Assembly (NCBI GenBank): GCA_017469785.1
Contig: JAFUFU010000047.1
Coordinates: 37,147-101,146, forward strand
Direction: 5' to 3'
Source of the DNA: Treponema sp.
GTDB taxonomy: Bacteria; Spirochaetota; Spirochaetia; Treponematales; Treponemataceae
Length of the DNA: 64,000 nucleotides
A program made the translations under genes and the position numbers. Below the pieces are notes generated by a model. That model saw nothing but the letters and a program-made list of their open reading frames with translations. It did not search any database and was not told where the DNA came from. Of this stretch, positions 1 to 64,000 are shown piece by piece (within the stretch, counting starts at the first letter, position 1; each line of letters starts with the position of its first letter).

Positions 1-633
1 TGCAAGATCATCGTTGTTTGTGGTAATCATGCCTCCTTCGCCGGTGGTCATGGTTTTTGTGGCGTAGAAAGAAAAGACACCGATGTCGCCTAAAGTTCCC
101 GCATAGCCTTTTTGGGTCAGGGACGGAAAGGAATGGGCCGCGTCTTCAATTACGTAAATTTTATTCTGAGGCGTGGAATATTTTTCTGCCAAGGCGCAGA
201 TTCGGCTCATGTCGCAGAGATTTCCTGCAATGTGGACAGGAACGATGGCGCAGACTTTATGCGCTTTGTCTTTCTTGAGGATTTCCTCGATTTTTTCCGG
301 GTCGATTGAATAGGAATCTTTCTCGATGTCGGCAAAGAAAACATCTCCTCCCAGATGAACTGCACTGGCCGCCGTGGAAACGAAAGTGTAGGGCGTGGTG
401 ATTACGGCCTTTCCGGCCTTTACGCCGCAAGCTTCCATGGCGAGAATCATTCCGCTAGTGTTTGAATTTACGGCGAGGGCGTGTTTTGCACCCACAAAAG
501 AAGCGAAGTCTGTCTCAAAATCATGGGTGACTTTGCCCGTGGTGAGCCAGAGTGAGTCGATTACATCGCAGACGGCTTTTTTTTCTTCATCATCAAAAGA
601 AGGCTTGAAAAATGGAACTTTAATCTCGGACAT
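1..633 (-). CDS. DegT/DnrJ/EryC1-family sugar aminotransferase, C-terminus cut off
   Basis: The 211 visible residues are the N-terminal part of a PLP-dependent aminotransferase of the DegT/DnrJ/EryC1 family, which transfers an amino group to nucleotide-linked keto-sugars. The stretch FSFYATKTMTTGEGG near the end is the family's PLP-lysine motif, and VIEDAAHSF is the conserved segment before it. The start ATG is at 633, and the gene runs off the window at base 1. It lies 8 bases downstream of the CapD-like dehydratase on the same strand. Dehydratase plus aminotransferase is the usual order for making 4-amino-4,6-dideoxy sugars for surface glycans or flagellin glycosylation. The exact substrate cannot be told. 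Confidence 0.88.
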   Translation of the reverse strand, partial: MSEIKVPFFKPSFDDEEKKAVCDVIDSLWLTTGKVTHDFETDFASFVGAKHALAVNSNTSGMILAMEACGVKAGKAVITTPYTFVSTAASAVHLGGDVFFADIEKDSYSIDPEKIEEILKKDKAHKVCAIVPVHIAGNLCDMSRICALAEKYSTPQNKIYVIEDAAHSFPSLTQKGYAGTLGDIGVFSFYATKTMTTGEGGMITTNNDDLA

Positions 634-641
634 AATTTCTC

Positions 642-2144
642 CTACAGGTTCTTGGACTCGTCTTTTTTTGTGGTTTTGTAGAATTCATCGAGGGATGGGA
701 CTGCCTTTCGGAGAAGAGAGAGAAGAAGTTCCTTGTTGCGGAATTTTTCTTCGTCGCCCCTGAAATAGCAGATAGGCTCAAGATTTTTAAGAAGTGTATC
801 AAGCTGCTCATCCCCGAATTCGATGTTTTTGAGCACGAGAATCTTTTCGTACTCGGTTTTCTGGGGGTTTTCCTCTTTGAGCCACAGTGGCTCATAGACT
901 CGTTCCCCTTCCCGGGGTCCGATTATTCTGATTTCGATGTCTTTTCCTGGCTCAAGACCTGAGAATTTGATAATTTGCTCGGCAAGGTCAATGATTTTAA
1001 GCGGCTCGCCCATGTCCAGAAGGTATGAGCGGCTGTTTTCGCCGACACCGCCGGTTTCAAGCACCAGGGAGCAGGCTTCCGGGATGGTCATGAAAAAGCG
1101 CTCCATGTTTTTGTCCGTGACTGTGACGGGACCGCCGGTCTTAATCTGCTGCTGGAAAAGGGGCAGAATGGAGCCGCGGGAACCCAAGACATTGCCAAAG
1201 CGGACGAACATGAATTTCTGGTTTTCCGCTGCTTTTTTCGCGTACTGGAGGATGAGCTTTTCACAGAGCATTTTGCTCGCGCCATAAACGCTTACCGGGC
1301 TTACGGCCTTGTCTGTTGAAATCAAGACAAAACGCTGAACCCCGGCTTCAATGCTTGCTTCAAGAAGGTTTTTCGTGCCAAAGACATTGTTCTCGATTAC
1401 GGCGACAGGATTCTCTTCCATCATGGGAACGTGCTTGTAGGCCGCGCAGTGGAAAATCACGTCGGCGTGGGTCTTTTGGAGAATATAGCGCACATATTCC
1501 TTGTCCTTCATGTCGCCGATAATCGGAACCACGGTGGCCGCTTCTCCCACGCCTTCCTGCTGCAGGACATGAAGCTCCCTGTAAATCTGGACGATGGAAT
1601 TTTCGCCATGGCCGAAAAGATACAGACGCTCGGCGCCGCCAGAAAGAAGCTGCCTTGAAAGCTCCGAGCCTATGGAGCCTCCCGCTCCTGTAATGAGAAC
1701 ACGTTTCCTGCGAAGATAATTGAGACTTTCATGCAGGGGAATGATTACCGGCGTGCGGCCGAGAATATCCAGGGGGTCAATTTCCCTGGTCTGGACAAGA
1801 TGAGCCTTGCCGTCAACAATCTGGCTTACGCTTGGAAGAATCCTGATGTGGGCAAAGCCGCCCTGCTTTAAAATCTCGTAGATTTCCCTGATTTTCTCGG
1901 TGGGGGCGGACGGAATGGCGATGATTGCCTCGTCAAGAGGACCGCAGCGGAGAATTTTTGCCACGTCGCCGATTGGACCAAGAACTGGGATTCCGTCAAT
2001 CTGCTTTCCGATAAGCTCTTTGTCATCGTCCAAAAAAGCGGCGACAGTGCCGAAAACCTTTTTTCGCAATAAATCTTTTGCAATCATCTGGCCGGCGAAA
2101 CCGGCTCCGATTATGTAAATCTGTGAATCACTCTTCTGTAGCAT
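642..2144 (-). CDS. CapD/FlaA1-like nucleotide-sugar 4,6-dehydratase without the usual membrane domain
   Basis: About 500 residues. The N-terminal part is a Rossmann domain with the GAGFAG loop near residue 10 of the chosen start. The SDR dehydratase domain follows, with GAGGSIGS for NAD binding, CAAYKHVPMME, STDKAV and a YxxxK pair in VYGASK. Family members (PglF, WbpM, CapD) convert UDP-GlcNAc-type sugars to 4-keto-6-deoxy sugars. Most carry four N-terminal membrane helices, which are absent here, so this one should be soluble. An ATG 48 bases further upstream (2192) is open, but the 2144 start begins directly at the Rossmann fold. The start overlaps the end of the diguanylate cyclase gene by 17 bases, suggesting coupled translation. 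Confidence 0.85.
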   Translation of the reverse strand: MLQKSDSQIYIIGAGFAGQMIAKDLLRKKVFGTVAAFLDDDKELIGKQIDGIPVLGPIGDVAKILRCGPLDEAIIAIPSAPTEKIREIYEILKQGGFAHIRILPSVSQIVDGKAHLVQTREIDPLDILGRTPVIIPLHESLNYLRRKRVLITGAGGSIGSELSRQLLSGGAERLYLFGHGENSIVQIYRELHVLQQEGVGEAATVVPIIGDMKDKEYVRYILQKTHADVIFHCAAYKHVPMMEENPVAVIENNVFGTKNLLEASIEAGVQRFVLISTDKAVSPVSVYGASKMLCEKLILQYAKKAAENQKFMFVRFGNVLGSRGSILPLFQQQIKTGGPVTVTDKNMERFFMTIPEACSLVLETGGVGENSRSYLLDMGEPLKIIDLAEQIIKFSGLEPGKDIEIRIIGPREGERVYEPLWLKEENPQKTEYEKILVLKNIEFGDEQLDTLLKNLEPICYFRGDEEKFRNKELLLSLLRKAVPSLDEFYKTTKKDESKNL

Positions 2145-3582
2145 AGTTTTCTTCGTAAATCTCGCAGCCGCGCTTGCCTTTTTCCTTGACAATATACAAG
2201 GCCTTGTCCGCTTTTTTGAACAAATCTTCGCTGTATCCAGTGCTTGAGAATGCGACTCCGACGCTGATGGAGACCGGTTTTATATTATCTTTTATGGTAA
2301 CAAGTTTTTCGTTGACGCCCAATATTTTTTGCTTGATGATGTTTGCAGCCTGAGGCAGACAGTAAGGAAGAATTGCCGCAAATTCATCACCGCCGATTCG
2401 TGCTACATAGTCATCGGTACGGAATGTCTCTAAAAGGAGACGAGACAGTTCCTGCAATGCCGTGTCGCCTCCGCTATGACCGTAATTGTCGTTGATGGCC
2501 TTGAAGTTGTCCATGTCAATGAGAAGCAGGGCTATCGGTTGCTGTTTTTCCGCGGAAGCATGGCAAATCTGGTCAAATGCCCTTCGGTTCAGTATGCCTG
2601 TAAGAGAATCGTACTCTGCTTTTTTGAGCAGGGATTTTTCGTTCTGGGCTTTGAGGTCGTAAATTTCATTGTAGCTTTCTGCAAGATGACGACATTCCAT
2701 GGAGCCGATGATATTGAGTTTTTCGTCGTTTTCGATTGCAGTCTTGAATTTTTCGAGAGGAAGAATCACAAGATAAGAGAAAGAAATGAAGAGAATGACG
2801 TTTACTATGAGCAAAATGAGGAAGAGAAGCCTTAACCTGTTGATATTGGCTCCCAGTTCTGATGAATTGAGGTTCAGCTCGTCTTTTATCTGCTGCTCTA
2901 TTGCCGAGATTGTAAGACGGCAGTTTTCGTTGATTCTTGTCTTGTAGATGAGATAACCTTCCCCGAAGAGATTTGAAATGGCCCGTTCATGAAGTTTGTC
3001 CAACGGAATGTCTTTATCGATGCTCCTGATATGGATGTTCTTGATCTGCTCAGGAATGTCTGCGTTTTCGATTGCGTGATAGGCGAGGCGAATTGCGTAA
3101 AGTTCCATGGTGATAAGGCTCTGTCCCTGTTCCAGCGCGATTTTGAGACGCTGCAGAGCCAGGTCTTTTTCGGAACAGACCGATTCGAGGGCCTCGAGGG
3201 CTTTTTTTTGCCGGTTTTCATTGTTTATTTCATTGAGGTAGGCTTCGGCATATTCGGTTTTGTGAGTGACCACGAAAAGACGCGCCTGATCCGTGAGGTA
3301 ATTTGCGCTTTCTTTTATAAGCTCCGAACTTTGCTCACAGATGATGAATTTGTCAATCGCCTTTTCTACGGCATGAAAACGCGTATTGACTGTATTTGAG
3401 ATGACAAGTATGAAGCAGAACACAATAGCCGTAATGGTGATAAAAAAAACATTGAGAAATTGTATGTTTATGCCGGCGACAGATTTTAAAGTCTGTTTTT
3501 TTTCATTCGTGTTTTGCAAAATATATACTTTCTCCAGATTGCTTCCGAAATTTATTATACGATGTCTTTTTTTCGCTGTCAA
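2128..3582 (-). CDS. membrane-bound GGDEF diguanylate cyclase
   Basis: A 484-residue protein with a hydrophobic segment near residues 42-65, an extracytoplasmic helical region of about 190 residues, a second membrane helix near residue 250 and a C-terminal GGDEF domain. The active-site loop IGGDEF is at about residue 396, and the inhibitory-site pattern RxxD lies just before it (RTDD), so product feedback is expected. It should make cyclic di-GMP from GTP. The start is uncertain: the open frame begins with TTG at 3582, but another TTG at 3519 has a GGAG about 12 bases upstream and begins nearer the first membrane helix. It follows the TRAP-type binding lipoprotein by about a dozen bases, suggesting the two act together. 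Confidence 0.88.
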   Translation of the reverse strand: MTAKKRHRIINFGSNLEKVYILQNTNEKKQTLKSVAGINIQFLNVFFITITAIVFCFILVISNTVNTRFHAVEKAIDKFIICEQSSELIKESANYLTDQARLFVVTHKTEYAEAYLNEINNENRQKKALEALESVCSEKDLALQRLKIALEQGQSLITMELYAIRLAYHAIENADIPEQIKNIHIRSIDKDIPLDKLHERAISNLFGEGYLIYKTRINENCRLTISAIEQQIKDELNLNSSELGANINRLRLLFLILLIVNVILFISFSYLVILPLEKFKTAIENDEKLNIIGSMECRHLAESYNEIYDLKAQNEKSLLKKAEYDSLTGILNRRAFDQICHASAEKQQPIALLLIDMDNFKAINDNYGHSGGDTALQELSRLLLETFRTDDYVARIGGDEFAAILPYCLPQAANIIKQKILGVNEKLVTIKDNIKPVSISVGVAFSSTGYSEDLFKKADKALYIVKEKGKRGCEIYEENYATEE

Positions 3583-3593
3583 ATGACATGAAA

Positions 3594-4604
3594 TCAGTCC
3601 TGATCGGCATAGCTCATAATCTGTTCATATAATACAGAGTCGGTAAGGCTTCCTTTTTTTATGACGTCAGAACAGGCTTCCTGCCATGGCGCACGATTCT
3701 TTACCTCCGTGAGACTTGCGCCTTTTTCGATAAGCTGAGCTTTTACTTTATCTTCTTCGGTTTCGGAAATCTTCTTGCAGGATTCCGAGGCGTATTTCCC
3801 GGCTTCAAGGAGAATTGCCTGCTGCTCCTCGCTCAGGGAATTCCATGCTTCTTCCGTGATTATTGTTTCCATGACTCCGAGAGTGTGGCCGTCAAAAATC
3901 ATGTGAGGTGCGACTTCATAAAAATGGTTTGCCAGATAATTCGCGATTGGCTGCTCCGCCGCATCTATAAGGCCTGTCTGTAAGGCTGAATAAAGGTCAG
4001 CATAGTTTACTGGAATTGAGTCCGCCTGAAGCCCTTTTAGAATCCCCTGCATGGTCTCATCGTTGGTCCCGCGGATTTTCAGTGATTTGAAGTCCTCGAT
4101 GCCCTGAAGTTTTTTCGTTGAAAAGAAATGCCTGAAACCTTCCTCGCCGAAGAAAAGTCCTTTGACTCCCAGCCCGATTTCCGATGGCTCGTTGAGAAGT
4201 TCCTGTCCTTCCGCTGAATTTGCAAATCTCCAAAAATGTTCCTTGCTTGAAAATGTGAAGGGAACCGAAAGAAGGGAAGTCTTTTTGCATCCGTACATTG
4301 CCATGTTTACGGCGGACATACGGTGAATCTGAATAGTTGAATTTGGTTTCATCATGAGCGCCATGACCGAGTCAACATCTCCGAGAATTCCTGAGCAGTG
4401 AAGGTCAATCTTGATTTTTCCGCCGGATAATTCCTCGACTTTTTCCTTGAAGACCTGGTCCATTTGCCCTGCGATTGTTCCTTCCGGATTTACTTCAGCC
4501 ATGACGAGCGTAACTTCTTCATTAGCGGGTCCTGCTTTCTTTGCGCATGAGGATAGTGTGAGAAGGAAAAAACAAATCACAGTAAGCAAAAACGAACGTT
4601 TCAT
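3594..4604 (-). CDS. TRAP transporter DctP-type solute-binding lipoprotein
   Basis: The 336-residue protein has a signal peptide ending in LTLSSC (lipidated Cys about residue 20) and a DctP-family binding fold. Recognisable segments are the LKIRGTNDETMQGILKGL region, which holds the family's carboxylate-binding arginine, and SALQTGLIDAAEQP. Family members capture organic acids or amino acids in the periplasm for DctQ/DctM permeases, but none are visible nearby. Its only same-strand partner is the GGDEF protein downstream, so it may serve as a periplasmic sensor instead of, or as well as, a transporter component. Confidence 0.85.
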   Translation of the reverse strand: MKRSFLLTVICFFLLTLSSCAKKAGPANEEVTLVMAEVNPEGTIAGQMDQVFKEKVEELSGGKIKIDLHCSGILGDVDSVMALMMKPNSTIQIHRMSAVNMAMYGCKKTSLLSVPFTFSSKEHFWRFANSAEGQELLNEPSEIGLGVKGLFFGEEGFRHFFSTKKLQGIEDFKSLKIRGTNDETMQGILKGLQADSIPVNYADLYSALQTGLIDAAEQPIANYLANHFYEVAPHMIFDGHTLGVMETIITEEAWNSLSEEQQAILLEAGKYASESCKKISETEEDKVKAQLIEKGASLTEVKNRAPWQEACSDVIKKGSLTDSVLYEQIMSYADQD

Positions 4605-4729
4605 TCTTATATTATTTTACAATTGTTCCCAGCTGTCAAGGATTCTTTAAATGAAATGAAAATATATTTCATGTTCTGTTCGTGCACTTCCTTTCTTCCT
4701 GATTTTTCATAATTTTCCCATGCATTATA

Positions 4730-4758
4730 TTGATTCAACGTTCAAAAACTGATATCAT
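4730..4758 (+). promoter_or_regulatory. likely rpsD promoter
   Basis: TTGATT at 4730-4735 and TATCAT at 4753-4758 are separated by 17 bases, giving a sigma-70-like promoter with a leader of about 100 bases before rpsD. This is pattern matching only. Confidence 0.5.
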
Positions 4759-4866
4759 ATATTTCACTGATTAGCATCCCTCTAGTCAGAACTTTGAACG
4801 GTCAAGCAACTGATTCTGCGCGGCTTGTGGAATCTGCCTTGATTAAACATTTTTAGGAGCATTTAA
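4739..4866 (+). promoter_or_regulatory. rpsD leader with inverted repeat
   Basis: CGTTCAAA at 4739-4746 and TTTGAACG at 4793-4800 are perfect inverted copies across the promoter and early leader. A good Shine-Dalgarno (TAGGAG) lies at 4854-4859. In other bacteria S4 represses its own mRNA by binding a leader structure. Whether this leader does so is inference, because part of the inverted repeat lies upstream of the expected start of transcription. Confidence 0.3.
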
Positions 4867-5460
4867 ATGGCTACACGACGCAATCCTCGTTTTAAGGAAT
4901 GTAGACGACTTGGTGTCAATGTTTGTGGACACCCAAAGGCATTGGACAGGGCTGGTGCACCAGCATTCAAGAAGACAAAGAAACCTTCTGATTATGCTTT
5001 GCACTTGATCGAAAAACAGAAAGTAAAGGCTTACTACAATATCCTTGAAAAACAGCTCCGCCGCTACTTCGAGCAGGCTGCTAAATCAAAGGAGATGACA
5101 GGTACTGCTCTCTTGGTTGCTCTCGAGACTCGTCTTGACAACCTCGTTTATCGCTTGGGATTCGCTTCTTCAATCCGCATGGCTCGCCAGATGGTCAGCC
5201 ACAAGCATATCCTTGTTGACGGAAAAGTTATCAATATTCCTTCTTACGCTGTAAAAGTCGGCACAACAATTTCTTTGGTCGAAAAAGCACGCAAGAGCGA
5301 ACAGTTCAAGTCAACATACCTTTCAAACAACAAGGCAAAACTTGACTACCTTGAGCGCGACGATGACAACTTCACTGGTAAGCTTGCCCGTCTGCCACAG
5401 CGTTCAGAAATCCCAGTTCAGATTAACGACCAGATGGTCGTCGAATACTACAGCAAATAG
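4867..5460 (+). CDS. rpsD: 30S ribosomal protein S4
   Basis: The 197 residues match S4 along the full length: the N-terminal basic region, a central helical domain (LETRLDNLVYRLGFASSIRMARQMVSH) and the S4 RNA-binding fold (HILVDGKVINIPSYAVKVG). S4 binds 16S rRNA early in 30S assembly. The gene stands alone here, outside the alpha operon, and ends at its own strong terminator. The start ATG has an AGGAG box 7 bases upstream. Confidence 0.98.
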   Translation: MATRRNPRFKECRRLGVNVCGHPKALDRAGAPAFKKTKKPSDYALHLIEKQKVKAYYNILEKQLRRYFEQAAKSKEMTGTALLVALETRLDNLVYRLGFASSIRMARQMVSHKHILVDGKVINIPSYAVKVGTTISLVEKARKSEQFKSTYLSNNKAKLDYLERDDDNFTGKLARLPQRSEIPVQINDQMVVEYYSK

Positions 5461-5505
5461 TAAAAAAGGTCGGGCTTGTCCCGGCTATGACTGTGATTAT
5501 GCGAG

Positions 5506-5532
5506 ACCGCTCCTTTTGGGGCGGTTTTTTTT
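5506..5532 (+). terminator. Rho-independent terminator of rpsD
   Basis: ACCGCTCC (5506-5513) pairs with GGGGCGGT (5518-5525) across a TTTT loop with one G-U pair, and is followed directly by a run of eight T. Confidence 0.9.
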
Positions 5533-5536
5533 ATGC

Positions 5537-5685
5537 CCTCACAGAGTTTGGGAGGGCACAGAGAGCTTATCTGTTTAAGAGAACTCTCCGTGGTCTCTGT
5601 GGCCCCTACGAGCATAGCTCTTCGGGAGACTCGCTAAAATTGCACCTTGTGCAATTTTTTAACGCTCCCTATCTGTGAGAAATTT
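5537..5685. repeat. dispersed intergenic repeat, copy A
   Basis: The unit begins with CTCACAGAG and ends with CTGTGAGAAA. Its 3' core (5604-5685) closely matches 17329-17406 and the reverse complement of 14883-14959. It contains a GAGC/GCTC hairpin and a TTGCAC/GTGCAA hairpin; the other copies have different bases in these stems but still pair. It fills most of the 349-base gap between rpsD and clpB. Confidence 0.75.
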
Positions 5686-5754
5686 AAACTTGCCGATTTG
5701 ATTTTTTTTGCTTATTTTCATAGTGATAGAAAGATTCCGAAGAAAATCTTGAGA

Positions 5755-5774
5755 AACTTCAGTTTTTCGAAGTT
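5755..5774 (+). promoter_or_regulatory. inverted repeat upstream of clpB
   Basis: AACTTC (5755-5760) and GAAGTT (5769-5774) form a short inverted repeat about 35 bases before the clpB start. It could be a regulator site or leader hairpin. It does not match the CIRCE heat-shock operator. Confidence 0.25.
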
Positions 5775-5809
5775 CCACGGACTACATTCGGAATAACAGG
5801 GGGTACACT

Positions 5810-8404
5810 ATGAATTACGAGCAGTTTACCTTAAAAACACAGGATGCCTTGCAGGAAGCAAGCGCACTTGCTCAGCAGAATGACCATTCAGAAATCGGCT
5901 TGCCACATCTTCTGGTGGCCATGCTTGAGCAGAAGGACGGAATCACTTCTCCCATTGTGGAGAGAATTGGCGTTCAAAAAGAAGCCCTTCTTGAAGGGGC
6001 AAAAAATCTTCTTTCTTCATATCCAAAAGTCACCGGCAACGTGCAGATGCAGCTTTCAGGCGAGGCTCAGAAAGTCCTTGCCAAAGCCGAAAAGGAAATG
6101 GCGGCTTTAAAAGACCAGTTCCTTTCGGTGGAGCATATCTTACTTGCGATGGCTCAGAGCGACGGCCGCACCGGCGAGCTTTTGAGGCAGTACGGAATCA
6201 CTAAAGAGACAATCCTTGAGGCCTTAAAAGCCGTCCGAGGAAACCAGAAAGTGGACACAAACGACCCTGAAAGCAAGATGCAGTCCCTGGAAAAATATTG
6301 CACTGATTTGACGGCCCGCGCCCGCCAGGACAAAATCGACCCTGTAATCGGCCGTGATGAGGAAATCCGCCGTGTAATGCAGGTGCTCGTCCGTCGCACA
6401 AAGAACAATCCTGTTCTGATTGGCGAGCCAGGCGTAGGAAAAACGGCAATCGTTGAGGGACTTGCCCGCCGTATCGCTTCGGGAGATGTTCCTGAATCCC
6501 TTAAAAACAAGCGGCTTCTTTCTCTGGATATGGGAAGCCTTGTGGCCGGGGCAAAATTCCGCGGCGAGTTTGAGGAGCGGTTAAAGGCTGTAATCACCGA
6601 AGTCGCCAAAAGCGAGGGACAGATTATCCTCTTTATAGACGAACTTCACACGATTGTGGGGGCTGGTGCCAGTGAAGGCTCAATGGACGCCAGCAATTTG
6701 CTAAAGCCAGCCCTTTCTCGCGGTGAGCTTCATGTTATCGGGGCTACGACCCTGAACGAATACCGCAAATATATCGAAAAAGACGCGGCGTTGGAGCGTC
6801 GTTTCCAGCAGGTTTACTGTGCCGAGCCGAATGTTGAGGACACAATCGCCATTCTGCGCGGACTGCGGGATAAATACGAGATTCATCACGGGGTTAAAAT
6901 CAATGATGAGGCCCTTGTCGCCGCCGCCACTCTCTCAAACCGCTACATCACAAACCGCTTTTTGCCGGATAAGGCCATTGACCTTGTGGACGAGGCTGCC
7001 AGCCGCCTGAAAATGGAAATTGAGAGCGAGCCTACGGAACTTGACCAGCTGGAGCGAAAAATCCTTCAGCTTCAGATTGAAAAGCAGTCTCTTTCTAAGG
7101 AAGACGATGCGGCTTCGAAAGAAAGATTGCAGAAACTTGAGAAGGAACTTGCCGAAGTCACTGCCAGCCGGGACGCCATGAAGTTACAGTGGCAGAACGA
7201 AAAGGCTGAAATCGACAGGAGCCGGAAACTCAAGGAAGAGCTGGAGCAGGCCCGCTTTGAGGAAGAAAAATACACCCGCGAGGGCGACTTCAACAAGGCC
7301 GCGGAATTGAAATACGGAAAAATCCCTTCCCTTGAAAAGGAACTGGCAGAGGCTCAGAAAGCCGATGAAGAGCGGCATAATAAGGAAGACAATGGCGTTT
7401 CTGATTCCCTTTTAAGGCAGGAAGTCACTGAGGAAGATATTGCCCGCGTGGTAAGCGCCTGGACCGGAATCCCCATTGCAAAAATGCTCACAAGCGAAAA
7501 GCAGAAGTATGTTCAGCTGGAAAGCGTCCTGCACAAGAGGGTAATCGGACAGGACGAGGCTGTTTCCGTGGTGAGCGACGCAATCCGCCGAAACAGGGCC
7601 GGCCTTAACGACCCCAACCGACCGCTGGGAAGCTTTATGTTCATCGGGCCTACAGGTGTGGGAAAGACAGAGCTTGCAAAGACATTGGCCGACTTCCTCT
7701 TTAATGACGAAAAGGCCCTTACCCGAATCGATATGTCTGAGTACATGGAAAAATTCAGCGTGACCCGTCTGATTGGTGCCCCTCCGGGATATGTGGGCTA
7801 TGATGAGGGTGGTCAGCTCACCGAGGCTGTACGCCGCCGCCCTTACAGCGTGATTCTCTTCGATGAGGTTGAGAAGGCCCATCCTGATGTCTTCAACGTG
7901 CTTTTGCAGGTGCTTGATGACGGCCGCCTTACCGACGGACAGGGCAGGGTAGTGGACTTTAAGAACACAATCATCATCATGACCAGCAATCTGGGAAGCG
8001 ATTTGATTCTGGACGCTGACACCCAGGAAAAACTTGTGGCGGCCCGTCCTGCGGTGGATGTCCTTTTAAAGCAAACCTTCCGCCCTGAATTCCTCAACCG
8101 AATCGATGAAATCGTCATGTTCGGCCGGCTTTCAAAGGACTGCATCGGCGGAATAGTCAAGAATCAGCTGGAGCGGGTAAAAAGCAGACTTTCCGACCGA
8201 AGAATCACTCTGGAATTTGACCAGTCCGCCATCGACTTTTTGAGCGATGTAGGCTATGACCCGGCCTTTGGAGCGCGCCCTGTAAAGCGGGCCGTTCAGA
8301 CCTATGTGGAAAATCCCCTGGCAAAGGAGATTTTGGGCGGAAAATTCGGCGAGGATGCCTGTATCCATGTCAGCGCGGAAGCGGGGAAGCTTATATTTGG
8401 GTGA
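5810..8404 (+). CDS. clpB: ATP-dependent disaggregase ClpB
   Basis: An 864-residue AAA+ chaperone that, with DnaK, pulls proteins out of aggregates. In order: a Clp N domain (residues 1-145), a first AAA module with Walker A GEPGVGKT near residue 205, a coiled-coil M domain (about 405-525), and a second AAA module with Walker A GPTGVGKT near 613. The M domain separates ClpB from ClpA and ClpC, and no ClpP-binding loop was noticed. Length is normal. A GGGGG Shine-Dalgarno lies a few bases before the ATG. It stands alone between repeats, and no CIRCE box is visible. Confidence 0.97.
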
Positions 8405-8492
8405 AAATAACTATAATCTCCCCCTGTTTTTTATGTATTCTATACATTATGATTGTACTCAACAAAACATAATAGAATCTTAAGAATTCTGA

Positions 8493-8521
8493 TTGACAGC
8501 TGGGTACATTTAAGCTACAAT
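8493..8521 (+). promoter_or_regulatory. promoter of the TRL-family gene
   Basis: A perfect TTGACA (8493-8498) lies 17 bases from TACAAT (8516-8521). A GGAGG box (8543-8547) and an ATG (8553) follow. Confidence 0.75.
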
Positions 8522-8552
8522 TAAAATATCTTTTTTCAAAATGGAGGAAAAA

Positions 8553-8839
8553 ATGAAAAAGGTTTTTGGTGCAGTTCTTGCAACAGAGCTTTGGCTCTCG
8601 CAGTCAGCTGTACAACAGTCGCTCCAGGCGAAGCAAACGCAGGTGTTTCTGCTAATGCAAAACGCGGCGAAGCTACAGGTGGATTCCTCTTTGGTCTCAT
8701 CCCTGTAACATCTGCTGACGTTTCAATCTCAACAGCCGCTGCTAACGGTGGTGTTAAAAACATCGCTACTGTTGATCACAAGGCTGTCAGCTACCTCGGT
8801 ATCTGGGTTGTTCGCACAACAATCGTTACTGGTGAGTAA
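8553..8839 (+). pseudogene. TRL-family lipoprotein gene with a frameshift in its signal peptide
   Basis: The ATG at 8553 has a strong promoter and GGAGG box and encodes MKKVFGAVLAT, a normal signal-peptide start. That frame then leaves the signal peptide. The rest of the protein (LALAVSC, then a small beta-rich domain ending VRTTIVTGE) is open in another frame, which itself has no upstream start. Removing two bases near 8584-8588 (the GA after GCAACA) joins the two into a complete lipoprotein of about 95 residues with lipobox LAVSC. The mature part resembles the TRL-like family. It is either a recent frameshift or a sequencing error; the good promoter and terminator argue the gene was working until recently. 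Confidence 0.7.
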
Positions 8840-8862
8840 TAAGCACCAAATTTATTAGTGCA

Positions 8863-8897
8863 AGGCCGAAAGGAGAAATCCGAGTAGGTCTTTTTTT
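8863..8897 (+). terminator. terminator after the TRL-family gene
   Basis: AGGCC (8863-8867) pairs with GGTCT, enclosing an inner GGA-GAAA-TCC hairpin, and is followed by a run of T. It ends the short transcription unit that starts at 8493. Confidence 0.6.
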
Positions 8898-8938
8898 ATT
8901 TTATTCAGACTCTTCAATTTCCATATTAATTGTAAATT

Positions 8939-9460
8939 ATGAAAAAAGTATCTTTTCTTGTTGCTTTGGTTCTTCTGACATTCTCTTTTTTTTCTTGTAA
9001 GGAAAAGTCTGTTCCGAGCCTCATCGGTGAGTGGAAGGCTCATCTTACTTTAAAAACAGAACTTTCTTCCGGTACGGCTGAAAATCCCACGGATGCCGGT
9101 TTTTTATATACCAAACAGAATCTTACCCTTGCCTTTTCAGAAGGCGGTATCTTTACGCGTAAAGTTGTGCAGTCCGTTGACAGTGTTGAGATTCCCGGAA
9201 ATGAAGATGAAAATGCTGCCAAAGATTATTTCGGACAGTTTTTCAACAAAAATCTTTCTTTTGACGGTGAGTATGAGCAGTCAGCGGATGTCCTTAGCCT
9301 TTCTGTGGAGTCAGTAAGGTCTGGCGATGACGAACCGCTTCCTTATTTGGAATTCTTTGCAAAGGACCCTTCCATCGGTGATGACGAGCTTTCTTTGCCG
9401 TATGAGTTTAAAGACGGCTTTCTCTTCGTTGACGGTGTGAAGTATACAAAATCTGAATGA
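8939..9460 (+). CDS. hypothetical lipoprotein
   Basis: 173 residues with a signal peptide and lipobox FFSC (lipidated Cys about residue 20), followed by a beta-rich sequence starting LIGEWKAHLTL. The GEW motif early in a small beta protein is reminiscent of lipocalin-like or META-like domains, but no family can be named with confidence. Its last codons overlap the start of the next gene (ATGA), so the two are translationally coupled. It probably sits on the periplasmic face of a membrane. Confidence 0.75.
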   Translation: MKKVSFLVALVLLTFSFFSCKEKSVPSLIGEWKAHLTLKTELSSGTAENPTDAGFLYTKQNLTLAFSEGGIFTRKVVQSVDSVEIPGNEDENAAKDYFGQFFNKNLSFDGEYEQSADVLSLSVESVRSGDDEPLPYLEFFAKDPSIGDDELSLPYEFKDGFLFVDGVKYTKSE

Positions 9461-9945
9461 AATTCAAATCCTTTGTAATAGCGCTTGTTTTTTTCTGTTC
9501 TGCTTCCTTTGCTTTTTCTTCTGCTGGCATAGGCGCTTCATTTTCGGAATGCTTTTCAACTGTTCCGACAGGATTGGTTTCTTTTACTGCACGAAGCGAT
9601 GTTTCGCCGTGGTGCGTTTTCTTTAACGCTCACCTTGAGAAAAACACCGTCACCGCTTTTGTTGACAATTGGTTCATAAATGAGCATTTGACTGATTCCG
9701 TGGATTATTATCTGCTTTGGGGACTGAGCGTCGGCGCGACATTTGATGATGACGAGCAGCTGCTGGCTACGGGGTCGCGTCTTGGATTGGGACTCGATTT
9801 TTTCCTGCTGGGGCGCCGGCTTGAGCTGTTTACCCAGGCTGTATGCGAGCCTTATTATGGCGCAAGAAAAACCGACGGAAGATGGCGGCCCTTCATCAGG
9901 CCTGTGAATTTTCCATGTTCTGCTGGCTTTAGGCTCTGGTTCTGA
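9457..9945 (+). CDS. small secreted, probably outer-membrane protein
   Basis: 162 residues with a cleavable signal peptide (residues 1-21, ending SASFA). The mature part alternates aromatic and polar residues and ends in FRLWF; a terminal aromatic residue is typical of outer-membrane beta-barrels. Its length would fit a small eight-stranded barrel. It overlaps the preceding lipoprotein gene by four bases, suggesting a joint envelope function. No family is recognised. Confidence 0.65.
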   Translation: MKFKSFVIALVFFCSASFAFSSAGIGASFSECFSTVPTGLVSFTARSDVSPWCVFFNAHLEKNTVTAFVDNWFINEHLTDSVDYYLLWGLSVGATFDDDEQLLATGSRLGLGLDFFLLGRRLELFTQAVCEPYYGARKTDGRWRPFIRPVNFPCSAGFRLWF

Positions 9946-9983
9946 TTATTGAAAAAAAATCTTATAGATAGTAAAGTAGTATC

Positions 9984-10355
9984 ATGTTCGATGTAAAGGA
10001 TTCTGATTTTTTTGATGTCGAAGAAGAAGATTTCGACACGATTCTTGCCCCCGACATTAATTTTCGTGGAACAATCCGTTTTACAAAACCTTTCATGATT
10101 CGCGGAACTGTTACCGGTTCAATTGATGCTACAAGTGATTTGGTTGTTGATACAAACGCAGTGGTTACGGCTGGAATCAATGCGTCCAGAGTGTTGGTTC
10201 GCGGAAAGGTCGATGGAAATATCGTTGCCCGCGATGTCGTTTTTGTCACTTCATCGGGTGCGGTCAACGGTGATATTCTCTCCAAGGAAGTTGTGCTTGA
10301 GCCGGGAGCTCATTTCTCCGGCAAATGTACGATGACGCAGAATCCTGTCGCCTAA
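9984..10355 (+). CDS. bactofilin
   Basis: The 123 residues carry the bactofilin (polymer-forming cytoskeletal, DUF583) repeat pattern: short beta-helix rungs such as IRGTVTGSIDAT, VTAGINASRVLVRGKVDGNIVA and SGAVNGDILSKEVVLEPGA. Bactofilins assemble into nucleotide-independent filaments that place cell-wall enzymes or shape the cell. The N-terminus is acidic (DVEEEDFD). A TAAAGT box ends 6 bases before the ATG and no Shine-Dalgarno is visible, so this may be another leaderless start. The TPR protein gene follows 24 bases later. Confidence 0.9.
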   Translation: MFDVKDSDFFDVEEEDFDTILAPDINFRGTIRFTKPFMIRGTVTGSIDATSDLVVDTNAVVTAGINASRVLVRGKVDGNIVARDVVFVTSSGAVNGDILSKEVVLEPGAHFSGKCTMTQNPVA

Positions 10356-10379
10356 AATCAGGATTTAAAAGGAAAACCA

Positions 10380-11000
10380 ATGAAAAATCTGCTTTTTATA
10401 TTCGCTTTTTTATTCTCTTTTTATTTTGTTTCGGCCCAGTCAAAACCTGATGCCCTTGTTCTCTATCGGAACGGCAATTATGCTGACGCGATAAAAGTCT
10501 GTGAGCAGGAAATCGCCGCCAACCCGAAAAACATCGATTCATACTGCGTTCTCTGCTGGTCTCTGGTCAGGAACCGCCAATACGCGGAAGGTGAGCTCCG
10601 GGCTACAGAAGCGCGAAAAATCGCTCCCGCTGACGTCCGCTTAATGGAGATTCTTGCCGAGGCCTATTACTATCAGGGCAAAAACGGTCTTGCCCTTGAC
10701 ATGTTCCGCACATACATTGCTAACGCTCCCTCAAATGCAGCCAGAATCGGAAATGCTTACTATTACATGGGCGAAATTTACATCCGTCAGGGAAAGTACC
10801 AGCATGCAGATATTTCCATGACCATGTCTGTTTACACGGAGCCTCTTGTTGACATCTGGTGGACCCGTTGCGGATATGCCCGGGAAATGGCCGGGAGCTA
10901 TGCAACTGCTCTTGAAGCTTATTCAAAGGCGCTGGAGTTAAAGGCATCTAACGGTGACGCTGCCCGTGGCAAAGAGCGTGTCGCTGCAAGACTTAGATAG
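10380..11000 (+). CDS. secreted TPR-repeat protein
   Basis: 206 residues with a signal peptide (residues 1-19, cut after VSA) and about four TPR-like units, the clearest being ALVLYRNGNYADAIKVCEQEIAANPKN, AYYYMGEIYIRQGKYQHADIS and TALEAYSKALELKA. TPRs are protein-binding scaffolds; in the periplasm they often help assemble envelope complexes. It lies between bactofilin and mtaB on the same strand with short gaps. Partners are unknown. Confidence 0.82.
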   Translation: MKNLLFIFAFLFSFYFVSAQSKPDALVLYRNGNYADAIKVCEQEIAANPKNIDSYCVLCWSLVRNRQYAEGELRATEARKIAPADVRLMEILAEAYYYQGKNGLALDMFRTYIANAPSNAARIGNAYYYMGEIYIRQGKYQHADISMTMSVYTEPLVDIWWTRCGYAREMAGSYATALEAYSKALELKASNGDAARGKERVAARLR

Positions 11001-11006
11001 TTTTTT

Positions 11007-12449
11007 ATGAGCGAATTAAACAGAACAATTCATTTTGAAACATTGGGCTGCCGCTTGAATCAAGTTGAGAGTGAGGGGGCGGCTCGTTTTTTCAGCGACG
11101 CGGGCTTTCCCGTCACCATGGAGCCTTTTACGGCAAAATCTTCCGACGAAAAGGCTGTCCTCTGCGTGGTAAATACATGCACTGTCACGGCAAAGGCCGA
11201 GCAGAAAGCGCGCCGAATCATCCGTATGCTGCTTAAAACCTGCCCCAACTGCGCTGTTGCCGTCACCGGCTGCTACGCCCAGCTCAATCAAGGCGACTTG
11301 CTTGCAATCGACAAGAGAATCTGCGTTCTGGGCGGCCAGCACAAAGGTTCTCTGGCAGACCTTCCCAATCTCCTAAAAAATCTTTTGGAGCAAAATCCTT
11401 CGGCGGACGGAAATTTTATTTCCGCTGAAATCCAGAAATTCTTTGATAAAGAAAACGCCTCTTCAATTCAGAATGTGATTACTTCTCCCTTCCGCCTTTC
11501 CACGGACACTTTCATCAATCATTCCCGCTCTTCCCTTAAAATCCAGGACGGATGCAACTGCGTCTGCACTTATTGCCGCATTCGCCTTGCCCGGGGTAAG
11601 TCAGTTTCCCTTGCCACAAGTGAAGTTCTGGAGAGGGTAAAGGCCCTTGAAAAAGCGGGGCAGAGTGAAGTCGTCATCACCACGGTGAACATCGGCCAGT
11701 ATTTGAGTGAATACGAAGGAAAGCGGGTGCGATTTGCCGAGCTGTTAGAGTTGATTCTTGCCCAGACCGAAAAAATCAAAATCCGCATTTCAAGCCTTTA
11801 TCCTGAAATCGTGGACGAAAACTTGAGCTCTCTTTTTGAGAACGATCGGGTTTGTCCTTATTTTCATATTTCTGTCCAGAGCGGAAGTGACGCTGTTCTA
11901 TCTAAAATGAAGCGGCCCTACAAGATTGAGGCTGTTTACCGGGCGACGGAACTGCTCAAAAAAGCCAAGAAAAATCCCTTCCTCGCCTGTGACATTATCG
12001 CCGGCTTCCCCGGTGAGAGCGATGAAGACTTTGACCTTACGATGAAAATGCTTTCTGACTGCGGCTTTACTTTCGTTCACGCCTTTCCATTTAGCCCCCG
12101 GCCCGGGACAGAGGCCTTCAAAATGCGCCCCATGGTTCCGAATTATGTGACCGATACCAGGATTGCCCGCCTTGAGGAATTCAACAAGAAGTCAAAAACG
12201 GATTATATCAATTCCTTTGCGGGAAAAAGCCTTCCTGCCGTCTGTGAGAGCGTACACCGAGCAAGGCTGGTAAAGGACCGGGTAATCATTCACGCCGTAA
12301 CCGAGAATTTCCTTCACTGTCAGCTTGTCTTTTCGCCTGATGACAAGAATATCCCCAAGGCGGGAAGCAGCGTTCAGGTAAAAATTATTCGCCCCCTTGG
12401 AGAAAAAGAGAGGACAGGCGAAAGCGACACTCTTGCAGTTCTTGCGTGA
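11007..12449 (+). CDS. mtaB: tRNA (t6A37) methylthiotransferase MtaB
   Basis: A 480-residue radical-SAM enzyme that adds a methylthio group to t6A at position 37 of ANN-decoding tRNAs, giving ms2t6A. The N-terminal UPF0004 domain supplies three cysteines (GCRLN, NTCTV, GCYAQ) for one iron-sulfur cluster. The radical-SAM motif CxxxCxxC (CNCVCTYC) near residue 184 supplies the second, and a TRAM-like C-terminal region follows. The order and spacing fit MtaB better than MiaB or RimO. It starts 6 bases after the TPR gene ends. Confidence 0.9.
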   Translation: MSELNRTIHFETLGCRLNQVESEGAARFFSDAGFPVTMEPFTAKSSDEKAVLCVVNTCTVTAKAEQKARRIIRMLLKTCPNCAVAVTGCYAQLNQGDLLAIDKRICVLGGQHKGSLADLPNLLKNLLEQNPSADGNFISAEIQKFFDKENASSIQNVITSPFRLSTDTFINHSRSSLKIQDGCNCVCTYCRIRLARGKSVSLATSEVLERVKALEKAGQSEVVITTVNIGQYLSEYEGKRVRFAELLELILAQTEKIKIRISSLYPEIVDENLSSLFENDRVCPYFHISVQSGSDAVLSKMKRPYKIEAVYRATELLKKAKKNPFLACDIIAGFPGESDEDFDLTMKMLSDCGFTFVHAFPFSPRPGTEAFKMRPMVPNYVTDTRIARLEEFNKKSKTDYINSFAGKSLPAVCESVHRARLVKDRVIIHAVTENFLHCQLVFSPDDKNIPKAGSSVQVKIIRPLGEKERTGESDTLAVLA

Positions 12450-12479
12450 GGGCTTGCAGCGAACTGTGCGCCCACTCTA

Positions 12480-12508
12480 TTCTCACAATCTTTGCATTTT
12501 GCTATAAT
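12480..12508 (+). promoter_or_regulatory. argH promoter, leaderless arrangement
   Basis: A perfect TATAAT (12503-12508) lies 17 bases after TTCTCA (12480-12485). The ATG of argH is only 8 bases beyond the -10 box, so transcription should start at or just before the start codon. No Shine-Dalgarno is present. Confidence 0.65.
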
Positions 12509-12516
12509 TACTATCT

Positions 12517-13938
12517 ATGGAAACAAAAAACACTCCTCACGGAACGATTACCGATAACAATCATGCCGCTCTCTGGCACGGACGCTTTGCCGAAGGACCT
12601 GATGCGGCCGCCGTTGAATTTGAGACTTCGATTCATGTTGACGAGCGAATGGCTTTGGATGACATTCACGGCTCAATGGCTCACGCATCTATGCTGGCAA
12701 TGCAGGGAATTATTTCGCCCGAGGAGAACAAGGCCATTCAGGATGGGCTTTCTTCTATAGAAAAGGATTTGACTTCTGGCGCTCTTTCAATCGACTATTC
12801 AGCCGAAGACATTCACTCTTTTATCGAAGCCACTTTGACAGACCGAATCGGAGACCCTGGCCGTAAACTTCACACGGGCCGCAGCCGGAACGACCAGATT
12901 GCTTTGGACGAGCGGCTTTATCTCCGCCGGGTCATTCCTGATTTGCAGAAGGCGATTGTTTCCCTCATTAAAACCCTTACGGAAATTGCCTCAAAACACA
13001 AAAATTCCCTTTTGACGGGCTACACTCACATGCAGCATGCCCAGCCGGGAAGCCTTGCCCAGCATCTCTGTGCCTGGGCTTTTATGCTCATGCGTGATGT
13101 GGAGCGCCTTTCGGATTCATTGAAGCGGGTTTCCCTTTCTCCTTTGGGAAGCGGCGCCTTAATGGGAAGCACCTTGCCCCTTGACCGGGAAGCAGTGGCA
13201 AAGGAGCTGGGCTTTGAGGGAGCGACTTACAATTCCCTGGACTCGGTTTCTGACCGTGACTACTGCATCGAATTCACTTCTGACTTTGCGATTTTGCAGC
13301 AGCATTTGAGTCGCATGGCTGAGGAAGTGGTCTTGTGGTCTACCACCGAATTCGGCTTTATCAATCTGAGCGAAAAATGGTCTACCGGCTCTTCAATTAT
13401 GCCGCAGAAAAAAAATCCTGACTTCGCTGAGTTGATTCGCGGCCGCACTGGAAAGGTTTACGGAGACTTAATCAATCTTCTGGTTATGATGAAGGGCTTG
13501 CCCTTGGCTTATGACCGTGACATGCAGGAAGACAAGGCCCCGCTTTTTGAGGCTTTGGACACGGTTCAGGGCAATGTAATTGTCTTTGAGGCCATGATTG
13601 CAAGCGCGGAGTGGAACCTTCCCAAAATGGAAGAAAGCTGTTTCGGCGGATTCGCCAATGCCACTGATGTAGCCGACTACCTGGTGCGAAAGGGGCTTCC
13701 TTTCCGCCTGGCTCACGGAGTTTCGGCAAAATGCGTTCGACTTGCCATTGATTCAGGTCTTTCTGCCATTGAAGAGCTAAAACTTGATGACATGAAAAAG
13801 ATTTCCCCTCTCTTTGAGGAAGACATCTTTAAGTGCATCACGCCCAAAGCCTGCATGGAAGGCCGAAAAACTCTAGGCGGTCCCGGCGCAATAGACAAGC
13901 AGATTGAAGTTCTGAAGGCCTTTTGCAATAAATTTTAA
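12517..13938 (+). CDS. argH: argininosuccinate lyase
   Basis: 473 residues, normal length for ArgH, which splits argininosuccinate into arginine and fumarate in the last step of arginine synthesis. The fumarase-superfamily signature GSSIMPQKKNPD and the HTGRSRNDQ and GYTHMQHAQP motifs are all present. No other arg biosynthesis gene is in the window, but an arginine repressor gene lies 10 kb downstream. The start is the ATG immediately after the TATAAT box. An in-frame stop was not seen in the body of the gene. Confidence 0.97.
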   Translation: METKNTPHGTITDNNHAALWHGRFAEGPDAAAVEFETSIHVDERMALDDIHGSMAHASMLAMQGIISPEENKAIQDGLSSIEKDLTSGALSIDYSAEDIHSFIEATLTDRIGDPGRKLHTGRSRNDQIALDERLYLRRVIPDLQKAIVSLIKTLTEIASKHKNSLLTGYTHMQHAQPGSLAQHLCAWAFMLMRDVERLSDSLKRVSLSPLGSGALMGSTLPLDREAVAKELGFEGATYNSLDSVSDRDYCIEFTSDFAILQQHLSRMAEEVVLWSTTEFGFINLSEKWSTGSSIMPQKKNPDFAELIRGRTGKVYGDLINLLVMMKGLPLAYDRDMQEDKAPLFEALDTVQGNVIVFEAMIASAEWNLPKMEESCFGGFANATDVADYLVRKGLPFRLAHGVSAKCVRLAIDSGLSAIEELKLDDMKKISPLFEEDIFKCITPKACMEGRKTLGGPGAIDKQIEVLKAFCNKF

Positions 13939-13939
13939 A

Positions 13940-14086
13940 TTCCTCACAGAGCGCACAGAGTTCACAGAGAGAATTTTGCAATACAAAATTTTATACGCTG
14001 AATCCTGTTGTTACTAAAAACAACGAGATTTTGGCGGGAGACTTCTTATATGAAGAATTCTCTGTGAACTCCTAAGCTCTGTGAGT
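13940..14086. repeat. dispersed intergenic repeat, variant D
   Basis: It starts TTCCTCACAGAG and ends CTCTGTGAG, so it has the same inverted ends as copies A-C, but the core differs. Internal hairpins are visible (CCTGTTGTT near AACAACGAG, and GAATTCTCTGTG against CACAGAGAGAATT). It occupies the argH to binding-protein gap. Confidence 0.6.
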
Positions 14087-14104
14087 GGTATATAGGAGAA
14101 AATT

Positions 14105-14878
14105 ATGAAATTGACAAAAGTTTTGTTTGGGGCTGTAGCTGCCCTTATGGTATTCGGAATGGCTTCTTGTTCAAAAGCTTCAAACGAATTTGTTCTTGGC
14201 CTTGACGACTCATTCCCGCCCATGGGTTTCCGCGACGATGCAAACGAAATCGTAGGCTATGACATTGACCTTGCAAAAGAAGTCGCCAAACGTCTGGGGT
14301 TGAAATTCCGCGCTCAGCCAATTTCTTGGTCTGCAAAAGAGCAGGAGCTTAACACGGGCAAAATCGATTGTATCTGGAATGGCCTCTCAATCACTCCGGA
14401 GCGACTTGAAGCCCTTTCTTTCACAAAACCCTACTTGAACAATGCGCAGGTCGTAATCGTTCGCGCGGACAGCGGAATCAACAGCCTCGCTGACCTTGCA
14501 GGAAAAATCCTCGGTGTTCAGGCCGGAAGTTCTGCGGCAGACGCAATTGATGGAAATCAGGCGTTCAAAGAAAGCCTTAAGTCAATCGTTGACTTCAATG
14601 ACAACATTATGGCCTTGAATGACCTTGAAATCGGAGGCCTTGACGGCGTGGCAATGGACAGTGTTGTGGCCGAGTACAGTCTCAAAGTCACTGGCAAGCC
14701 TTTTGTTATTCTTTCTGATTCCCTTTCTCCGGAACAGTACGGAATCGCTTTCAAAAAAGACAATACTGAACTCCGTGACAAAGTTCAGAAAACCTTGGAA
14801 GAAATGGCTGCCGACGGCACAGTAGCAAAAATCAGCGAAAAGTGGTTCGGTTCAGATATTTCAATTATTGGAAAATAA
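14105..14878 (+). CDS. polar amino-acid ABC transporter substrate-binding lipoprotein
   Basis: 257 residues: signal peptide with lipobox GMASC, then a type-II periplasmic binding fold of the SBP_bac_3 family. Characteristic segments are FPPMGFRDDANEIVGYDIDLAKEVAKRLG, DCIWNGLSITPER and LGVQAGSSAADAI. It should capture a polar or cyclic amino acid for the permease and ATPase encoded just downstream. A 273-base gap filled by a repeat separates it from the permease gene. Confidence 0.93.
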   Translation: MKLTKVLFGAVAALMVFGMASCSKASNEFVLGLDDSFPPMGFRDDANEIVGYDIDLAKEVAKRLGLKFRAQPISWSAKEQELNTGKIDCIWNGLSITPERLEALSFTKPYLNNAQVVIVRADSGINSLADLAGKILGVQAGSSAADAIDGNQAFKESLKSIVDFNDNIMALNDLEIGGLDGVAMDSVVAEYSLKVTGKPFVILSDSLSPEQYGIAFKKDNTELRDKVQKTLEEMAADGTVAKISEKWFGSDISIIGK

Positions 14879-14882
14879 AATA

Positions 14883-15092
14883 AATTCCTCACAGATAGGG
14901 AGCGTTAAAAAATCGCAAAGCAATTTTAGCGATTCTCCGAAGCAACTGTGTTGCGTAGGTACAGAGAGCACAGAGAGTTTTTTTTTAACTGAAAGTTTCA
15001 AACTGCGGTCTTGTCGTTTGGCAAGATGCTGGATTTAGGGCTGGATATTTCATAGTCGAAATGCTCTCTGTGAACTCTTAAGCTCTGTGAGT
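14883..15092. repeat. dispersed intergenic repeat, copy B (reverse orientation)
   Basis: 14883-14959 is the reverse complement of the core at 17329-17406 with about one base different. The right end carries CTCTGTGAACTCTTAAGCTCTGTGAG. It splits the binding-protein gene from the permease gene of one transporter. Short ATCTGTG repeats follow up to about 15131. Confidence 0.8.
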
Positions 15093-15151
15093 ATTATTTA
15101 AAAATCTGTGTTCATCTGTGTGAATCTGTGGACAAAAAAAAGGAGCGTGAA

Positions 15152-15787
15152 ATGACTAAAATAATTCTTCCTATGCTTTCGGCTTCTGTGGTCTCTGTTG
15201 AAGTATTTTTTCTCACGCTTATTTTTTCTGTACCGCTGGGCTTTCCTCTGGTGGCTGGGAGAATGGCGAGGTTCAAGCCTCTTTCCTGTCTTTTTAATGC
15301 TTTTCTTCTTATAATACGTGGCACGCCCCTTATTTTGCAGCTTATCGCGGTCTATTTTTTCCCTGCCTATCTTTTTAAGATTTCTTATGACCGATTTGTA
15401 GCGGCCATTATTGCCCTTTCTGTGAACTATGCCTGCTATTTTGCGGAAATCTATCGTGGCGGGATTCAGTCAATTGCAAAGGGACAGTATGAGGCTGCAA
15501 AAGTCTTGGGCTACACCAGAATGCAGACTTTTTTCCGCATCGTGCTTCCACAGGTTGTAAAAAGAATAATTCCTGCCATGGGAAACGAAGTTATTACCCT
15601 CGTAAAGGACACCGCTTTGGTTTCGGTTTTGGGAATCGCAGAGCTTTTCCGTACTGCACAGACTACTTCCAGCCGGCTTTTCTCAACCACGCCGATTCTG
15701 ATTGCAGGCGTCTTCTATTTTGTGATGAACTGGCTGGTTTCTTCAGGATTCATTCTGATTGAGAAAAAACTTGATTATTACAAATAG
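15152..15787 (+). CDS. amino-acid ABC transporter permease
   Basis: 211 residues with about five membrane helices and the permease EAA loop (EIYRGGIQSIAKGQYEAAKVLGY), which docks the ATPase. It is a HisM/GlnP-type inner-membrane subunit. The ATG at 15152 is chosen over an upstream GTG because AAGGAG lies 6 bases before it. The ATPase gene follows 24 bases later. Confidence 0.92.
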   Translation: MTKIILPMLSASVVSVEVFFLTLIFSVPLGFPLVAGRMARFKPLSCLFNAFLLIIRGTPLILQLIAVYFFPAYLFKISYDRFVAAIIALSVNYACYFAEIYRGGIQSIAKGQYEAAKVLGYTRMQTFFRIVLPQVVKRIIPAMGNEVITLVKDTALVSVLGIAELFRTAQTTSSRLFSTTPILIAGVFYFVMNWLVSSGFILIEKKLDYYK

Positions 15788-15811
15788 TGAGAGCGATTCC
15801 AGGGGCATTTT

Positions 15812-16561
15812 ATGGCAATTATCAGCGTACAGAATATAAAAAAATCTTTCTCGGACGGCGTTCAGGTTTTAAAAGACATTTCCTTTGACGTGGAGCAGGG
15901 TGAGATTCTTGGAATCATCGGCCCTTCGGGAAGCGGAAAGTCCACCATGCTCCGCTGTATCGCCCAGCTTGAGACGATTGACGATGGTTCTATTTATGTT
16001 TGCGGAAGTCCGATTGTCACAAAAGGCCTTTATGCGTCCAAAAATGAGCTCCGCCAAATCGGTCTGAACCTGGGCTTTGTCTTTCAGAATTTCAATCTTT
16101 TTCCCCACATGAGCGTTTTACAGAACATAATCGACGCGCAGATTCACGTGCTGAAAACTCCGAAATCCGAAGCCATTGAGATTGCCCGAAAATTACTGGC
16201 GGATGTGGGGCTTAGCGAAAAAGAAAATGCCTATCCTTGCGAGTTGAGCGGCGGTCAGCAGCAGCGGGTCTCAATCGCCAGAAGCCTTGCCTTAAAGCCG
16301 AAAGTCCTTTTGTTTGACGAGCCGACCAGCGCCCTTGACCCGGAATTGACAGGCGAAATTCTTGCCGTCATCAAAAAACTTGCCCTTGAAAAGATGACCA
16401 TGATTGTCGTAACCCACGAAATGGCCTTTGCCCGGGATATTTCCGACAAAATCATCTTCATGGCAGACGGCCTAATCGTGGAGCAGGGCGAGCCAAAAGA
16501 GCTGATTAACAATCCCAAAACAGAGCGCTTGCAGGATTTTTTAAAGCGATTCAAGCAATAG
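15812..16561 (+). CDS. amino-acid ABC transporter ATPase
   Basis: 249 residues of the GlnQ/HisP type: Walker A GPSGSGKST near residue 37, Q-loop FVFQNFNLFPHMSV, signature LSGGQQQR, Walker B VLLFDEPTSALD and switch histidine VVTHEM. It powers uptake with the preceding permease and binding protein. The operon ends at a strong hairpin 22 bases after the stop codon. Confidence 0.95.
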   Translation: MAIISVQNIKKSFSDGVQVLKDISFDVEQGEILGIIGPSGSGKSTMLRCIAQLETIDDGSIYVCGSPIVTKGLYASKNELRQIGLNLGFVFQNFNLFPHMSVLQNIIDAQIHVLKTPKSEAIEIARKLLADVGLSEKENAYPCELSGGQQQRVSIARSLALKPKVLLFDEPTSALDPELTGEILAVIKKLALEKMTMIVVTHEMAFARDISDKIIFMADGLIVEQGEPKELINNPKTERLQDFLKRFKQ

Positions 16562-16582
16562 GGAGACGGTCGCCGAAGGCGA

Positions 16583-16605
16583 AAAAACTTGTGAGACAAG
16601 TTTTT
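16583..16605. terminator. terminator after the amino-acid transporter operon
   Basis: A perfect 10-bp inverted repeat, AAAAACTTGT (16583-16592) and ACAAGTTTTT (16596-16605), with a GAG loop. The A and T runs at the ends allow it to work in both directions. Confidence 0.85.
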
Positions 16606-16740
16606 AGTCGAGTCTCGGTGAAGGCTGTGCCTGCACCGTTTTCATACCGATGGGGATTTTAAGGGGTTGCCCCTTAGGTGAGAGGGTAGCGTAAGACCGC
16701 AAAGCGGGCTGGAGCGAGGGAGAGTCTTCTCCCTTTAAAA
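16606..16740. repeat. hairpin-rich intergenic sequence
   Basis: Several close hairpins in a row: CGGTG...CACCG with an inner GGC-TGT-GCC, TAAGGGG-TTG-CCCCTTA near 16660, and CCGC-AAA-GCGG. Base composition is more GC-rich than the flanking 60 bases. It resembles the hairpin-rich stretch after tRNA-Glu (38703-38970) in style and in the short strings GGGCTGGA and AGCGTA, and may be a dispersed repeat. No coding potential is seen. Confidence 0.4.
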
Positions 16741-16815
16741 ACTTCTCATTACCAATTCCTCATTCCTGATTTTCTTTTTCCTTAACTTCTCATTTCAAAT
16801 TCCGATATTCATAGT

Positions 16816-17232
16816 ATGAATACTTTTACACGGTCAGTTGATTTGTTATCTCGTGCGATGGATGTCAATTCACTTCGCTATCAGGTTTCCGCAAACAATA
16901 TTGCAAATGCAGAAGTTCCGAATTACAAGCGTCAGGAAGTGAATTTTGAGAGCGAGCTCAAGCGTGCCTTTGATTCAGAGAAGGACACTGAGCACCGTTT
17001 CCAGCTTACTCGTGCGGATGAGCGACATATCCAGCTTGATGAGCCTTATGATTGGCGTTCTGTCGAGCCCCGCCGTGTAACTGACTGGACGACCACAGCC
17101 AATGCCAACGGAAACAATGTGGATCCTGAGGTTGAGGCAATGAACATCATGAAAATTCAGCTCAACTACCGCCTCTTGGCTCAGCTGGAGAATTTCGAAT
17201 TCAGCCAGGTCAAAACGGCAATGAAACGATAA
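16816..17232 (+). CDS. flgB: flagellar proximal rod protein FlgB
   Basis: 138 residues with the rod-protein N-terminal motif (LRYQVSANNIANAEVPNYKR) and a C-terminal coiled heptad region. FlgB is one of the proximal rod subunits of the periplasmic flagellum. It is the first gene of the flgB-fliJ block. No clear Shine-Dalgarno precedes the ATG. Confidence 0.95.
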   Translation: MNTFTRSVDLLSRAMDVNSLRYQVSANNIANAEVPNYKRQEVNFESELKRAFDSEKDTEHRFQLTRADERHIQLDEPYDWRSVEPRRVTDWTTTANANGNNVDPEVEAMNIMKIQLNYRLLAQLENFEFSQVKTAMKR

Positions 17233-17240
17233 AAAATAAA

Positions 17241-17406
17241 GTTCCTCACAGAGGACACAGAGGCACAGAGAGCGTAGTGAAAGGAAGATGTTTTTTCGTA
17301 CTTCTGAAATCTCTCTGTGAGCTCCATGCCTACGCAACACAGTTGCTTCGGAGAATCGCTAAAATTGCTTTGCAATTTTTTAACGCTCCCTATCTGTGAG
17401 GAATTT
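17241..17406. repeat. dispersed intergenic repeat, copy C
   Basis: It begins TTCCTCACAGAGGACACAG and ends CTATCTGTGAGGAATTT. Its core (17329-17406) matches copies A and B. It sits inside the flagellar operon between flgB and flgC. Hairpins GCAAC/GTTGC and ATTGC/GCAAT correspond to differently sequenced stems in copy A. Confidence 0.8.
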
Positions 17407-17425
17407 AAATACAGGAGATTTGATT

Positions 17426-17887
17426 ATGGGAATGTTTACATCGATTAATATTGCTGCTACGGGGATGAGCGTTGAGCGTCTCCGCACTGATGTTATTTCT
17501 AACAACATCGCCAACGCCAGCACCACACGAACCCCGGAAGGCGGCGCCTTTAAAAAATCTTCTGTCATTATCGAGCCGATTGCTTCAAGTCATCCCACTT
17601 GGAGAAGCCCTTTTGTCTCGGCTGATCAGGACAACGGTCCGGGAAAGGGTGTGCGCGTACGGGAAATCGTGAAAAGCACTGAGCAGGGACGCCTGGTTTA
17701 TGATCCGACGAACCCCGACGCCATTCAGTCGGGTCCGAACAAAGGCTATGTCGAGTATCCCAATGTAAACATCGTAAACGAAATGGTTGACTTGATTTCG
17801 GCAAGCCGGGCTTACGAGGCAAACTCAACTGTAATTCAGGGCGCAAAGGACATGTTCTCAAGCGCATTGGAGATTGGACGGGGCTAA
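17426..17887 (+). CDS. flgC: flagellar proximal rod protein FlgC
   Basis: 153 residues with the N-terminal rod motif (NIAATGMSVERLRTDVISNNIANASTTRT) and the C-terminal VDLISASRAYEANSTVIQ helix shared by axial proteins. The ATG at 17426 has AGGAG 8 bases upstream and begins at the expected place; an in-frame start 30 bases earlier lies inside the repeat. Confidence 0.96.
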   Translation: MGMFTSINIAATGMSVERLRTDVISNNIANASTTRTPEGGAFKKSSVIIEPIASSHPTWRSPFVSADQDNGPGKGVRVREIVKSTEQGRLVYDPTNPDAIQSGPNKGYVEYPNVNIVNEMVDLISASRAYEANSTVIQGAKDMFSSALEIGRG

Positions 17888-17938
17888 TCACTTGTCATAA
17901 TGGGATTTTTATTATAAAATTTTAGAGGGTGGATATTT

Positions 17939-18292
17939 ATGAATGTTACAATGCCAAGTTTGTCATCTGTAGAGATGATTCGCACTAATCCGGCTCACGC
18001 TGGAACTGCGCGCCTTTCTTCAATTCTTCCGGGATCAGAAAATTCCGCACCAGTTCAAAACGAAAAAAAAATGGGCTCTTTCGAGTCATATCTGGTAAAT
18101 GCTGTCTCATCAATGAATAATCAGCAGCTCGATGTAGGCAGGGTTCAGGAAAAACTCATAACTGATCCTGATTCTGTCGATATTCATGATGTAACCACTG
18201 CTATGGCAAAAGCTCAGATGTCATTGAGCCTTGCGCAGACTGTCATTGACCGTCTTGTCACTGGCTGGAACGAGCTTTCTACAAACAGATAG
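17939..18292 (+). CDS. fliE: flagellar hook-basal body protein FliE
   Basis: 117 residues; the C-terminal two thirds (FESYLVNAVSSMNNQQLDVGRVQEKLITDPDSVDIHDVTTAMAKAQMSLSLAQTVIDRLVTGWNEL) is typical FliE, which links the MS ring to the rod. A GAGGGTGG box lies about 8 bases before the ATG. Confidence 0.95.
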   Translation: MNVTMPSLSSVEMIRTNPAHAGTARLSSILPGSENSAPVQNEKKMGSFESYLVNAVSSMNNQQLDVGRVQEKLITDPDSVDIHDVTTAMAKAQMSLSLAQTVIDRLVTGWNELSTNR

Positions 18293-18370
18293 TTGAAGTT
18301 ATAATCTTCTTTCCAGAATCCGGAAAGTATGATATTATAATATATTGTTGTTCGTTCACGGGAGGGGTAG

Positions 18371-20152
18371 ATGAACGACTGGCTTAAAAACACGACTGCC
18401 AAGTTAAAAAGTATGTGGGCTTCATGGAAGCCCCTTCAAAAAGCAATCGCCGCGGGTATTGTAATCGCGGTTATTGTCGTTTTAGTAATTGTTTTTAAGG
18501 GCTCATCAAAGCCTACGACTATTCCGCTTTTTAATACGCCTATCACTGATGCTAACGCTCGTGCCGATATCGCGTATCGTCTTGATCAGGAGAACATCAA
18601 GTACACGCTCAACGAGACGACCGGGCTTATCTATGTCGATGATGAGATGACCGCCCGTCGGGCAAAGGCAATTCTCGTTTCAGAGGATTTGATTCCTAAC
18701 CGGGTTGATGTCTTCAGCCAGATGCTGGATGTCACGAACTGGTCAACCACTGATTTTGAGCGCGAAAAGAACGATTTGCGCCGCGTCACCAATCAGGTCA
18801 GGCAGCATATTGAATCCCTCGATGACATTGCGAGCGCCGATGTTGTCATCACTCCGGGGCAGAATTCAATCTATGAGAGCCAGCGTGTCCCGGCTACGGC
18901 TTCTGTCACCCTTCGCTTCAGGAACGGCTCTGTCATGGAGCACGACCGAAAACGTATCCAGGGAATTCAGCGTCTTATTCTCCGCTCTGTCTCGGGCCTT
19001 ACCGAAGACAATATTGTCATTTCAAATACAGCAGGTGAAATTCTCAATGATTTTGAGGGGATGGCCGAAAGTGACCGTCTCAGCCTTATTGAGCGCACTG
19101 AAAAATTCAAGCTCAAGCTGGCAAGTGAAAAACGTGCCAAGGTTATCGGTTCATTGCAAAGCATTTACGGTGAAGACCGTGTCCGAGACCTTGATGTAAA
19201 CGTTGATATGGACACATCGAAGGTTTCTAGCGACAAAACAATCCACACTCCGATTATGATTACGGAGCAGGATCCTTCAAAACCTTACGATACCACAGAA
19301 AAGCGTGATTATCTTCCTATTTCTACACAGACTGTTACAAAAGAATGGACCGGTACGGGCTACAATCCTGAGGGACCAGCCGGCGTTGAAGGTCAGAATC
19401 CGCCGGTTTATTCTGATATGTCAAATGTTGTCGGAAAATCAACCGAAACCGGCGTGATTCAGAACAATGTGGTGAACGTCGAGCACCGCACCGAAGAGCG
19501 TATGCCTGCCGTTGACCGAATCACTGTTTCAGTCAACATCGACGGCAATTGGGAAAAAATCACTGACGGTTCGGGGAATCCTGTTTTCGTCACTGAGAAA
19601 AATCTTGATTCTCTAAAAGAACGCTATCCTGATTGGGAAGATCAGGTTAAATATCGTTTTGCCCTTGGTCATATTTTGCGAATCTACAGTCCTCTTTCTG
19701 CTGATGAACTGGAACAGACTGCCAATTACTTGCAGGGGGCGATTGGTTATGACGCCAGCCGCAATTACCGTGTCGTCGTAACGAATATTAAGTTCAACCG
19801 CCAGAATGAGCAGGATTTGGAAGATTCTGCCATTATCCGTGCCCAGCAGACACGCAAGACAATCATGCTGGTCTTGATTGGCGTTGTAATCATTCTCATT
19901 GCATTCATCATATTCAGAATGGTCAGCCGTGAGCTTGAGCGCCGCCGACGTCTCCGGGAAGAAGAGCTTCTCCGCCGTCAGCAGGCAGAGCGGGAAAAGG
20001 CTCTCTGGGACGCAAAACAGGAGGGCATGGAAGTCACCATGTCTGTCGAAGAGCGCAAGCGCGCGGAGCTTCAGGAAAATGCAATCGCTATGGCAAAAGA
20101 GCATCCTGAGGATGTGGCAATGCTCATCAGAACTTGGATGATGGAGGAGTAG
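18371..20152 (+). CDS. fliF: flagellar MS-ring protein FliF
   Basis: 593 residues that form the membrane ring on which the flagellum is built. One membrane helix lies near residues 25-45 (AIAAGIVIAVIVVLVIVF) and the other near 497-516 (IMLVLIGVVIILIAFIIF). The ring-building YscJ-like domains lie between them, and a charged C-terminal tail binds FliG. A TATAAT about 34 bases upstream may be an internal promoter. fliG follows 3 bases after the stop. Confidence 0.97.
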   Translation: MNDWLKNTTAKLKSMWASWKPLQKAIAAGIVIAVIVVLVIVFKGSSKPTTIPLFNTPITDANARADIAYRLDQENIKYTLNETTGLIYVDDEMTARRAKAILVSEDLIPNRVDVFSQMLDVTNWSTTDFEREKNDLRRVTNQVRQHIESLDDIASADVVITPGQNSIYESQRVPATASVTLRFRNGSVMEHDRKRIQGIQRLILRSVSGLTEDNIVISNTAGEILNDFEGMAESDRLSLIERTEKFKLKLASEKRAKVIGSLQSIYGEDRVRDLDVNVDMDTSKVSSDKTIHTPIMITEQDPSKPYDTTEKRDYLPISTQTVTKEWTGTGYNPEGPAGVEGQNPPVYSDMSNVVGKSTETGVIQNNVVNVEHRTEERMPAVDRITVSVNIDGNWEKITDGSGNPVFVTEKNLDSLKERYPDWEDQVKYRFALGHILRIYSPLSADELEQTANYLQGAIGYDASRNYRVVVTNIKFNRQNEQDLEDSAIIRAQQTRKTIMLVLIGVVIILIAFIIFRMVSRELERRRRLREEELLRRQQAEREKALWDAKQEGMEVTMSVEERKRAELQENAIAMAKEHPEDVAMLIRTWMMEE

Positions 20153-20155
20153 GAT

Positions 20156-21211
20156 ATGTCTGATGCAAAAGCTGCTGCAAAACCCGGAAAAAAGGGCGGA
20201 GCAAAAGATTACAAAAACCTTACCGGCCGTCAGAAGGCCGCTATCTTCCTTGTGTCACTTGGCTCTGATGTTTCATCTGAAATCATGAAGCACTTGCGCG
20301 AAGATGAGGTTGAGACTCTCACTTTTGAAATTGCCCGTCTGGAAACCGTCGACTCTGATTTCAAGGATCAGGTTCTTGAAGAATTCCAGGAACTCATGAA
20401 CGCGCAGAACTTTATCACCACTGGTGGTATTGACTATGCCCGGGAATTGCTTGAAAAATCTTTGGGAAGCCAGAAAGCAATCGACATTATCAACCGGCTT
20501 ACGTCAAGTTTGCAGGTTCGTCCTTTCGATTTTATCCGCCGAACGGATCCTGCCCACTTGCTCAACTTTATACAGCAGGAATATCCGCAGACAATCGCCT
20601 TGATTCTGGCTTATCTGGAGCCGGGAAAGGCCGCCGTTATCTTGCAGAACTTGCCGCCGGAGATTCAGCCGGAAGTTTCAAAGCGACTGGCAACCATGGA
20701 CCGAACTTCACCGGACGTTCTCCGCGAAGTCGAGCGGGTTCTTGAAAAGAAGCTTTCTACACTTTCCAGCGAAGACTACACGGCCGCAGGTGGTGTCGAG
20801 TCTATCGTTGAAATCCTCAACCTTGTTGACCGTTCTTCTGAAAAGGCTATCATCGAATCTTTGGAAGAAGAGGATCCGGATTTGGCAGAGGAAATCAAAA
20901 AGCGAATGTTCGTCTTCGAAGATATCGTTATGCTGGACGACCGTGCCATTCAGAAGGTTCTCCGCGAAGTCGATACTCAGGAGCTTTCAAAGGCTCTCAA
21001 ATCTGTGGATACCGAAGTTCAGGACAAGATTTTCCGCAACATGTCAAAGCGAGCGGCTTCAATGCTCAAGGAAGATATGGAATTCATGGGACCTGTCCGC
21101 TTGAAGGATGTCGAAGAGGCTCAGCAGAAAATCGTTTCTACTATCCGCCGTCTCGAAGATGCGGGTGAAATCGTCATTGCACGTAGCGGTGAGGACGAAC
21201 TGGTCGTTTAG
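20156..21211 (+). CDS. fliG: flagellar motor switch protein FliG
   Basis: 351 residues with the N-terminal FliF-binding domain (LTGRQKAAIFLVSLGSD), the middle domain and the C-terminal torque domain (FVFEDIVMLDDRAIQKVLREVDTQELSKALK). It forms the rotor ring that contacts the stator. The N-terminal lysine- and alanine-rich extension (about 17 residues) is unremarkable. Confidence 0.97.
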   Translation: MSDAKAAAKPGKKGGAKDYKNLTGRQKAAIFLVSLGSDVSSEIMKHLREDEVETLTFEIARLETVDSDFKDQVLEEFQELMNAQNFITTGGIDYARELLEKSLGSQKAIDIINRLTSSLQVRPFDFIRRTDPAHLLNFIQQEYPQTIALILAYLEPGKAAVILQNLPPEIQPEVSKRLATMDRTSPDVLREVERVLEKKLSTLSSEDYTAAGGVESIVEILNLVDRSSEKAIIESLEEEDPDLAEEIKKRMFVFEDIVMLDDRAIQKVLREVDTQELSKALKSVDTEVQDKIFRNMSKRAASMLKEDMEFMGPVRLKDVEEAQQKIVSTIRRLEDAGEIVIARSGEDELVV

Positions 21212-21229
21212 TCGTAAAGGGGTTTATTC

Positions 21230-22183
21230 ATGGCAAGAAATTTATTTCAGCAGACATTATTTCAACCTGGTCAGTTAAAGCCGAAAGAGGGCGAATTCAA
21301 GCTCCAGCTTGTCCATGAATTTGCCCCGCCTGTAGAAGAAGTTGTCGAGGAAGAGGTTCCTGAATACACAGGCCCTACTGCCGATGATTTGCGTCGCGAG
21401 GCCGAGGCTTTCAAGGCCCAGTGGGAGCAGGAAAAAGAGCAGATGCTCAGAGATGCCCAGGCAAAGGCTGATGAAATCCTGAAAAAAGCCGAAGATGCCG
21501 CTTTTGCCGAAGTCAAGCGACAGACAAATCAGGCACAAGTCGTAAAAAATGAGGCTGAGCAGACAGCCCAGGAAATCATAAAGAAAGCTCAAGAAGAAGC
21601 TTCGCGTATAATCGAAGAAGCCAATGCTGAGCAGGAAGCTCTTAAAAAAAGTGGCTATTCAGAGGGCCTGAACAAGGGCCGGGAAGATGGATTTTCTGAA
21701 GGACAGGGTGAAGTCCAGCGTCTCGTGGAGCGTACGCACAAAATCCTTGAGGGGGTAATGGCCCGTCGCGAGGAGATTTTGAGCGAGACAGAGCAGCAGA
21801 TTGTCGAGCTTGTGATTCTTATGACACGCAAGGTTGTTAAAATCATCTCAGAAAACCAAAAATCCGTCGTAATGGCGAATATTCTTCAGGCTCTGAAAAA
21901 AGTGAAGGGGCGCGGGGACGTTACAATCCGCGTGAACCTTGCCGATGTCAAGCTTACCAGTGAGCATACGCAGGATTTCATCAAGCAAGTTGAGAACGTT
22001 AAGGGAATAACCGTGCTTGAAGATTCCACCGTAGATAAGGGCGGTTGCGTGGTTGAGACGGATTTCGGAGCTATTGATGCCCGAATCCAGAGCCAGCTTT
22101 CAGAGCTAGAGACGGCAATCCTTGAAATCTCGCCGGTCAAGACGATTCAGAAAAACGAACCTTTGCAGGTGAGTGAAGGCTAA
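21230..22183 (+). CDS. fliH: flagellar assembly protein FliH
   Basis: 317 residues. A long acidic and glutamine-rich coiled coil (about residues 40-150) is followed by the conserved FliH/YscL C-terminal region ([23 protein letters not shown]...[24 protein letters not shown]). FliH regulates the export ATPase FliI, encoded next. It is longer than the enterobacterial protein (about 235), as is usual in spirochaetes. Confidence 0.92.
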
Positions 22184-22196
22184 AAAGACTTATTGA

Positions 22197-23699
22197 ATGG
22201 GTGGGAAAATGGAGTCTTTTTTTAATAAATATCTAAATACAATCAAACACACGGAGACCATTCTCTATACTGGTCATGTAACCGCAGTAAAAGGGCTTGT
22301 TATCGAAAGTAACGGCCCTCGTTCTGTTATCGGTGAAATCTGCACTATAAAAATTCCTTCTTCCAAAAGAGAAGTTCTTGCCGAGGTCATGGGCTTTGAA
22401 GGCAACACCGTCAAGCTCATGCCTTATTCTGACACTACCGGAATTGAAGTCGGATGTGAGATTATTGCCAGCGGTCATATTTTGCAGGTTCCCGTGGGAA
22501 AGAATCTTCTTGGCCGTGTTATTGATGCCACGGGAGCACCGATTGACGGAAAAGGTTCCCTTGATGTCACAGAATATTATCCTGTTCTGGCCTCTCCCCC
22601 TGACCCGATTAACCGTCTGCCCATAAACAAGCGCATTACGACCGGCGTTCGTTGCATTGATTCTCTTCTTACTTGCGGAAAAGGCCAGCGCCTCGGTATT
22701 TTTGCCGGTTCTGGCGTCGGAAAATCAACCCTCCTTTCCATGATTGCCCGGAATACCAACGCTGACATAAACGTAATCGGCCTTATCGGTGAGCGTAACC
22801 GTGAGGTAAACGATTTTATCGAGCGTGATTTGGGACCGGAAGGAATGAAACGCTCGGTCATCGTTGTGGCTACCAGCGACACTCCCTCAATCTGCCGTCT
22901 CCGTGCGGCTTATGTCACCACTGCAATCGCAGAATATTTCCGCGATCAGGGCAAGGATGTCATGCTCATGATGGACAACATGACCCGTTTTGCCCATGCC
23001 CAGCGTGAAATCGGTCTTTCTACCGGCGAGGCTCCGGCTCAGCGGGGATACCCGCCAAGCGTATTTGACTTGATTCCAAAGCTGCTTGAGCGCACGGGCA
23101 CCAACGACAAAGGCTCAATCACCGCATTCTATAACGTGCTTGTTGACGGCGATGACATGGACGAGCCTATTACCGATAAAGTTCGTGGTACTCTTGACGG
23201 ACATATCGTCTTGAGCCGCGCCTTGGCTCAGCAGCGGCATTATCCTGCTATCGATGTCCTCAAATCAATCAGCCGTCTTTCCCGCCGGGTTAGTGGCCGG
23301 GAAACCCTTAAAGCCGCCACAAAAATCAGCCGTCTTGTGGCTATTTACGAGGATAACCGTGACATGATAAGCGCGGGCGTGTACCAGAAAGGCTCGAACG
23401 CAGAGATAGATCTTTCAATCGACAAGCACGAGGCAATCGAGGAATTCCTTTGTCAGGAAGAGGACGAGCACTGTCCCATAGACGAGACTCTGGAAAAACT
23501 GTCCGCTCTTGCCGAAATCCCGATTCCGGACGAGGAATATGTGGAGCAGCCGGCCTTGAACCGAAAGACTGTCGCCCAGCTTGTTCACGAGCATAAAGAA
23601 GAGAACGTGGAAAACGCAAACGAAAAGGCGAGCGTGGCTTTTGAATCGAATTTGGCTCCGCAGATTTCCGCTATTTCTGACGTGGCGGACAAGCTCTAG
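22197..23699 (+). CDS. fliI: flagellar export ATPase FliI
   Basis: 500 residues of the F1-like ATPase that energises type-III export of flagellar subunits. Walker A GSGVGKST is near residue 172, GERNREVNDF and MMDNMTRFAHAQREI follow. The C-terminus extends about 60 residues beyond the usual end and is rich in Glu and Ala. The first ATG (22197) has a poor Shine-Dalgarno; the ATG at 22209 (MESFFNKYL) is preceded by GGTGGG and may be the real start. Confidence 0.95.
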   Translation: MGGKMESFFNKYLNTIKHTETILYTGHVTAVKGLVIESNGPRSVIGEICTIKIPSSKREVLAEVMGFEGNTVKLMPYSDTTGIEVGCEIIASGHILQVPVGKNLLGRVIDATGAPIDGKGSLDVTEYYPVLASPPDPINRLPINKRITTGVRCIDSLLTCGKGQRLGIFAGSGVGKSTLLSMIARNTNADINVIGLIGERNREVNDFIERDLGPEGMKRSVIVVATSDTPSICRLRAAYVTTAIAEYFRDQGKDVMLMMDNMTRFAHAQREIGLSTGEAPAQRGYPPSVFDLIPKLLERTGTNDKGSITAFYNVLVDGDDMDEPITDKVRGTLDGHIVLSRALAQQRHYPAIDVLKSISRLSRRVSGRETLKAATKISRLVAIYEDNRDMISAGVYQKGSNAEIDLSIDKHEAIEEFLCQEEDEHCPIDETLEKLSALAEIPIPDEEYVEQPALNRKTVAQLVHEHKEENVENANEKASVAFESNLAPQISAISDVADKL

Positions 23700-23702
23700 C
23701 CT

Positions 23703-24128
23703 ATGAAGCGCTTTGAATTCTCATTACAGAAAGTCCTTGATTTCCGCGAGTTTGAGAAAAAACAGGCTGAGGCAGAGCTTGGAAAAGCTGTCGCAGAGGA
23801 AAAACAGATTCAGGACACGCTTGATATGATTGCTCAGGCCCATGTTTCAACTGTCCATGCCGCAGACGAAACCCACGATATTTCAGGAATGTATGCCATG
23901 CAGAATTATTTCAGGCTTCTTGAGCAGCGGAAGGAAGAGGCGCTTATGAATCTGGCGCAGGCGCAGGTCATTACCGAAGAAAAGCGGGATGCAATGCGGG
24001 AAGCGATGAAAAACTGCAAGGTTCTTGAGAATCTCCGTGATGCCCGTAAAAGCGCATGGAAGAAGGAAAATCTCAAGGCTGAAGAAAACGAAATTGACGA
24101 CATCGTTACTTCAAAATATAGAGGATAA
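23703..24128 (+). CDS. fliJ: flagellar protein FliJ
   Basis: 141 residues, almost entirely coiled coil, starting FEFSLQKVLDFREFEKKQAEAELGKA, the typical FliJ opening. FliJ is the central stalk of the export ATPase and helps recycle chaperones. It lies directly between fliI and argR with gaps of 2-3 bases. Confidence 0.9.
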   Translation: MKRFEFSLQKVLDFREFEKKQAEAELGKAVAEEKQIQDTLDMIAQAHVSTVHAADETHDISGMYAMQNYFRLLEQRKEEALMNLAQAQVITEEKRDAMREAMKNCKVLENLRDARKSAWKKENLKAEENEIDDIVTSKYRG

Positions 24129-24130
24129 AA

Positions 24131-24604
24131 ATGAAAGAACGCTCGGAACGGCTCAAGGCCATAAAAAAACTGATTAAAAACAACCGCATTGAAAGCCAGG
24201 ACGAGCTTTTAAAGGAACTTACAAAAGAGGGCTTTGACGTGACGCAGGCGACCCTTTCCCGGGATTTAAAGCTTCTCAAGGTGGGAAAGGTGAGTGACGG
24301 CCACGCAGGCTACGTTTACACGCTGCAGAGTGACGAGGACCGCGGGGAAAGCGAGCAGATTTTCGTACAGGACTTCTTGCGGGGATATGTGAGCATCGAC
24401 TGGAATGGGGCGACTGTGGTTATTAAGACCTTCGGCGGTCATGCCGATGCAGTGGCCAATGCCCTGGACTGTCTGAACCTTGAAGAGATTCTTGGAACTG
24501 TGGCAGGAGACTCCTGTGTCTTTGCGGCCCTGAGAGCCGGTGTTACTGGCGAGGATTTCATGAAGACCCTTAAGAAGCATATTCCGGATCTGGAAGAAGA
24601 ATGA
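24131..24604 (+). CDS. argR: arginine repressor ArgR
   Basis: 157 residues: an N-terminal winged helix with the SRDLKLL recognition segment, then a C-terminal trimerisation and arginine-binding domain (TFGGHADAVANALDCLN and LGTVAGDSCVFAALR). ArgR represses arginine synthesis genes when arginine is plentiful. It is cotranscribed with the flagellar genes here (2-base gap to fliJ), an odd placement. No ARG-box-like palindrome was recognised in front of argH. Confidence 0.93.
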   Translation: MKERSERLKAIKKLIKNNRIESQDELLKELTKEGFDVTQATLSRDLKLLKVGKVSDGHAGYVYTLQSDEDRGESEQIFVQDFLRGYVSIDWNGATVVIKTFGGHADAVANALDCLNLEEILGTVAGDSCVFAALRAGVTGEDFMKTLKKHIPDLEEE

Positions 24605-24663
24605 CAATCCTAAAAAACTTTTCCGAATCTGTTTTTTTTCTCGCTTTCTGAAAAATCATGGGA

Positions 24664-24669
24664 TATAAT
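24664..24669 (+). promoter_or_regulatory. -10 box 7 bases before the start of the TGS kinase
   Basis: TATAAT ends 7 bases before the ATG at 24677. There is no Shine-Dalgarno, so transcription probably begins at the start codon. The -35 region is weak. Confidence 0.6.
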
Positions 24670-24676
24670 ATATCTC

Positions 24677-26335
24677 ATGAGTACAATTACTTTAACTTTT
24701 ACTGATGGAAGAAAAATCGAAACTCCTGCACGTATTCGGGGCAAGGATATTTTAGACAAGCTGCCTGAACAGAAGGGAACCCTCGTGGCCATAAAAGTGA
24801 ACAACAAGGTCGTGTCGCTTTGCCGCCCGATTCGCGTCTCAAGCCGTGTTCAGGGCGTGTATTTGGCTTCAAAAGAAGGGGCATATGTATACCGCCGCTC
24901 CCTGAGCTTCATTCTTACGGCAGCGGCTCACAGGCTTTTCCCGGGCAACAGGCTCATTATCGCTCACAGTCTCGGCTACGGCTATTATTACACCCTTGAG
25001 CGTGATACTCCAATCACCGGGGAAGAAATCGCTACTCTCAAGGCAGAAATGAGGAAAATCATCGATGCTGACTGTGAAATCACCACAAAGCATATTTCCT
25101 TTGATGAGGCGATTGAGCTTTTCAAAAAGCTTGGCATGACGGAAACAGCAAAACAATTGCAGTACCGTTGCCGTGACTGCGTTCTGGTGAACGCTCTGGG
25201 GGATGAATTCGCCGATATCTATTTCGGCTCGCTGGTGGAGACGGCCGGAATCCTCAAGGTCTTTGACCTCATGCCCTACGATGAAGGCTTTCTCTTGCAG
25301 TTTCCTACGGCCGAAAAGCCGGACGAGCTTCCGCCATTTGAGGATTCTCCCAAGATTTTCGAGATTTTCAAGAGATACAAGAAATGGGGCCGTCTCGTCG
25401 ATGTGTCGACCGTCGCATCCCTGAACGAGATTGTTTCCCGCAAAAAAGTCAACGACCTCATTGACATCTGCGAGACATACCAAATGCAGAATTACGCGCG
25501 TGTCGCCAGAATGATTCACGATCGCGGAAACGTCAAGGTTGTGCTGATTGCGGGTCCTTCTTCTTCCGGAAAAACAACTTCCGCATTCAAGATGGCCCTT
25601 CACCTTCGCTCAATCGGATATACGCCAAAGACCATCAGCCTTGACTGCTACTATGTCGGTCGGGACAAAAATCCGAAGGACGAAAACGGCAATTATGACT
25701 ACGAGTGTCTTGAGGCATTGGATATCGAGCTTCTGAACCAGAATCTCATTGACCTCTTTGCCGGTAAGGAAGTTGAGATTCCTTCATACAACTTTGACCT
25801 CGGCCAGCGTTACTATACCGGGGACACAAAAATGACGCTTGGACCCACTGACATCCTCATCCTTGAAGGCATTCACGGTCTCAACGACAAGCTGACTCCG
25901 CTTATCAAGCCGGAATACAAGTTCAAGATTTATCTCTCGGCCCTCACGCAGCTCAATTTTGACGAGCACAACCGAATCCCGACCAGCGACAACAGGCTTA
26001 TCCGCCGTATTGTCCGTGACGCGAATTTCCGCGGCAAGCCGGCCGCTGGCACTATCGCGATGTGGGACAGCGTACAGAGAGGGGAAAGGCTCCATATTTT
26101 CCCTTTCCAGAACAGTGCCGATGCCGTGCTGAATACGGCTCTGGACTATGAGCTTCCTGTATTGAAGATTTATGCCGAGCCTAAGCTTCGCGCCGTAAAG
26201 CCTGACGAGCCGGAATATACAGAGGCATGCCGCCTTTTGAATTTCCTCTCGCACTTTAACGCGATTTCTTCCGATTATGTTCCCAAACAGTCGATTATCA
26301 GGGAATTTATCGGTGGAAGCACATTCAAATACTGA
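24677..26335 (+). CDS. TGS-domain nucleoside (uridine-like) kinase
   Basis: 552 residues. The N-terminus is a TGS-like fold (LTFTDGRKIETPARIRGKDILDKL), followed by a ThrRS-second-domain-like region (SLGYGYYYTLERDTPITGEEIATLKAEMRKII) and a C-terminal P-loop kinase of the uridine kinase/phosphoribulokinase family. Walker A GPSSSGKTTS is near residue 295, and LDCYYVGRD and LILEGIHGLND are kinase motifs. Proteins of this build are common in spirochaetes and clostridia; the substrate is not certain. It is convergent with the starch operon and shares a terminator with it. Confidence 0.88.
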   Translation: MSTITLTFTDGRKIETPARIRGKDILDKLPEQKGTLVAIKVNNKVVSLCRPIRVSSRVQGVYLASKEGAYVYRRSLSFILTAAAHRLFPGNRLIIAHSLGYGYYYTLERDTPITGEEIATLKAEMRKIIDADCEITTKHISFDEAIELFKKLGMTETAKQLQYRCRDCVLVNALGDEFADIYFGSLVETAGILKVFDLMPYDEGFLLQFPTAEKPDELPPFEDSPKIFEIFKRYKKWGRLVDVSTVASLNEIVSRKKVNDLIDICETYQMQNYARVARMIHDRGNVKVVLIAGPSSSGKTTSAFKMALHLRSIGYTPKTISLDCYYVGRDKNPKDENGNYDYECLEALDIELLNQNLIDLFAGKEVEIPSYNFDLGQRYYTGDTKMTLGPTDILILEGIHGLNDKLTPLIKPEYKFKIYLSALTQLNFDEHNRIPTSDNRLIRRIVRDANFRGKPAAGTIAMWDSVQRGERLHIFPFQNSADAVLNTALDYELPVLKIYAEPKLRAVKPDEPEYTEACRLLNFLSHFNAISSDYVPKQSIIREFIGGSTFKY

Positions 26336-26344
26336 TAGTGCATA

Positions 26345-26400
26345 AAAAATCCCCTTGCTTTCAGGTGCCGCTTAAAACGGTACCAAGCACGGGGATTTTT
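26345..26400. terminator. bidirectional terminator between convergent genes
   Basis: AAAAATCCCC (26345-26354) pairs with GGGGATTTTT (26391-26400). An inner stem of GGTGCCG against CGGTACC encloses a CTTAAAA loop. A and T tracts flank both sides, so it should stop the kinase transcript and the starch operon. Confidence 0.88.
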
Positions 26401-26423
26401 CTTTTCAGTGGCCGTTATGAATC

Positions 26424-27992
26424 TTATTGGGCATCCATGTCAAATACGGCAACTTTTCCGGCAAGAATTTTCCCGCTGGCCTTGCCGTCTTTTACCGTGA
26501 ATCGGCGGGAAGAGGATGACGGGCTTACTGCGTCCTTGTATTTTCCGTCAGCAATGCCTTTTACATCCGCATCGGTGATTGTTACTGTCTTGTCTGTATT
26601 GTTGATGATGACAAATCCCTTGCTTCCCCGCTGAATCATGAGCAGGCCCGTGTTGTTTCCCGGGTTGCTCAGTGTCTCGCCGGCGTTCCCGGCATGGTTT
26701 CGGAAGAAATTGACTGCCTTGACCTGCGCGTCCTTGAACATTGCGCTTCCTATTTTTCCGAGCTTGTTATTGCCCCATTTTGTGCTTTGCGTAATGCCAG
26801 AGCCGTCCGGGCGGTCAAAGAAGAGGGGAGTGCCGGAATAGCGTGAAGCGATGATTGCGTAGCCTCGGATGATTTCCGCTTCGCTGGGCGGAGTCCAGGA
26901 ATTGCCTGAGCCGTAGTCATCGTTGCAGTAGTTGTCGTGCGACTCAATCCACGTTACAAGTTTGTTCTCGCTTCCGCTCGGAATATTGTAGCCCTTGATA
27001 TTTGTGTTCAGAAGATTGTTATTCTTGATGGCCGTTCGGAGTTTTTCTCCATATGCTGACGCCGTAGTTCTGAAACTTTCTCCCTCATCGCCAAAATTCA
27101 GCGCCTGATAAGCACCCAGCCGTGTCGAGGAGTCCGTGTTTCCGAGAATCTCACCGTACTGGAATACGGCGCCGTTTTCAAGGATTGTGGGCCAGAAATT
27201 TGACTGGAAATTATCGTGTGAGGAATGACTGTCGTCATCCGGCAGCTCGATGTGTTTTGCCGCGTCATAGCGGAAGCCGTCTGCCCCGTCAGTCACGCAC
27301 TGCTTGAGGAAGCTCAGGATATAATTCTGAACTGCCGTGTTTCCAGTGTTCAAATCCCACAGGCCTGCCAGTTTGTACTGGGTGATTTCATAACGCTCAG
27401 TTGCCACGTCCGCACTATTTGAGGCTGTATGGAATATTTCCTGCTGGCTTCCGAGGGCCTTAACGTTGTCAGAAATCGCATTCCAGTCAGATGAGCAGTG
27501 GTTCAGAACCGCGTCGACGATGACTTTGATTCCTTTTTCGTGAGCGGCCTTGCACATTTCCTTGAATTCGTCCTCGGTTCCCAGCTGGTAGTTTCCGATG
27601 ACAAAATCTGTTGGCTGATAGTGATAGTACCAGGCATCTGTTCCGTTCCCGTCGTTTCCGTAGCCGATAGTGCCGGGACTTGTCCGCTTGTTGCTGTCGC
27701 CGGTCTTGCACTGTGAAACAGGAGAAGTCTGGATGGCAGAGAAGCCCGCTGCGGCGATATCGTCAAGATTCTCCCTGATTGTGTCGAAACTCCATGACCA
27801 GCAGTGCAAAATCGCACCGTCAGCGATGTTTTCCACAAGACCGCTTTCTGTTGTCGTCACGTCATCGCGCCCGCTTGTTGCTGTCTCAATCGGGGTGCTT
27901 GTTACTTCTTTTCCGTTATCGTCGTCTAAGGTACATGCTCCGAAATAGAAGAGCGTTGCCGCAAGACCTGCGATAAAAATAAGCCATTTCAT
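26424..27992 (-). CDS. GH13 alpha-amylase lipoprotein
   Basis: 522 residues, lipobox FGAC at about residue 20, a Thr/Ser-rich linker to about 50, then a GH13 barrel. Catalytic residues visible are the nucleophile Asp in GFRYDAAKH (about 242), the acid Glu in QYGEILGN (about 281) and the stabilising Asp in ESHDNY (about 352). AVLNHCSSDW replaces the usual DxVxNH motif. It hydrolyses internal alpha-1,4 bonds of starch, probably at the cell surface. It is the last gene of the starch operon. Confidence 0.93.
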   Translation of the reverse strand: MKWLIFIAGLAATLFYFGACTLDDDNGKEVTSTPIETATSGRDDVTTTESGLVENIADGAILHCWSWSFDTIRENLDDIAAAGFSAIQTSPVSQCKTGDSNKRTSPGTIGYGNDGNGTDAWYYHYQPTDFVIGNYQLGTEDEFKEMCKAAHEKGIKVIVDAVLNHCSSDWNAISDNVKALGSQQEIFHTASNSADVATERYEITQYKLAGLWDLNTGNTAVQNYILSFLKQCVTDGADGFRYDAAKHIELPDDDSHSSHDNFQSNFWPTILENGAVFQYGEILGNTDSSTRLGAYQALNFGDEGESFRTTASAYGEKLRTAIKNNNLLNTNIKGYNIPSGSENKLVTWIESHDNYCNDDYGSGNSWTPPSEAEIIRGYAIIASRYSGTPLFFDRPDGSGITQSTKWGNNKLGKIGSAMFKDAQVKAVNFFRNHAGNAGETLSNPGNNTGLLMIQRGSKGFVIINNTDKTVTITDADVKGIADGKYKDAVSPSSSSRRFTVKDGKASGKILAGKVAVFDMDAQ

Positions 27993-28021
27993 TTGATTCT
28001 CCTGTAACTGTGCTTTGACAT

Positions 28022-30007
28022 TTACTGTCGGGTGACAGAGTGGGTGAGTTGTGTTTCATTGAACTGGAAGAGGTAGGTTCCTTTATCCACGTTCATGGTG
28101 ATGTTGCTTCCGTCTGATTTACCCCAGTTTGAGCCCCAGACCGGACCGTCATTGATACAGAATTTGAATTCTGCGAGTCCTGACCATTCAAAAGTGTAGG
28201 AACCCATCCAGATGACATCTCCGCTCTTTTTGTCAACGGTTCTGCGCATCTTTGTGCCGCCCCAGCCGTTCATGTTGCCCCGGAGATACATTGACTCTGC
28301 TGGAATGTAGACCGGCTTGTTGTCTTTTGCGGCCTTGTATTTTTCGCCGGCAACGTAGGTCTCGTCATCATAGAGGTTTTTCAGGGAACCGCTGCCCAGA
28401 TAGTAGACGCGGAAAGCGAAGGGGGCGAGGTTCGAGATTGTGACCGAAGAGCCGCTGAAGACAGCTGCCGGAGCGTCCGTATCACCGAGCAGGACAGAGC
28501 TCGCGGAAGCCTGTTTAGCGCCCGTGAAGCTTGCTGATGCGACAGCCGTGTCGCTGAGGTTATAGACGCAGAGAAGCGTTCCTTCAGCACCTGAAAGCTC
28601 GTAGGCCGCGAGCGTGTTCTGTGACGAAGAGAGCTTCTTCGCGCTTCCGGCCGAGAAAATTCCCGGATAGCTCTTTCTTAGCGAAAGGAGGGTGTGGTTC
28701 AGGTTCAGTGTAGAGTTGAATTCTTTTTCCTGCTCGGCTTCAAGCTCCCAGAGGAAGGGGCCGCGCAGTCGGAGGTCACCGCCCATGCTTGACTCTTTCT
28801 GGCCCAATTCATTGCCGTAGTAGATAAAAGGAATGGTGGGGCGGAGGAGGGAGAGGGCTGTGGCCAGATTGATTTTCTTGCGGTCGTTCATGAGCGTAAG
28901 TCCGAAGCGACCGGCATACTCATCATGGTTGCCAAGGAAGGTACCGTAGCCCTGGCCTGGAGCCGGATTTGCCCGGAGTGACGAGACGAGGCTGTCTTTT
29001 GAGCGGCTTACGCTGTCGATAACAGGTGTTCCCTGGTCAAAGTCCAGGACCGCGTGAAATTCCTTGCCGTTTCCCAGATATGAATTCAGCACATCCCTGT
29101 TGCTTGTAATCCACGTCTCGCTGACCATGAATTTGGGGCTTTCGTATTTGTCCAACTCGGCGCGGAGCTCCTGGAACCATTTGTGAGTCTCATCCGTGTT
29201 GGCGTAATTCCCGTCCTCTTCAACGAGATAGATTGCGGCGTCGATGCGCAGTCCGTCAAAGCCCTTGTTGAGCCAGTAGCGCACGACGTTTTTCATCTCT
29301 TCACGGACTTCGTAGTTGCGGTAGTTCAGGTCTGGCATTCCGCCGCCGAAAGCTCCGTAGTAATACTGTCCCTTGCTCAAAAACCATGTGCCCGGGTGTC
29401 CCATAGGAGTCCATGCGAGCTGTGTGTCGCTCCACATGTACCATCCGCGGTATTTTCCGCCCTTCACTGAGTCCTTGAACCAGGGATGCTCGCTTGAGGT
29501 GTGGTTCGGAACGAAATCAAAGATAATCTGCATTCCGCGCTTGTGGCATGAAGCGATAAGACTCTCCAAGTCCTTGTCTGTGCCGAACAGCTTGTTCAGG
29601 CTGTAATAATCGGTCGTGTCGTATCCGTGCATGTTGTTGCTGAGGGCAGTTCCCTTGCCTGCGCAGTCGAATACTGGCGAAAGCCATACGCCGTCACAGC
29701 CGAGAGTGTTCTTGATATAGTCGAGTTTTTCTTCGATTCCCTTCAAGTCACCGCATCCGTCTCCGTCCGAGTCTGCGAAACTCTTGACCCAGATGTGATA
29801 GAATGCCGTTTCCTGCCACCAGTTCTGCTTCAGTCCGCTTGCCTGATTTGTCGCATCGGATGGAAGCGCGTTCTTTTCGCTGACATAGTTCTGGTCGCCT
29901 GAGTAATCGAATAGGGGAGCGTTGGCGTTGCCCCCGACATTTCCTGTTGAAGCGCACGCTGAGAGAATCATTGCGGCTGCTGCAGAAAGAAAGCCTGTTT
30001 TTTTCAT
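28022..30007 (-). CDS. GH13 glycosidase lipoprotein with C-terminal starch-binding module
   Basis: 661 residues with lipobox LSAC (Cys about 18). The GH13 motifs are DFVPNHTS, GLRIDAAIYL (nucleophile about 255), MVSETW (acid about 296) and GNHDEY (about 361). This pattern fits neopullulanase- or oligo-1,6-glucosidase-like enzymes that act on branched or short maltodextrins. After the beta-sandwich, residues from about 568 (YLRGNMNGWGG) form an immunoglobulin-like starch-binding module resembling those in the next two gene products. It lies between the binding lipoprotein and the second amylase in one operon. Confidence 0.92.
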   Translation of the reverse strand: MKKTGFLSAAAAMILSACASTGNVGGNANAPLFDYSGDQNYVSEKNALPSDATNQASGLKQNWWQETAFYHIWVKSFADSDGDGCGDLKGIEEKLDYIKNTLGCDGVWLSPVFDCAGKGTALSNNMHGYDTTDYYSLNKLFGTDKDLESLIASCHKRGMQIIFDFVPNHTSSEHPWFKDSVKGGKYRGWYMWSDTQLAWTPMGHPGTWFLSKGQYYYGAFGGGMPDLNYRNYEVREEMKNVVRYWLNKGFDGLRIDAAIYLVEEDGNYANTDETHKWFQELRAELDKYESPKFMVSETWITSNRDVLNSYLGNGKEFHAVLDFDQGTPVIDSVSRSKDSLVSSLRANPAPGQGYGTFLGNHDEYAGRFGLTLMNDRKKINLATALSLLRPTIPFIYYGNELGQKESSMGGDLRLRGPFLWELEAEQEKEFNSTLNLNHTLLSLRKSYPGIFSAGSAKKLSSSQNTLAAYELSGAEGTLLCVYNLSDTAVASASFTGAKQASASSVLLGDTDAPAAVFSGSSVTISNLAPFAFRVYYLGSGSLKNLYDDETYVAGEKYKAAKDNKPVYIPAESMYLRGNMNGWGGTKMRRTVDKKSGDVIWMGSYTFEWSGLAEFKFCINDGPVWGSNWGKSDGSNITMNVDKGTYLFQFNETQLTHSVTRQ

Positions 30008-30020
30008 AAGGACTCCTGTT

Positions 30021-30060
30021 CGCTCCCCGAAAAAGTGAATATGGCAGCCCCCCGGGAGCG
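30021..30060 (-). other. stem-loop between starch operon genes
   Basis: CGCTCCC (30021-30027) pairs with GGGAGCG (30054-30060) just before the start of the GH13 gene, with no T run after it. It may stabilise the upstream message or tune expression of the downstream genes. Confidence 0.45.
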
Positions 30061-30091
30061 GGAAGGACTGTCATATATTTTGATTTATGGG

Positions 30092-31294
30092 TTAGTTAGA
30101 TTCTGGAATTACCGTGAGGTAGAGGCACTCAACACCAGGTATTACAACGAGTTTATAATTTCCCGCAGCGAGCGTTGCCGATGCATTTCCATCAGAAGCA
30201 GATTCAAATTTGCTTGTACTTCCAGATGTTACAGTAGTAGATGCTTTATAACCGTTATCCCAGCCACTTTTTGTGAAAATCTTGAATTCAGAGCCTGTTG
30301 CCTCTTCAGTAAGTGCTAAATCATAAGAGTACACACCATTAGTTTCCGTAAAGGCTTTTGAGCCTTCTGCTCCGGGCTCTGTCCAGCCGCCAACGAGGGT
30401 TCCGGTTATGTAAAGCGTTTCAATTTCCACTAAGCTGATGCTAGTGTTGCTGTCTCCTGAACCTGAGTTGTTTCCGTTTTCTGTATTTTCTGTGGCTTCA
30501 ATGACAACTTTAAGTTTTTTAGATGTCGGGGTGATTGTCACCTTATAAGTTGTACCGTTTGTAAGACCTGTGAAACTTGCATTTGAATTGTCACCGTCAG
30601 CGAGTGTGAGTTCGCCTTCGCTACCAAGCGCGATTGTTCCCATTCCGTATGTTTTTTCTGCTGTCCAGCTTGCATCACTGATTTTAAATGACATAGACGC
30701 CGCTGTTGCCTTAAATGTGACAGAATATGTTCCGTCACTGTTTTTGGTCAACGTATCGCTTGTTCCCCAGCTGTTCATGTCACCGCGGATACAAAGTCCT
30801 GTCAAATCAATGACCTCACCGTCATCCTCTTCGTCGTCTGTCGGTTCCGGATCGTCCGCGATTACGGTTGTCTCGAATCTCCAGTTGTCGCTCCAGTCGC
30901 CGTCAGCGTTCCAAAGCCAGCTTCCGCCCTTGGTGAACTTGCCGGCATCAAACTGGTCGCCGTCGCCGTTATGGAAAATGAGGCTGTATTCGCTGCTTCC
31001 GATTCCCGTGACATTTGTCGCATAGAAGCCTGCGTATTCGCCTGTGAGGGCGGTCATTTCTGTTCCAGGCCATGCGCCCAGAGGCTCGGTTTCTCCTGTC
31101 GCAAAGGCATAGGCGTAGAATTTTTTCCAGCCTGAGCAAGCCGCCGCTGACGAGTCGATTCCGACTTCTGTCTTTATGCCGTCGTCAGCATATTCGCCTT
31201 CGACTTCTCCCTCAAACTCTGTACGGCAGCTGGCAAAGAGGGCTGCTGCACATGCAATGGCAAGTGCTATAGTTCGTTTTTTGAATAGTTTCAT
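30092..31294 (-). CDS. multi-module starch-binding lipoprotein
   Basis: 400 residues with lipobox FASC (Cys about 23). Three modules follow: an N-terminal one resembling CBM26 (FYAYAFATGETEPLGAWPG, then YSLIFHNGDGDQFDAG), an Asp/Glu-rich linker, and two SusE/SusF-like sandwiches, one starting LCIRGDMNSWG and one LYITGTLVGGW. No catalytic domain is present. It most likely sits on the outer surface and holds starch for the glycosidases, as SusE and SusF do in Bacteroides; that parallel is inference. Only 17 bases separate it from the porin-like gene upstream. Confidence 0.82.
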   Translation of the reverse strand: MKLFKKRTIALAIACAAALFASCRTEFEGEVEGEYADDGIKTEVGIDSSAAACSGWKKFYAYAFATGETEPLGAWPGTEMTALTGEYAGFYATNVTGIGSSEYSLIFHNGDGDQFDAGKFTKGGSWLWNADGDWSDNWRFETTVIADDPEPTDDEEDDGEVIDLTGLCIRGDMNSWGTSDTLTKNSDGTYSVTFKATAASMSFKISDASWTAEKTYGMGTIALGSEGELTLADGDNSNASFTGLTNGTTYKVTITPTSKKLKVVIEATENTENGNNSGSGDSNTSISLVEIETLYITGTLVGGWTEPGAEGSKAFTETNGVYSYDLALTEEATGSEFKIFTKSGWDNGYKASTTVTSGSTSKFESASDGNASATLAAGNYKLVVIPGVECLYLTVIPESN

Positions 31295-31311
31295 AAGTCG
31301 CCTCCTTTTTT

Positions 31312-33477
31312 TTAGAAATCAATGTTCACGCCGATGCGGAACTTGGCAACATTTGCAGACCAGTCATTTGCCCGGTCAAGTACATAGTCGCGAAGGAAGA
31401 ATTTGCCCCACATTCCGCCGAAACCTGAGAATGGGTCAAAGTTGTAGCTAACTTCTGAGTGAAGGGTGACGTTCCATGTGCGGTTAATCACTTTCTTTGC
31501 TCCGAATGCGAATCCCCATGGGCTGATTCCGGTGTCGCTGAAGCTGTCAATGCCGTCATAAGCTTGTCGGACGCCTGCTCCCAGCATGAATGTAACTCCG
31601 AAGGGTGAGTCAATCGTTCCCAGCAATGAGTGGAGAGCGTAATTCTGAACCGCCGACTGGTAGTAGACTCCGTGTGTCGGATTACCGTTGTAGCCGTAGA
31701 TGATGCTGATGTCGCTTCTCGGAATGAATCGAAGGCCGGCCTCGCTCAAGATTGTCTCGCGAAGCTTGTCTCCGCGCTGGTATCTGTCTTCTTCTTCCGT
31801 TACGTGCGATACTTCGACATAGCCGTCTACGGAAGATGTCTGGTTAAGGATTTCCGAGAGGTTGTAGTTGAAGCGCGGGCGGACAACGATTTCCATGTTG
31901 TCCACGTTCTTGTAGTATGAGTGGCTTTCCTCGTCTGTGAGGTTCTTCTGAATATATGGAAGAACTCCGACCGAAAGATTGCTGTTGATTGTGTATCCAA
32001 TGTCAGTCCAAAGACGGAGCGTGTTTACCGGACCGAGCTGTCGGGAAAGCTGGTTTTCCTGCTCTTCTTCCTGATAGCCTTCCTTTACGTAGAGCATGTG
32101 CGCCTGATATCCGCGGAAGCGTCCGCCAAGAACCACGTTGAGCGGCGCATAGTTGATTGTAAGGTTCACGTTTGCAGCCGCATTGTCCAGCTTGTCATCA
32201 GGATCCCAGTCAACGCCTCCTACATCCGGTGAATCCGGGTCATAGCGTACGACTTTGTTCGGGTCGTTTGTGCTTCGGCTGTTTCCATAAAGGTTGTAAA
32301 GGCCGTTTGCCTTGACTGTTACGGGACCGAATGTGCCCCTGTAACCGGCGATGATGTCGCTTTCGACGATATCGTCAAATGCCCGCTCTTTTGTGTCGCC
32401 GTATGCGCCGTTGTACTGAAGGTCAACATAATGGTTGTTCAGGATTGTGGCCGCGAGCCATGAGTAAAGTCCGTAGCGGTGCCCTTTCCGGTCCGCGCTC
32501 CTGTTCGGGGCGACTGCAGCCGAGAGGCGGAGCTTGCCGTCCGTGAGCTGGCTTACGAATTCTGTAAACTGATATCCTGTCTCAAGATGTCCGAAACCGC
32601 CCGCTGACTCGTAGCCTGCCTCCCATTCAGGATCGACGGTCGTCCAGTTCACGTTGTTGTGACCGGGAAGACCTGCGTATTTCCAGCCCATCGTGTACTG
32701 GAGCCATGGGAATGCGATTCCGAATTTGAAATGCCCGAGGTATGAGAAATCATCCTCATCGGCGTCGCTTGCCCGGTTTTCTGATCTGTTTGCGTATGCA
32801 ATCGGGTCAAAGAGGCCGAGGCGCAAATCGCGGAAACCATCGCCCCATGAAAGCACGTCACGCTGATAGAGGTTGATGAAATCCTCGTTCTCCGCCGTGG
32901 CCAGCTCGAAGAAGATTGGGACGTTTGGTGTGACCGTACCGGTGAATTTCCAGTATGACTTGAATCCAAGACCTGCTGAATCTTCTTTGATTTTGTTTTT
33001 GTATGAGCCGTCATCCTTTTTCTCGGTGGTTGTCCATGCGTTCTGGAAGCCGATGTTTGTCCAGTTGTGGAATTCCACGTGCTGCTCCCTGGGTTTTGCC
33101 TTCGGGAGCGCTTTTCCGATTTTTCCAGAATTGTCGATGGTGACTACTCCGTTCTGTCCTCCGAAGCCATCGTCAGAGCTGTCCGGAGCCGCCGTGTCAT
33201 AAATCCAGTTTCCGTCAGCTACGAATTTGTAGGTAACTGATGAGCCCGGGTTCACTTTGAGTTTGAGTTCCCATCCGTTATCCGTGCGGTTCATCGGATC
33301 AGACTCCATGTTCCATCCGTTGAAATCGCCGACCAAGTACACTGCAGACGCATTTTTGTCTGCGTATGTGAATGTGAGTTCCACCTGCCCGTCATCGTCC
33401 TTTGCGGCGGTGACGTTTGCTGTGGCGAGCGAAACTGAGACAATCAATGTGGTGAGTGCAACAAGTAACTTTTTCAC
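31312..33477 (-). CDS. CBM48-like domain fused to an outer-membrane beta-barrel
   Basis: 721 residues. A cleavable signal peptide (1-20) is followed by a CBM48/isoamylase-N-like sandwich (about 30-112: VELTFTYADKNASAVYLVGDFNGW, YKFVADGNWIYDTAAP). The rest, from about residue 135, is a long series of amphipathic strands ending in FRIGVNIDF, typical of an outer-membrane barrel. I infer a maltodextrin porin with a built-in starch-binding domain; the domain may face either side of the membrane. The GTG start has AGGAGG 4 bases upstream. It is the first gene of the starch operon, immediately behind a LacI-type operator. Confidence 0.82.
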   Translation of the reverse strand: MKKLLVALTTLIVSVSLATANVTAAKDDDGQVELTFTYADKNASAVYLVGDFNGWNMESDPMNRTDNGWELKLKVNPGSSVTYKFVADGNWIYDTAAPDSSDDGFGGQNGVVTIDNSGKIGKALPKAKPREQHVEFHNWTNIGFQNAWTTTEKKDDGSYKNKIKEDSAGLGFKSYWKFTGTVTPNVPIFFELATAENEDFINLYQRDVLSWGDGFRDLRLGLFDPIAYANRSENRASDADEDDFSYLGHFKFGIAFPWLQYTMGWKYAGLPGHNNVNWTTVDPEWEAGYESAGGFGHLETGYQFTEFVSQLTDGKLRLSAAVAPNRSADRKGHRYGLYSWLAATILNNHYVDLQYNGAYGDTKERAFDDIVESDIIAGYRGTFGPVTVKANGLYNLYGNSRSTNDPNKVVRYDPDSPDVGGVDWDPDDKLDNAAANVNLTINYAPLNVVLGGRFRGYQAHMLYVKEGYQEEEQENQLSRQLGPVNTLRLWTDIGYTINSNLSVGVLPYIQKNLTDEESHSYYKNVDNMEIVVRPRFNYNLSEILNQTSSVDGYVEVSHVTEEEDRYQRGDKLRETILSEAGLRFIPRSDISIIYGYNGNPTHGVYYQSAVQNYALHSLLGTIDSPFGVTFMLGAGVRQAYDGIDSFSDTGISPWGFAFGAKKVINRTWNVTLHSEVSYNFDPFSGFGGMWGKFFLRDYVLDRANDWSANVAKFRIGVNIDF

Positions 33478-33491
33478 ATTTCCTCCTATGG

Positions 33492-33503
33492 TTTATCGCT
33501 AAA
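33492..33503. promoter_or_regulatory. LacI-family operator O1
   Basis: TTTATCGCTAAA, a near-palindrome with the central CG typical of LacI-family operators. It starts about 2 bases after the predicted transcription start of the starch operon, where a bound repressor would block transcription. The same sequence recurs inverted at 33655-33666. Confidence 0.78.
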
Positions 33504-33511
33504 CTAAAACA

Positions 33512-33540
33512 AGCATAAATCAGCTTTTTTTATTTGTCAA
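33512..33540 (-). promoter_or_regulatory. starch operon promoter
   Basis: On the minus strand a perfect TTGACA (33540-33535) lies 17 bases from TATGCT (33517-33512). Transcription should start near 33505, at the edge of operator O1. Confidence 0.78.
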
Positions 33541-33654
33541 TAAATTTTTCAGATTTTTTATTTTGCTGAAAATATACGGAATAATCAAAAAATATTGGGT
33601 TTTGCACTGTAATTATCTAGAGATTTTGGAGATTTTGCGAAAGTATTGAAATAG

Positions 33655-33666
33655 TTTAGCGATAAA
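33655..33666. promoter_or_regulatory. LacI-family operator O2
   Basis: TTTAGCGATAAA, the exact reverse complement of O1; the identity extends a few bases further on one side. It lies 12 bases upstream of the lacI -35 box, and its centre is 163 bases from that of O1, so one tetramer could bridge both by looping. Confidence 0.75.
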
Positions 33667-33678
33667 TTAAAAATAGGC

Positions 33679-33708
33679 TTTACATTTTAGCTAGAAGTAT
33701 GGTTTAAT
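33679..33708 (+). promoter_or_regulatory. promoter of the LacI-family gene, leaderless arrangement
   Basis: TTTACA (33679-33684), 18 bases, then TTTAAT (33703-33708). The ATG at 33716 follows 7 bases later without a Shine-Dalgarno. Confidence 0.6.
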
Positions 33709-33715
33709 AGTCTTG

Positions 33716-34732
33716 ATGGCTACTTTAAAAGAAATTGCGCAAAAAGCTGGCGTCAGCGTCATGACTGTATCTAATGTTGTCAACGGAAAGCACTCAAAGG
33801 TTTCCAAGGATACTTTTGATTACATCCTTTCACTTATAGATAAATACGATTATGTTCCGAACCTGAACGCCCGTTCCCTGGTAAAAAAATCTTCTCATAC
33901 TATCGTTGTATTCACGAGTACCTTCGTTTCTCATGGGAATGTATTTAAGGACCCTTATTTGTCAGAGTTTTTTGGTGAGCTGGAGAGCTTTATCCGTGAA
34001 AACGGTTATTATGTCCTTGTACAGACTGTTGATGCCCTTCAGAGTGCGGCCGCTTCGCTGCGAAACTGGCATGCCGACGGGGCGATTTTCATGTCTCCGC
34101 TTCCGGCCGAAAAAATCAGGAAGATTCAGGCTCAGTATCCCTGTCCCGTGGTCTTTGTTGACAGCAATGATCCCGAACCGTCAACGCTTACGGTTGGCAT
34201 TAACGAATTCAAGGGCGGTTACATCGCCACGAAATACCTTCTTTCTCAGGGACATCGTAGGATTGGAATCGCCGGTTTTTATGACGAGTCGGCAAAAATC
34301 GTCCAGGAGCGTTACAAAGGCTATGTGGCTGCCCTTAAAGAATTCGGAATGTCCGAGTCTGATGCCGTCATACTCCATACGGTCACGACCTACGAGGCCG
34401 GCATGAAGCTTGGGAGCGCCCTTGCGAATCACGAATATGACATTACCGCGGTGTTTGCTACCGCTGACTTGCTGGCCCTGGGCATTATGGAGGGAGCGCG
34501 GCTGAACGGATGCGTTATTCCGCGGGATTTGTCGCTCATCGGTTTTGATAACCTGTCTCTCTGCGATATTGTCACGCCCAAGCTGACTTCTGTCTCTCAG
34601 GATTTGCGACTGAAGGCGCGCAGTGTGGTTGACCTTCTCTTTAGATCCATCGAGGGCAAGGCTGATTCTGACAACAAGATTGTCTGTGACGTTCAGCTGG
34701 AGCTTCGCCAGTCAGTGCAGGCTGTCTCCTAG
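33716..34732 (+). CDS. LacI-family regulator of the starch operon
   Basis: 338 residues. The N-terminal helix-turn-helix and hinge are standard (TLKEIAQKAGVSVMTVSNVVNGKHSKVSKDT), followed by a periplasmic-binding-protein-like effector domain. Divergent placement and paired operators indicate it controls the starch operon and itself, probably responding to a maltodextrin; the effector is inference. Its last 4 bases overlap the end of the convergent mutS2 gene. A TTG codon directly upstream could also serve as start. Confidence 0.9.
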   Translation: MATLKEIAQKAGVSVMTVSNVVNGKHSKVSKDTFDYILSLIDKYDYVPNLNARSLVKKSSHTIVVFTSTFVSHGNVFKDPYLSEFFGELESFIRENGYYVLVQTVDALQSAAASLRNWHADGAIFMSPLPAEKIRKIQAQYPCPVVFVDSNDPEPSTLTVGINEFKGGYIATKYLLSQGHRRIGIAGFYDESAKIVQERYKGYVAALKEFGMSESDAVILHTVTTYEAGMKLGSALANHEYDITAVFATADLLALGIMEGARLNGCVIPRDLSLIGFDNLSLCDIVTPKLTSVSQDLRLKARSVVDLLFRSIEGKADSDNKIVCDVQLELRQSVQAVS

Positions 34733-37350
34733 TTCATTTCAACGTAGGTTTTTCCGAATCCTCCGTCTTCCGGCCGCGCATAGTAGAATGATTTTACGCC
34801 GGGATAGTTCGACAGATAATCCTGGACGGCCTGCTGCAGTATGCCGTTTCCCTTGCCGTGAATCACGCTGAAACTCTTGAAGCTGGTCATGGCGCAAAGG
34901 TCGAGTTGTTTCTGCAGCGCGCGTATGGCCTCTTCCTCTCGCATGCCCAAAAGCCGGAGCTCAAAGACCGGGCTTCCGTTTCCATCGTCCCCGTTCAATT
35001 CCACGGTATAATCAGCGGTTCCTGTGCGGGCGGGGGCAATCAGTTCCATGTCCTTTTCTTTTACGCTCATGCGGATTGAGCCAAGTTGTACCGTCCACAG
35101 CCCTTTTTTCTCTTCGTGAAGAAGGGTTCCGCGACTTCTGCTTTTTCCAACCAGGACTTCCGCTCCTTCACAGAATTCAAATTTTGGCGCAGGCCTGTTT
35201 TTTGCCCGGGGAGCCAGATTGAAAACTTCCTCGTCAGTGTAGGTTGCCTTTGCCGTTTTGAGGGCTTCCTTGTTGCTGATTTTTTTCTTTGTTTTCTTGC
35301 TTGAGGAGACGCGGTTTTCCGAGGATTTTGAGATTTTCATGCCGTTTTCAAGCAGAATTTCCTCGTTTTCGATTCTCTCACGCAGGGATTTTTCTTCTTC
35401 TTCGAGTTTTTCCTTTTCTTCTTCAAGGGTGATTTCCTGAAGCTCCACGTCCTCGGTCAAATCATCGATGAATTTGCGCATTTTCAGGGTCTTTTCCCTC
35501 GTGATTTCGCCTTCACGGAGTTCCCTTACGAGATTCTCAAGGGTTTTTCTGGTTTCACGCAAGAATCGTGATTCGCTTCTGGATTCGCGTTCCTTCAGCT
35601 CGTTTTCTTTCTGGCGGAGCTTCAGGTCTTTCTGTTCCAGCTTGAGGATTTTTTCGCCCTGCTGGTTTTCAAGTCGGGCAAATTCTTTTTCCCGGCGGTC
35701 AAGCTCAGCGTGCTTTTGGGTGAGCCCCCGGATTAAAGTGGAGACATCAGCCTGCTGGTTGGTAAGGTATGATTTTGCTTTTGCGACAATGGCGCCGGGA
35801 AGGCCGGAGCGTTTGGCAATGTCCAGGGCGTGGCTTTCGCCGGGGACGCCCATCAAGATTCTGTATGTCGGTGCCAGTGAATCAGCGTCAAATTCCGCGC
35901 TGGCGTTTATGCAGGACGGCGTAGTGTATCCGTAATTCTTCAGGCTTCCGTGATGGGTCGTAACGAGGACGAAAGCTTTTTTTGCGATAAGGCTGTCGAG
36001 GCAGGCCATTGCAACGGCACCTCCTTCCTGCGGGTCAGTGCCGCCGCCGAATTCATCAAGAAGCACCAGTGAATGTTCGTCCGCGTGTTTCACAGCCGCC
36101 GCTATGTTTTTCATGTGGGCGGAAAATGTGGAAAGGGAGTTGTCGATGGACTGGTCATCACCGATATCGGCAAAAATCGCGTTGAATACAGGAAGCCGCG
36201 TTCCGTCGCTGGCTGGAATCGGGAAGCCTGACTGGTTCAGCATGGAAAGGAGGGCAAAGGTCTTTAGCGTGACGGTTTTTCCGCCGGTGTTTGGACCGGT
36301 GATTATGAGAATGTTTTTGCCGGGAAGCCACTTAATGTCGATAGGAACGGCCTTGTCTCCCAAAAGGGGGTGCCTGGCCTGCAATAAAAGGGGTGGGAGG
36401 CCTTCTGAATCTTGCTCAGCTTGACCGCTTTTCTCAAGAGAACTCTGGTTTTCGCAGTGAAGGGCATAATTGCAGAGATGTTCTGCTCCCCAGCGGGCGG
36501 CGGCGTAAGTCGCATCAAAAAGAGTCATGCTCTTGAGGGCGGCTTTCAAGTCATCGTAAAGGGGATGGAGAAGAGCCGTGGTTTCCTTGAAAATCTTGCG
36601 GGTTTCCTGGGCAAGGCGGGCTTCTTCCTGCAAAAGCTCGTTGTTTTTCCGCACCACTTCTTCCGGCTCGATAAAAAGAGTCTGCCCCGAAGAGGAGACT
36701 TCATGGACGATGCCGGAAATCCTGTTCCTCTGGCTGGCCTTTACGGCAAGAACCTGCCTGTCAGCCCTGAAAGCAGGAACATTGCTTTCAAGCACTGAAT
36801 TGAGCGTTGTGTCGCTGGTGTATTTCTTGAGGGCGGCTTTAATCTCGCCGTTGATTTCAGCGATTCTTGCCCTGATTTCCCGGAGAACTGGCAAGTCTTT
36901 AAGCTCGCCCGTCCTGTCGATGATTCTGGAGACCGTGTTTTGAGTCTGTTCAAGGGCAGAATAGGGGAGACTTTCCGCCATGTCGAGGAGATTTTTAAGG
37001 GAAAGCTCGGAGGCCGATGTTTTGACCGATGAATACAGTGAAAGTGCAGAGTCGGCAAAGAGCATGAGGGCATAAAGCTGCTCCTGTTCGAGCGTGGTTC
37101 CCTCAGCCTGCAAAAGCTTTAAGAACGAAGCGATTTCGCCCCAGCCCTGCAAGCGGATCGGGTTTTTAGATTGAATGGCCCGCTGCCATTGAGAGGAAAG
37201 CCTTTTTAGAGAGTTGATTTCGTCGATTTTTTCCCTGGTGAAGGGCTCCCGTCGTAAAATAGAGGCTTTTCCTTCCTCGCTCACGCAGAACCCTGCGATT
37301 TCGTCACGGATTCGGTAATAGTCCAGTTGTTCAAGTGTTTTTCTGTGCAT
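34729..37350 (-). CDS. mutS2: MutS2-type ATPase/endonuclease
   Basis: 873 residues. In order: the MutS core (clamp and lever regions), an ABC-like ATPase with Walker A GPNTGGKT near residue 340 and DEFGGGTDPQEG, a long coiled coil (about 510-690), and a C-terminal Smr domain ending in the HGKGNGIL motif. MutS2 acts on stalled or collided ribosomes and on recombination intermediates in other bacteria. The mismatch-recognition domain of MutS is absent, as expected. rsgA, another ribosome factor, is directly upstream on the same strand. Confidence 0.95.
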   Translation of the reverse strand: MHRKTLEQLDYYRIRDEIAGFCVSEEGKASILRREPFTREKIDEINSLKRLSSQWQRAIQSKNPIRLQGWGEIASFLKLLQAEGTTLEQEQLYALMLFADSALSLYSSVKTSASELSLKNLLDMAESLPYSALEQTQNTVSRIIDRTGELKDLPVLREIRARIAEINGEIKAALKKYTSDTTLNSVLESNVPAFRADRQVLAVKASQRNRISGIVHEVSSSGQTLFIEPEEVVRKNNELLQEEARLAQETRKIFKETTALLHPLYDDLKAALKSMTLFDATYAAARWGAEHLCNYALHCENQSSLEKSGQAEQDSEGLPPLLLQARHPLLGDKAVPIDIKWLPGKNILIITGPNTGGKTVTLKTFALLSMLNQSGFPIPASDGTRLPVFNAIFADIGDDQSIDNSLSTFSAHMKNIAAAVKHADEHSLVLLDEFGGGTDPQEGGAVAMACLDSLIAKKAFVLVTTHHGSLKNYGYTTPSCINASAEFDADSLAPTYRILMGVPGESHALDIAKRSGLPGAIVAKAKSYLTNQQADVSTLIRGLTQKHAELDRREKEFARLENQQGEKILKLEQKDLKLRQKENELKERESRSESRFLRETRKTLENLVRELREGEITREKTLKMRKFIDDLTEDVELQEITLEEEKEKLEEEEKSLRERIENEEILLENGMKISKSSENRVSSSKKTKKKISNKEALKTAKATYTDEEVFNLAPRAKNRPAPKFEFCEGAEVLVGKSRSRGTLLHEEKKGLWTVQLGSIRMSVKEKDMELIAPARTGTADYTVELNGDDGNGSPVFELRLLGMREEEAIRALQKQLDLCAMTSFKSFSVIHGKGNGILQQAVQDYLSNYPGVKSFYYARPEDGGFGKTYVEMN

Positions 37351-37356
37351 TTGGGC

Positions 37357-38346
37357 TTAATCTTCCCAGCTTCCTGTTTTGATTTCTTCGCGGATGCGCT
37401 GCCAGCTTTCAAAACGCTCTTCGCTGATAAGGCCTGCTTCCACGGCTTCAAGGATTTTGCAGCCTGGCTCGCTGTCGTGCTTGCAGTTTGTGCCGAATTT
37501 ACACGAGCCGACTAGCTTTTCCATTTCTGGGAAGTAAAGCGCGAGGTCATCGGCCGCGATGTCGTTGAGGACGAAGCGGCGGACTCCCGGAGTGTCGATG
37601 ATTGAGGCGTAGGCATTCTGCACTCCGCCGACAATGGACTCGTTCAGGTGTATGTGCATGAGAGTGCCTTTTGTGGTGGTGTGGGAACCTTTCCCGTATT
37701 TTTTGCTGAGGCTGCCTGTTTTTAGGACGCAGGAATTGTCAAGGACATTCACCAAAGATGATTTTCCGATTCCAGACTGGCCTACAAGAGCGCTCAATTT
37801 GCCTGTAATCAGCTCTGCCAGTTCCGTAAGACCCTCGCCTGTTTTTGCGGAGACACGGAGAACTTTGTAGCCGACTTCTTCCCATATTGAAAGTCGGTTC
37901 TGAAAATCAGGGTCCTGAGCTTCTGGTAAATCGTATTTGTTCACGACGATGACGGGCGTGAGATTCTGATATTCTGCCTGTACGAGTTCCCGATCGATGA
38001 AGCGGGGACGGAATTCCGGTTCACCCGGCGTGGTGACAAGAATTATGTAATCTAGATTTGCCGCAAGAAGTTGGGGAGCGCGGCCTTTTACGTTCCATCT
38101 GATGAAAGCGTTGGCGCGGGGAACAAGGGATAAAATAAGCCCCTTTTCAGACTCAGGATCTTCCAGTTCAATCTGGACGCGGTCGCCGGGAGCCAGGGGA
38201 TTGTAATAGCGGGAGTCGAGCTTGAGCCGCTTGCTTTTAAAGGAGCACTGCCGCCGTATGTGATTGCCGTCGTCGTCAGTGTCGTCACATTCTATTTCGA
38301 AAACATTGTTGCTTCCGCTTAAAACGGTGCCTGTAATTTGCATCAT
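37357..38346 (-). CDS. rsgA: ribosome small-subunit biogenesis GTPase RsgA
   Basis: 329 residues: an N-terminal OB-fold, a circularly permuted GTPase (NKYD comes before GQSGIGKSS and DTPG) and a C-terminal zinc-binding region with CKFGTNCKHDSEPGC. RsgA checks and releases late 30S subunits. It is followed 6 bases later by mutS2 on the same strand. Two consecutive ATGs begin the frame; either may be used. Confidence 0.96.
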   Translation of the reverse strand: MMQITGTVLSGSNNVFEIECDDTDDDGNHIRRQCSFKSKRLKLDSRYYNPLAPGDRVQIELEDPESEKGLILSLVPRANAFIRWNVKGRAPQLLAANLDYIILVTTPGEPEFRPRFIDRELVQAEYQNLTPVIVVNKYDLPEAQDPDFQNRLSIWEEVGYKVLRVSAKTGEGLTELAELITGKLSALVGQSGIGKSSLVNVLDNSCVLKTGSLSKKYGKGSHTTTKGTLMHIHLNESIVGGVQNAYASIIDTPGVRRFVLNDIAADDLALYFPEMEKLVGSCKFGTNCKHDSEPGCKILEAVEAGLISEERFESWQRIREEIKTGSWED

Positions 38347-38402
38347 ATATCGTTATTTTAAGGGAGAAAGAGAGAATTTGCAAGATTTTTTTGAATTTTC
38401 TA

Positions 38403-38431
38403 TTGACATAAAATGCAAGTTTCTATATATT
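38403..38431 (+). promoter_or_regulatory. tRNA promoter
   Basis: TTGACA (38403-38408), a 17-base spacer and TATATT (38426-38431), followed by TATTCTCAC. The -35, spacing, -10 and the ATTCTCAC that follows are the same as in the rRNA promoter at 63913. Confidence 0.85.
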
Positions 38432-38447
38432 TATTCTCACATTGCAT

Positions 38448-38518
38448 TCCCCGATTGTGTAATGGTAGCACCTCAGATTCTGGTTCTGATTGTGGGGGTT
38501 CGAATCCTCCTTGGGGAA
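38448..38518 (+). tRNA. tRNA-Gln (anticodon CTG)
   Basis: The cloverleaf folds completely. Acceptor TCCCCGA pairs with TTGGGGA; the D arm is GTG/CAC; anticodon stem TCAGA/TCTGA carries loop TTCTGGT, giving anticodon CTG; the T arm GGGGG/CCTCC has loop TTCGAAT. Discriminator base is A and no CCA is encoded. The U1-A72 pair is typical of glutamine tRNA. Confidence 0.93.
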
Positions 38519-38521
38519 CTA

Positions 38522-38548
38522 AGCTGACAAAAGTCAGCTATTTTTTTT
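38522..38548 (+). terminator. terminator after tRNA-Gln
   Basis: AGCTGAC (38522-38528), AAAA loop, GTCAGCT (38533-38539), then A and a run of eight T. Confidence 0.85.
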
Positions 38549-38564
38549 AAGGCATAAGCCTTTT

Positions 38565-38637
38565 GGCCGCTTCGAATATCGGTTTAGTTCGCCGCCCTCT
38601 CAAGGCGGAGAGACGGGTTCGACTCCCGTAGTGGCTA
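38565..38637 (+). tRNA. tRNA-Glu (anticodon CTC)
   Basis: Acceptor GGCCGCT pairs with AGTGGCT (with two G-U pairs), D stem GAA/TTC, anticodon stem CCGCC/GGCGG with loop CTCTCAA giving CTC, and T arm ACGGG/CCCGT with loop TTCGACT. Discriminator A, no encoded CCA. It has its own terminator; an AAGGC-ATAA-GCCTT hairpin lies just in front. Confidence 0.92.
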
Positions 38638-38641
38638 TCGA

Positions 38642-38674
38642 AGAACTTCACCAAAATTGGCTGAAGTTCTTTTT
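38642..38674 (+). terminator. terminator after tRNA-Glu
   Basis: AGAACTTCA (38642-38650) pairs with TGAAGTTCT (38662-38670), with an inner CCAA/TTGG, followed by T-rich sequence. Confidence 0.85.
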
Positions 38675-38702
38675 ATTTATTGTGGGGATCTGTTATGAAG
38701 AT

Positions 38703-38970
38703 GGAGTCGAACCCCGAAGTGAGCGCCGACCAAGGGGAGGAAAAGGCGGCATGGATGCCGCCGAAAGCGAACGAAGGCGGGCTGGAAGCGTAGCACACGA
38801 TGTGCGGAGCTGGAAGCCTTCGACTCCCGTAGTGGCTATGGAAGAAATCTCGGCTCAGGTCGAGATTTTTTTATTTTACAGTGAATGCCGCTCCGCTATG
38901 GAGCAATGCCGCAGGCAGTCGTAAGCGTAGCGGACGACCGAGCGTGAGTGAGCCAGGGAACAGCGGCAGT
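38703..38970. repeat. hairpin-rich region with fragments of tRNA-Glu
   Basis: The last 21 bases of tRNA-Glu and its flank (38618-38638) recur exactly at 38819-38839, followed by a new terminator-like hairpin (AATCTCG near 38846 against CGAGATT, then T). At 38703 GGAGTCGAACC is an inverted T-arm fragment. Between and after are strong hairpins (GGCGGCAT-GG-ATGCCGCC; GCTCC-GCTAT-GGAGC). No complete second tRNA and no protein gene are visible in this stretch. Confidence 0.7.
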
Positions 38971-38984
38971 CAGTTGATTTGCGT

Positions 38985-39689
38985 ATGAATAATAAATCTG
39001 CTTTTTTGAATGGTCTTGCGGCCGGAATTCCCATTGGACTTGGCTATTTCGCGGTTTCTTTTTCTTTGGGAATCGTGGCGCGGAAGGCGGGTCTGAATCC
39101 CTTGCAGGGCTTTGTGGCCAGTTGGTTTAATCTTGCTTCGGCGGGGGAGTACGCTCTTTTTAATGCCATTGAGCAGCTGGTCACTTATTTTGAGGTCGCG
39201 CTGATTACTTTCGTGGTAAATGCCCGCTATCTTTTGATGAGCTGCGCTTTGAGCCAGCGGTTTTCAGCGGAGACGCCTTTTTTTCACCGTTTCCTTGTGG
39301 CATTCGGAATCACTGACGAGATTTTCGGCGTGTCCATTGCCCAAACTGGCGCGCTGAATCCTTTCTATAATTACGGTGCTATGGCTGTGGCTGTTCCCTT
39401 GTGGAGCATAGGCACTTCCTTGGGAATTATCGCGGGAAACATGCTTCCTGCCATGGTGGTGAATGCCCTTTCGGTGGCCCTTTACGGCATGTTCATCGCC
39501 ATTATCATTCCGCCTGCCAAAAAGAACATGACAATCGCCGCCGCCGTGGTAGTGAGTTTCGCTCTAAGCTGGGGATTTTCGGTCCTGCCCTTCGTGAGGG
39601 AACTTTCCAGCGGCAACAGGACTATAATCCTGACGGTGGCAATTTCGGCGGTGCTGGCGTATTTGAAGCCAATTAGCAATGAGCAATGA
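38985..39689 (+). CDS. azlC: AzlC-family branched-chain amino-acid exporter, large subunit
   Basis: 234 residues, all membrane helices and short loops, with the family's N-terminal GIPIGLGYFAVSFSLGIVARKAGLN and a central NARYLLM(S)CALS segment. AzlC with AzlD exports branched-chain amino acids or analogues. The ATG at 38985 is chosen over an in-frame TTG six bases upstream. The azlD gene follows after 128 bases of repeat-like sequence. Confidence 0.9.
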   Translation: MNNKSAFLNGLAAGIPIGLGYFAVSFSLGIVARKAGLNPLQGFVASWFNLASAGEYALFNAIEQLVTYFEVALITFVVNARYLLMSCALSQRFSAETPFFHRFLVAFGITDEIFGVSIAQTGALNPFYNYGAMAVAVPLWSIGTSLGIIAGNMLPAMVVNALSVALYGMFIAIIIPPAKKNMTIAAAVVVSFALSWGFSVLPFVRELSSGNRTIILTVAISAVLAYLKPISNEQ

Positions 39690-39817
39690 GGAATTAGGAA
39701 TGAGAGTTTAGTCACTAATTGGACTAATTACACAAATTATGATTCGAGAAATTTAATTTGTGTCTGAAACTCTGTGTGCTCTGTGAGGGAGTATTAAAAT
39801 TACAGGAAAAGTGCATT
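39690..39817. repeat. repeat-like spacer between azlC and azlD
   Basis: It contains short tandem-like strings (AGCAATGAG, AGGAATTAGGAATGAG; CACTAATTGGACTAATTACAC) and ends with CTCTGTGTGCTCTGTGAGG, the same end motif as repeats A-D. No gene is seen. Confidence 0.5.
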
Positions 39818-40117
39818 ATGTCTGGAAACGCTTATATTTATATTTTTACGGCCTGGCTTGTCTCTTATTTGATTCGTGTGCTGCCGCTTACTTTGATTCG
39901 GAAGCCTATTGAGAATCGTTTTATCCGCTCTTTTTTGTATTATGTTCCCTATGTCACTCTCTCGGTGATGACTTTTCCTGCCATTATTCAGGCGACCGGT
40001 TCGGAGATTGCGGGGCTGGCGGCTCTTGTGGTGGGAGTCCTGCTCTCTTTTTTTGGAGCCGGCCTTTTCCCCGTGGCCATCGCCTGCTGCCTTGTGGCCT
40101 TTGTTGCCCGAGGCTAG
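39818..40117 (+). CDS. azlD: AzlD-family branched-chain amino-acid exporter, small subunit
   Basis: 99 residues with four membrane helices and the AzlD pattern (WLVSYLIRVLPLTLIRK near the start, IENRFIRSFLYYVPYVTLSVMTFP). The ATG at 39818 has CAGGAAA upstream; an earlier in-frame start lies in the repeat. It partners the preceding AzlC. Confidence 0.88.
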   Translation: MSGNAYIYIFTAWLVSYLIRVLPLTLIRKPIENRFIRSFLYYVPYVTLSVMTFPAIIQATGSEIAGLAALVVGVLLSFFGAGLFPVAIACCLVAFVARG

Positions 40118-40127
40118 GGGAATTTGA

Positions 40128-40133
40128 TATAAT
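40128..40133 (+). promoter_or_regulatory. -10 box 6 bases before the uvrA start
   Basis: A perfect TATAAT ends 6 bases before the GTG start at 40140, with TTGCCC 18 bases upstream as a possible -35. The transcript should begin at the start codon. Confidence 0.6.
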
Positions 40134-40139
40134 AGACCC

Positions 40140-43067
40140 GTGGAAAATTCAGAAAAAAATTACTCATTCAAGAACATACATCGCGTTGATGGTGAAAAAA
40201 TCGTCATTCAGGGGGCGCGGGAGCACAATCTCAAAAACATCTCCGTGGAGATTCCCCGCAACAAGCTGGTCGTTATTTCAGGTCTTTCAGGAAGCGGCAA
40301 GTCTTCCCTTGCTTTTGACACCCTTTTTGCAGAGGGTCAGCGCCGTTATATGGAAAGCCTTTCCAGCTATGCAAGGCAGTTTTTGGGCAGCATGGATAAG
40401 CCTGATGTGGATTTAATCGAAGGCCTTTCCCCTGCAATTTCTATTGAACAAAAAACGACTCACAATAATCCCCGGTCAACAGTGGGCACGGTCACTGAAA
40501 TTTATGATTATTACCGTCTTCTTTTTGCCAGGATTGGCCACGCCCACTGTCCGAATTGCGGCAGGGAGATTAAAGAACAGAGTGAAGACCAGATTATCGA
40601 CACCATTATGTCCTGGGGCGAGGGAACAAAAATCACTCTTTTGGCTCCTGTTATCCGCGGGAAAAAGGGCGAGCATCAGAAAATCATCGAGGACGCCCAG
40701 AAGTCAGGTTTTGTCCGCGCTCGTATTGACGGCCTTATGGTGGAGCTGGACGATTCAATCAAACTTGACAAGCAGAAAAAGCACACGATCGAAATTGTCG
40801 TTGACCGAATCGCAATCAAGGAAGACTCCCGCAAGCGTCTTGCAGAAAGCGTTGAGGCGGCCTTGCAAAGCTCCAACGGCGTAATCGTTGTTTTGCGGCG
40901 GGTGGAAGACGAGAGCGAGAAGGGCTGGCACGAGGAAGAAGTCTTTTTCAGCCAGAAAAATGCCTGTCCTGATTGCGGAATTTCTATCCCTGAACTGCAG
41001 CCACGGCTTTTCTCTTTCAACAATCCTTTCGGAGCTTGCCCGGAATGTACGGGAATCGGCGAAAAAATGGAATGGGACGCAAAAAAAATCCTTCCTGACG
41101 AGTCTCTTTCCTTTAACGAGGGTGCTTTTCCTTTCTACAATCCCGACAGCGAATGGAACCGCTCTCTTTTCGGAGCTGTTGCCGAGACCGGCGGATTTTC
41201 CCTTGACACGCCCATAAAAGATTTGAGCGAAGAGCAGAAAAATTTCCTCTGGCAGGGCGACGACTCAAAAATCATGCACTGGATTTACCAGAAGCAGAGC
41301 GGCGAGGGATTCTCCGAGTACAAGCGGCCCTGGATCGGCGTTTGGGCTGACATGAAGCGTCGTCACAACGAGGCCTGGGGTGAAGCCCAGCGGGTTCGCA
41401 TGGAAGAGAGGTTCATGTCGGTGTCGGAGTGTACCTGCTGTCACGGAAAGCGCCTGCGAAAAGAGGCACTGGGAGTCACTCTCGGCGGAAAAAATGACAA
41501 GAACATCATCGACTTGTGCGGCTTGAGCGTAATCGAGAGCCTTGATTTTATCGAAAATTTGCAGCTGACCGAAACCGAAAAACTTATCGCTTCTCAGATT
41601 GTAAAGGAAATCAAAGCCCGCCTCACTTTCCTGAAAAATGTGGGCTTGGATTATCTTACTTTGGAGCGGTCTGCAGGTACTTTGAGCGGCGGCGAGGCTC
41701 AGCGAATCAGGCTTGCCACCCAGATTGGAAGCGGCCTTACAGGCGTAATGTACATTCTTGACGAGCCTTCAATCGGACTTCACCAGCGGGACAATGAGCG
41801 CCTTATCGAAACCCTCACTTATCTCCGTGACCTTAAAAACACTGTCATTGTGGTTGAGCATGACGAGCAGACTTTGCGCACGGCGGACTGGCTCGTTGAC
41901 ATCGGTCCCGGGGCCGGCGTTCACGGCGGAAATGTCATCGCTTCGGGAACTCCTTCTCAGGTCATGGAAGTGAGCGAAAGCATTACAGGCCAGTATCTTA
42001 AAGGCACTCTTTACATGGCCCTTCCGAAAGAGAGGCGAAAGGGTAACGGTAATTTCATTTCAATCAAGGGAGTCCGGGAGCATAATCTTAAAAATATCAG
42101 CGTGGACATTCCTTTGGGAACTTTCACCTGCATCACGGGTGTTTCCGGAAGCGGAAAATCCACCCTTTTAAGCGATGTTTTTTATCCTGTGGTCTCAAAT
42201 ACCCTCATGCGAACCGATTACAAGGCAGGTGAGCATGACTCAATCACAGGAATAGAGCACATCGACAAGGTAATCAACATAGACCAGAGCCCGATTGGCC
42301 GCACTCCCCGTAGTAACCCGGTCACCTATGTGGGCGTTTTTGACAGTATAAGGGAATTGTTTGCTTCTTTGCCCGACTCAAAGGCTCGTGGCTACAAGAG
42401 CGGTCGCTTCAGCTTCAATGTGAAGGGCGGCCGCTGCGAGAACTGTCAGGGGGCGGGAACCATTACCATCGAAATGAACTTCCTGCCTGATGTTTTCATT
42501 CAGTGTGATGTCTGCCACGGACACAGATTCAATCAGGAGACTCTGGACGTGCGCTACAAGGGGAAGAATATTTCCGATGTCCTCAACATGACAATCGAAG
42601 AGGCGGCGGATTTCTTCAACTCCATTCCTCACATTTCCCGTAAGCTGGAGACCCTAAAGAGCGTGGGCTTGGGCTATATCCAGCTCGGTCAGTCTGCCCT
42701 CACTTTGAGCGGCGGCGAGGCTCAGCGGGTAAAGCTTGCCACGGAACTTGCCCGGCCTTCCACTGGAAAGACTCTTTACATCCTTGACGAGCCCACCACG
42801 GGTCTTCACTTTGCGGATGTAAAAGTCCTCATGGATGTGATTCAGCGGCTTGTTGACAAAGGCAACTCCGTCGTGATGATTGAGCATAACCTTGATGTAA
42901 TCGCTCAGGCTGATTATATAATCGACCTGGGGCCTGACGGTGGAAACAAGGGCGGCCAAATCGTAGACACAGGCACCCCTGAGGAAGTGGCTTCCCGCTG
43001 GCAGACGACAGGAAGCTACACAGGAAAGTTCATCGAACAGACCCTGGCACACGCCCATAAGGAATGA
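40140..43067 (+). CDS. uvrA: excinuclease ABC subunit A
   Basis: 975 residues of the UvrA DNA-damage sensor for nucleotide excision repair. Two ABC modules are present (Walker [10 protein letters not shown] near residue 48 and GVSGSGKST near 666; both LSGGEAQR signatures). Zinc-finger cysteine pairs are present ([24 protein letters not shown]...CDVCHG). The start is GTG, directly after a -10 box, with no Shine-Dalgarno at the proper distance. Confidence 0.97.
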
Positions 43068-43069
43068 TA

Positions 43070-43177
43070 GAATCCACAGATTCGCACAGATATACACAGA
43101 TTAAAATTTTGCTTATATGAAAAACTTTCCCATGGAAAACATATAATCTGTGATAATCGGTGGAAATCTGTGGATAA
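43070..43177. repeat. intergenic repeat with ATCTGTG ends
   Basis: The left end reads TCCACAGATTCGCACAGAT and the right end GGTGGAAATCTGTGGA, roughly inverted copies. The same ATCTGTG words occur at 15108-15131. It fills the uvrA to LptD-like gap and overlaps the last bases of no gene. Confidence 0.55.
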
Positions 43178-43185
43178 AAATATAA

Positions 43186-46100
43186 ATGAAAAAAAGTTTT
43201 TTTGTGCTGGCAGTCCTAGTTTTCTCTCTTTTTTCTCTTCCGCTTTTCGGGGCGGAGGGGGAAAAGTCCGTGATTTCTATCGATCAGGCACAAAAAGTTG
43301 AGAATATAAAGGATGCTGTTTCCGGCGAAGACTGCATCGTTCTAACAGGAGCCGTAAAAATCAGCGTTAGCCGGGGAAGTACCAAGACAACGATTAAAGC
43401 CGAGCGGATCAATTACAACCGTGCCACGGAAATGCTCTACGCTGAGGGCAGTGTTTCTCTGGAGCAATCTGGCGGCAGCGCAGGCGGTGAGACGATTACG
43501 GCTTCCAGCCTGCTTTTCAACACGGCCACCCTTGAAGGCGTATTCGACAACGGCCGGGCCGTTCAGACTTCCAGCGACGCAATCAACCTGCCATCTGGCT
43601 CAACCCTTATCGTCGCCTCAGATGTGTTTGGACGGGATTCCGGTGGAACCATTGCCTTCAAATCCGGAGAGCTTACCTTCTGTGATGATGAGAATCCCCA
43701 CTGGCGAATCAAGGCTACCCGAATCTGGCTTCTTCCCGGCGGAGAATTTGCTTTTCTGAACGCCACTCTTTTTGTGGGATATGTTCCCCTTCTTTATCTG
43801 CCAGCTTTCTATTACCCCAAGGACGAGCTTATTTTCAATCCTGCTTTTGGTTACAGGCAGCGTGAGGGATATTACATCAATACGACCACATATCTTTACG
43901 GACGAAAAAAATCCGATGCGCTCAGTTCGGCCGATATCAATACAAAACTCAATTCGAGCAGTTCCAGTTCGTCTTCCACTGATGATGACAAAATCAATTT
44001 TTTCAGTTTCATGAACACCAGCTCTATGAAGGAGCAGAGAAGGGAAGGGCTTGTCCTTCACAATCTCGATGAGGATTACAAGGGCGACACTTCTAAATAT
44101 TTCAAGGTTATGGCCGATTATTACGCGAACATGGGCGCTATGGTTGGTTTTGACGGAGTTTTTGCCCCGAACTCAGTTCTGACTAGCCTTACGACGAATC
44201 TGGAGCTTGGTTTTTCAAATACTGTTTTCCGAAACAACTCGATTTATCTCGCAAAAAATGAGAACGGAGAAATCATTGACGACCGTTCCAATTTCCTTGG
44301 CAAGGAATTGCCATTCCGATATCAGGCGAATGTAAAACTCAGCGTGGTAAAGCCATTTTCCCTCAGCCTCAGTATGCCGCTGTATTCCGATCCCTTCTTT
44401 GACTATGATTTCAATACCCGGGCCGAGACTATGGACTGGATTGACTTTGCCATGAACGGTGTGGATGCAAGCTCTACAAGCGATGAGCTTACAGTCACCG
44501 AAACTTCATCATTCACATGGACGCTTAACGGCTCTTACAACATTCCCCTTCCTGACTTTTTGAATCCCTATGTCACGACTCTTTCGCTTTCAAGTTTCTC
44601 TTCTTCCATCGTATACTCTTCAAAGGCGAACGAGGAGCTGGCCAGCGACTCCCGTTACACATCCACATGGGCCACCTACACGCCGGAGAGAAAATTCTAT
44701 TATCCGTCTCAGGTGAATCCCTTCAAGGCAAGCGGAAAAATAGCCGGCACCTTGTTTCAGTATCCCCTGAAATCCAAGTCAAAGGCTACTGAAAAATCCA
44801 TCGCGACGCTGAACCCGCCGGCTGACCTTGACACTTCTGAAAAGACTGAAAAAGCAGAATCAGAGGGAAATGCCGGCGCCGCCGATGAAAAATCTGCTGA
44901 TGGCGGCACTGGCTCGGAGACTGAAGCCGAACCCGTGCTTGCCGAATCTTATCTTCCATCTCTTACAACGCCAAGCTTTTCAACTACGGCGATAAACGGG
45001 ATTTCCTATGCGCTTACATATTCCGTTGCGCCTGATTTTACATCTCAGTTTTCTTATTCTTCCGTGATTCTCAAGACACCGGAAGATTTTGAATGGAACG
45101 ATATGCAGTCAACTTATATTCAGGTGAAGTCTCCCACCGTCCTGACAAGTACCCTGGGGTACCGGGACAGTTTTGTGACTCTGACAGATTCATTCACATT
45201 CAGCCCCGTTTATCAGACTCATCCGTACCTGAAAATAACGGACACTTCATCTGAAGGCGGCTACACTGAGACTTCAGCCAAATCCGTAAAGAAGTCTGAC
45301 TACGCCGCCCGGAAAATGGATCTCACTGATGTCAACGCGCTTACTTTTAAGCCCTTCTATTATACAAAGCATTTTTCTGAAACATCCCTGACCTGGAATA
45401 CGACAGTCAAAATGGTTCGCACTGAGTTCGTCGGCGACGGTGACGACCCGGAATGGGATTATCTGACTACCGATATCTGGGATGAAGAGTGCGTTACGGT
45501 CCATAACTTGAATCTGGTTTTGGGGGCCAGTCAGTTTGACAAAAAAGTCTACCAGACCCTTTCTCTTACCACGACCCTCCCGCCTCAGGTTGACGAGTAC
45601 AAGGGAACGCTTACATTCGGCTTCCCGTATGTTGTCATTTCAGCCGGAACAGGTGTCAAGCAGACGAGCCAGGAGGATGATACATGGATAAAAGAGGATT
45701 TTAACCAGAATCTTTCTGTGAACATGTTCTCCAGCAAGCTGAAATTTACCGAATCCTATGTATACGATATGGAAAACGAAGAGCATACTTCTTTAAAAAT
45801 GTCGCTCTCTGGTTTTGGTCTGCAGGCGGCCTATACGGCTTCTTACGTGACAGGATATACTTTCGAGGAGAACAAGGGATGGATTTCAAACACAGAAAAA
45901 AAATTCCAGCCCTACCAGTTCAGCCTTGCCTATGCCAGCGGAACAAAAACCTTCAAACATCTCAGCGACCGCATTTCTTTCTCCCCGTCGCTTTCAATGA
46001 GTACAGTCTATGATTTCGTGCGTCCTACAAACAGTTATTTCCGATTTATTCCGGCCATCACGTTCAAGGTGAACAATTTCCTTGACCTGACATTCAGCCT

Positions 46101-46488
46101 GGAGACGAAAAACAGCAGCGTCTATCGTTATTTCTGCCCTGAATCTGATTTCCAGAAATACTATGAGGGAAATGGTGAGAGAAGCTTTTTCACTGATTTG
46201 ATGAATTCCTTCAGGTTTGACGATGAGAACTTGCGAAAAGCCAGTTCCTTCAAATTGCAGTCTTTGAAAGTCTCTGTTACCCACGACCTTGATGACTGGG
46301 ATTTGAACTGCTCATTCTCAATCACGCCGCGGCTTTTGACTCCCACTTCAACCGGATATTCTGGCGACGGCAAAAACTCATACTATGATTTCAGTCCGTA
46401 TTTCTCAATCAGCGTTTCATGGCGGCCTCTTGCCAGCATGAAGACTCAGATTGTCGATGAGTACGGGGAATGGGAACTTAACCCGTAA
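43186..46488 (+). CDS. LptD/OstA-like outer-membrane protein
   Basis: 1100 residues. After the signal peptide (1-22) comes an OstA-like beta-taco region (about 45-190: GAVKISVSRGSTKTTIKAERINYNRATEMLYAEGSVSLEQ) and the LptD hallmark VPLLYLPAFYYPKDE. A very large beta-barrel follows, with a low-complexity Glu/Ala/Ser insertion near residues 540-585. In Gram-negative bacteria LptD inserts lipopolysaccharide. Treponemes generally lack LPS, yet carry this homologue (TP0515 in T. pallidum), so its cargo is unknown; another lipid is the obvious guess. No LPS genes are in this window. Confidence 0.85.
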   Translation: MKKSFFVLAVLVFSLFSLPLFGAEGEKSVISIDQAQKVENIKDAVSGEDCIVLTGAVKISVSRGSTKTTIKAERINYNRATEMLYAEGSVSLEQSGGSAGGETITASSLLFNTATLEGVFDNGRAVQTSSDAINLPSGSTLIVASDVFGRDSGGTIAFKSGELTFCDDENPHWRIKATRIWLLPGGEFAFLNATLFVGYVPLLYLPAFYYPKDELIFNPAFGYRQREGYYINTTTYLYGRKKSDALSSADINTKLNSSSSSSSSTDDDKINFFSFMNTSSMKEQRREGLVLHNLDEDYKGDTSKYFKVMADYYANMGAMVGFDGVFAPNSVLTSLTTNLELGFSNTVFRNNSIYLAKNENGEIIDDRSNFLGKELPFRYQANVKLSVVKPFSLSLSMPLYSDPFFDYDFNTRAETMDWIDFAMNGVDASSTSDELTVTETSSFTWTLNGSYNIPLPDFLNPYVTTLSLSSFSSSIVYSSKANEELASDSRYTSTWATYTPERKFYYPSQVNPFKASGKIAGTLFQYPLKSKSKATEKSIATLNPPADLDTSEKTEKAESEGNAGAADEKSADGGTGSETEAEPVLAESYLPSLTTPSFSTTAINGISYALTYSVAPDFTSQFSYSSVILKTPEDFEWNDMQSTYIQVKSPTVLTSTLGYRDSFVTLTDSFTFSPVYQTHPYLKITDTSSEGGYTETSAKSVKKSDYAARKMDLTDVNALTFKPFYYTKHFSETSLTWNTTVKMVRTEFVGDGDDPEWDYLTTDIWDEECVTVHNLNLVLGASQFDKKVYQTLSLTTTLPPQVDEYKGTLTFGFPYVVISAGTGVKQTSQEDDTWIKEDFNQNLSVNMFSSKLKFTESYVYDMENEEHTSLKMSLSGFGLQAAYTASYVTGYTFEENKGWISNTEKKFQPYQFSLAYASGTKTFKHLSDRISFSPSLSMSTVYDFVRPTNSYFRFIPAITFKVNNFLDLTFSLETKNSSVYRYFCPESDFQKYYEGNGERSFFTDLMNSFRFDDENLRKASSFKLQSLKVSVTHDLDDWDLNCSFSITPRLLTPTSTGYSGDGKNSYYDFSPYFSISVSWRPLASMKTQIVDEYGEWELNP

Positions 46489-46616
46489 AACTCTTTGACT
46501 CATTTTTACACGGTGAAAATTTGTCTAACGCTCATTGTAAATGATTCCGATAATAAAAATTTTCTAAAAATGACTGAAAAATCCTTAAATGGTTCTGAAT
46601 TTTCTCCGAAAATTTT

Positions 46617-46647
46617 AATATGACAAATTTTGTATTTTTGTCACATT
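46617..46647. promoter_or_regulatory. inverted repeat before the orphan regulator
   Basis: AATATGACAAA (46617-46627) and TTTGTCACATT (46637-46647) match as inverted copies at 10 of 11 positions with a 9-base spacer. It lies about 27 bases before the start codon and could be a regulator site. The rest of the 185-base gap is AT-rich with no further structure recognised. Confidence 0.5.
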
Positions 46648-46673
46648 AAATTATTGTCTGCCTGGAGAGAAAG

Positions 46674-47399
46674 ATGTTGTATATTTTTTCCGCTTCGGGT
46701 CGAAAAAAGTGTGAGCTGCTTTTTTCGACTTTTTCAGATGAATCTGATGAATTTATGTTCTGTAAGGATGGTCTGTCGCTTTTGGATTCTGTCATTTTTG
46801 GAGACCGAAGGGCTGATTTGATATTTCTTGACTGCTTGCTGTACCGAAATTTTTCCGATTTCATCTACAACCTGCTCAAATCTAAAAACATTAGGATTCC
46901 GATTATCATGTTCGGAGGGGAAAATTCAGACTCGGACAGGCGGATTCAGAATTGGATTGCAGAAAATGAAATCCGCTATGATATACAAAACCTGCATCTG
47001 CTTATTCCCGTGTTTACCCGTATTGATGCCGCGCTGCGCTCTGAAAATGTCCGTGTAATGCTTGAGGAAAAGGAAAGCCGCTTTGAGGATGATAAGGTGA
47101 GGCTTCATCTCAGAAGCAAGAAAAAGCAGGCTGACCTTATCGAGGATTTCCGAAAAAAGACAGACCTTCCTCCGTCAATTCACAATCTGCTTGCTTTTCT
47201 TTATAAAAACAACGCAAGGGATGTCTCTATCGAAGAAATCATGCGGCATCTGAACATAAGCCTGAAATCCGATAAGTCCGGCCGTAACATTGTGTACGCA
47301 TACATTGCCCGCCTCAGAAAATGTATCGATAACACGCCGCTGTGCAGTCTGGAAATACTTAGGACCCGCACTGGCTATTACCGTCTCCTTCTTCATTGA
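46674..47399 (+). CDS. orphan receiver-like / winged-helix regulator
   Basis: 241 residues. The first 125 look like a degenerate response-regulator receiver: ADLIFLDCLL supplies a candidate phospho-Asp, but the acidic pair near the N-terminus is missing (LYIFSASGRKK). The C-terminal 85 resemble an OmpR-type winged helix (SIEEIMRHLNI...NIVYAYIARLRKCIDN...ILRTRTGYYRL). No histidine kinase is adjacent, so it may be phosphorylation-independent. A GGAGAG box precedes the ATG, and an inverted repeat lies just upstream. Confidence 0.7.
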   Translation: MLYIFSASGRKKCELLFSTFSDESDEFMFCKDGLSLLDSVIFGDRRADLIFLDCLLYRNFSDFIYNLLKSKNIRIPIIMFGGENSDSDRRIQNWIAENEIRYDIQNLHLLIPVFTRIDAALRSENVRVMLEEKESRFEDDKVRLHLRSKKKQADLIEDFRKKTDLPPSIHNLLAFLYKNNARDVSIEEIMRHLNISLKSDKSGRNIVYAYIARLRKCIDNTPLCSLEILRTRTGYYRLLLH

Positions 47400-47401
47400 T
47401 A

Positions 47402-47439
47402 TAAAAAAGCGGATGCGCCCCAAAAGGAGTACATCCGCT
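47402..47439 (-). terminator. terminator of pncB
   Basis: AGCGGATG (47408-47415) pairs with CATCCGCT (47432-47439). Read on the minus strand the hairpin is followed by TTTTTTAT. It may also end the convergent regulator transcript. Confidence 0.82.
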
Positions 47440-47452
47440 AAGCCCTTGTAAA

Positions 47453-48916
47453 TTATTTAATCCGTGCCTTGATGAATTCCATCTTGAGCTCTTTCATTGC
47501 CTCGGTGAGGGAGACTTTGTAGATGTGGGGGTTCAGGATGCGCTTGTATGAGCCGTCGAAGCTCTCAAGCTGCTTCTGCATTGTCTCGCGGGCTTTGCGC
47601 AAGACTTCCGCCTCGCTGTTTTTTTCGCCCACACGTTTACCGCCTTCAACGACTTTTTTGAGCATAGGCTCAACCTTGCTTGCGGTGAATGTGAACTGAC
47701 GGTAATCCACCATTGGGTGATAGTAGCGGTATTCCTTGCCGCTTTCAATCTGCTCGTCTTTTCTGGCAATGATGTCTGCCTTTGCGTTGCCCTCAGCGTC
47801 ATAGAGACGGTAGACATTCTTTATGCCTGGATTCGTGTTCTTCTCCGGATTGTCGCTGAATTTCATGGCAGGCTGCATTTGGTCTGTGGCCTCGTCGTGG
47901 CGGGCTCCCAGTTTGTAAACGCCCGTGAAGCTGGCCTCGTTTCCGCCTGTTACCATGTGGGTGCCGACGCCCCATGAGTTAATAGGAGTGTCCTGCTGAA
48001 CCAAAGTCTCGATGATTTCTTCGGTAAGCTCGTTCGATACGCAGATTTTTGCCTGCGGGAAGCCGGCCTTGTCCAGCTCCTTTCGGACTTCCCGCGTGAG
48101 ATATGAGATGTCCCCTGAATCCAAGCGGACGCCGAAGTTGTATCCCTTTTCCACAAGCTCCCGGCCTGCGATGATTGCGTTTTTGATGCCTGAGCGGAGT
48201 GTGTCGTAAGTGTCAATCAAGAATACTGCGTTTGTGGGGTAGATTTTAGCATAGGCCCGGAAAGCTTCCAGTTCTGATGGGAAGGCCATAATCCAAGAGT
48301 GGGCCATAGTTCCCATGACAGGGATTCCGTAGATTTTTCCCGCCAGAGTGTTGCTGGTTCCCGCAGCTCCGCCGATAAAGGCCGCCCTTGTTGCGCTCAT
48401 GCCGCCGTCCGGTCCCTGAGCGCGGCGCAGGCCGAATTCCATGATTCCGCCTTTTTTGCTAGCAAGCCAGACTCTGGCCGTTTTTGTGGCGATAAGGCTC
48501 TGGAAGTTGATTATGTTGAGAATGAGTCCTTCTACAATCTGCGCTTCGATTAAATTCGCGTGGATTCGGACAATCGGCTCCTGGGGAAAGATGATTGAGC
48601 CTTCCTCAAAAGCGTACATGTCGCCGGTAAAACGAAAATCCTTGAGGAATTCCAAGAACCCTTCCTCAAAAATGTTCTGGCTGCGAAGGTAGGCGATGTC
48701 GTCCTCTTTGAAAGTGAAGTCGGTGATTGCGTCGATAAGGTTTTCAAGACCTGCGAATACGGAAAATCCGCCGTTGAAAGGCTGCCGCCTGAAGAACATG
48801 TCGAAGACGACCTGATGGTTCATCTTGTTTTTCCAGTAGCCCTGAGCCATTGTAAGCTCGTAGAAGTCGGTGAAAAGCGCGTTGTTTGTGATTACGCTTT
48901 TTTGTGGTTCTGCCAT
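47453..48916 (-). CDS. pncB: nicotinate phosphoribosyltransferase
   Basis: 487 residues of the NAPRTase family, which joins nicotinate to PRPP in NAD salvage. Family segments are TDFYELTMAQGYW, FGLRRAQGPDGGMSATRAAFIGG (containing the catalytic-loop and PRPP contacts), GTMAHSWIMAF and GVRLDSGD. Length and order fit the type found in Gram-positives and spirochaetes. It is convergent with the orphan regulator and divergent from the cyclase gene. Confidence 0.95.
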   Translation of the reverse strand: MAEPQKSVITNNALFTDFYELTMAQGYWKNKMNHQVVFDMFFRRQPFNGGFSVFAGLENLIDAITDFTFKEDDIAYLRSQNIFEEGFLEFLKDFRFTGDMYAFEEGSIIFPQEPIVRIHANLIEAQIVEGLILNIINFQSLIATKTARVWLASKKGGIMEFGLRRAQGPDGGMSATRAAFIGGAAGTSNTLAGKIYGIPVMGTMAHSWIMAFPSELEAFRAYAKIYPTNAVFLIDTYDTLRSGIKNAIIAGRELVEKGYNFGVRLDSGDISYLTREVRKELDKAGFPQAKICVSNELTEEIIETLVQQDTPINSWGVGTHMVTGGNEASFTGVYKLGARHDEATDQMQPAMKFSDNPEKNTNPGIKNVYRLYDAEGNAKADIIARKDEQIESGKEYRYYHPMVDYRQFTFTASKVEPMLKKVVEGGKRVGEKNSEAEVLRKARETMQKQLESFDGSYKRILNPHIYKVSLTEAMKELKMEFIKARIK

Positions 48917-49110
48917 AATAATACCTCATAAAAACAGTCATTCCGAATTTATTCCGGAATCTTTTTTCGATGTTTTCTCCAGCGTTTACCGGCTTCATAA
49001 GCGATAAAAACCGACATCTTTCTGTATTTTACCGAATTTGCAGACTTTTATCCATAATTTCAAAAATCTTTCATTACAAATCCTACTCTCTGTGTTATAC
49101 TTAAAACAGT

Positions 49111-52100
49111 ATGGAAATTTCAAAAAAACTGATGCGTCTTATGGATGTCGCGGTCCTTGTTTTCCTTTCCGCACTTTCCTTTTCTCAGGAATCCAATGTT
49201 ATCCGTGGTAAGACGGATTCTTCATTCTTCTCTGATTTCGTGCATCGTGTATATAACACCTCTGACGGTCTCCCAGGAATGACCATAGTTTCCCTCATTC
49301 AGGATAAAAAGGGCTACATCTGGCTTGGCTCATACGACGGGCTTGTGCGTTTTGACGGCGTTGAATTCAGTGTTTTCAGTCGCTATACGGATTCCAAGTA
49401 CGGTTTTAATTCCGCCCGGACAATTTTTTCGGATTCTCATGAGAATATCTGGGTCGGACACAACGGCGAAGGCCTCACTTGTATCAGGCATGACGGTGCC
49501 GTCATCAAATACGAGAAAAATGATGGTCTTGCCGACAACAAGATAGGTGCAATCTGCGAGGACAGGGAAGGAAACATCTGGATTGGAACGTCCATGGGTA
49601 TCAGCTGCATCAATGCGGACGGCGAATTTTTCACTCCTCCGGGGCTTTCTGAGCTGGGAATGGAGCATGTTACCGTGGCAAGGCTTTTTGTGGACCTTGA
49701 TGGCAGAGTCTGGGTCAGCACAGGCAGCGAGGACTGCATACTTGTCTTTGAAAACGGAACCTTCCGCAAATTTGACGGCATCACCAAAATAAAAAATCCC
49801 ACTGTAAGGGGAATTTATCAGGACAGGTCCGGCGCATACTGGTTTGGGGCCGATCCCCATCTGGCAATCAGGATTAAGGACGGGGAGGAGACTGTTTTTG
49901 ACATCGGACATGAGCACACGAACGGAACTGCAATCGACTCAATCTCCGAAGATTCTGCCGGAAACATTTGGTTCTCCACTGACGGCGGGCTTACCGTGCT
50001 TCATGACGGCCTTTTTTCCTATTATGACAAGCTGAATGGCGCTCCCGACAACGGTGTTAACGGTTTTCTTGAGGACAGCGAGGGAAATTTCTGGATTTCA
50101 TACAACCGGGGCGGCGTTGAGAAACTGAGCAACGGAAAATTCCGCACTGTCCGCAACGATGCGCCGGTGAATGCGATATGCGGAGACTCCTTCCGGGGAA
50201 TTGTCTGGATTGCTACGGATAACGGACTTCGCGCCTATAATGGCAAGGATTTCGTCGATAACGAAATCACTGAATTCTGCAAAGGTGCCCGGATCCGTCA
50301 TGTAGAAGTTATTCCTGACGGCGAGCTTCTCATTTCATCCTATTCCGACACCATACCGCAGATTAGGGTCTCAAAGGACAATGAAATCACAGTATGGACA
50401 AAAGACGACGGTTTTTCTGACATAAAATCACGGGTCTCAATCAAGACCCAAAACGGCGACTATTACGCAGGCACAACGCTGGGGCTGAATATTTTGTGCC
50501 ATGAAGACGGAAAAATCATTACCGTCAGGAAGGAAAACGGACTGTCAAGCAACGACTACATCATGTGGCTTTACGAAGATTCCGAGGGGCAGGTCTGGGT
50601 AGGAACCAACGGCGGCGGCGTCTACATCATGAAAGACAGAAAGGTCATAAGGCATTACGGCACGGACGAAGGTCTTTCAGGAAATGTCATATTTAAAATA
50701 AGAACGATAGGCACCCATATCTGGATTGCAACCGGAACAGGAATCTCCATGTACAACAAGGAAAGCGATTCCTTCATAAATTTCAATTCAAGCATGGGGC
50801 TTGGAACGGACAGCGTTTTCCAGATTCTTGTCGACCACACGAACACTGCATGGATGACAACGAACAAAGGAATTTTCTCCGCCGATTTTGCGGAAATGCT
50901 GGAAGTGGCGAACGGATACAAGAGCCGCATTAGCGTCAAATACTATGGCAATTCTGACGGACTCATTACGAACGGAGTTACCAGCGTTTCTTCCGGCTCA
51001 ATCGATGTCTATGGCCGCGTCTGGTTCCCGCTGGTGGACGGCTTCGCTATCTATGACCCTGCAAAATCAGGCAGAAACACGATTCCTCCAAAGGTTGAAA
51101 TACAAAACTACGTGATTGATAACGAGGTTCACGATTATCACGGTGAGACCATCGTGATTCCTGCCGGCGCAAAACGTCTTTTCATAAAATATACTGCCCT
51201 CAGTTTCATTTCCTCAGAAAGCATCAGGTTCTCAAACATGCTTTCAGGATTCGAGGACAAATTTTCCATGTGGATGCCTTCCCGTGTCTCGACATACACA
51301 AACTTGAAGTACGGGAATTATGAGTTCAAGGTAAAGGCCGAAAACAGCGACGGTGTTTCCGGGGAGCCAAAGGTTGTCCAGATTGTAAAGGAGCCCTACC
51401 TGTGGGAGCTTTGGTGGTTCTGGGCTGCCTGCGGTGGTGCCGTTATTTTGCTCATTTCTCTTGCGATTATCCACAAAATCAGAAACATGCGCAGATACCA
51501 GATTGAGCTTGAGCAGAAGGTCGAGGAGAGAACCAGGGAGCTGAAACTCGCCAATGAAAAGGCTGAAAATCTTCTCCTGAACATCCTGCCGGAACAAATC
51601 GCTGAGGAACTGACGGAACATCCTGACCGCACGATTGCGAAAAGCTATCCGAACGCCACCGTGCTTTTCACGGACATAGTCGGATTTACAAAACTGAGCG
51701 GCAAAATGACTGCACGGAATGTCGTCGCCATGCTGAACCTGATGGTTTCCCGCTTTGATGAGCGGGCCAAACAGATGGGAATTGAGAAAATCAAGACTAT
51801 AGGGGACGCATACATGGCTGCCACCGGCCTGACTGAGACTGCCGATAAAACCAGCGCGAAAAAAATGATTTTTTTCGCAAAAGGGCTGATTTCTGATGTG
51901 GAAAAATTCAACGCCAAGTACAAAACCAACGTAAAAATCCGCGTCGGGATAAATACCGGAGAGCTGGTTGCCGGCGTAATCGGAAAAAGCAAGTTCATTT
52001 ATGATATCTGGGGGGATACTGTGAACGTGGCCAGCCGCATGGAAAGCACCGGAGAGCCCATGCGGATTCACGTCAGTGAAAATACTTACATGCAGACGGC

Positions 52101-52176
52101 TGCTGCCTTCCCTTATGGCTCCGCAATTGAAATCGAGGTGAAGGGGAAGGGATTGATGAGAACCTTTTTCCTGTAG
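49111..52176 (+). CDS. beta-propeller sensor fused to class III adenylate cyclase
   Basis: 1021 residues. A signal peptide or anchor (about 1-26) is followed by many two-component-propeller repeats (for example GYIWLGSYDGLVRFDG, GNIWIGTSMGISCIN, GQVWVGTNGGGVYIM), a Y_Y_Y-like sandwich (about 690-752), one membrane helix (about 767-788), a coiled coil and a cyclase domain. The metal Asp is in VLFTDIVGF (about 853). Lys in KIKTIGDAYM and Asp in YDIWGDTVN are the adenine-specifying residues, so cAMP is the expected product. The sensor faces the periplasm. A TATACT box lies 9 bases before the ATG. Confidence 0.9.
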   Translation: MEISKKLMRLMDVAVLVFLSALSFSQESNVIRGKTDSSFFSDFVHRVYNTSDGLPGMTIVSLIQDKKGYIWLGSYDGLVRFDGVEFSVFSRYTDSKYGFNSARTIFSDSHENIWVGHNGEGLTCIRHDGAVIKYEKNDGLADNKIGAICEDREGNIWIGTSMGISCINADGEFFTPPGLSELGMEHVTVARLFVDLDGRVWVSTGSEDCILVFENGTFRKFDGITKIKNPTVRGIYQDRSGAYWFGADPHLAIRIKDGEETVFDIGHEHTNGTAIDSISEDSAGNIWFSTDGGLTVLHDGLFSYYDKLNGAPDNGVNGFLEDSEGNFWISYNRGGVEKLSNGKFRTVRNDAPVNAICGDSFRGIVWIATDNGLRAYNGKDFVDNEITEFCKGARIRHVEVIPDGELLISSYSDTIPQIRVSKDNEITVWTKDDGFSDIKSRVSIKTQNGDYYAGTTLGLNILCHEDGKIITVRKENGLSSNDYIMWLYEDSEGQVWVGTNGGGVYIMKDRKVIRHYGTDEGLSGNVIFKIRTIGTHIWIATGTGISMYNKESDSFINFNSSMGLGTDSVFQILVDHTNTAWMTTNKGIFSADFAEMLEVANGYKSRISVKYYGNSDGLITNGVTSVSSGSIDVYGRVWFPLVDGFAIYDPAKSGRNTIPPKVEIQNYVIDNEVHDYHGETIVIPAGAKRLFIKYTALSFISSESIRFSNMLSGFEDKFSMWMPSRVSTYTNLKYGNYEFKVKAENSDGVSGEPKVVQIVKEPYLWELWWFWAACGGAVILLISLAIIHKIRNMRRYQIELEQKVEERTRELKLANEKAENLLLNILPEQIAEELTEHPDRTIAKSYPNATVLFTDIVGFTKLSGKMTARNVVAMLNLMVSRFDERAKQMGIEKIKTIGDAYMAATGLTETADKTSAKKMIFFAKGLISDVEKFNAKYKTNVKIRVGINTGELVAGVIGKSKFIYDIWGDTVNVASRMESTGEPMRIHVSENTYMQTAAAFPYGSAIEIEVKGKGLMRTFFL

Positions 52177-52182
52177 AAAATC

Positions 52183-52983
52183 CTAGCTCCACTGGCTGGG
52201 GCGTTTGTTGTACTTGAAAGTGTACCTCGCTCCCAGATAGCGGCTTACAAAACGGCTCATGAAAGCGGTGAATTTCCACTTTGCCGACCACAAAATGATT
52301 CTCTTTCCCCGCCTTGCTTTTTTAAGGCAGTGGGCGACTACGGCGACCGGGTCTTTTCCGTGGAGGACTTCTTTTCTGGCTCCGTTTGAGGCCACATTCG
52401 CAAAGTCCGTACTTACGCTTCCGGGGCAGAGGGCGCTCACTCGGATTTTTTTGTCTTTCAGCTCAGCCGAAAGTGCCACCGAGAATGACAGGGCGTATGC
52501 TTTTGTCGCCGCATAGACTGCGAAATTTCCCAGAGGCAGAAAGGCCGCAAGGGATGCCACATTGATAATCGAAGAGCCTTCGCGCAAAAAGGGCAGAATC
52601 GCACCGCAAAGGCCTGTCAGTGTCGTGCAGTTCAAATCAATCATCTCAAGTTCCTTTTCCAGCGGAGTGCTGGCGAATTCTCCGTAAGTGCCGAATCCCG
52701 CATTGTTCACCAGCATGTCGATTTCATAAGGACCGGAAATCTTCTCTGTGGCAAGAAAGGTCTTGAAAAGTGCGACTCCTTCCTTTCCCGCAAGATTCAT
52801 GGGAACAATTTTGACATTAGGAAAATCCCCTTTAATTTCATCTTTGACCGACTCAAGTTTTTCTTTATTTCGGGCAAAAAGCCAAATCTCGCTGCTTTCT
52901 GTTTTTTCGTCCCTTGCAATCTGCCGTGCGAATTCCGCGCCCATGCCGGAACTCGCGCCCGTAATAATCGTAATCTTTCGCAT
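52183..52983 (-). CDS. short-chain dehydrogenase/reductase
   Basis: 266 residues of the classical SDR fold: TGASSGMGAEF for cofactor binding, NNAGFG, the catalytic Ser in INVASLAAF and YxxxK in VYAATKAYA, and CPGSVSTDF. It resembles the DltE/YqjQ group, and the substrate is unknown. The start is the ATG at 52983, preceded 6 bases upstream by TATAAT on the minus strand. It ends 7 bases from the convergent cyclase gene. Confidence 0.88.
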   Translation of the reverse strand: MRKITIITGASSGMGAEFARQIARDEKTESSEIWLFARNKEKLESVKDEIKGDFPNVKIVPMNLAGKEGVALFKTFLATEKISGPYEIDMLVNNAGFGTYGEFASTPLEKELEMIDLNCTTLTGLCGAILPFLREGSSIINVASLAAFLPLGNFAVYAATKAYALSFSVALSAELKDKKIRVSALCPGSVSTDFANVASNGARKEVLHGKDPVAVVAHCLKKARRGKRIILWSAKWKFTAFMSRFVSRYLGARYTFKYNKRPSQWS

Positions 52984-52989
52984 GAGAAG

Positions 52990-52995
52990 ATTATA
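52990..52995 (-). promoter_or_regulatory. -10 box 6 bases before the SDR start
   Basis: On the minus strand a perfect TATAAT is followed by 6 bases and the ATG, with no Shine-Dalgarno. Confidence 0.6.
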
Positions 52996-53010
52996 GCACA
53001 AAAAGATGAA

Positions 53011-53060
53011 TTAGAGACACGAATTAAAAAAAAAGGCACGAATTGCACTAATTAACACGA
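53011..53060. repeat. ACACGAATTA-type intergenic repeat
   Basis: Tandem-like words GACACGAATTA, GGCACGAATTGCACTAATTAACACGAATA lie between the divergent SDR and GH3 genes. Similar words (CACTAATTGGACTAATTACAC) occur between azlC and azlD. Confidence 0.5.
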
Positions 53061-53080
53061 ATAGAAAAATGGGGTAGAAT
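53052..53080 (+). promoter_or_regulatory. GH3 gene promoter, leaderless arrangement
   Basis: TTAACA (53052-53057), 17 bases, TAGAAT (53075-53080); the ATG at 53088 is 7 bases further on. Confidence 0.55.
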
Positions 53081-53087
53081 CAAAAAC

Positions 53088-54584
53088 ATGAAAAATCATC
53101 CGCGTTCATCAGCGTTCATCAGCGTCATGCGACATCCTGTCGCGACAAGTTTTTTTTGCAAAAAACTTGCGGTTTTTCCGTCTTTTTCCCACATCCGTGT
53201 GGGCTTTTTGCTTCTAATTGTATTTTCTTTACTTTCCTGCAGCAAAAGGCCCTCGCCGGAAGAAATTGAAGCCCGGCGGCTTTTGGAACTTGCCCGGCTG
53301 GAGGAGGCAATTCAGAATGCGAAAAATGCCGCCATTTCAGAATATGTCGCTTCTCTTTCCGATGAAGTCAAAATCTCCCAGCTTTTTCTCGTGAACATCG
53401 AGGGGAATCAGAAATATTCTGCCGTCGAAAAAACTGGCTCTCTATACGGAAAAGCAGGCGAGGGAAATCCCCTTGTGCCCGGCGGTGTGCTTCTTTTTTC
53501 TTATAATATCTCGAAGGACCCCCTTGAAACTTATGAATACATCAAGTCAATTCGTGATTTTTATCTTGAGAACGAGAATCTGCCCCCTTATGTCGCAGTC
53601 GATCAGGAGGGCGGGGACGTGAACCGGCTTCGCGGGCTTACCAGCGTGCTCTGGGCGCAGAAAAAAGTCGCCGATTCCTTTTCCCTTGAAGGCGCGTCTG
53701 CCCTGTATTCGGCTCAGGCCCGCCAGATGAAAAATCTCGGCTTTCACATGAATCTTGCCCCTGTGGTTGAGGTTTTGACCGAAAAAAATCAGGATTTTCT
53801 GGATACCCGTTCTTTCGGAAATCTTGAGGCTGTCCTTTCTTACGGAGAAATTGCCATCAACTCTTACGAAGAGATGGGAATCGCCGTGGTCTTAAAGCAT
53901 TTCCCCGGAAATTCCAACGCGGATCCCCATATAGGTCTTCCAAAAATCACTTATTCAGCCTCAGACTATGATTCTTATTTCAAGCCTTTTGAAGTCCTGC
54001 TTCCCAAAGCCAGTGCCCTCTTAATGAGCCACGCGATTATGAAAGAGGATAAAGACCTTTCGGCTGGGGAAATTTTTTCCCTTGAAGATTCTGATGTTCC
54101 TGCCTGTTTTTCGCGTCACTGGATTCGGGATGTCGCTAAAAATCAGTATAAATTCGATGGACTTATCTTCTCTGACGATATTTTCATGGGTGCTCTTTCA
54201 AAAAACGGCTATCCGCCGGAAAAAGCTGCCCTTGAGGCAATCAAAGCCGGCGTGGATGTAATCATGCTCTCAGAAAAGCGTTTCGGAGGCGTGGCAGGTA
54301 TCCTTCTTTCAAAGGCAAAAGAAGACCAGGACTTCGCTAAAGAAATAAACCGCGCCGCCGAGAATGTAATTCGCTACAAAATCAAGGCTGGAATCCTTGA
54401 GCTGATTGAAATGGACGATGGAGCAGGGGAATACTCTGAACTGAAAGATTCGCCCTTCCAAAAAAATGACGAAAAAATCCCTTCCTTTTCTGTAAAGGTC
54501 AAACATGATTACGCTGATTTTGATTTGTACCGCTTCAACGAAGATTACAAAGCAGGAATGAAAGCCTTTGAGATGTCAAAATGA
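53088..54584 (+). CDS. GH3 beta-N-acetylhexosaminidase-like lipoprotein
   Basis: 498 residues. From about residue 37 there is a signal peptide with lipobox LLSC (Cys about 51), then a GH3 barrel: VAVDQEGGDVNRL, KHFPGNSNADPH (about 270, the NagZ-like motif with the acid/base His) and the nucleophile Asp in FSDDIFMGAL (about 363). It probably trims N-acetylhexosamine from cell-wall fragments. The first 36 residues come from repeat- and hairpin-rich DNA (TGCGACA-TCC-TGTCGCG; CCCACA-TCCG-TGTGGG followed by T), so a later start is possible: ATG at 53127 or the GTG in RVGFLLLIVF. Its last eight codons plus stop form the left 27-bp direct repeat. Confidence 0.85.
   Translation: MKNHPRSSAFISVMRHPVATSFFCKKLAVFPSFSHIRVGFLLLIVFSLLSCSKRPSPEEIEARRLLELARLEEAIQNAKNAAISEYVASLSDEVKISQLFLVNIEGNQKYSAVEKTGSLYGKAGEGNPLVPGGVLLFSYNISKDPLETYEYIKSIRDFYLENENLPPYVAVDQEGGDVNRLRGLTSVLWAQKKVADSFSLEGASALYSAQARQMKNLGFHMNLAPVVEVLTEKNQDFLDTRSFGNLEAVLSYGEIAINSYEEMGIAVVLKHFPGNSNADPHIGLPKITYSASDYDSYFKPFEVLLPKASALLMSHAIMKEDKDLSAGEIFSLEDSDVPACFSRHWIRDVAKNQYKFDGLIFSDDIFMGALSKNGYPPEKAALEAIKAGVDVIMLSEKRFGGVAGILLSKAKEDQDFAKEINRAAENVIRYKIKAGILELIEMDDGAGEYSELKDSPFQKNDEKIPSFSVKVKHDYADFDLYRFNEDYKAGMKAFEMSK
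54558..54584 (+). repeat. left 27-bp direct repeat of the DGR cassette
   Basis: This sequence encodes the GH3 C-terminus MKAFEMSK plus the stop codon. It is identical over 27 bases to 58684-58710, and the flanking bases differ on both sides. Confidence 0.95.
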
Positions 54585-54626
54585 TTTTTTTATGGAAATC
54601 GTGGTTTCCTAAAAGCCAATAGCTGT

Positions 54627-54632
54627 TATAAT
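54627..54632 (+). promoter_or_regulatory. -10 box of the template-repeat transcript
   Basis: A perfect TATAAT stands about 190 bases before the template repeat, with only a weak -35 region upstream. No open reading frame is expected to be translated from this transcript. Confidence 0.55.
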
Positions 54633-54823
54633 GCTTTTGATTAGTCCAGAATCCATAGTGCCACGGTGTTGTGGAGCGAGACTTAGCTTTTTGCGAAAAA
54701 GGGTGGAATTACCCCGTGTCAAAAAATGATGCTTTCCAGGCATCAGGAATTTTCCTTTCGTGGGGTATGGCTTTTTGCGGAAAATATGGCAATCCGCCCG
54801 CTTTTCTAGAAAATTCCACGAAA

Positions 54824-54946
54824 ATTGGTCGTCTAGTCAGAACGCTTCCAACAATAACAATGCCTGGAATGTGTGGTTCGACGACGGCAACTTGAACAAC
54901 AACAACAAGAACAACAACAAATCGGTTTGTACAGTTCGTGCTTTTT
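54824..54946 (+). repeat. DGR template repeat (TR)
   Basis: 123 bases matching the VR (57779-57904) except at positions that are mostly adenine here. The central 80 bases hold 16 AAC, AAT, AAG or AAA codons in the VR frame, about 35 adenines in all. AAY codons can be altered at both A positions without creating stops. Both ends match the VR exactly: TTGGTCGTCTAGTCAG on the left and a 25-base stretch ending GTTCGTGCTTTTT on the right, the expected initiation region. Confidence 0.95.
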
Positions 54947-54959
54947 CGCAAGGCTTTTT

Positions 54960-54992
54960 GGCTGCCCGGAGTTTTTGGACAGCCATTTTTTT
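54960..54992 (+). terminator. terminator of the template RNA
   Basis: GGCTG (54960-54964) pairs with CAGCC (54980-54984), continued by CC/GG after one mismatch, and is followed by ATTTTTTT. It ends the TR transcript just before the Avd gene. Confidence 0.7.
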
Positions 54993-55005
54993 GTTAAAAT
55001 GAACT

Positions 55006-55347
55006 ATGGCACTGTATTATGATTTACCTGTTTTTAAAGATTCCTACAAACTCACTCTGAGCCTTTTCCAGCTCACTTCGCATTTTCCCCGCGAGTACAA
55101 ATTTACCCTCGGACAGGACATGAAGAGGGATTGCCTCGCACTTGTTCGTTCTATTTACCGCGCGAACAAAAACAAGGATAAGCTTCTCTATCTTGAGCAG
55201 TTTCTGGACACCTTTGAGGTCGTCAAGCTGGAAATTCGCTTGTGCGTTGATTTAATGCTCATTTCCCGCACAGCTCAGGCAGATTTGCTCCGCTCAATCG
55301 ACAGCATCGGCAGGCAGATTACGGCATGGAGAAATTCATGCAGGTAA
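55006..55347 (+). CDS. avd: DGR accessory protein Avd (four-helix bundle)
   Basis: 113 residues, mostly helical, with the Avd/S23-like pattern LTSHFPREYKFTLGQDMKRDCLALVRSIYRANKNKDK and LEIRLCVDL. In Bordetella phage DGRs Avd forms a basic pentamer that binds the reverse transcriptase and the template RNA and is needed for mutagenic homing. It lies between TR and reverse transcriptase and overlaps the latter. A TAAAAT box ends 5 bases before the ATG and there is no Shine-Dalgarno, so it may be expressed from a leaderless message. Confidence 0.9.
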   Translation: MALYYDLPVFKDSYKLTLSLFQLTSHFPREYKFTLGQDMKRDCLALVRSIYRANKNKDKLLYLEQFLDTFEVVKLEIRLCVDLMLISRTAQADLLRSIDSIGRQITAWRNSCR

Positions 55348-56531
55348 ACAGCCCGGCTCCTCCTGCGACTTTTTCCAAAGATTTGCTTTCCTTTGAGGAA
55401 GTCCTTTGCGCTTATTTTGACTGCCGGAGAACGAAACGCTGGTCTTTAGGGGCACTGGAATTTGAAGTTGATTATGAGCATAATCTTTTCACTCTTTACG
55501 ACGATTTGATTGACGGAAACTGGAAGCCCGGTAAATCTTCCTGTTTTATCGTGACACAGCCTGTCATTCGTGAAATTTTTGCAGCTCCCTTCCGTGACAG
55601 GATTGTGCATCATCTTCTCATAAATCGGCTCAATCCATACTTTGAGCCTTACTTTATCCGTGACAGTTATGCCTGCCGGAAAGAAAAAGGAATTTTTGCC
55701 GCTATTTCCCGCTTGGAGCATTTTATCCGCTCTTGTTCGCAGAATGGCACTAAAGAGACCTTTATCCTCAAAATTGACATCAAAGGATTTTTTATGAGCA
55801 TAAACAGGAGCCTTTTGTGTGAGAAACTCGAAGCATTTATCGATTCAAAGCTTCCTTGTGCAGAATTTGAAAAATCCCTCGTAAGAAAAATCGTTCTATC
55901 AGATCCAACAGAGAACTGCATCCGCCGAAGCCCCGCTCATTTATGGAAAAATCTTCCCCCTGACAAAAGCCTTTTTACATGCAGAAAAGGCTGCGGACTT
56001 CCTATCGGAAATCTTACCAGTCAGGTCTTTGCCAACTTTTATCTTTCTGAATTTGATCACTTTGTAAAGCATACGCTCCATGTTCGCCGATATGTCCGTT
56101 ATGTTGATGACTGCGTGATTGTGCATGAGGATAAACGCTATTTGAAAATGATTCTTCCCGTTTTGCAGAAATTTCTTAAAGAGAACCTTGAGCTTACCCT
56201 TCACCCCAAAAAAATCTACTTGCAGGAGGCGAAGCACGGAGTTGAATTTTTGGGAGCATTCATAAAACCCAGCCATACCGTGAGCGGCAGGCGGATAAAA
56301 CGCAATTTTGTAAAAAAACTCCAGCGTTACGAACGACTTGCGGATGACCACAAGCCCGCAAAAGATGAAAAGAACATGATTCTTTCAAGCGTGAATTCCT
56401 ATCTCGGAATAATGCGTCATTTCAAGACAAAAAAATTCAGGATTCACCAGCTTATGCGTTACTTCAAGAAAAGACTCAAAAATCATTTTTCATTTAAGGC
56501 TTCGGCACTTAAAATTGAGCGGAAAAAGTGA
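55338..56531 (+). CDS. DGR reverse transcriptase
   Basis: 397 residues. The catalytic YVDD is at about residue 255 (RYVRYVDDCVIV), and the motif GLPIGNLTSQ (about 221-229) has the GxxxSQ form that marks DGR enzymes rather than the group II intron or retron form. FLGAFI and the C-terminal basic helix region complete the thumb. No maturase or endonuclease domain is present, as expected. The ATG at 55338 is preceded by GGAG at 6 bases; an ATG 12 bases earlier is possible. It should copy the TR into cDNA with errors at adenines. Confidence 0.96.
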   Translation: MQVNSPAPPATFSKDLLSFEEVLCAYFDCRRTKRWSLGALEFEVDYEHNLFTLYDDLIDGNWKPGKSSCFIVTQPVIREIFAAPFRDRIVHHLLINRLNPYFEPYFIRDSYACRKEKGIFAAISRLEHFIRSCSQNGTKETFILKIDIKGFFMSINRSLLCEKLEAFIDSKLPCAEFEKSLVRKIVLSDPTENCIRRSPAHLWKNLPPDKSLFTCRKGCGLPIGNLTSQVFANFYLSEFDHFVKHTLHVRRYVRYVDDCVIVHEDKRYLKMILPVLQKFLKENLELTLHPKKIYLQEAKHGVEFLGAFIKPSHTVSGRRIKRNFVKKLQRYERLADDHKPAKDEKNMILSSVNSYLGIMRHFKTKKFRIHQLMRYFKKRLKNHFSFKASALKIERKK

Positions 56532-56595
56532 TATAATATTCTCATTCTTTTCGATGAAAAGAAAATCTATTGTCATTGCGGGCGTGACCCGCAAT
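56532..56595 (+). promoter_or_regulatory. target-gene promoter and leader hairpin
   Basis: TATAAT (56532-56537) overlaps the end of the reverse transcriptase gene. In the leader ATTGCGGG (56575-56582) pairs with CCCGCAAT (56588-56595). The hairpin sequence looks like a common intergenic repeat. The target gene therefore probably has its own promoter. Confidence 0.5.
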
Positions 56596-56619
56596 CTCAA
56601 ATTTTAAGGAGGAATGCCT

Positions 56620-57906
56620 ATGAAGCATTTCAAATGGCTCGCACTAATCGCCGCCGCGGTTTTTGCGATTGGATTTGTTGCTTGTACGCCTCATGGAGTC
56701 GGTCCTGGCGATGAAGCAGGCATAAAGTATTACACTGTCACCTTTGACAGCGACGGCGGAAGCGCAGTGGAAAAACAGACCGTTGAAAGCGGAAAGACCG
56801 CAACCAAGCCTGCCGACCCCGCAAAAGCGTCCACTGCAAGTATTGAATACACTTTTGCCGGCTGGTACAGCGGTGACACAGCTTTTGATTTTGCTACGGC
56901 AATTACGTCGGACATCACGCTGAAAGCAAAATGGACTGAGAAAGCGATACCCCCGGCCAATCCGGGTACGTACACTGTAACAATCGCAGGCGGCATTGAA
57001 AATGGCACTGTCAACACAGACAAGTCCACAGCTGCAAAAGGTGACACCGTAACGCTCACCCTTTCTGCAACAGATAACTATGAGCTCGAAACGATTTCCG
57101 TAAAGGACGCAAGCAACACCGAAGTCACGACAACCGAAGTGACTAAAGGAAGCTCTTACACCTTCACCATGGGTGAAAGCAATGTAACCGTCAGCGCGAC
57201 ATTCAAGAAAAAAGCCGCAACCCCAACCTACATCGGAACGAAAGCCCCGAGCGAGGCGAAAGCCGTGGGCGACATCGTGTTCTCGGACGGCTCGGCGACG
57301 CCGTACAGCACGGATTTGACGCTTTCAAACGCACAGAAAGACTCTGCCGTCGCAGTGATTTACTATGCGGGAAGTAGTGCGGAGGATGTGCTCGGAGTAA
57401 AAACACTCGGCGTGGGCTTGAAGAACACGGGAACTGACAGCACCCTTGCATGGGCGAAGAATCCCGACACGGACATCACGGCAATCCAGTGTACGCCAGT
57501 CGAAAATGCGGCGACAGCGAAATTCTCGGGCGACACAGACGGAAGCGACAACTGGCAGGCTCTCTGTGATGCGGTAAGCGACGAAGGCACGAGCGGCAAC
57601 TACCCCGCTTGGGAGTGGGTGAACGCCTATGCCACGACGACAGTCAATCTCACGGGGGATTACGCAAACGGCTGGTATCTTCCCACGGTCGCAGAACTTT
57701 CTATGCTGTACCGGGTAAAAGACACCGTGAACAGAGCGCTTGAAAAAGCCGGCGGAACGGAAATCGCTGACGAAGCCTATTGGTCGTCTAGTCAGTCCGC
57801 TTCCTACAATGGCCGTGCCTGGAGTGTGTGGTTATCCGACGGCCGCTTGTATGGCTACAACTACAAGAACTTCAACCTGTCGGTTTGTACAGTTCGTGCT
57901 TTTTAA
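56620..57906 (+). CDS. DGR target: variable surface lipoprotein with lectin-like C-terminus
   Basis: 428 residues, starting at the ATG 7 bases after AAGGAGG (an ATG 6 bases earlier is too close). Signal peptide with lipobox FVAC; a Listeria-Bacteroides-type repeat (YYTVTFDSDGGSAVEKQ to ITLKAKWTE); a second sandwich (YTVTIAGGIENGTVNTD to NVTVSATFKK); then a DUF1566/C-type-lectin-like domain with GWYLPTVAELSMLY and EAYWSSSQ. The final 42 residues are encoded by the VR and end SVCTVRAF. This is the build of the T. denticola TvpA target. It is probably displayed on the cell surface as a variable ligand-binding protein. Confidence 0.93.
   Translation: MKHFKWLALIAAAVFAIGFVACTPHGVGPGDEAGIKYYTVTFDSDGGSAVEKQTVESGKTATKPADPAKASTASIEYTFAGWYSGDTAFDFATAITSDITLKAKWTEKAIPPANPGTYTVTIAGGIENGTVNTDKSTAAKGDTVTLTLSATDNYELETISVKDASNTEVTTTEVTKGSSYTFTMGESNVTVSATFKKKAATPTYIGTKAPSEAKAVGDIVFSDGSATPYSTDLTLSNAQKDSAVAVIYYAGSSAEDVLGVKTLGVGLKNTGTDSTLAWAKNPDTDITAIQCTPVENAATAKFSGDTDGSDNWQALCDAVSDEGTSGNYPAWEWVNAYATTTVNLTGDYANGWYLPTVAELSMLYRVKDTVNRALEKAGGTEIADEAYWSSSQSASYNGRAWSVWLSDGRLYGYNYKNFNLSVCTVRAF
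57779..57904 (+). repeat. DGR variable repeat (VR)
   Basis: 126 bases aligned to the TR. By hand, 20 of 23 substitutions fall at TR adenines. The other three are C to A, G to T and C to T. The VR also has one extra codon within the AAC-rich stretch. Variable residues include SxxSY, GR, S, LS, R, YGY and FNL where the TR would give asparagine or aspartate. Confidence 0.95.
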
Positions 57907-57948
57907 CAAGGGAGCGGAAGCGACCGATTCAACAATTCAACTATTTAA

Positions 57949-57981
57949 CCCCTTTTCCGCACCTTCGGGGCGGAAAAGGGG
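57949..57981 (+). other. stem-loop downstream of the VR
   Basis: CCCCTTTTCCGC (57949-57960) pairs with GCGGAAAAGGGG (57970-57981), with a bulged A, two more C-G pairs and a TTCG tetraloop. It starts 43 bases after the target stop codon. In the Bordetella phage DGR a similar hairpin/cruciform past the VR is required for efficient target recognition; the same role here is inference. Confidence 0.8.
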
Positions 57982-58005
57982 CGCGAATTTTTTTCGCAAA
58001 GAAAG

Positions 58006-58039
58006 GGCAATTTCCCCCGCGGGAAGTTGCCTTTTTTTT
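58006..58039 (+). terminator. terminator of the target gene
   Basis: GGCAATTTCCC (58006-58016) pairs with GGGAAGTTGCC (58021-58031), followed by eight T. Confidence 0.9.
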
Positions 58040-58095
58040 GCGTTCGTTGAAAAAATCGCATGGGTGTGGTAGTATATAGCTGCGAGGTGATTGAT

Positions 58096-58314
58096 ATGAC
58101 GGTAGTTATAAACAATGCGAGCGGAACTTTCTTACAAGCCCTCAAGGCGATGGCAAAATTAGACGGAGCTTCTGTTTCTGTTGATGATTACGGTTATTAT
58201 TCAAAAAAGACCGTGAATTCTGTCCTAAAAGCCGAAAAAAAAATGGAAAAAGAACGTAAAAATGGAACATTGAAAGTATACAACACCGTTGATGAAATGT
58301 TCGGAGATTTGTAA
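58096..58314 (+). CDS. probable antitoxin
   Basis: 72 residues starting at the ATG behind GAGGTGA. It begins TVVINNASGTFLQALKAMAKLDG and ends with an acidic helix (TVDEMFGDL), a form common to antitoxins that wrap a RelE-fold toxin. No DNA-binding motif can be named. The stop is 2 bases before the toxin start. A longer frame from 58060 lacks a Shine-Dalgarno. Confidence 0.7.
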   Translation: MTVVINNASGTFLQALKAMAKLDGASVSVDDYGYYSKKTVNSVLKAEKKMEKERKNGTLKVYNTVDEMFGDL

Positions 58315-58316
58315 GA

Positions 58317-58610
58317 ATGGCGGAAGAGGAAGTTTATAAATACAAACTTGCGCAATCTTCAGCATTCAAAAAGGACATGAAATCGCTTTCTGCTGAGGAG
58401 CGCGAAGAAACAAAGGAAGTGATTCGAAAACTTGCAAAAGGCGAGACTCTCGATGAAAAATATCATGACCATCAGCTTTTGGGAAAACTCAAAGATTTTC
58501 GAGATTGCCATATACGCCCCGATTTGGTTCTTATATACCGAATAAAAGAAAATATCCTTGAATTATATGTTTACAGAATCGGAACTCACAGTAAATTGTA
58601 TAAAAAATAA
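58317..58610 (+). CDS. YafQ/RelE-family toxin
   Basis: 97 residues of the type II mRNA-cleaving toxin fold. The segment YHDHQLLGKLKDFRDCHIRPDLVLIYRI followed by RIGTHSKLY matches YafQ, including histidines equivalent to its catalytic ones. It is coupled to the preceding antitoxin. Lying within the direct-repeat-bounded cassette, it may help keep the cassette in the genome. Confidence 0.85.
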   Translation: MAEEEVYKYKLAQSSAFKKDMKSLSAEEREETKEVIRKLAKGETLDEKYHDHQLLGKLKDFRDCHIRPDLVLIYRIKENILELYVYRIGTHSKLYKK

Positions 58611-58683
58611 AAAAGTTTGCTTTCTGCACGTACTAGCACAAAACAAAGTGTTAAAAACGAGTGAAGTCTGGTATCTTTTCACC

Positions 58684-58710
58684 ATGAAAGCCTTTGAGAT
58701 GTCAAAATGA
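58684..58710 (+). repeat. right 27-bp direct repeat of the DGR cassette
   Basis: Identical to 54558-54584. Here it contains a micro-ORF (MKAFEMSK, then stop) whose ATGA overlaps the methyltransferase start codon at 58707. A TATCTT box ends 6 bases before its ATG. Confidence 0.95.
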
Positions 58711-59534
58711 AACAGAAAGACCGTAACAAAAAACTTTCCGGCGCGGAAGGATTCGACTCTTATTACTCAAATCTCTTTGGCGTGCGCTGGCTTTCCATAA
58801 AAAAAGCTTTCTCTCTTGAGCCAGATTATGCCGAATGGAAGGCTGGCGGAGAAAAATCCTACTTTCTGGATTCAGGCTCTGTGAGGGCTGCGGTCTCTCT
58901 TCCCCTTGAAAATGCGACCGATATCCTTGATTTGTGCGCGGCTCCCGGCGGAAAAACCCTGGTGCTGGCCTCAAACATGAATGAGGGCGCAAATCTTCTC
59001 TCAAACGAACGCTCCCCGGAGCGCAAGAATCGGCTTTTAAATACAGTGCGCGACTGTCTGCCTGAGTCCGTGCAGGAGCGGGTGCAGGTGATTTGCAAGG
59101 ACGGTGCGGTCATGTGCAAGGCAAACGAGGCTTCTTTTGACGCGATTCTCCTCGATGCTCCCTGTTCTTCAGAAAGGCATGTACTTGCGGACGAAAAATA
59201 TCTTTCAGAGTGGTCGCCTTCCCGCATCAAAACGCTTTCAATGGCTCAGTGGGCGCTTTTGTCGTCAGCATGGAGAATGTTGCGGGAGGGAGGTTTTCTT
59301 CTATATTCAACCTGTGCCCTTTCCCCTGACGAAAATGACAATGTAATTGAGAAACTTCTTAAAAAATTCGATGATGTGCAAGTCTGTCAGCCGGAAATTT
59401 CCCTCAACTATAAAGATTTTACTGATTCTGAACTTCCCGACTACGAAAACACGAAATTTGGCGCTCACATTCTGCCAGATAAAGCAAATGGCGCCGGGCC
59501 TCTTTATTTCTGTCTTTTAAGAAAAAATCACTAG
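58707..59534 (+). CDS. RsmB/NSUN-family RNA m5C methyltransferase
   Basis: 275 residues. SAM-binding LCAAPGGKT is near residue 77, motif IV is DAPCSS (about 150, the releasing Cys) and motif VI is YSTCAL (about 197, the nucleophile Cys). It should make 5-methylcytosine in rRNA or tRNA. It lacks the N-terminal NusB-like domain of RsmB, so RsmF- or NSUN6-like targets are as likely. Before the cassette arrived, its ATG would have overlapped the GH3 stop codon. Confidence 0.9.
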   Translation: MKQKDRNKKLSGAEGFDSYYSNLFGVRWLSIKKAFSLEPDYAEWKAGGEKSYFLDSGSVRAAVSLPLENATDILDLCAAPGGKTLVLASNMNEGANLLSNERSPERKNRLLNTVRDCLPESVQERVQVICKDGAVMCKANEASFDAILLDAPCSSERHVLADEKYLSEWSPSRIKTLSMAQWALLSSAWRMLREGGFLLYSTCALSPDENDNVIEKLLKKFDDVQVCQPEISLNYKDFTDSELPDYENTKFGAHILPDKANGAGPLYFCLLRKNH

Positions 59535-59607
59535 ACACAGTCCCGAATATTTTGATATTATCTAAAGACATATTTGCTAGAGTGTTTTTTTATGAACACA
59601 AGGAGGA

Positions 59608-60132
59608 ATGTTGGCAGATTCAAAAGGGTTGCGAATCAATGAACAGATTCGTGTACGAGAGGTCAGACTTGTTGACGAAGAGGGTGGAAGAAACGGAATC
59701 ATTCCGACACGCGAAGCCCTCGAACTTGCAAAAGAGCGAGAGCTTGACCTTGTAGAAGTTTCGCCAAACGCAAATCCGCCGGTTTGTAAAATTCTTAACT
59801 ACGGCAAGTATCGGTTCGAGCAGGAAAAAAGGCTCCGTGATTCCCGCAAGGCCCAAAAAACCCTTAAGCTCAAGGAAATCCGTATGCAGCCCAAAATCGG
59901 CGCAGGCGACCTTGATACTAAGGCAAAGCATGTTCAGGAATTCCTTGACGAAGGCGATAAGGTCAAAGTTACCATCCGTTTCCGCGGTCGTGAGCTTGCC
60001 CATACCGAACTCGGCTATGATGTACTGAACGAAGTATTGAAAAGGCTTACCGAAGGTTCATATTCCGTAGAAAAGCCTGCCGCAATGGAAGGGCGCTTCA
60101 TGTCAATGACGCTGAACGCCAAGGCCAAATAA
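59608..60132 (+). CDS. infC: translation initiation factor IF-3
   Basis: 174 residues with both IF-3 domains ([22 protein letters not shown] and [38 protein letters not shown]). It heads infC-rpmI-rplT. The start is ambiguous: the ATG at 59608 is one base from AAGGAGG, while the TTG at 59611 is better spaced. Unusual infC start codons serve autoregulation in other bacteria. An overlapping 16-codon frame (59592-59642) starts upstream and runs through the infC start. Confidence 0.95.
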
Positions 60133-60147
60133 GCTAGAGTCCAAAAT

Positions 60148-60161
60148 CTCCCGAGCGGGAG
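60148..60161 (+). other. hairpin between infC and rpmI
   Basis: CTCCCG-AG-CGGGAG, 6 perfect pairs, about 30 bases before rpmI and with no T run. In E. coli and Bacillus this operon is autoregulated by L20 or by leader structures, but this small hairpin alone does not prove that here. Confidence 0.45.
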
Positions 60162-60190
60162 TACTTTAGTTATTACAAGAGGTGGCAAAA

Positions 60191-60391
60191 ATGCCAAAAA
60201 TGAAGACAAAGAAAGCCGCAGCGAAACGATTTTCTTTCACTGGAACAGGCAAAGTTAAGTACAAGAAGATGAATCTTCGCCATATCTTGACGAAGAAATC
60301 TGCAAAACGCAAGATGCATCTTCGCCATGCAGGAATTCTCTCTGAGGATTCATCAGCAAAAATCCGCAAGCAGTTGCTTCCGTACGGTTAA
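60191..60391 (+). CDS. rpmI: 50S ribosomal protein L35
   Basis: 66 residues, starting [23 protein letters not shown], the invariant L35 opening, very basic, with the C-terminal [10 protein letters not shown]. The ATG at 60191 has AGAGGTGG upstream; a GTG nine bases earlier lies inside that box. Confidence 0.96.
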
Positions 60392-60415
60392 TTGAAAGGT
60401 TATAAGGAGTAAATA

Positions 60416-60775
60416 ATGTCTAGAGCAGTAGATGGAACAAAACGAAATAACCGCCGTGCAAAAATCTTAAAGCTTGCAAGCGGCTTCACTGGACGTCGTG
60501 GAACTAACTACAAAGCAGCAAAAGACGCAGTCGTAAAGGCTCTCCGCCATGCTTACGTTGACCGCCGGGACCGCAAGGGTGATTTCCGCCAGTTGTGGAT
60601 TGCCCGTATCAACGCTGCAGTTCGTGAGGAAGGTCTTTCATACTCACGCTTTATCAATGGTCTTAACAAGGCTGGTATCACATTGAACCGCAAGGCTCTC
60701 TCAAACCTCGCCATCGAAGACCCGGCAGCTTTCAAAGCAGTCGTTGAGGCTGCTAAAAAAGCTCTCGAAGCGTAA
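60416..60775 (+). CDS. rplT: 50S ribosomal protein L20
   Basis: 119 residues matching L20 throughout ([59 protein letters not shown]). L20 binds 23S rRNA early and is the usual autorepressor of this operon. AAGGAG precedes the ATG. Confidence 0.97.
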
Positions 60776-60801
60776 TTCTTTTTTACAAAAAAGGAAAATT
60801 T

Positions 60802-61443
60802 ATGATTTCATTCGATCAAGTTCTGTTATTGGAAGAAAAGGTTGAAAGCGCTGTTAAAAAAATCGAACAGCTTAATGCTGAGAATGCTGCTTTGCGTAGC
60901 AAATGCGCAGAGCTTTCAAACGCACTTGAAGCAAAAACGGAGCAGTTTTCATCTTTTGAATCGAATCAGAGCAAGATCGAAGAGGGAATTTTAAAGGCTT
61001 TGAGCCGTCTGAATGCCGTGGAGAATGTCGTTCTCTCTGCATCAGCGGCGCAGAGCCCTTCTGCTTCAGGCGTCACGGAACTTCATACAGAGCCACAGCC
61101 GAATGTTGGGGAATCCGTCTTGTCTCCGGCTGGCGCAAATCCAACTGTTTCCGAGCCTCTTATTCAGGCTTCTGACAGTGCTCTTGTGAATGTGTCTGTT
61201 TCGCAGCCGGTTTCTTCTCAGCCGGAAGCTTCGGAACAGCAGCCGCCTCAGGTACAGGCTTATAATCAGCCTGCGCTTCAAAACGAAGCCGATTCTTTTT
61301 CTTCTTCTGAATCCCTTGCCCCGAATGTTGATTTTGAATTCGGCGATTCTGAGCCCGCTTCACTTGAAAATCCTCAACAAGTCCCAGGGCAGTCATCAAC
61401 TTCCGCTTCGGCTCCTTCCCAGCCAATGTTTGATATTTTCTAG
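60802..61443 (+). CDS. ZapB-like coiled-coil protein with a Ser/Pro/Gln-rich tail
   Basis: 213 residues. Residues 1-75 form a coiled coil starting SFDQVLLLEEKVESAVKKIEQLNAENAALRSKCAEL, as in ZapB-like division proteins of spirochaetes. The rest is low-complexity (Ser, Ala, Pro, Gln, Glu) and ends in the hydrophobic PMFDIF. It stands 2 bases before a ZapA-like gene, which supports a division role, perhaps with the tail tethering another factor. Function is inferred from context. Confidence 0.7.
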   Translation: MISFDQVLLLEEKVESAVKKIEQLNAENAALRSKCAELSNALEAKTEQFSSFESNQSKIEEGILKALSRLNAVENVVLSASAAQSPSASGVTELHTEPQPNVGESVLSPAGANPTVSEPLIQASDSALVNVSVSQPVSSQPEASEQQPPQVQAYNQPALQNEADSFSSSESLAPNVDFEFGDSEPASLENPQQVPGQSSTSASAPSQPMFDIF

Positions 61444-61445
61444 GT

Positions 61446-61769
61446 ATGGGGTCTCTTCAAATAGACGTCTTCAATCCTCCCTTTGTCATTCAGGTAAATG
61501 AGGACGATGAGTATCTTCAGAAACTTCTCTGGTACTACAAAAAAATCATCGAGCGTATTCAACGAAATGGCGTTCTAAAAAACCCGCTTCAGATTTCCTC
61601 TCTCGCTGGCATAATGCTCTGCGACGAGCTTTACAAGGAAAAATCAAAATCTCAGGTTTCAAAGGGTGATGCCGGCTCCTCTGGTGTTTTTTCAAATTCT
61701 GAAGAAAGCGATGAGGCCGAGCGAATTACAAAAATGCTGATTGAAAAAATAGACAAGGCGCTCCAGTAA
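61446..61769 (+). CDS. zapA: ZapA-like cell-division protein
   Basis: 107 residues. The N-terminal part LQIDVFNPPFVIQVNEDDEYLQKLLWYYKKIIERI and LQISSLAGIMLCDELYKEK follow the ZapA pattern, and a C-terminal helix ends the protein. ZapA cross-links FtsZ filaments at the division site. It follows the ZapB-like gene closely, and its stop overlaps the next start (TAATG). Confidence 0.78.
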   Translation: MGSLQIDVFNPPFVIQVNEDDEYLQKLLWYYKKIIERIQRNGVLKNPLQISSLAGIMLCDELYKEKSKSQVSKGDAGSSGVFSNSEESDEAERITKMLIEKIDKALQ

Positions 61770-62251
61770 TGTATTCTTTTTCTGTTTGGGTCGATGCCGA
61801 TTCCTTTCCCGCGCTGGCCAGGAAATTTCTTGCGGAGCATGCCCTTGGGAAGGGGGTAGAGGTTCTTTTTGTCGCAAATCATGAATTAAAAGTTCCGGAT
61901 GAAAGAGTCAAGATGATAGTCTGTGAAAAACTCGAGGGGGCAGCCGATGATTACATCTGCAATCACGCCTGTGAAAATGATATAGTCGTAACCCGGGACA
62001 TACCTTTTGCCTCTCGGCTTGTTCAAAAAAACATCGCGGTAATGAACGACCGTGGCCTTCTCTTTTCAAAAGAATCGATTGAAGACAAGCTTCGTGAGCG
62101 CGATTTCAGCCTGAATCTGGCTGAACTTGGGCTCGGCGGGAAAAAAGAGAATTTTTACGGTGAAAAAGAACTGAAGAAATTCTCCACGCTTTTTATTGAA
62201 GAGCTTCAAAAGCATATAATCGCCGATATTTATCACGTCAAGCGCCGTTAA
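61769..62251 (+). CDS. YaiI/YqxD-family (DUF188) protein
   Basis: 160 residues. The opening VWVDADSFPALAR with its acidic residues, then DDYICNHACENDIVVTRDIPFASRLVQK and MNDRGLLF, are the DUF188 hallmarks. The fold is related to PIN-type nucleases with conserved acidic residues, but no activity is established. It is coupled to zapA by a one-base overlap. Confidence 0.9.
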   Translation: MYSFSVWVDADSFPALARKFLAEHALGKGVEVLFVANHELKVPDERVKMIVCEKLEGAADDYICNHACENDIVVTRDIPFASRLVQKNIAVMNDRGLLFSKESIEDKLRERDFSLNLAELGLGGKKENFYGEKELKKFSTLFIEELQKHIIADIYHVKRR

Positions 62252-62291
62252 AGCGTAAAGCCCCCCTGTTAGAAATTGGGGAGAGGGAAAA

Positions 62292-63599
62292 CTATTTTTT
62301 ACCCATCCTTTCGTATGCGGCGTTTATGGAAATGATGCGGTCTTTTACTTCCAAAAAAGCAAGGACGAGTGACGGGTCGAACTGTTTTCCGGAAAGGCTC
62401 TGAATTTCTATGAATGCGTCGTCGATTGACCATGCTTCCTTGTATACCCGGGCATGTGAGAGAGCGTCGAATACATCGGCAATGGCCACGATTCTTGCGG
62501 ACAGCGGAATTTCCTCGCCTTTGAGAGGCTCTGTTTTCTGAATCGGCTTGCCGATTTCATAGTTCAGATAGTCGATTTTTCCAGGATATCCCTTTTCGCT
62601 TCCGTCCCACCATTCGTGATGGTGCAGTGCCACGTCCCGTGACATCAAGTCGATGTCCGATTCCGGCTCCGTAAAAAGCTGCGCGCCGACGCAAGTGTGT
62701 CCCATCATGATTGCGCGTTCTTCATCGGTGAATCTGCCCGGACCTGGCTTTTTTAATATGACGTCCGAGATACCGACCTTTCCCAAGTCATGGCATTTTG
62801 CTGCAATCTTGAGGATATCACGATATTTCATGCGCTCTTCTTTAGGAACATTGTGGTTGAGCGCCCACTGGTCGTAGATTTCCAGTGAAAAATCAGAAAC
62901 GCGCTCGACATGGGTTCCCGTTTCTTTCGGATCCCTGAATTCCGCCATACGCTGCATTCGCTTGATCATGTTGCTGGTCAGGTAGGTGTGTTCGAGAGCC
63001 TGCGTGACGCTTGAAGCGAATTGTTTGATGAATTCAACGGATTCTTCTGAAAAAGGTATGACTTTCTCGTTTTCATCCTTTGCGTTGATAATCTGGATAA
63101 CGCCGAGTGTCTGTCCGCTGCTTGTAATCAATGGAACCGTAAGCATGGACACTGTTTTGTATCCTGTCGATATGTCGGTGCTGCTGTTGAACGTATAAGG
63201 AGTATTCCCTTCAATATGGTATGCATCAGGGATGTTGAGCGTTTTTCCTGTGCATGCGCAGTAACCGGCAATAGAAGATTTTGTGATAGGAACGGTAAAG
63301 TAAACGTAAGGAGACTTTGATTCTGGACGTGCTGTCTTTTGGTGAGTGTCATTCTGTGCATATTTTATTCTGAGCAATTTTGTATTAAAAACTGATTCTT
63401 CCTCAGTATATGCGACCGCTGGAACGGTTGAAGGTTGTTTTTCTTCGATTACGTATATAGAACCAGCGTCGGCGTTTGCGATGGAGCGCGCTTCCGTCAG
63501 GATTCGTTCCAAAAGGACATCCGTATCCCTGATTTCATTGAGTAGTTTTTCTGTTTCAAAAACTTTCTGTAATTTTATCGCGTCAAGAGCCTTAGACAT
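62292..63599 (-). CDS. GAF-HD-GYP cyclic di-GMP phosphodiesterase
   Basis: 435 residues: a GAF-like sensor domain (about 25-200, ending VPLITSSGQTLGVIQIINAKD), a short linker helix, then an HD-GYP domain. The metal-binding HD is in AAKCHDLGK (about 268), and the HHHEWWDGSEKGYP motif (about 326) is complete, so it should break down cyclic di-GMP. It has no membrane helix and should sense a cytoplasmic signal. It opposes the GGDEF enzyme at the other end of the window in function. It is convergent with the DUF188 gene. Confidence 0.92.
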   Translation of the reverse strand: MSKALDAIKLQKVFETEKLLNEIRDTDVLLERILTEARSIANADAGSIYVIEEKQPSTVPAVAYTEEESVFNTKLLRIKYAQNDTHQKTARPESKSPYVYFTVPITKSSIAGYCACTGKTLNIPDAYHIEGNTPYTFNSSTDISTGYKTVSMLTVPLITSSGQTLGVIQIINAKDENEKVIPFSEESVEFIKQFASSVTQALEHTYLTSNMIKRMQRMAEFRDPKETGTHVERVSDFSLEIYDQWALNHNVPKEERMKYRDILKIAAKCHDLGKVGISDVILKKPGPGRFTDEERAIMMGHTCVGAQLFTEPESDIDLMSRDVALHHHEWWDGSEKGYPGKIDYLNYEIGKPIQKTEPLKGEEIPLSARIVAIADVFDALSHARVYKEAWSIDDAFIEIQSLSGKQFDPSLVLAFLEVKDRIISINAAYERMGKK

Positions 63600-63731
63600 A
63601 CTTTATCCTATATCAGAGAAATTATAGTTTAATTGCTGTAAATAGTCTAGAAAAAATCAGATAACAACCGCATAAACTTTTAAACATTTATCAGTGAATT
63701 TATAATAAGAAGTTTTTCGTGTTTTTAATCC

Positions 63732-63871
63732 GGCGCCAGTATGCCGAGCTCCGCCGTTCCGCGGCTCGGTGCCCTCGGCGGAGGCCCGGGGCCTCCGCTG
63801 GCTTCTGCCACCGCTCCATGGCGTGGCGTCACCTGCCCGGCGGCTGCGGGTCCGTCCCGCAGGGCGTGGGG
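63732..63871. other. GC-rich, highly structured island
   Basis: About 140 bases of markedly higher GC than anything nearby, with dense hairpins: GCGGAGGCC-CGG-GGCCTCCGC (63778-63798), CCGAGC...GCTCGG (63744-63768) and CTGCGGG...CCCGCAG (63844-63862). AT-rich runs flank it. An open frame exists on the minus strand (PHALRDGPAAAG...), but the composition suggests structure rather than protein. It could be a dispersed repeat or structured RNA, and it stands directly before the rRNA promoter. The rest of 63600-63731 shows nothing recognisable. Confidence 0.6.
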
Positions 63872-63912
63872 AAAAAAAGAATTTTTTTTTTTTGAAAAAA
63901 ATAAAAAAAGTG

Positions 63913-63941
63913 TTGACACAAAAAGCGGGGCGTGGTATATT
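63913..63941 (+). promoter_or_regulatory. rRNA operon promoter
   Basis: TTGACA (63913-63918), exactly 17 bases, TATATT (63936-63941), then CATTCTCAC. It is preceded by a long A/T tract like an UP element. The core matches the tRNA-Gln promoter. Confidence 0.85.
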
Positions 63942-64000
63942 CATTCTCACCCGCTGGCAAGCAGGCCGGCGGGGTTCTTTGAAAACTCCTGCAGTGAAGG
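63942..64000 (+). other. leader of an rRNA operon, cut by the window edge
   Basis: CCCGC (near 63950) can pair with GCGGG (near 63970). GTTCTTTGAAAACT (63975-63988) is a boxA-like antitermination motif typical of 16S rRNA leaders. The 16S gene itself should begin just beyond base 64000. Confidence 0.75.

Follow-up and report, generated by a model that had tools for sequence, protein, structure and literature searches.

Positions 54558-58710 of the 64-kb stretch of Treponema DNA analysed here (the window) hold a complete Avd-type diversity-generating retroelement (DGR) with a lipoprotein target, in the order TR-avd-RT-target. Based on sequence comparisons, this DGR very probably rewrites the tips of surface lipoproteins and would have arrived by horizontal transfer as a compact unit. 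The initial annotation had described a complete DGR with its parts in order and had assigned it to a known class; every part it named was located (Table 1), and we agree that the class is known. What is new is this instance and its setting. The chromosomal setting had been thought new, which is borne out, but the reason, an insertion that has a 27-bp duplication and brings a toxin module, had gone unrecognised.

Table 1. Features of the block and its two neighbours, in window coordinates.
Feature	Position	Strand	Basis
GH3 family gene, left neighbour of insertion	53088..54584	+	Pfam Glyco_hydro_3, 3.4e-36
Exact 27-bp direct repeat, left copy; forms the final 27 nt of GH3	54558..54584	+	
TR (template repeat), 123 nt, 40 adenines, with AAC runs	54824..54946	+	
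Terminator-like hairpin 3' of TR	about 54959..54993	+	By eye; absent from the scan's list
avd, accessory variability determinant, 113 aa	55006..55347	+	Pfam bAvd, PHROG Avd
DGR reverse transcriptase, 401 aa, YVDD and GxxxSQ	55326..56531	+	RVT_1 (Pfam), PHROG
Target lipoprotein, VR at C-terminus of Lcl_C-like domain	56614..57906	+	Pfam; lipobox by eye
VR1 (variable repeat), 126 nt	57779..57904	+	Alignment to TR
Post-VR hairpin	57949..57981	+	DNA fold
Second hairpin then T run, likely terminator of target transcript	58002..58035	+	DNA fold
Putative antitoxin	58096..58314 (ORF 58060-58314)	+	Start by eye after GAGGTG
YafQ/RelE family toxin	58317..58610	+	Pfam YafQ_toxin, 9.9e-28
Exact 27-bp direct repeat, right copy; overlaps the start codon of rsmB	58684..58710	+	
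rsmB-like rRNA methyltransferase gene, right neighbour of insertion	58707..59534	+	Pfam Methyltr_RsmB-F, 8.3e-36

The reverse transcriptase (RT) carries YVDD and GNLTSQ, matching the YVDD and GxxxSQ motifs named initially, and both motif columns are invariant in an alignment of eight Treponema RTs. The GxxxSQ motif is a hallmark of DGR RTs. Among solved structures, the best match is 8ub7 at 1.2e-35 (next, 1.1e-9), listed just as 'Reverse transcriptase', which we take to be a DGR RT. The RT also matches the PHROG RT family (2.1e-95); no NCBIfam RT model scores above its cut-off, the best being a group II maturase (104 of 300 bits). Similarly, the predicted Avd is recovered by Pfam bAvd (65.2 bits, 9.1e-18; cut-off 40) and by the PHROG family 'Avd protein of DGR' (1.3e-22), and the NCBIfam Avd model gives 60.2 bits, under its cut-off of 80. 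RT, Avd and target all have open reading frames, and the RT keeps its motifs intact.

The substitutions between TR and VRs are concentrated at adenines. With neutral scoring, the TR-VR1 alignment that the initial annotation had called for places 19 of 21 substitutions at TR adenines and 2 at other bases, or 19 of 22 at adenines when the base just past the repeat is included (hypergeometric P about 9e-9, 40 A in 124); its own hand count was 20 of 23. VR1 contains one 3-nt in-frame insertion, shares an exact 25-nt 3' end with the TR, and ends at the stop codon that forms the 3' end of the target gene. VR2, the VR of the same template in a second lipoprotein on another contig of the same genome, has 18 of 20 substitutions at adenines (neutral scoring; P 4e-8) and is 6 nt longer than the TR. 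The initial annotation had also staked its reading on VR variation among strains. Between species, where this was addressed, the VR of a target in G023 differs from the window's TR at 15 positions in an ungapped, neutrally scored alignment, all 15 of them adenines (P 6e-9). TR/VR pairs were found in six of eight Treponema DGR contigs (L066-L073), with 112 A-site and 14 other differences; these counts are only supporting, because both the pair search and the difference count were designed to prefer mismatches at adenines and near-copies make up two of the six rows. The VR of G038 has 3 nt fewer than its TR. Codon-length differences between TR and VR were considered as a novelty and rejected, since indels within AAC repeats are already described in the accessible text of PMC12875486, citing Wu 2018.

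The target lipoprotein has a lipobox-like FVAC (by eye) and, by Pfam, a List_Bact repeat and an InlB B-repeat, in line with the Listeria-Bacteroides repeat modules proposed for it. A resemblance of its C-terminus to Lcl_C (DUF1566) is supported, as had been suggested, although the Pfam score of 32.2 bits is just below the cut-off of 34.9; the lectin-fold reading of the target therefore rests on a borderline match. The G138 target scores 46.2 bits with Lcl_C, and the window's target domain has no sequence match among solved structures. Past the VR, the DNA of 57906-58035 folds with z = -5.3, and the stem-loop noted there initially has one stem pair changed compensatorily in G023, whose post-VR DNA is identical to the window's at 139 of 143 positions. 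The two transcription signals claimed for the TR fared less well: the terminator hairpin is visible by eye but is not listed by the scan, and a simple scan lists no promoter-like site ahead of the TR. Overall, the scan totals do not clearly exceed those of shuffled sequence (promoter-like, 8 versus 4.8, sd 2.4; terminator-like, 5 versus 5.7).

Comparison with relatives shows the 4.1-kb block (DGR, target and YafQ module) to be, as judged from sequence, an insertion between the GH3 gene and rsmB with a 27-bp site duplication, because these genes adjoin in relatives. They do so in 33 of the 33 loci in which both were found (36 examined), with a gap of -31 to 58 bp, and when the window's flanks are aligned to G020, they overlap by 28 bp at the junction. 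Thus both an uninterrupted site in relatives and a duplication at the block ends, features of a mobile element, are present. The ends of the block are the outer ends of the exact direct repeat, and the 27-mer occurs twice in the genome when up to three mismatches are allowed. Exact repeats of at least 20 bp span the RT in 19 of 85 DGR loci (TR/VR and repeated genes included); a spanning repeat alone is therefore a weak sign, and it is the uninterrupted site that carries the insertion claim. Neither Pfam, PHROG nor NCBIfam identified a recombinase in the five scanned ORFs of the block; among the inverted repeats listed, none joins its two inner ends, and none was seen by eye. The putative antitoxin ORF has no match in Pfam, PHROG, NCBIfam or PADLOC.

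Among 200 genomes of the genus, 8 have an RT of this clade at E <= 1e-40, one of them being the genome of the window. Most of the relatives are draft bins, and misbinning could account for the G023 target contig and for the short contigs that carry the DGRs of G041 and G047. The DGR contigs of G084 and G041, which are two species, are 98.9% identical over 6,554 bp, although the rsmB and GH3 pieces of these genomes are only 67.7% and 66.7% identical. By rsmB (85%), G084 is one of the two species closest to that of the window among those compared, and its RT is just 54% identical to the window's. Since the G023 target, from another species, fits the same TR, targets would circulate among species, and the core probably does so as well. 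In addition, G001 has an orphan target with 17 A-site and 7 other differences from the TR, and no RT of the clade was found in that genome; of the 12 target-like loci set against the TR, eight fail to align in this adenine-specific way. In the RT tree, all 11 Treponema rows fall to the same side of one branch (96/91); the evidence for transfer thus stays within the genus. Searches for a possible vehicle matched the window's RT at less than 60% identity, in 94 phage records (highest 42.8% among the best 15 of 94) and 131 plasmid records (highest 35.5% among the best 10 of 131), and a single-protein scan of viral contigs, a mode that reaches close relatives only, gave no relative. Collectively, these observations are best read as horizontal spread of an intact DGR among Treponema, in the form of a compact cassette whose targets can be exchanged.

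Among ten Treponema DGR loci, the spanning repeats of three copy neighbouring DNA, G100 and G038 show no repeat other than TR/VR, and in five (L069, L079, L080, L081 and L095) the sequence stops within 3.2 kb of the RT on one side. The duplications at the block ends consist of 27 bp of the GH3 3' end in the window, 44 bp of terminator-like sequence in G138, and roughly 500 bp from the 3' end of adhE in G084. A comparison aimed at an uninterrupted site for the G138 block did not reveal one: in relatives, 18 loci of its right-hand gene contain no left-gene homologue within about 1.5 kb. The gene next to adhE lies about 0.75-0.83 kb away in two of four relatives' loci (G020 and G051) and 11.3 kb away in G084; the same next gene was not found near adhE in G000 and G038. 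The two ends of the G041 contig meet within the adhE repeat at one and the same point, short of 2 bp; a circular form or a break in the assembly would account equally well for this. The toxin or defence genes observed inside the repeats are YafQ in the window, AbiEii in G084, and a CI-type repressor and FRG in G138. A broader picture, which we offer tentatively and consider less likely than not, is that in Treponema an Avd-DGR moves as a compact cassette made up of its core, a target and a toxin or defence gene, inserting behind chromosomal genes with duplication of neighbouring DNA, while targets with their own post-VR hairpins circulate separately and would be written by whichever template is present.

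The TR/VR differences could in principle be the ordinary divergence of a duplicated segment, without any retroelement product. Duplicates do drift apart, and adenine is abundant in the TR (40 of 123), but an adenine concentration of P 6e-9 to 4e-8 in three VRs, the RT and Avd adjoining the TR, and the supporting pairs from the other contigs leave this explanation a negligible probability. It is also improbable, though less so, that the DGR is a decaying remnant with old VR differences in which diversification has ceased. Each of VR1 and VR2 contains two non-A differences, which together with the in-frame length differences point to some drift since the last copying, and the G001 target lacks a partner RT of the clade. 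However, the open frames and intact RT motifs, the exact shared 3' end, and a G023 VR free of non-A differences argue against decay, and changes in AAC-run length are a by-product of DGR copying according to the accessible text of PMC12875486.

The unity of the block is less firm. We infer that the DGR and the YafQ module arrived in one event; the DGR and toxin module may instead have come separately, or a local 27-bp duplication may later have captured foreign DNA, either of which we regard as unlikely but well within consideration. The toxin module sits 3' of the target's terminator with, by eye, its own ribosome-binding site; two further YafQ-type genes are present in the genome; and no end sequence common to the window's block and those of G138 and G084 was seen by eye. 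On the other hand, the two copies of the 27-bp repeat exactly bound both parts together, and the only other exact repeats of at least 15 bp listed for 48001-64000 are the two TR/VR pieces, so that no second duplication lies between them.

For the DGR as an active element, a mechanism may be proposed by analogy with BPP-1. The Avd-RT complex would copy the TR RNA with errors at adenines, the cDNA would replace the VR both of the adjoining target and of one or more further lipoproteins encoded elsewhere, and the hairpin after each VR might help this replacement. The BPP-1 DGR, of a Bordetella phage, diversifies a tail protein. As described in the accessible text of PMC12875486, it resembles the window's DGR in its RT, Avd, TR, VR, A-specific changes and inverted repeat after the VR; in contrast, the window's DGR is chromosomal, with a lipoprotein target, the order TR-avd-RT-target and at least two targets. 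The DGR of Treponema denticola, in the portions of PMC4891356 consulted, likewise has targets both close to the core and distant from it, orphan targets, and repeated gain and loss. The TvpA precedent cited initially thus holds for the genus but not for the type, as T. denticola uses an HRDC accessory whereas the window uses Avd, with a target matching Lcl_C (DUF1566). The Legionella pneumophila DGR, as cited in parts of PMC4891356 and PMC8867640, also has a surface lipoprotein target and likewise is a horizontally acquired island; the window's unit differs in being a 4.1-kb block with no recombinase found among the five scanned ORFs.

At the window's DGR, the pre-insertion site, the insert ends and the duplication are all readable. 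Because of this, and because an other-species target fits the TR exactly, the spread of DGR cores and targets could be tested by sampling more strains. To our knowledge, the entry of a whole DGR into a chromosome without a phage, plasmid or conjugative vehicle is little documented. In its accessible text, a review (PMC8867640) describes DGR mobility as 'fixed', with no selfish proliferation, and places DGRs in phages, plasmids and conjugative elements, adding that they seem to move between genomes. Among the titles and abstract openings found, none mentions a bacterial DGR cassette flanked by a duplication. Within the genus, the Avd-DGRs of G038, G047, G100, G126, G084, G041 and G138 belong to the RT clade of the window, and differ from its DGR in their chromosomal sites, where neighbours are readable, and in their companion genes. 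Their gene order also varies, being avd-TR-RT-target in G038 and target-avd-TR-RT in G100 and G138.

Based on a repeat listing of window positions 54000-59500, pieces of the template repeat (TR) and variable repeat (VR1) form the two longest direct-repeat families. Their alignment contains 21 differing positions, 19 of them TR adenines, bearing out the bias proposed in the initial annotation; with the first base beyond the repeat included, 19 of 22 fall at adenines (P ~9e-9). Additionally, VR1 carries a 3-nt in-frame insertion. Between the two repeats are encoded Avd, matching Pfam bAvd and PHROG Avd, and a reverse transcriptase (RT) with YVDD and GxxxSQ motifs. The closest solved RT is 8ub7 (1.2e-35), the diversity-generating retroelement enzyme of BPP-1; the next sequence reaches only 1.1e-9. 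Downstream of VR1 lies a hairpin with 15-nt arms. These components had been named in the initial annotation and are present; the promoter placed ahead of TR is unsupported by a promoter scan. In the target protein, a lipoprotein-type signal is visible by eye at the N-terminus and List_Bact and InlB repeats were detected, while the claimed DUF1566 domain matches, as Lcl_C, just below the Pfam cut-off. Collectively, the parts of the diversity-generating retroelement (DGR) are intact. Copying of TR into VR would proceed as in BPP-1, and the target lipoprotein may be surface-exposed and bind variable ligands.

Positions of the repeats, insertion and related loci
Feature	Sequence	Positions
TR	window	54824-54946
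VR1	window	57779-57904
Insertion, ends of 27-bp repeat	window	54558 / 58710
30-bp direct repeat	window	5650-5679; 17371-17400
VR2	G000:C20	1275-1406
Leader of second target (L074)	G000:C20	1-387
Third target-like domain	G000:C22	6-431
DGR between adhE copies	L068 (G084)	7153-14166
DGR between 44-bp repeats	L070 (G138)	1950-7171
Abutting contig ends	L069 (G041:C75)	1 and 6554

The ends assigned to the element in the initial annotation are those of an exact 27-bp direct repeat; a genome-wide search tolerating up to 3 mismatches gives these two copies and no others. On the left side the repeat forms the end of a GH3 gene, and on the right side it overlaps with the beginning of rsmB. To compare this site, 36 rsmB loci were examined: 30 from the best 30 genomes of a first search, which matched 56 of 59, and 6 new ones. 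GH3 was found at 33 and adjoins rsmB in all 33, with gaps of -31 to 58 bp; the other three are the window's own locus, one genome where GH3 was not found (G022) and a contig fragment. Moreover, when aligned to genome G020, the two window flanks have an overlap of 28 bp where they meet. An insertion with duplication has therefore occurred between GH3 and rsmB. It contains TR, avd, RT and the target, along with a putative antitoxin and a YafQ-type toxin; all of these probably moved as one unit, and no recombinase was found among its five scanned ORFs.

A profile of eight RTs, searched across 200 genomes of the genus, places the window's RT clade in 8 genomes at 9 loci, its own included. In an RT tree of 44 rows, a branch with support 96/91 separates the 11 Treponema rows from the others. 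At the five relatives with readable neighbours (L066, L067, L068, L070 and L073), the surrounding genes are unlike each other and unlike those at the GH3-rsmB site, and the order of genes varies. Across 6,554 bp, the G084 and G041 DGR contigs show 98.9% identity, the short G041 contig being possibly misbinned; their rsmB, GH3 and third compared pieces share 67.7% (812 bp), 66.7% (582 bp) and 76% (109 bp). The G047 bin holds two DGR cores on separate contigs (L071 and L072), with RT genes 83% identical in DNA.

Flanking repeats were compared at 85 loci, ten from Treponema; only 34 of the 85 had 2.5 kb or more on each side. Repeats copying neighbouring DNA occur at three Treponema loci: the window has one of 27 bp, G138 one of 44 bp with two copies in its genome, and G084 one of about 500 bp from the adhE 3' end. 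In G100 and G038, TR/VR are the only repeats, and the five remaining loci extend no more than 3.2 kb from the RT in one direction. A spanning repeat alone is not rare, because 19 of the 85 loci show an exact one of at least 20 bp, TR/VR and repeated genes being counted. The G138 repeat is exact and terminator-like, and encloses a CI-type repressor and an FRG-domain gene. In G084, the bordering adhE copy is partial and divergent, with an AbiEii-type gene inside the borders and a PIN-domain gene just outside. The ends of G041:C75 abut at the same adhE-repeat point with 2 bp missing, reflecting either a break in the assembly or a circular molecule.

Searching TR against the whole genome (3.24 Mb, 63 contigs) gave one further strong match, VR2, and two others just 20-22 nt long. 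VR2 occupies the 3' terminus of an ORF of 371 aa, whose lipoprotein-type signal is recognisable by eye, and differs from TR at 18 adenines and 2 other positions (P 4e-8, boundary base counted), with 6 extra nt. The length changes occupy separate AAC runs, VR1 gaining one codon in the first and VR2 two in the second; such AAC-repeat insertions and deletions are described for DGRs (PMC12875486, in the part consulted). A third target-like domain, 63% identical to domain residues 12-139, is truncated by a contig end ahead of any VR.

A target-domain search over 39 genomes (1e-8) matched 17. Four of 12 loci compared align to the window TR over its whole length: VR1, VR2 and loci in G023 and G001; the other eight gave low scores and mixed differences. 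The G023 target protein is 79% identical, and its VR differs from the window TR, ungapped, at 15 positions, all adenines (P 6e-9). Differences are thus adenine-directed in three VRs. Furthermore, 139 of 143 post-VR positions match between G023 and the window, and in one hairpin pair both bases have changed, T-A becoming A-T, which indicates that pairing is kept. A longer common stretch is 84% identical; across 19 G023 stretches (188 kb; E 1e-10), the window otherwise matched only 63 bp. Apart from the C20 target, two of seven other loci compared in the window's genome (G000) match G023 DNA: one over 89 bp (88% identity) and the other, near another YafQ-type gene on contig C8, over 1,005 bp (90%; L223 and L261). 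The G001 orphan target shows 17 adenine and 7 other differences from the window TR, and over 389 bp its leader and the C20 target's leader share 92% identity; G001 rsmB protein identity to the window's genome is 59%. An RT of the window clade was found in neither G023 (bin 61% complete) nor G001 (97%). Through these matches, the genome's two targets each have close relatives in a separate species, and target DNA is shared across species.

In the portions of the literature consulted, DGRs with remote and orphan targets, gain and loss in Treponema (PMC4891356), Avd (PMC12875486), DUF1566 with DGRs (PMC4159848, PMC6642488) and DGR transfer between genomes (PMC8867640, PMC8144416) are already described; these portions name neither a readable DGR insertion with a 27-bp duplication and toxin module nor a foreign VR fitting the window template exactly.

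Elsewhere in the window, an exact 30-bp direct repeat, with copies 11.7 kb apart, precedes a ClpB-like gene and a gene of flagellar type (both named by eye), possibly as a common regulatory element.
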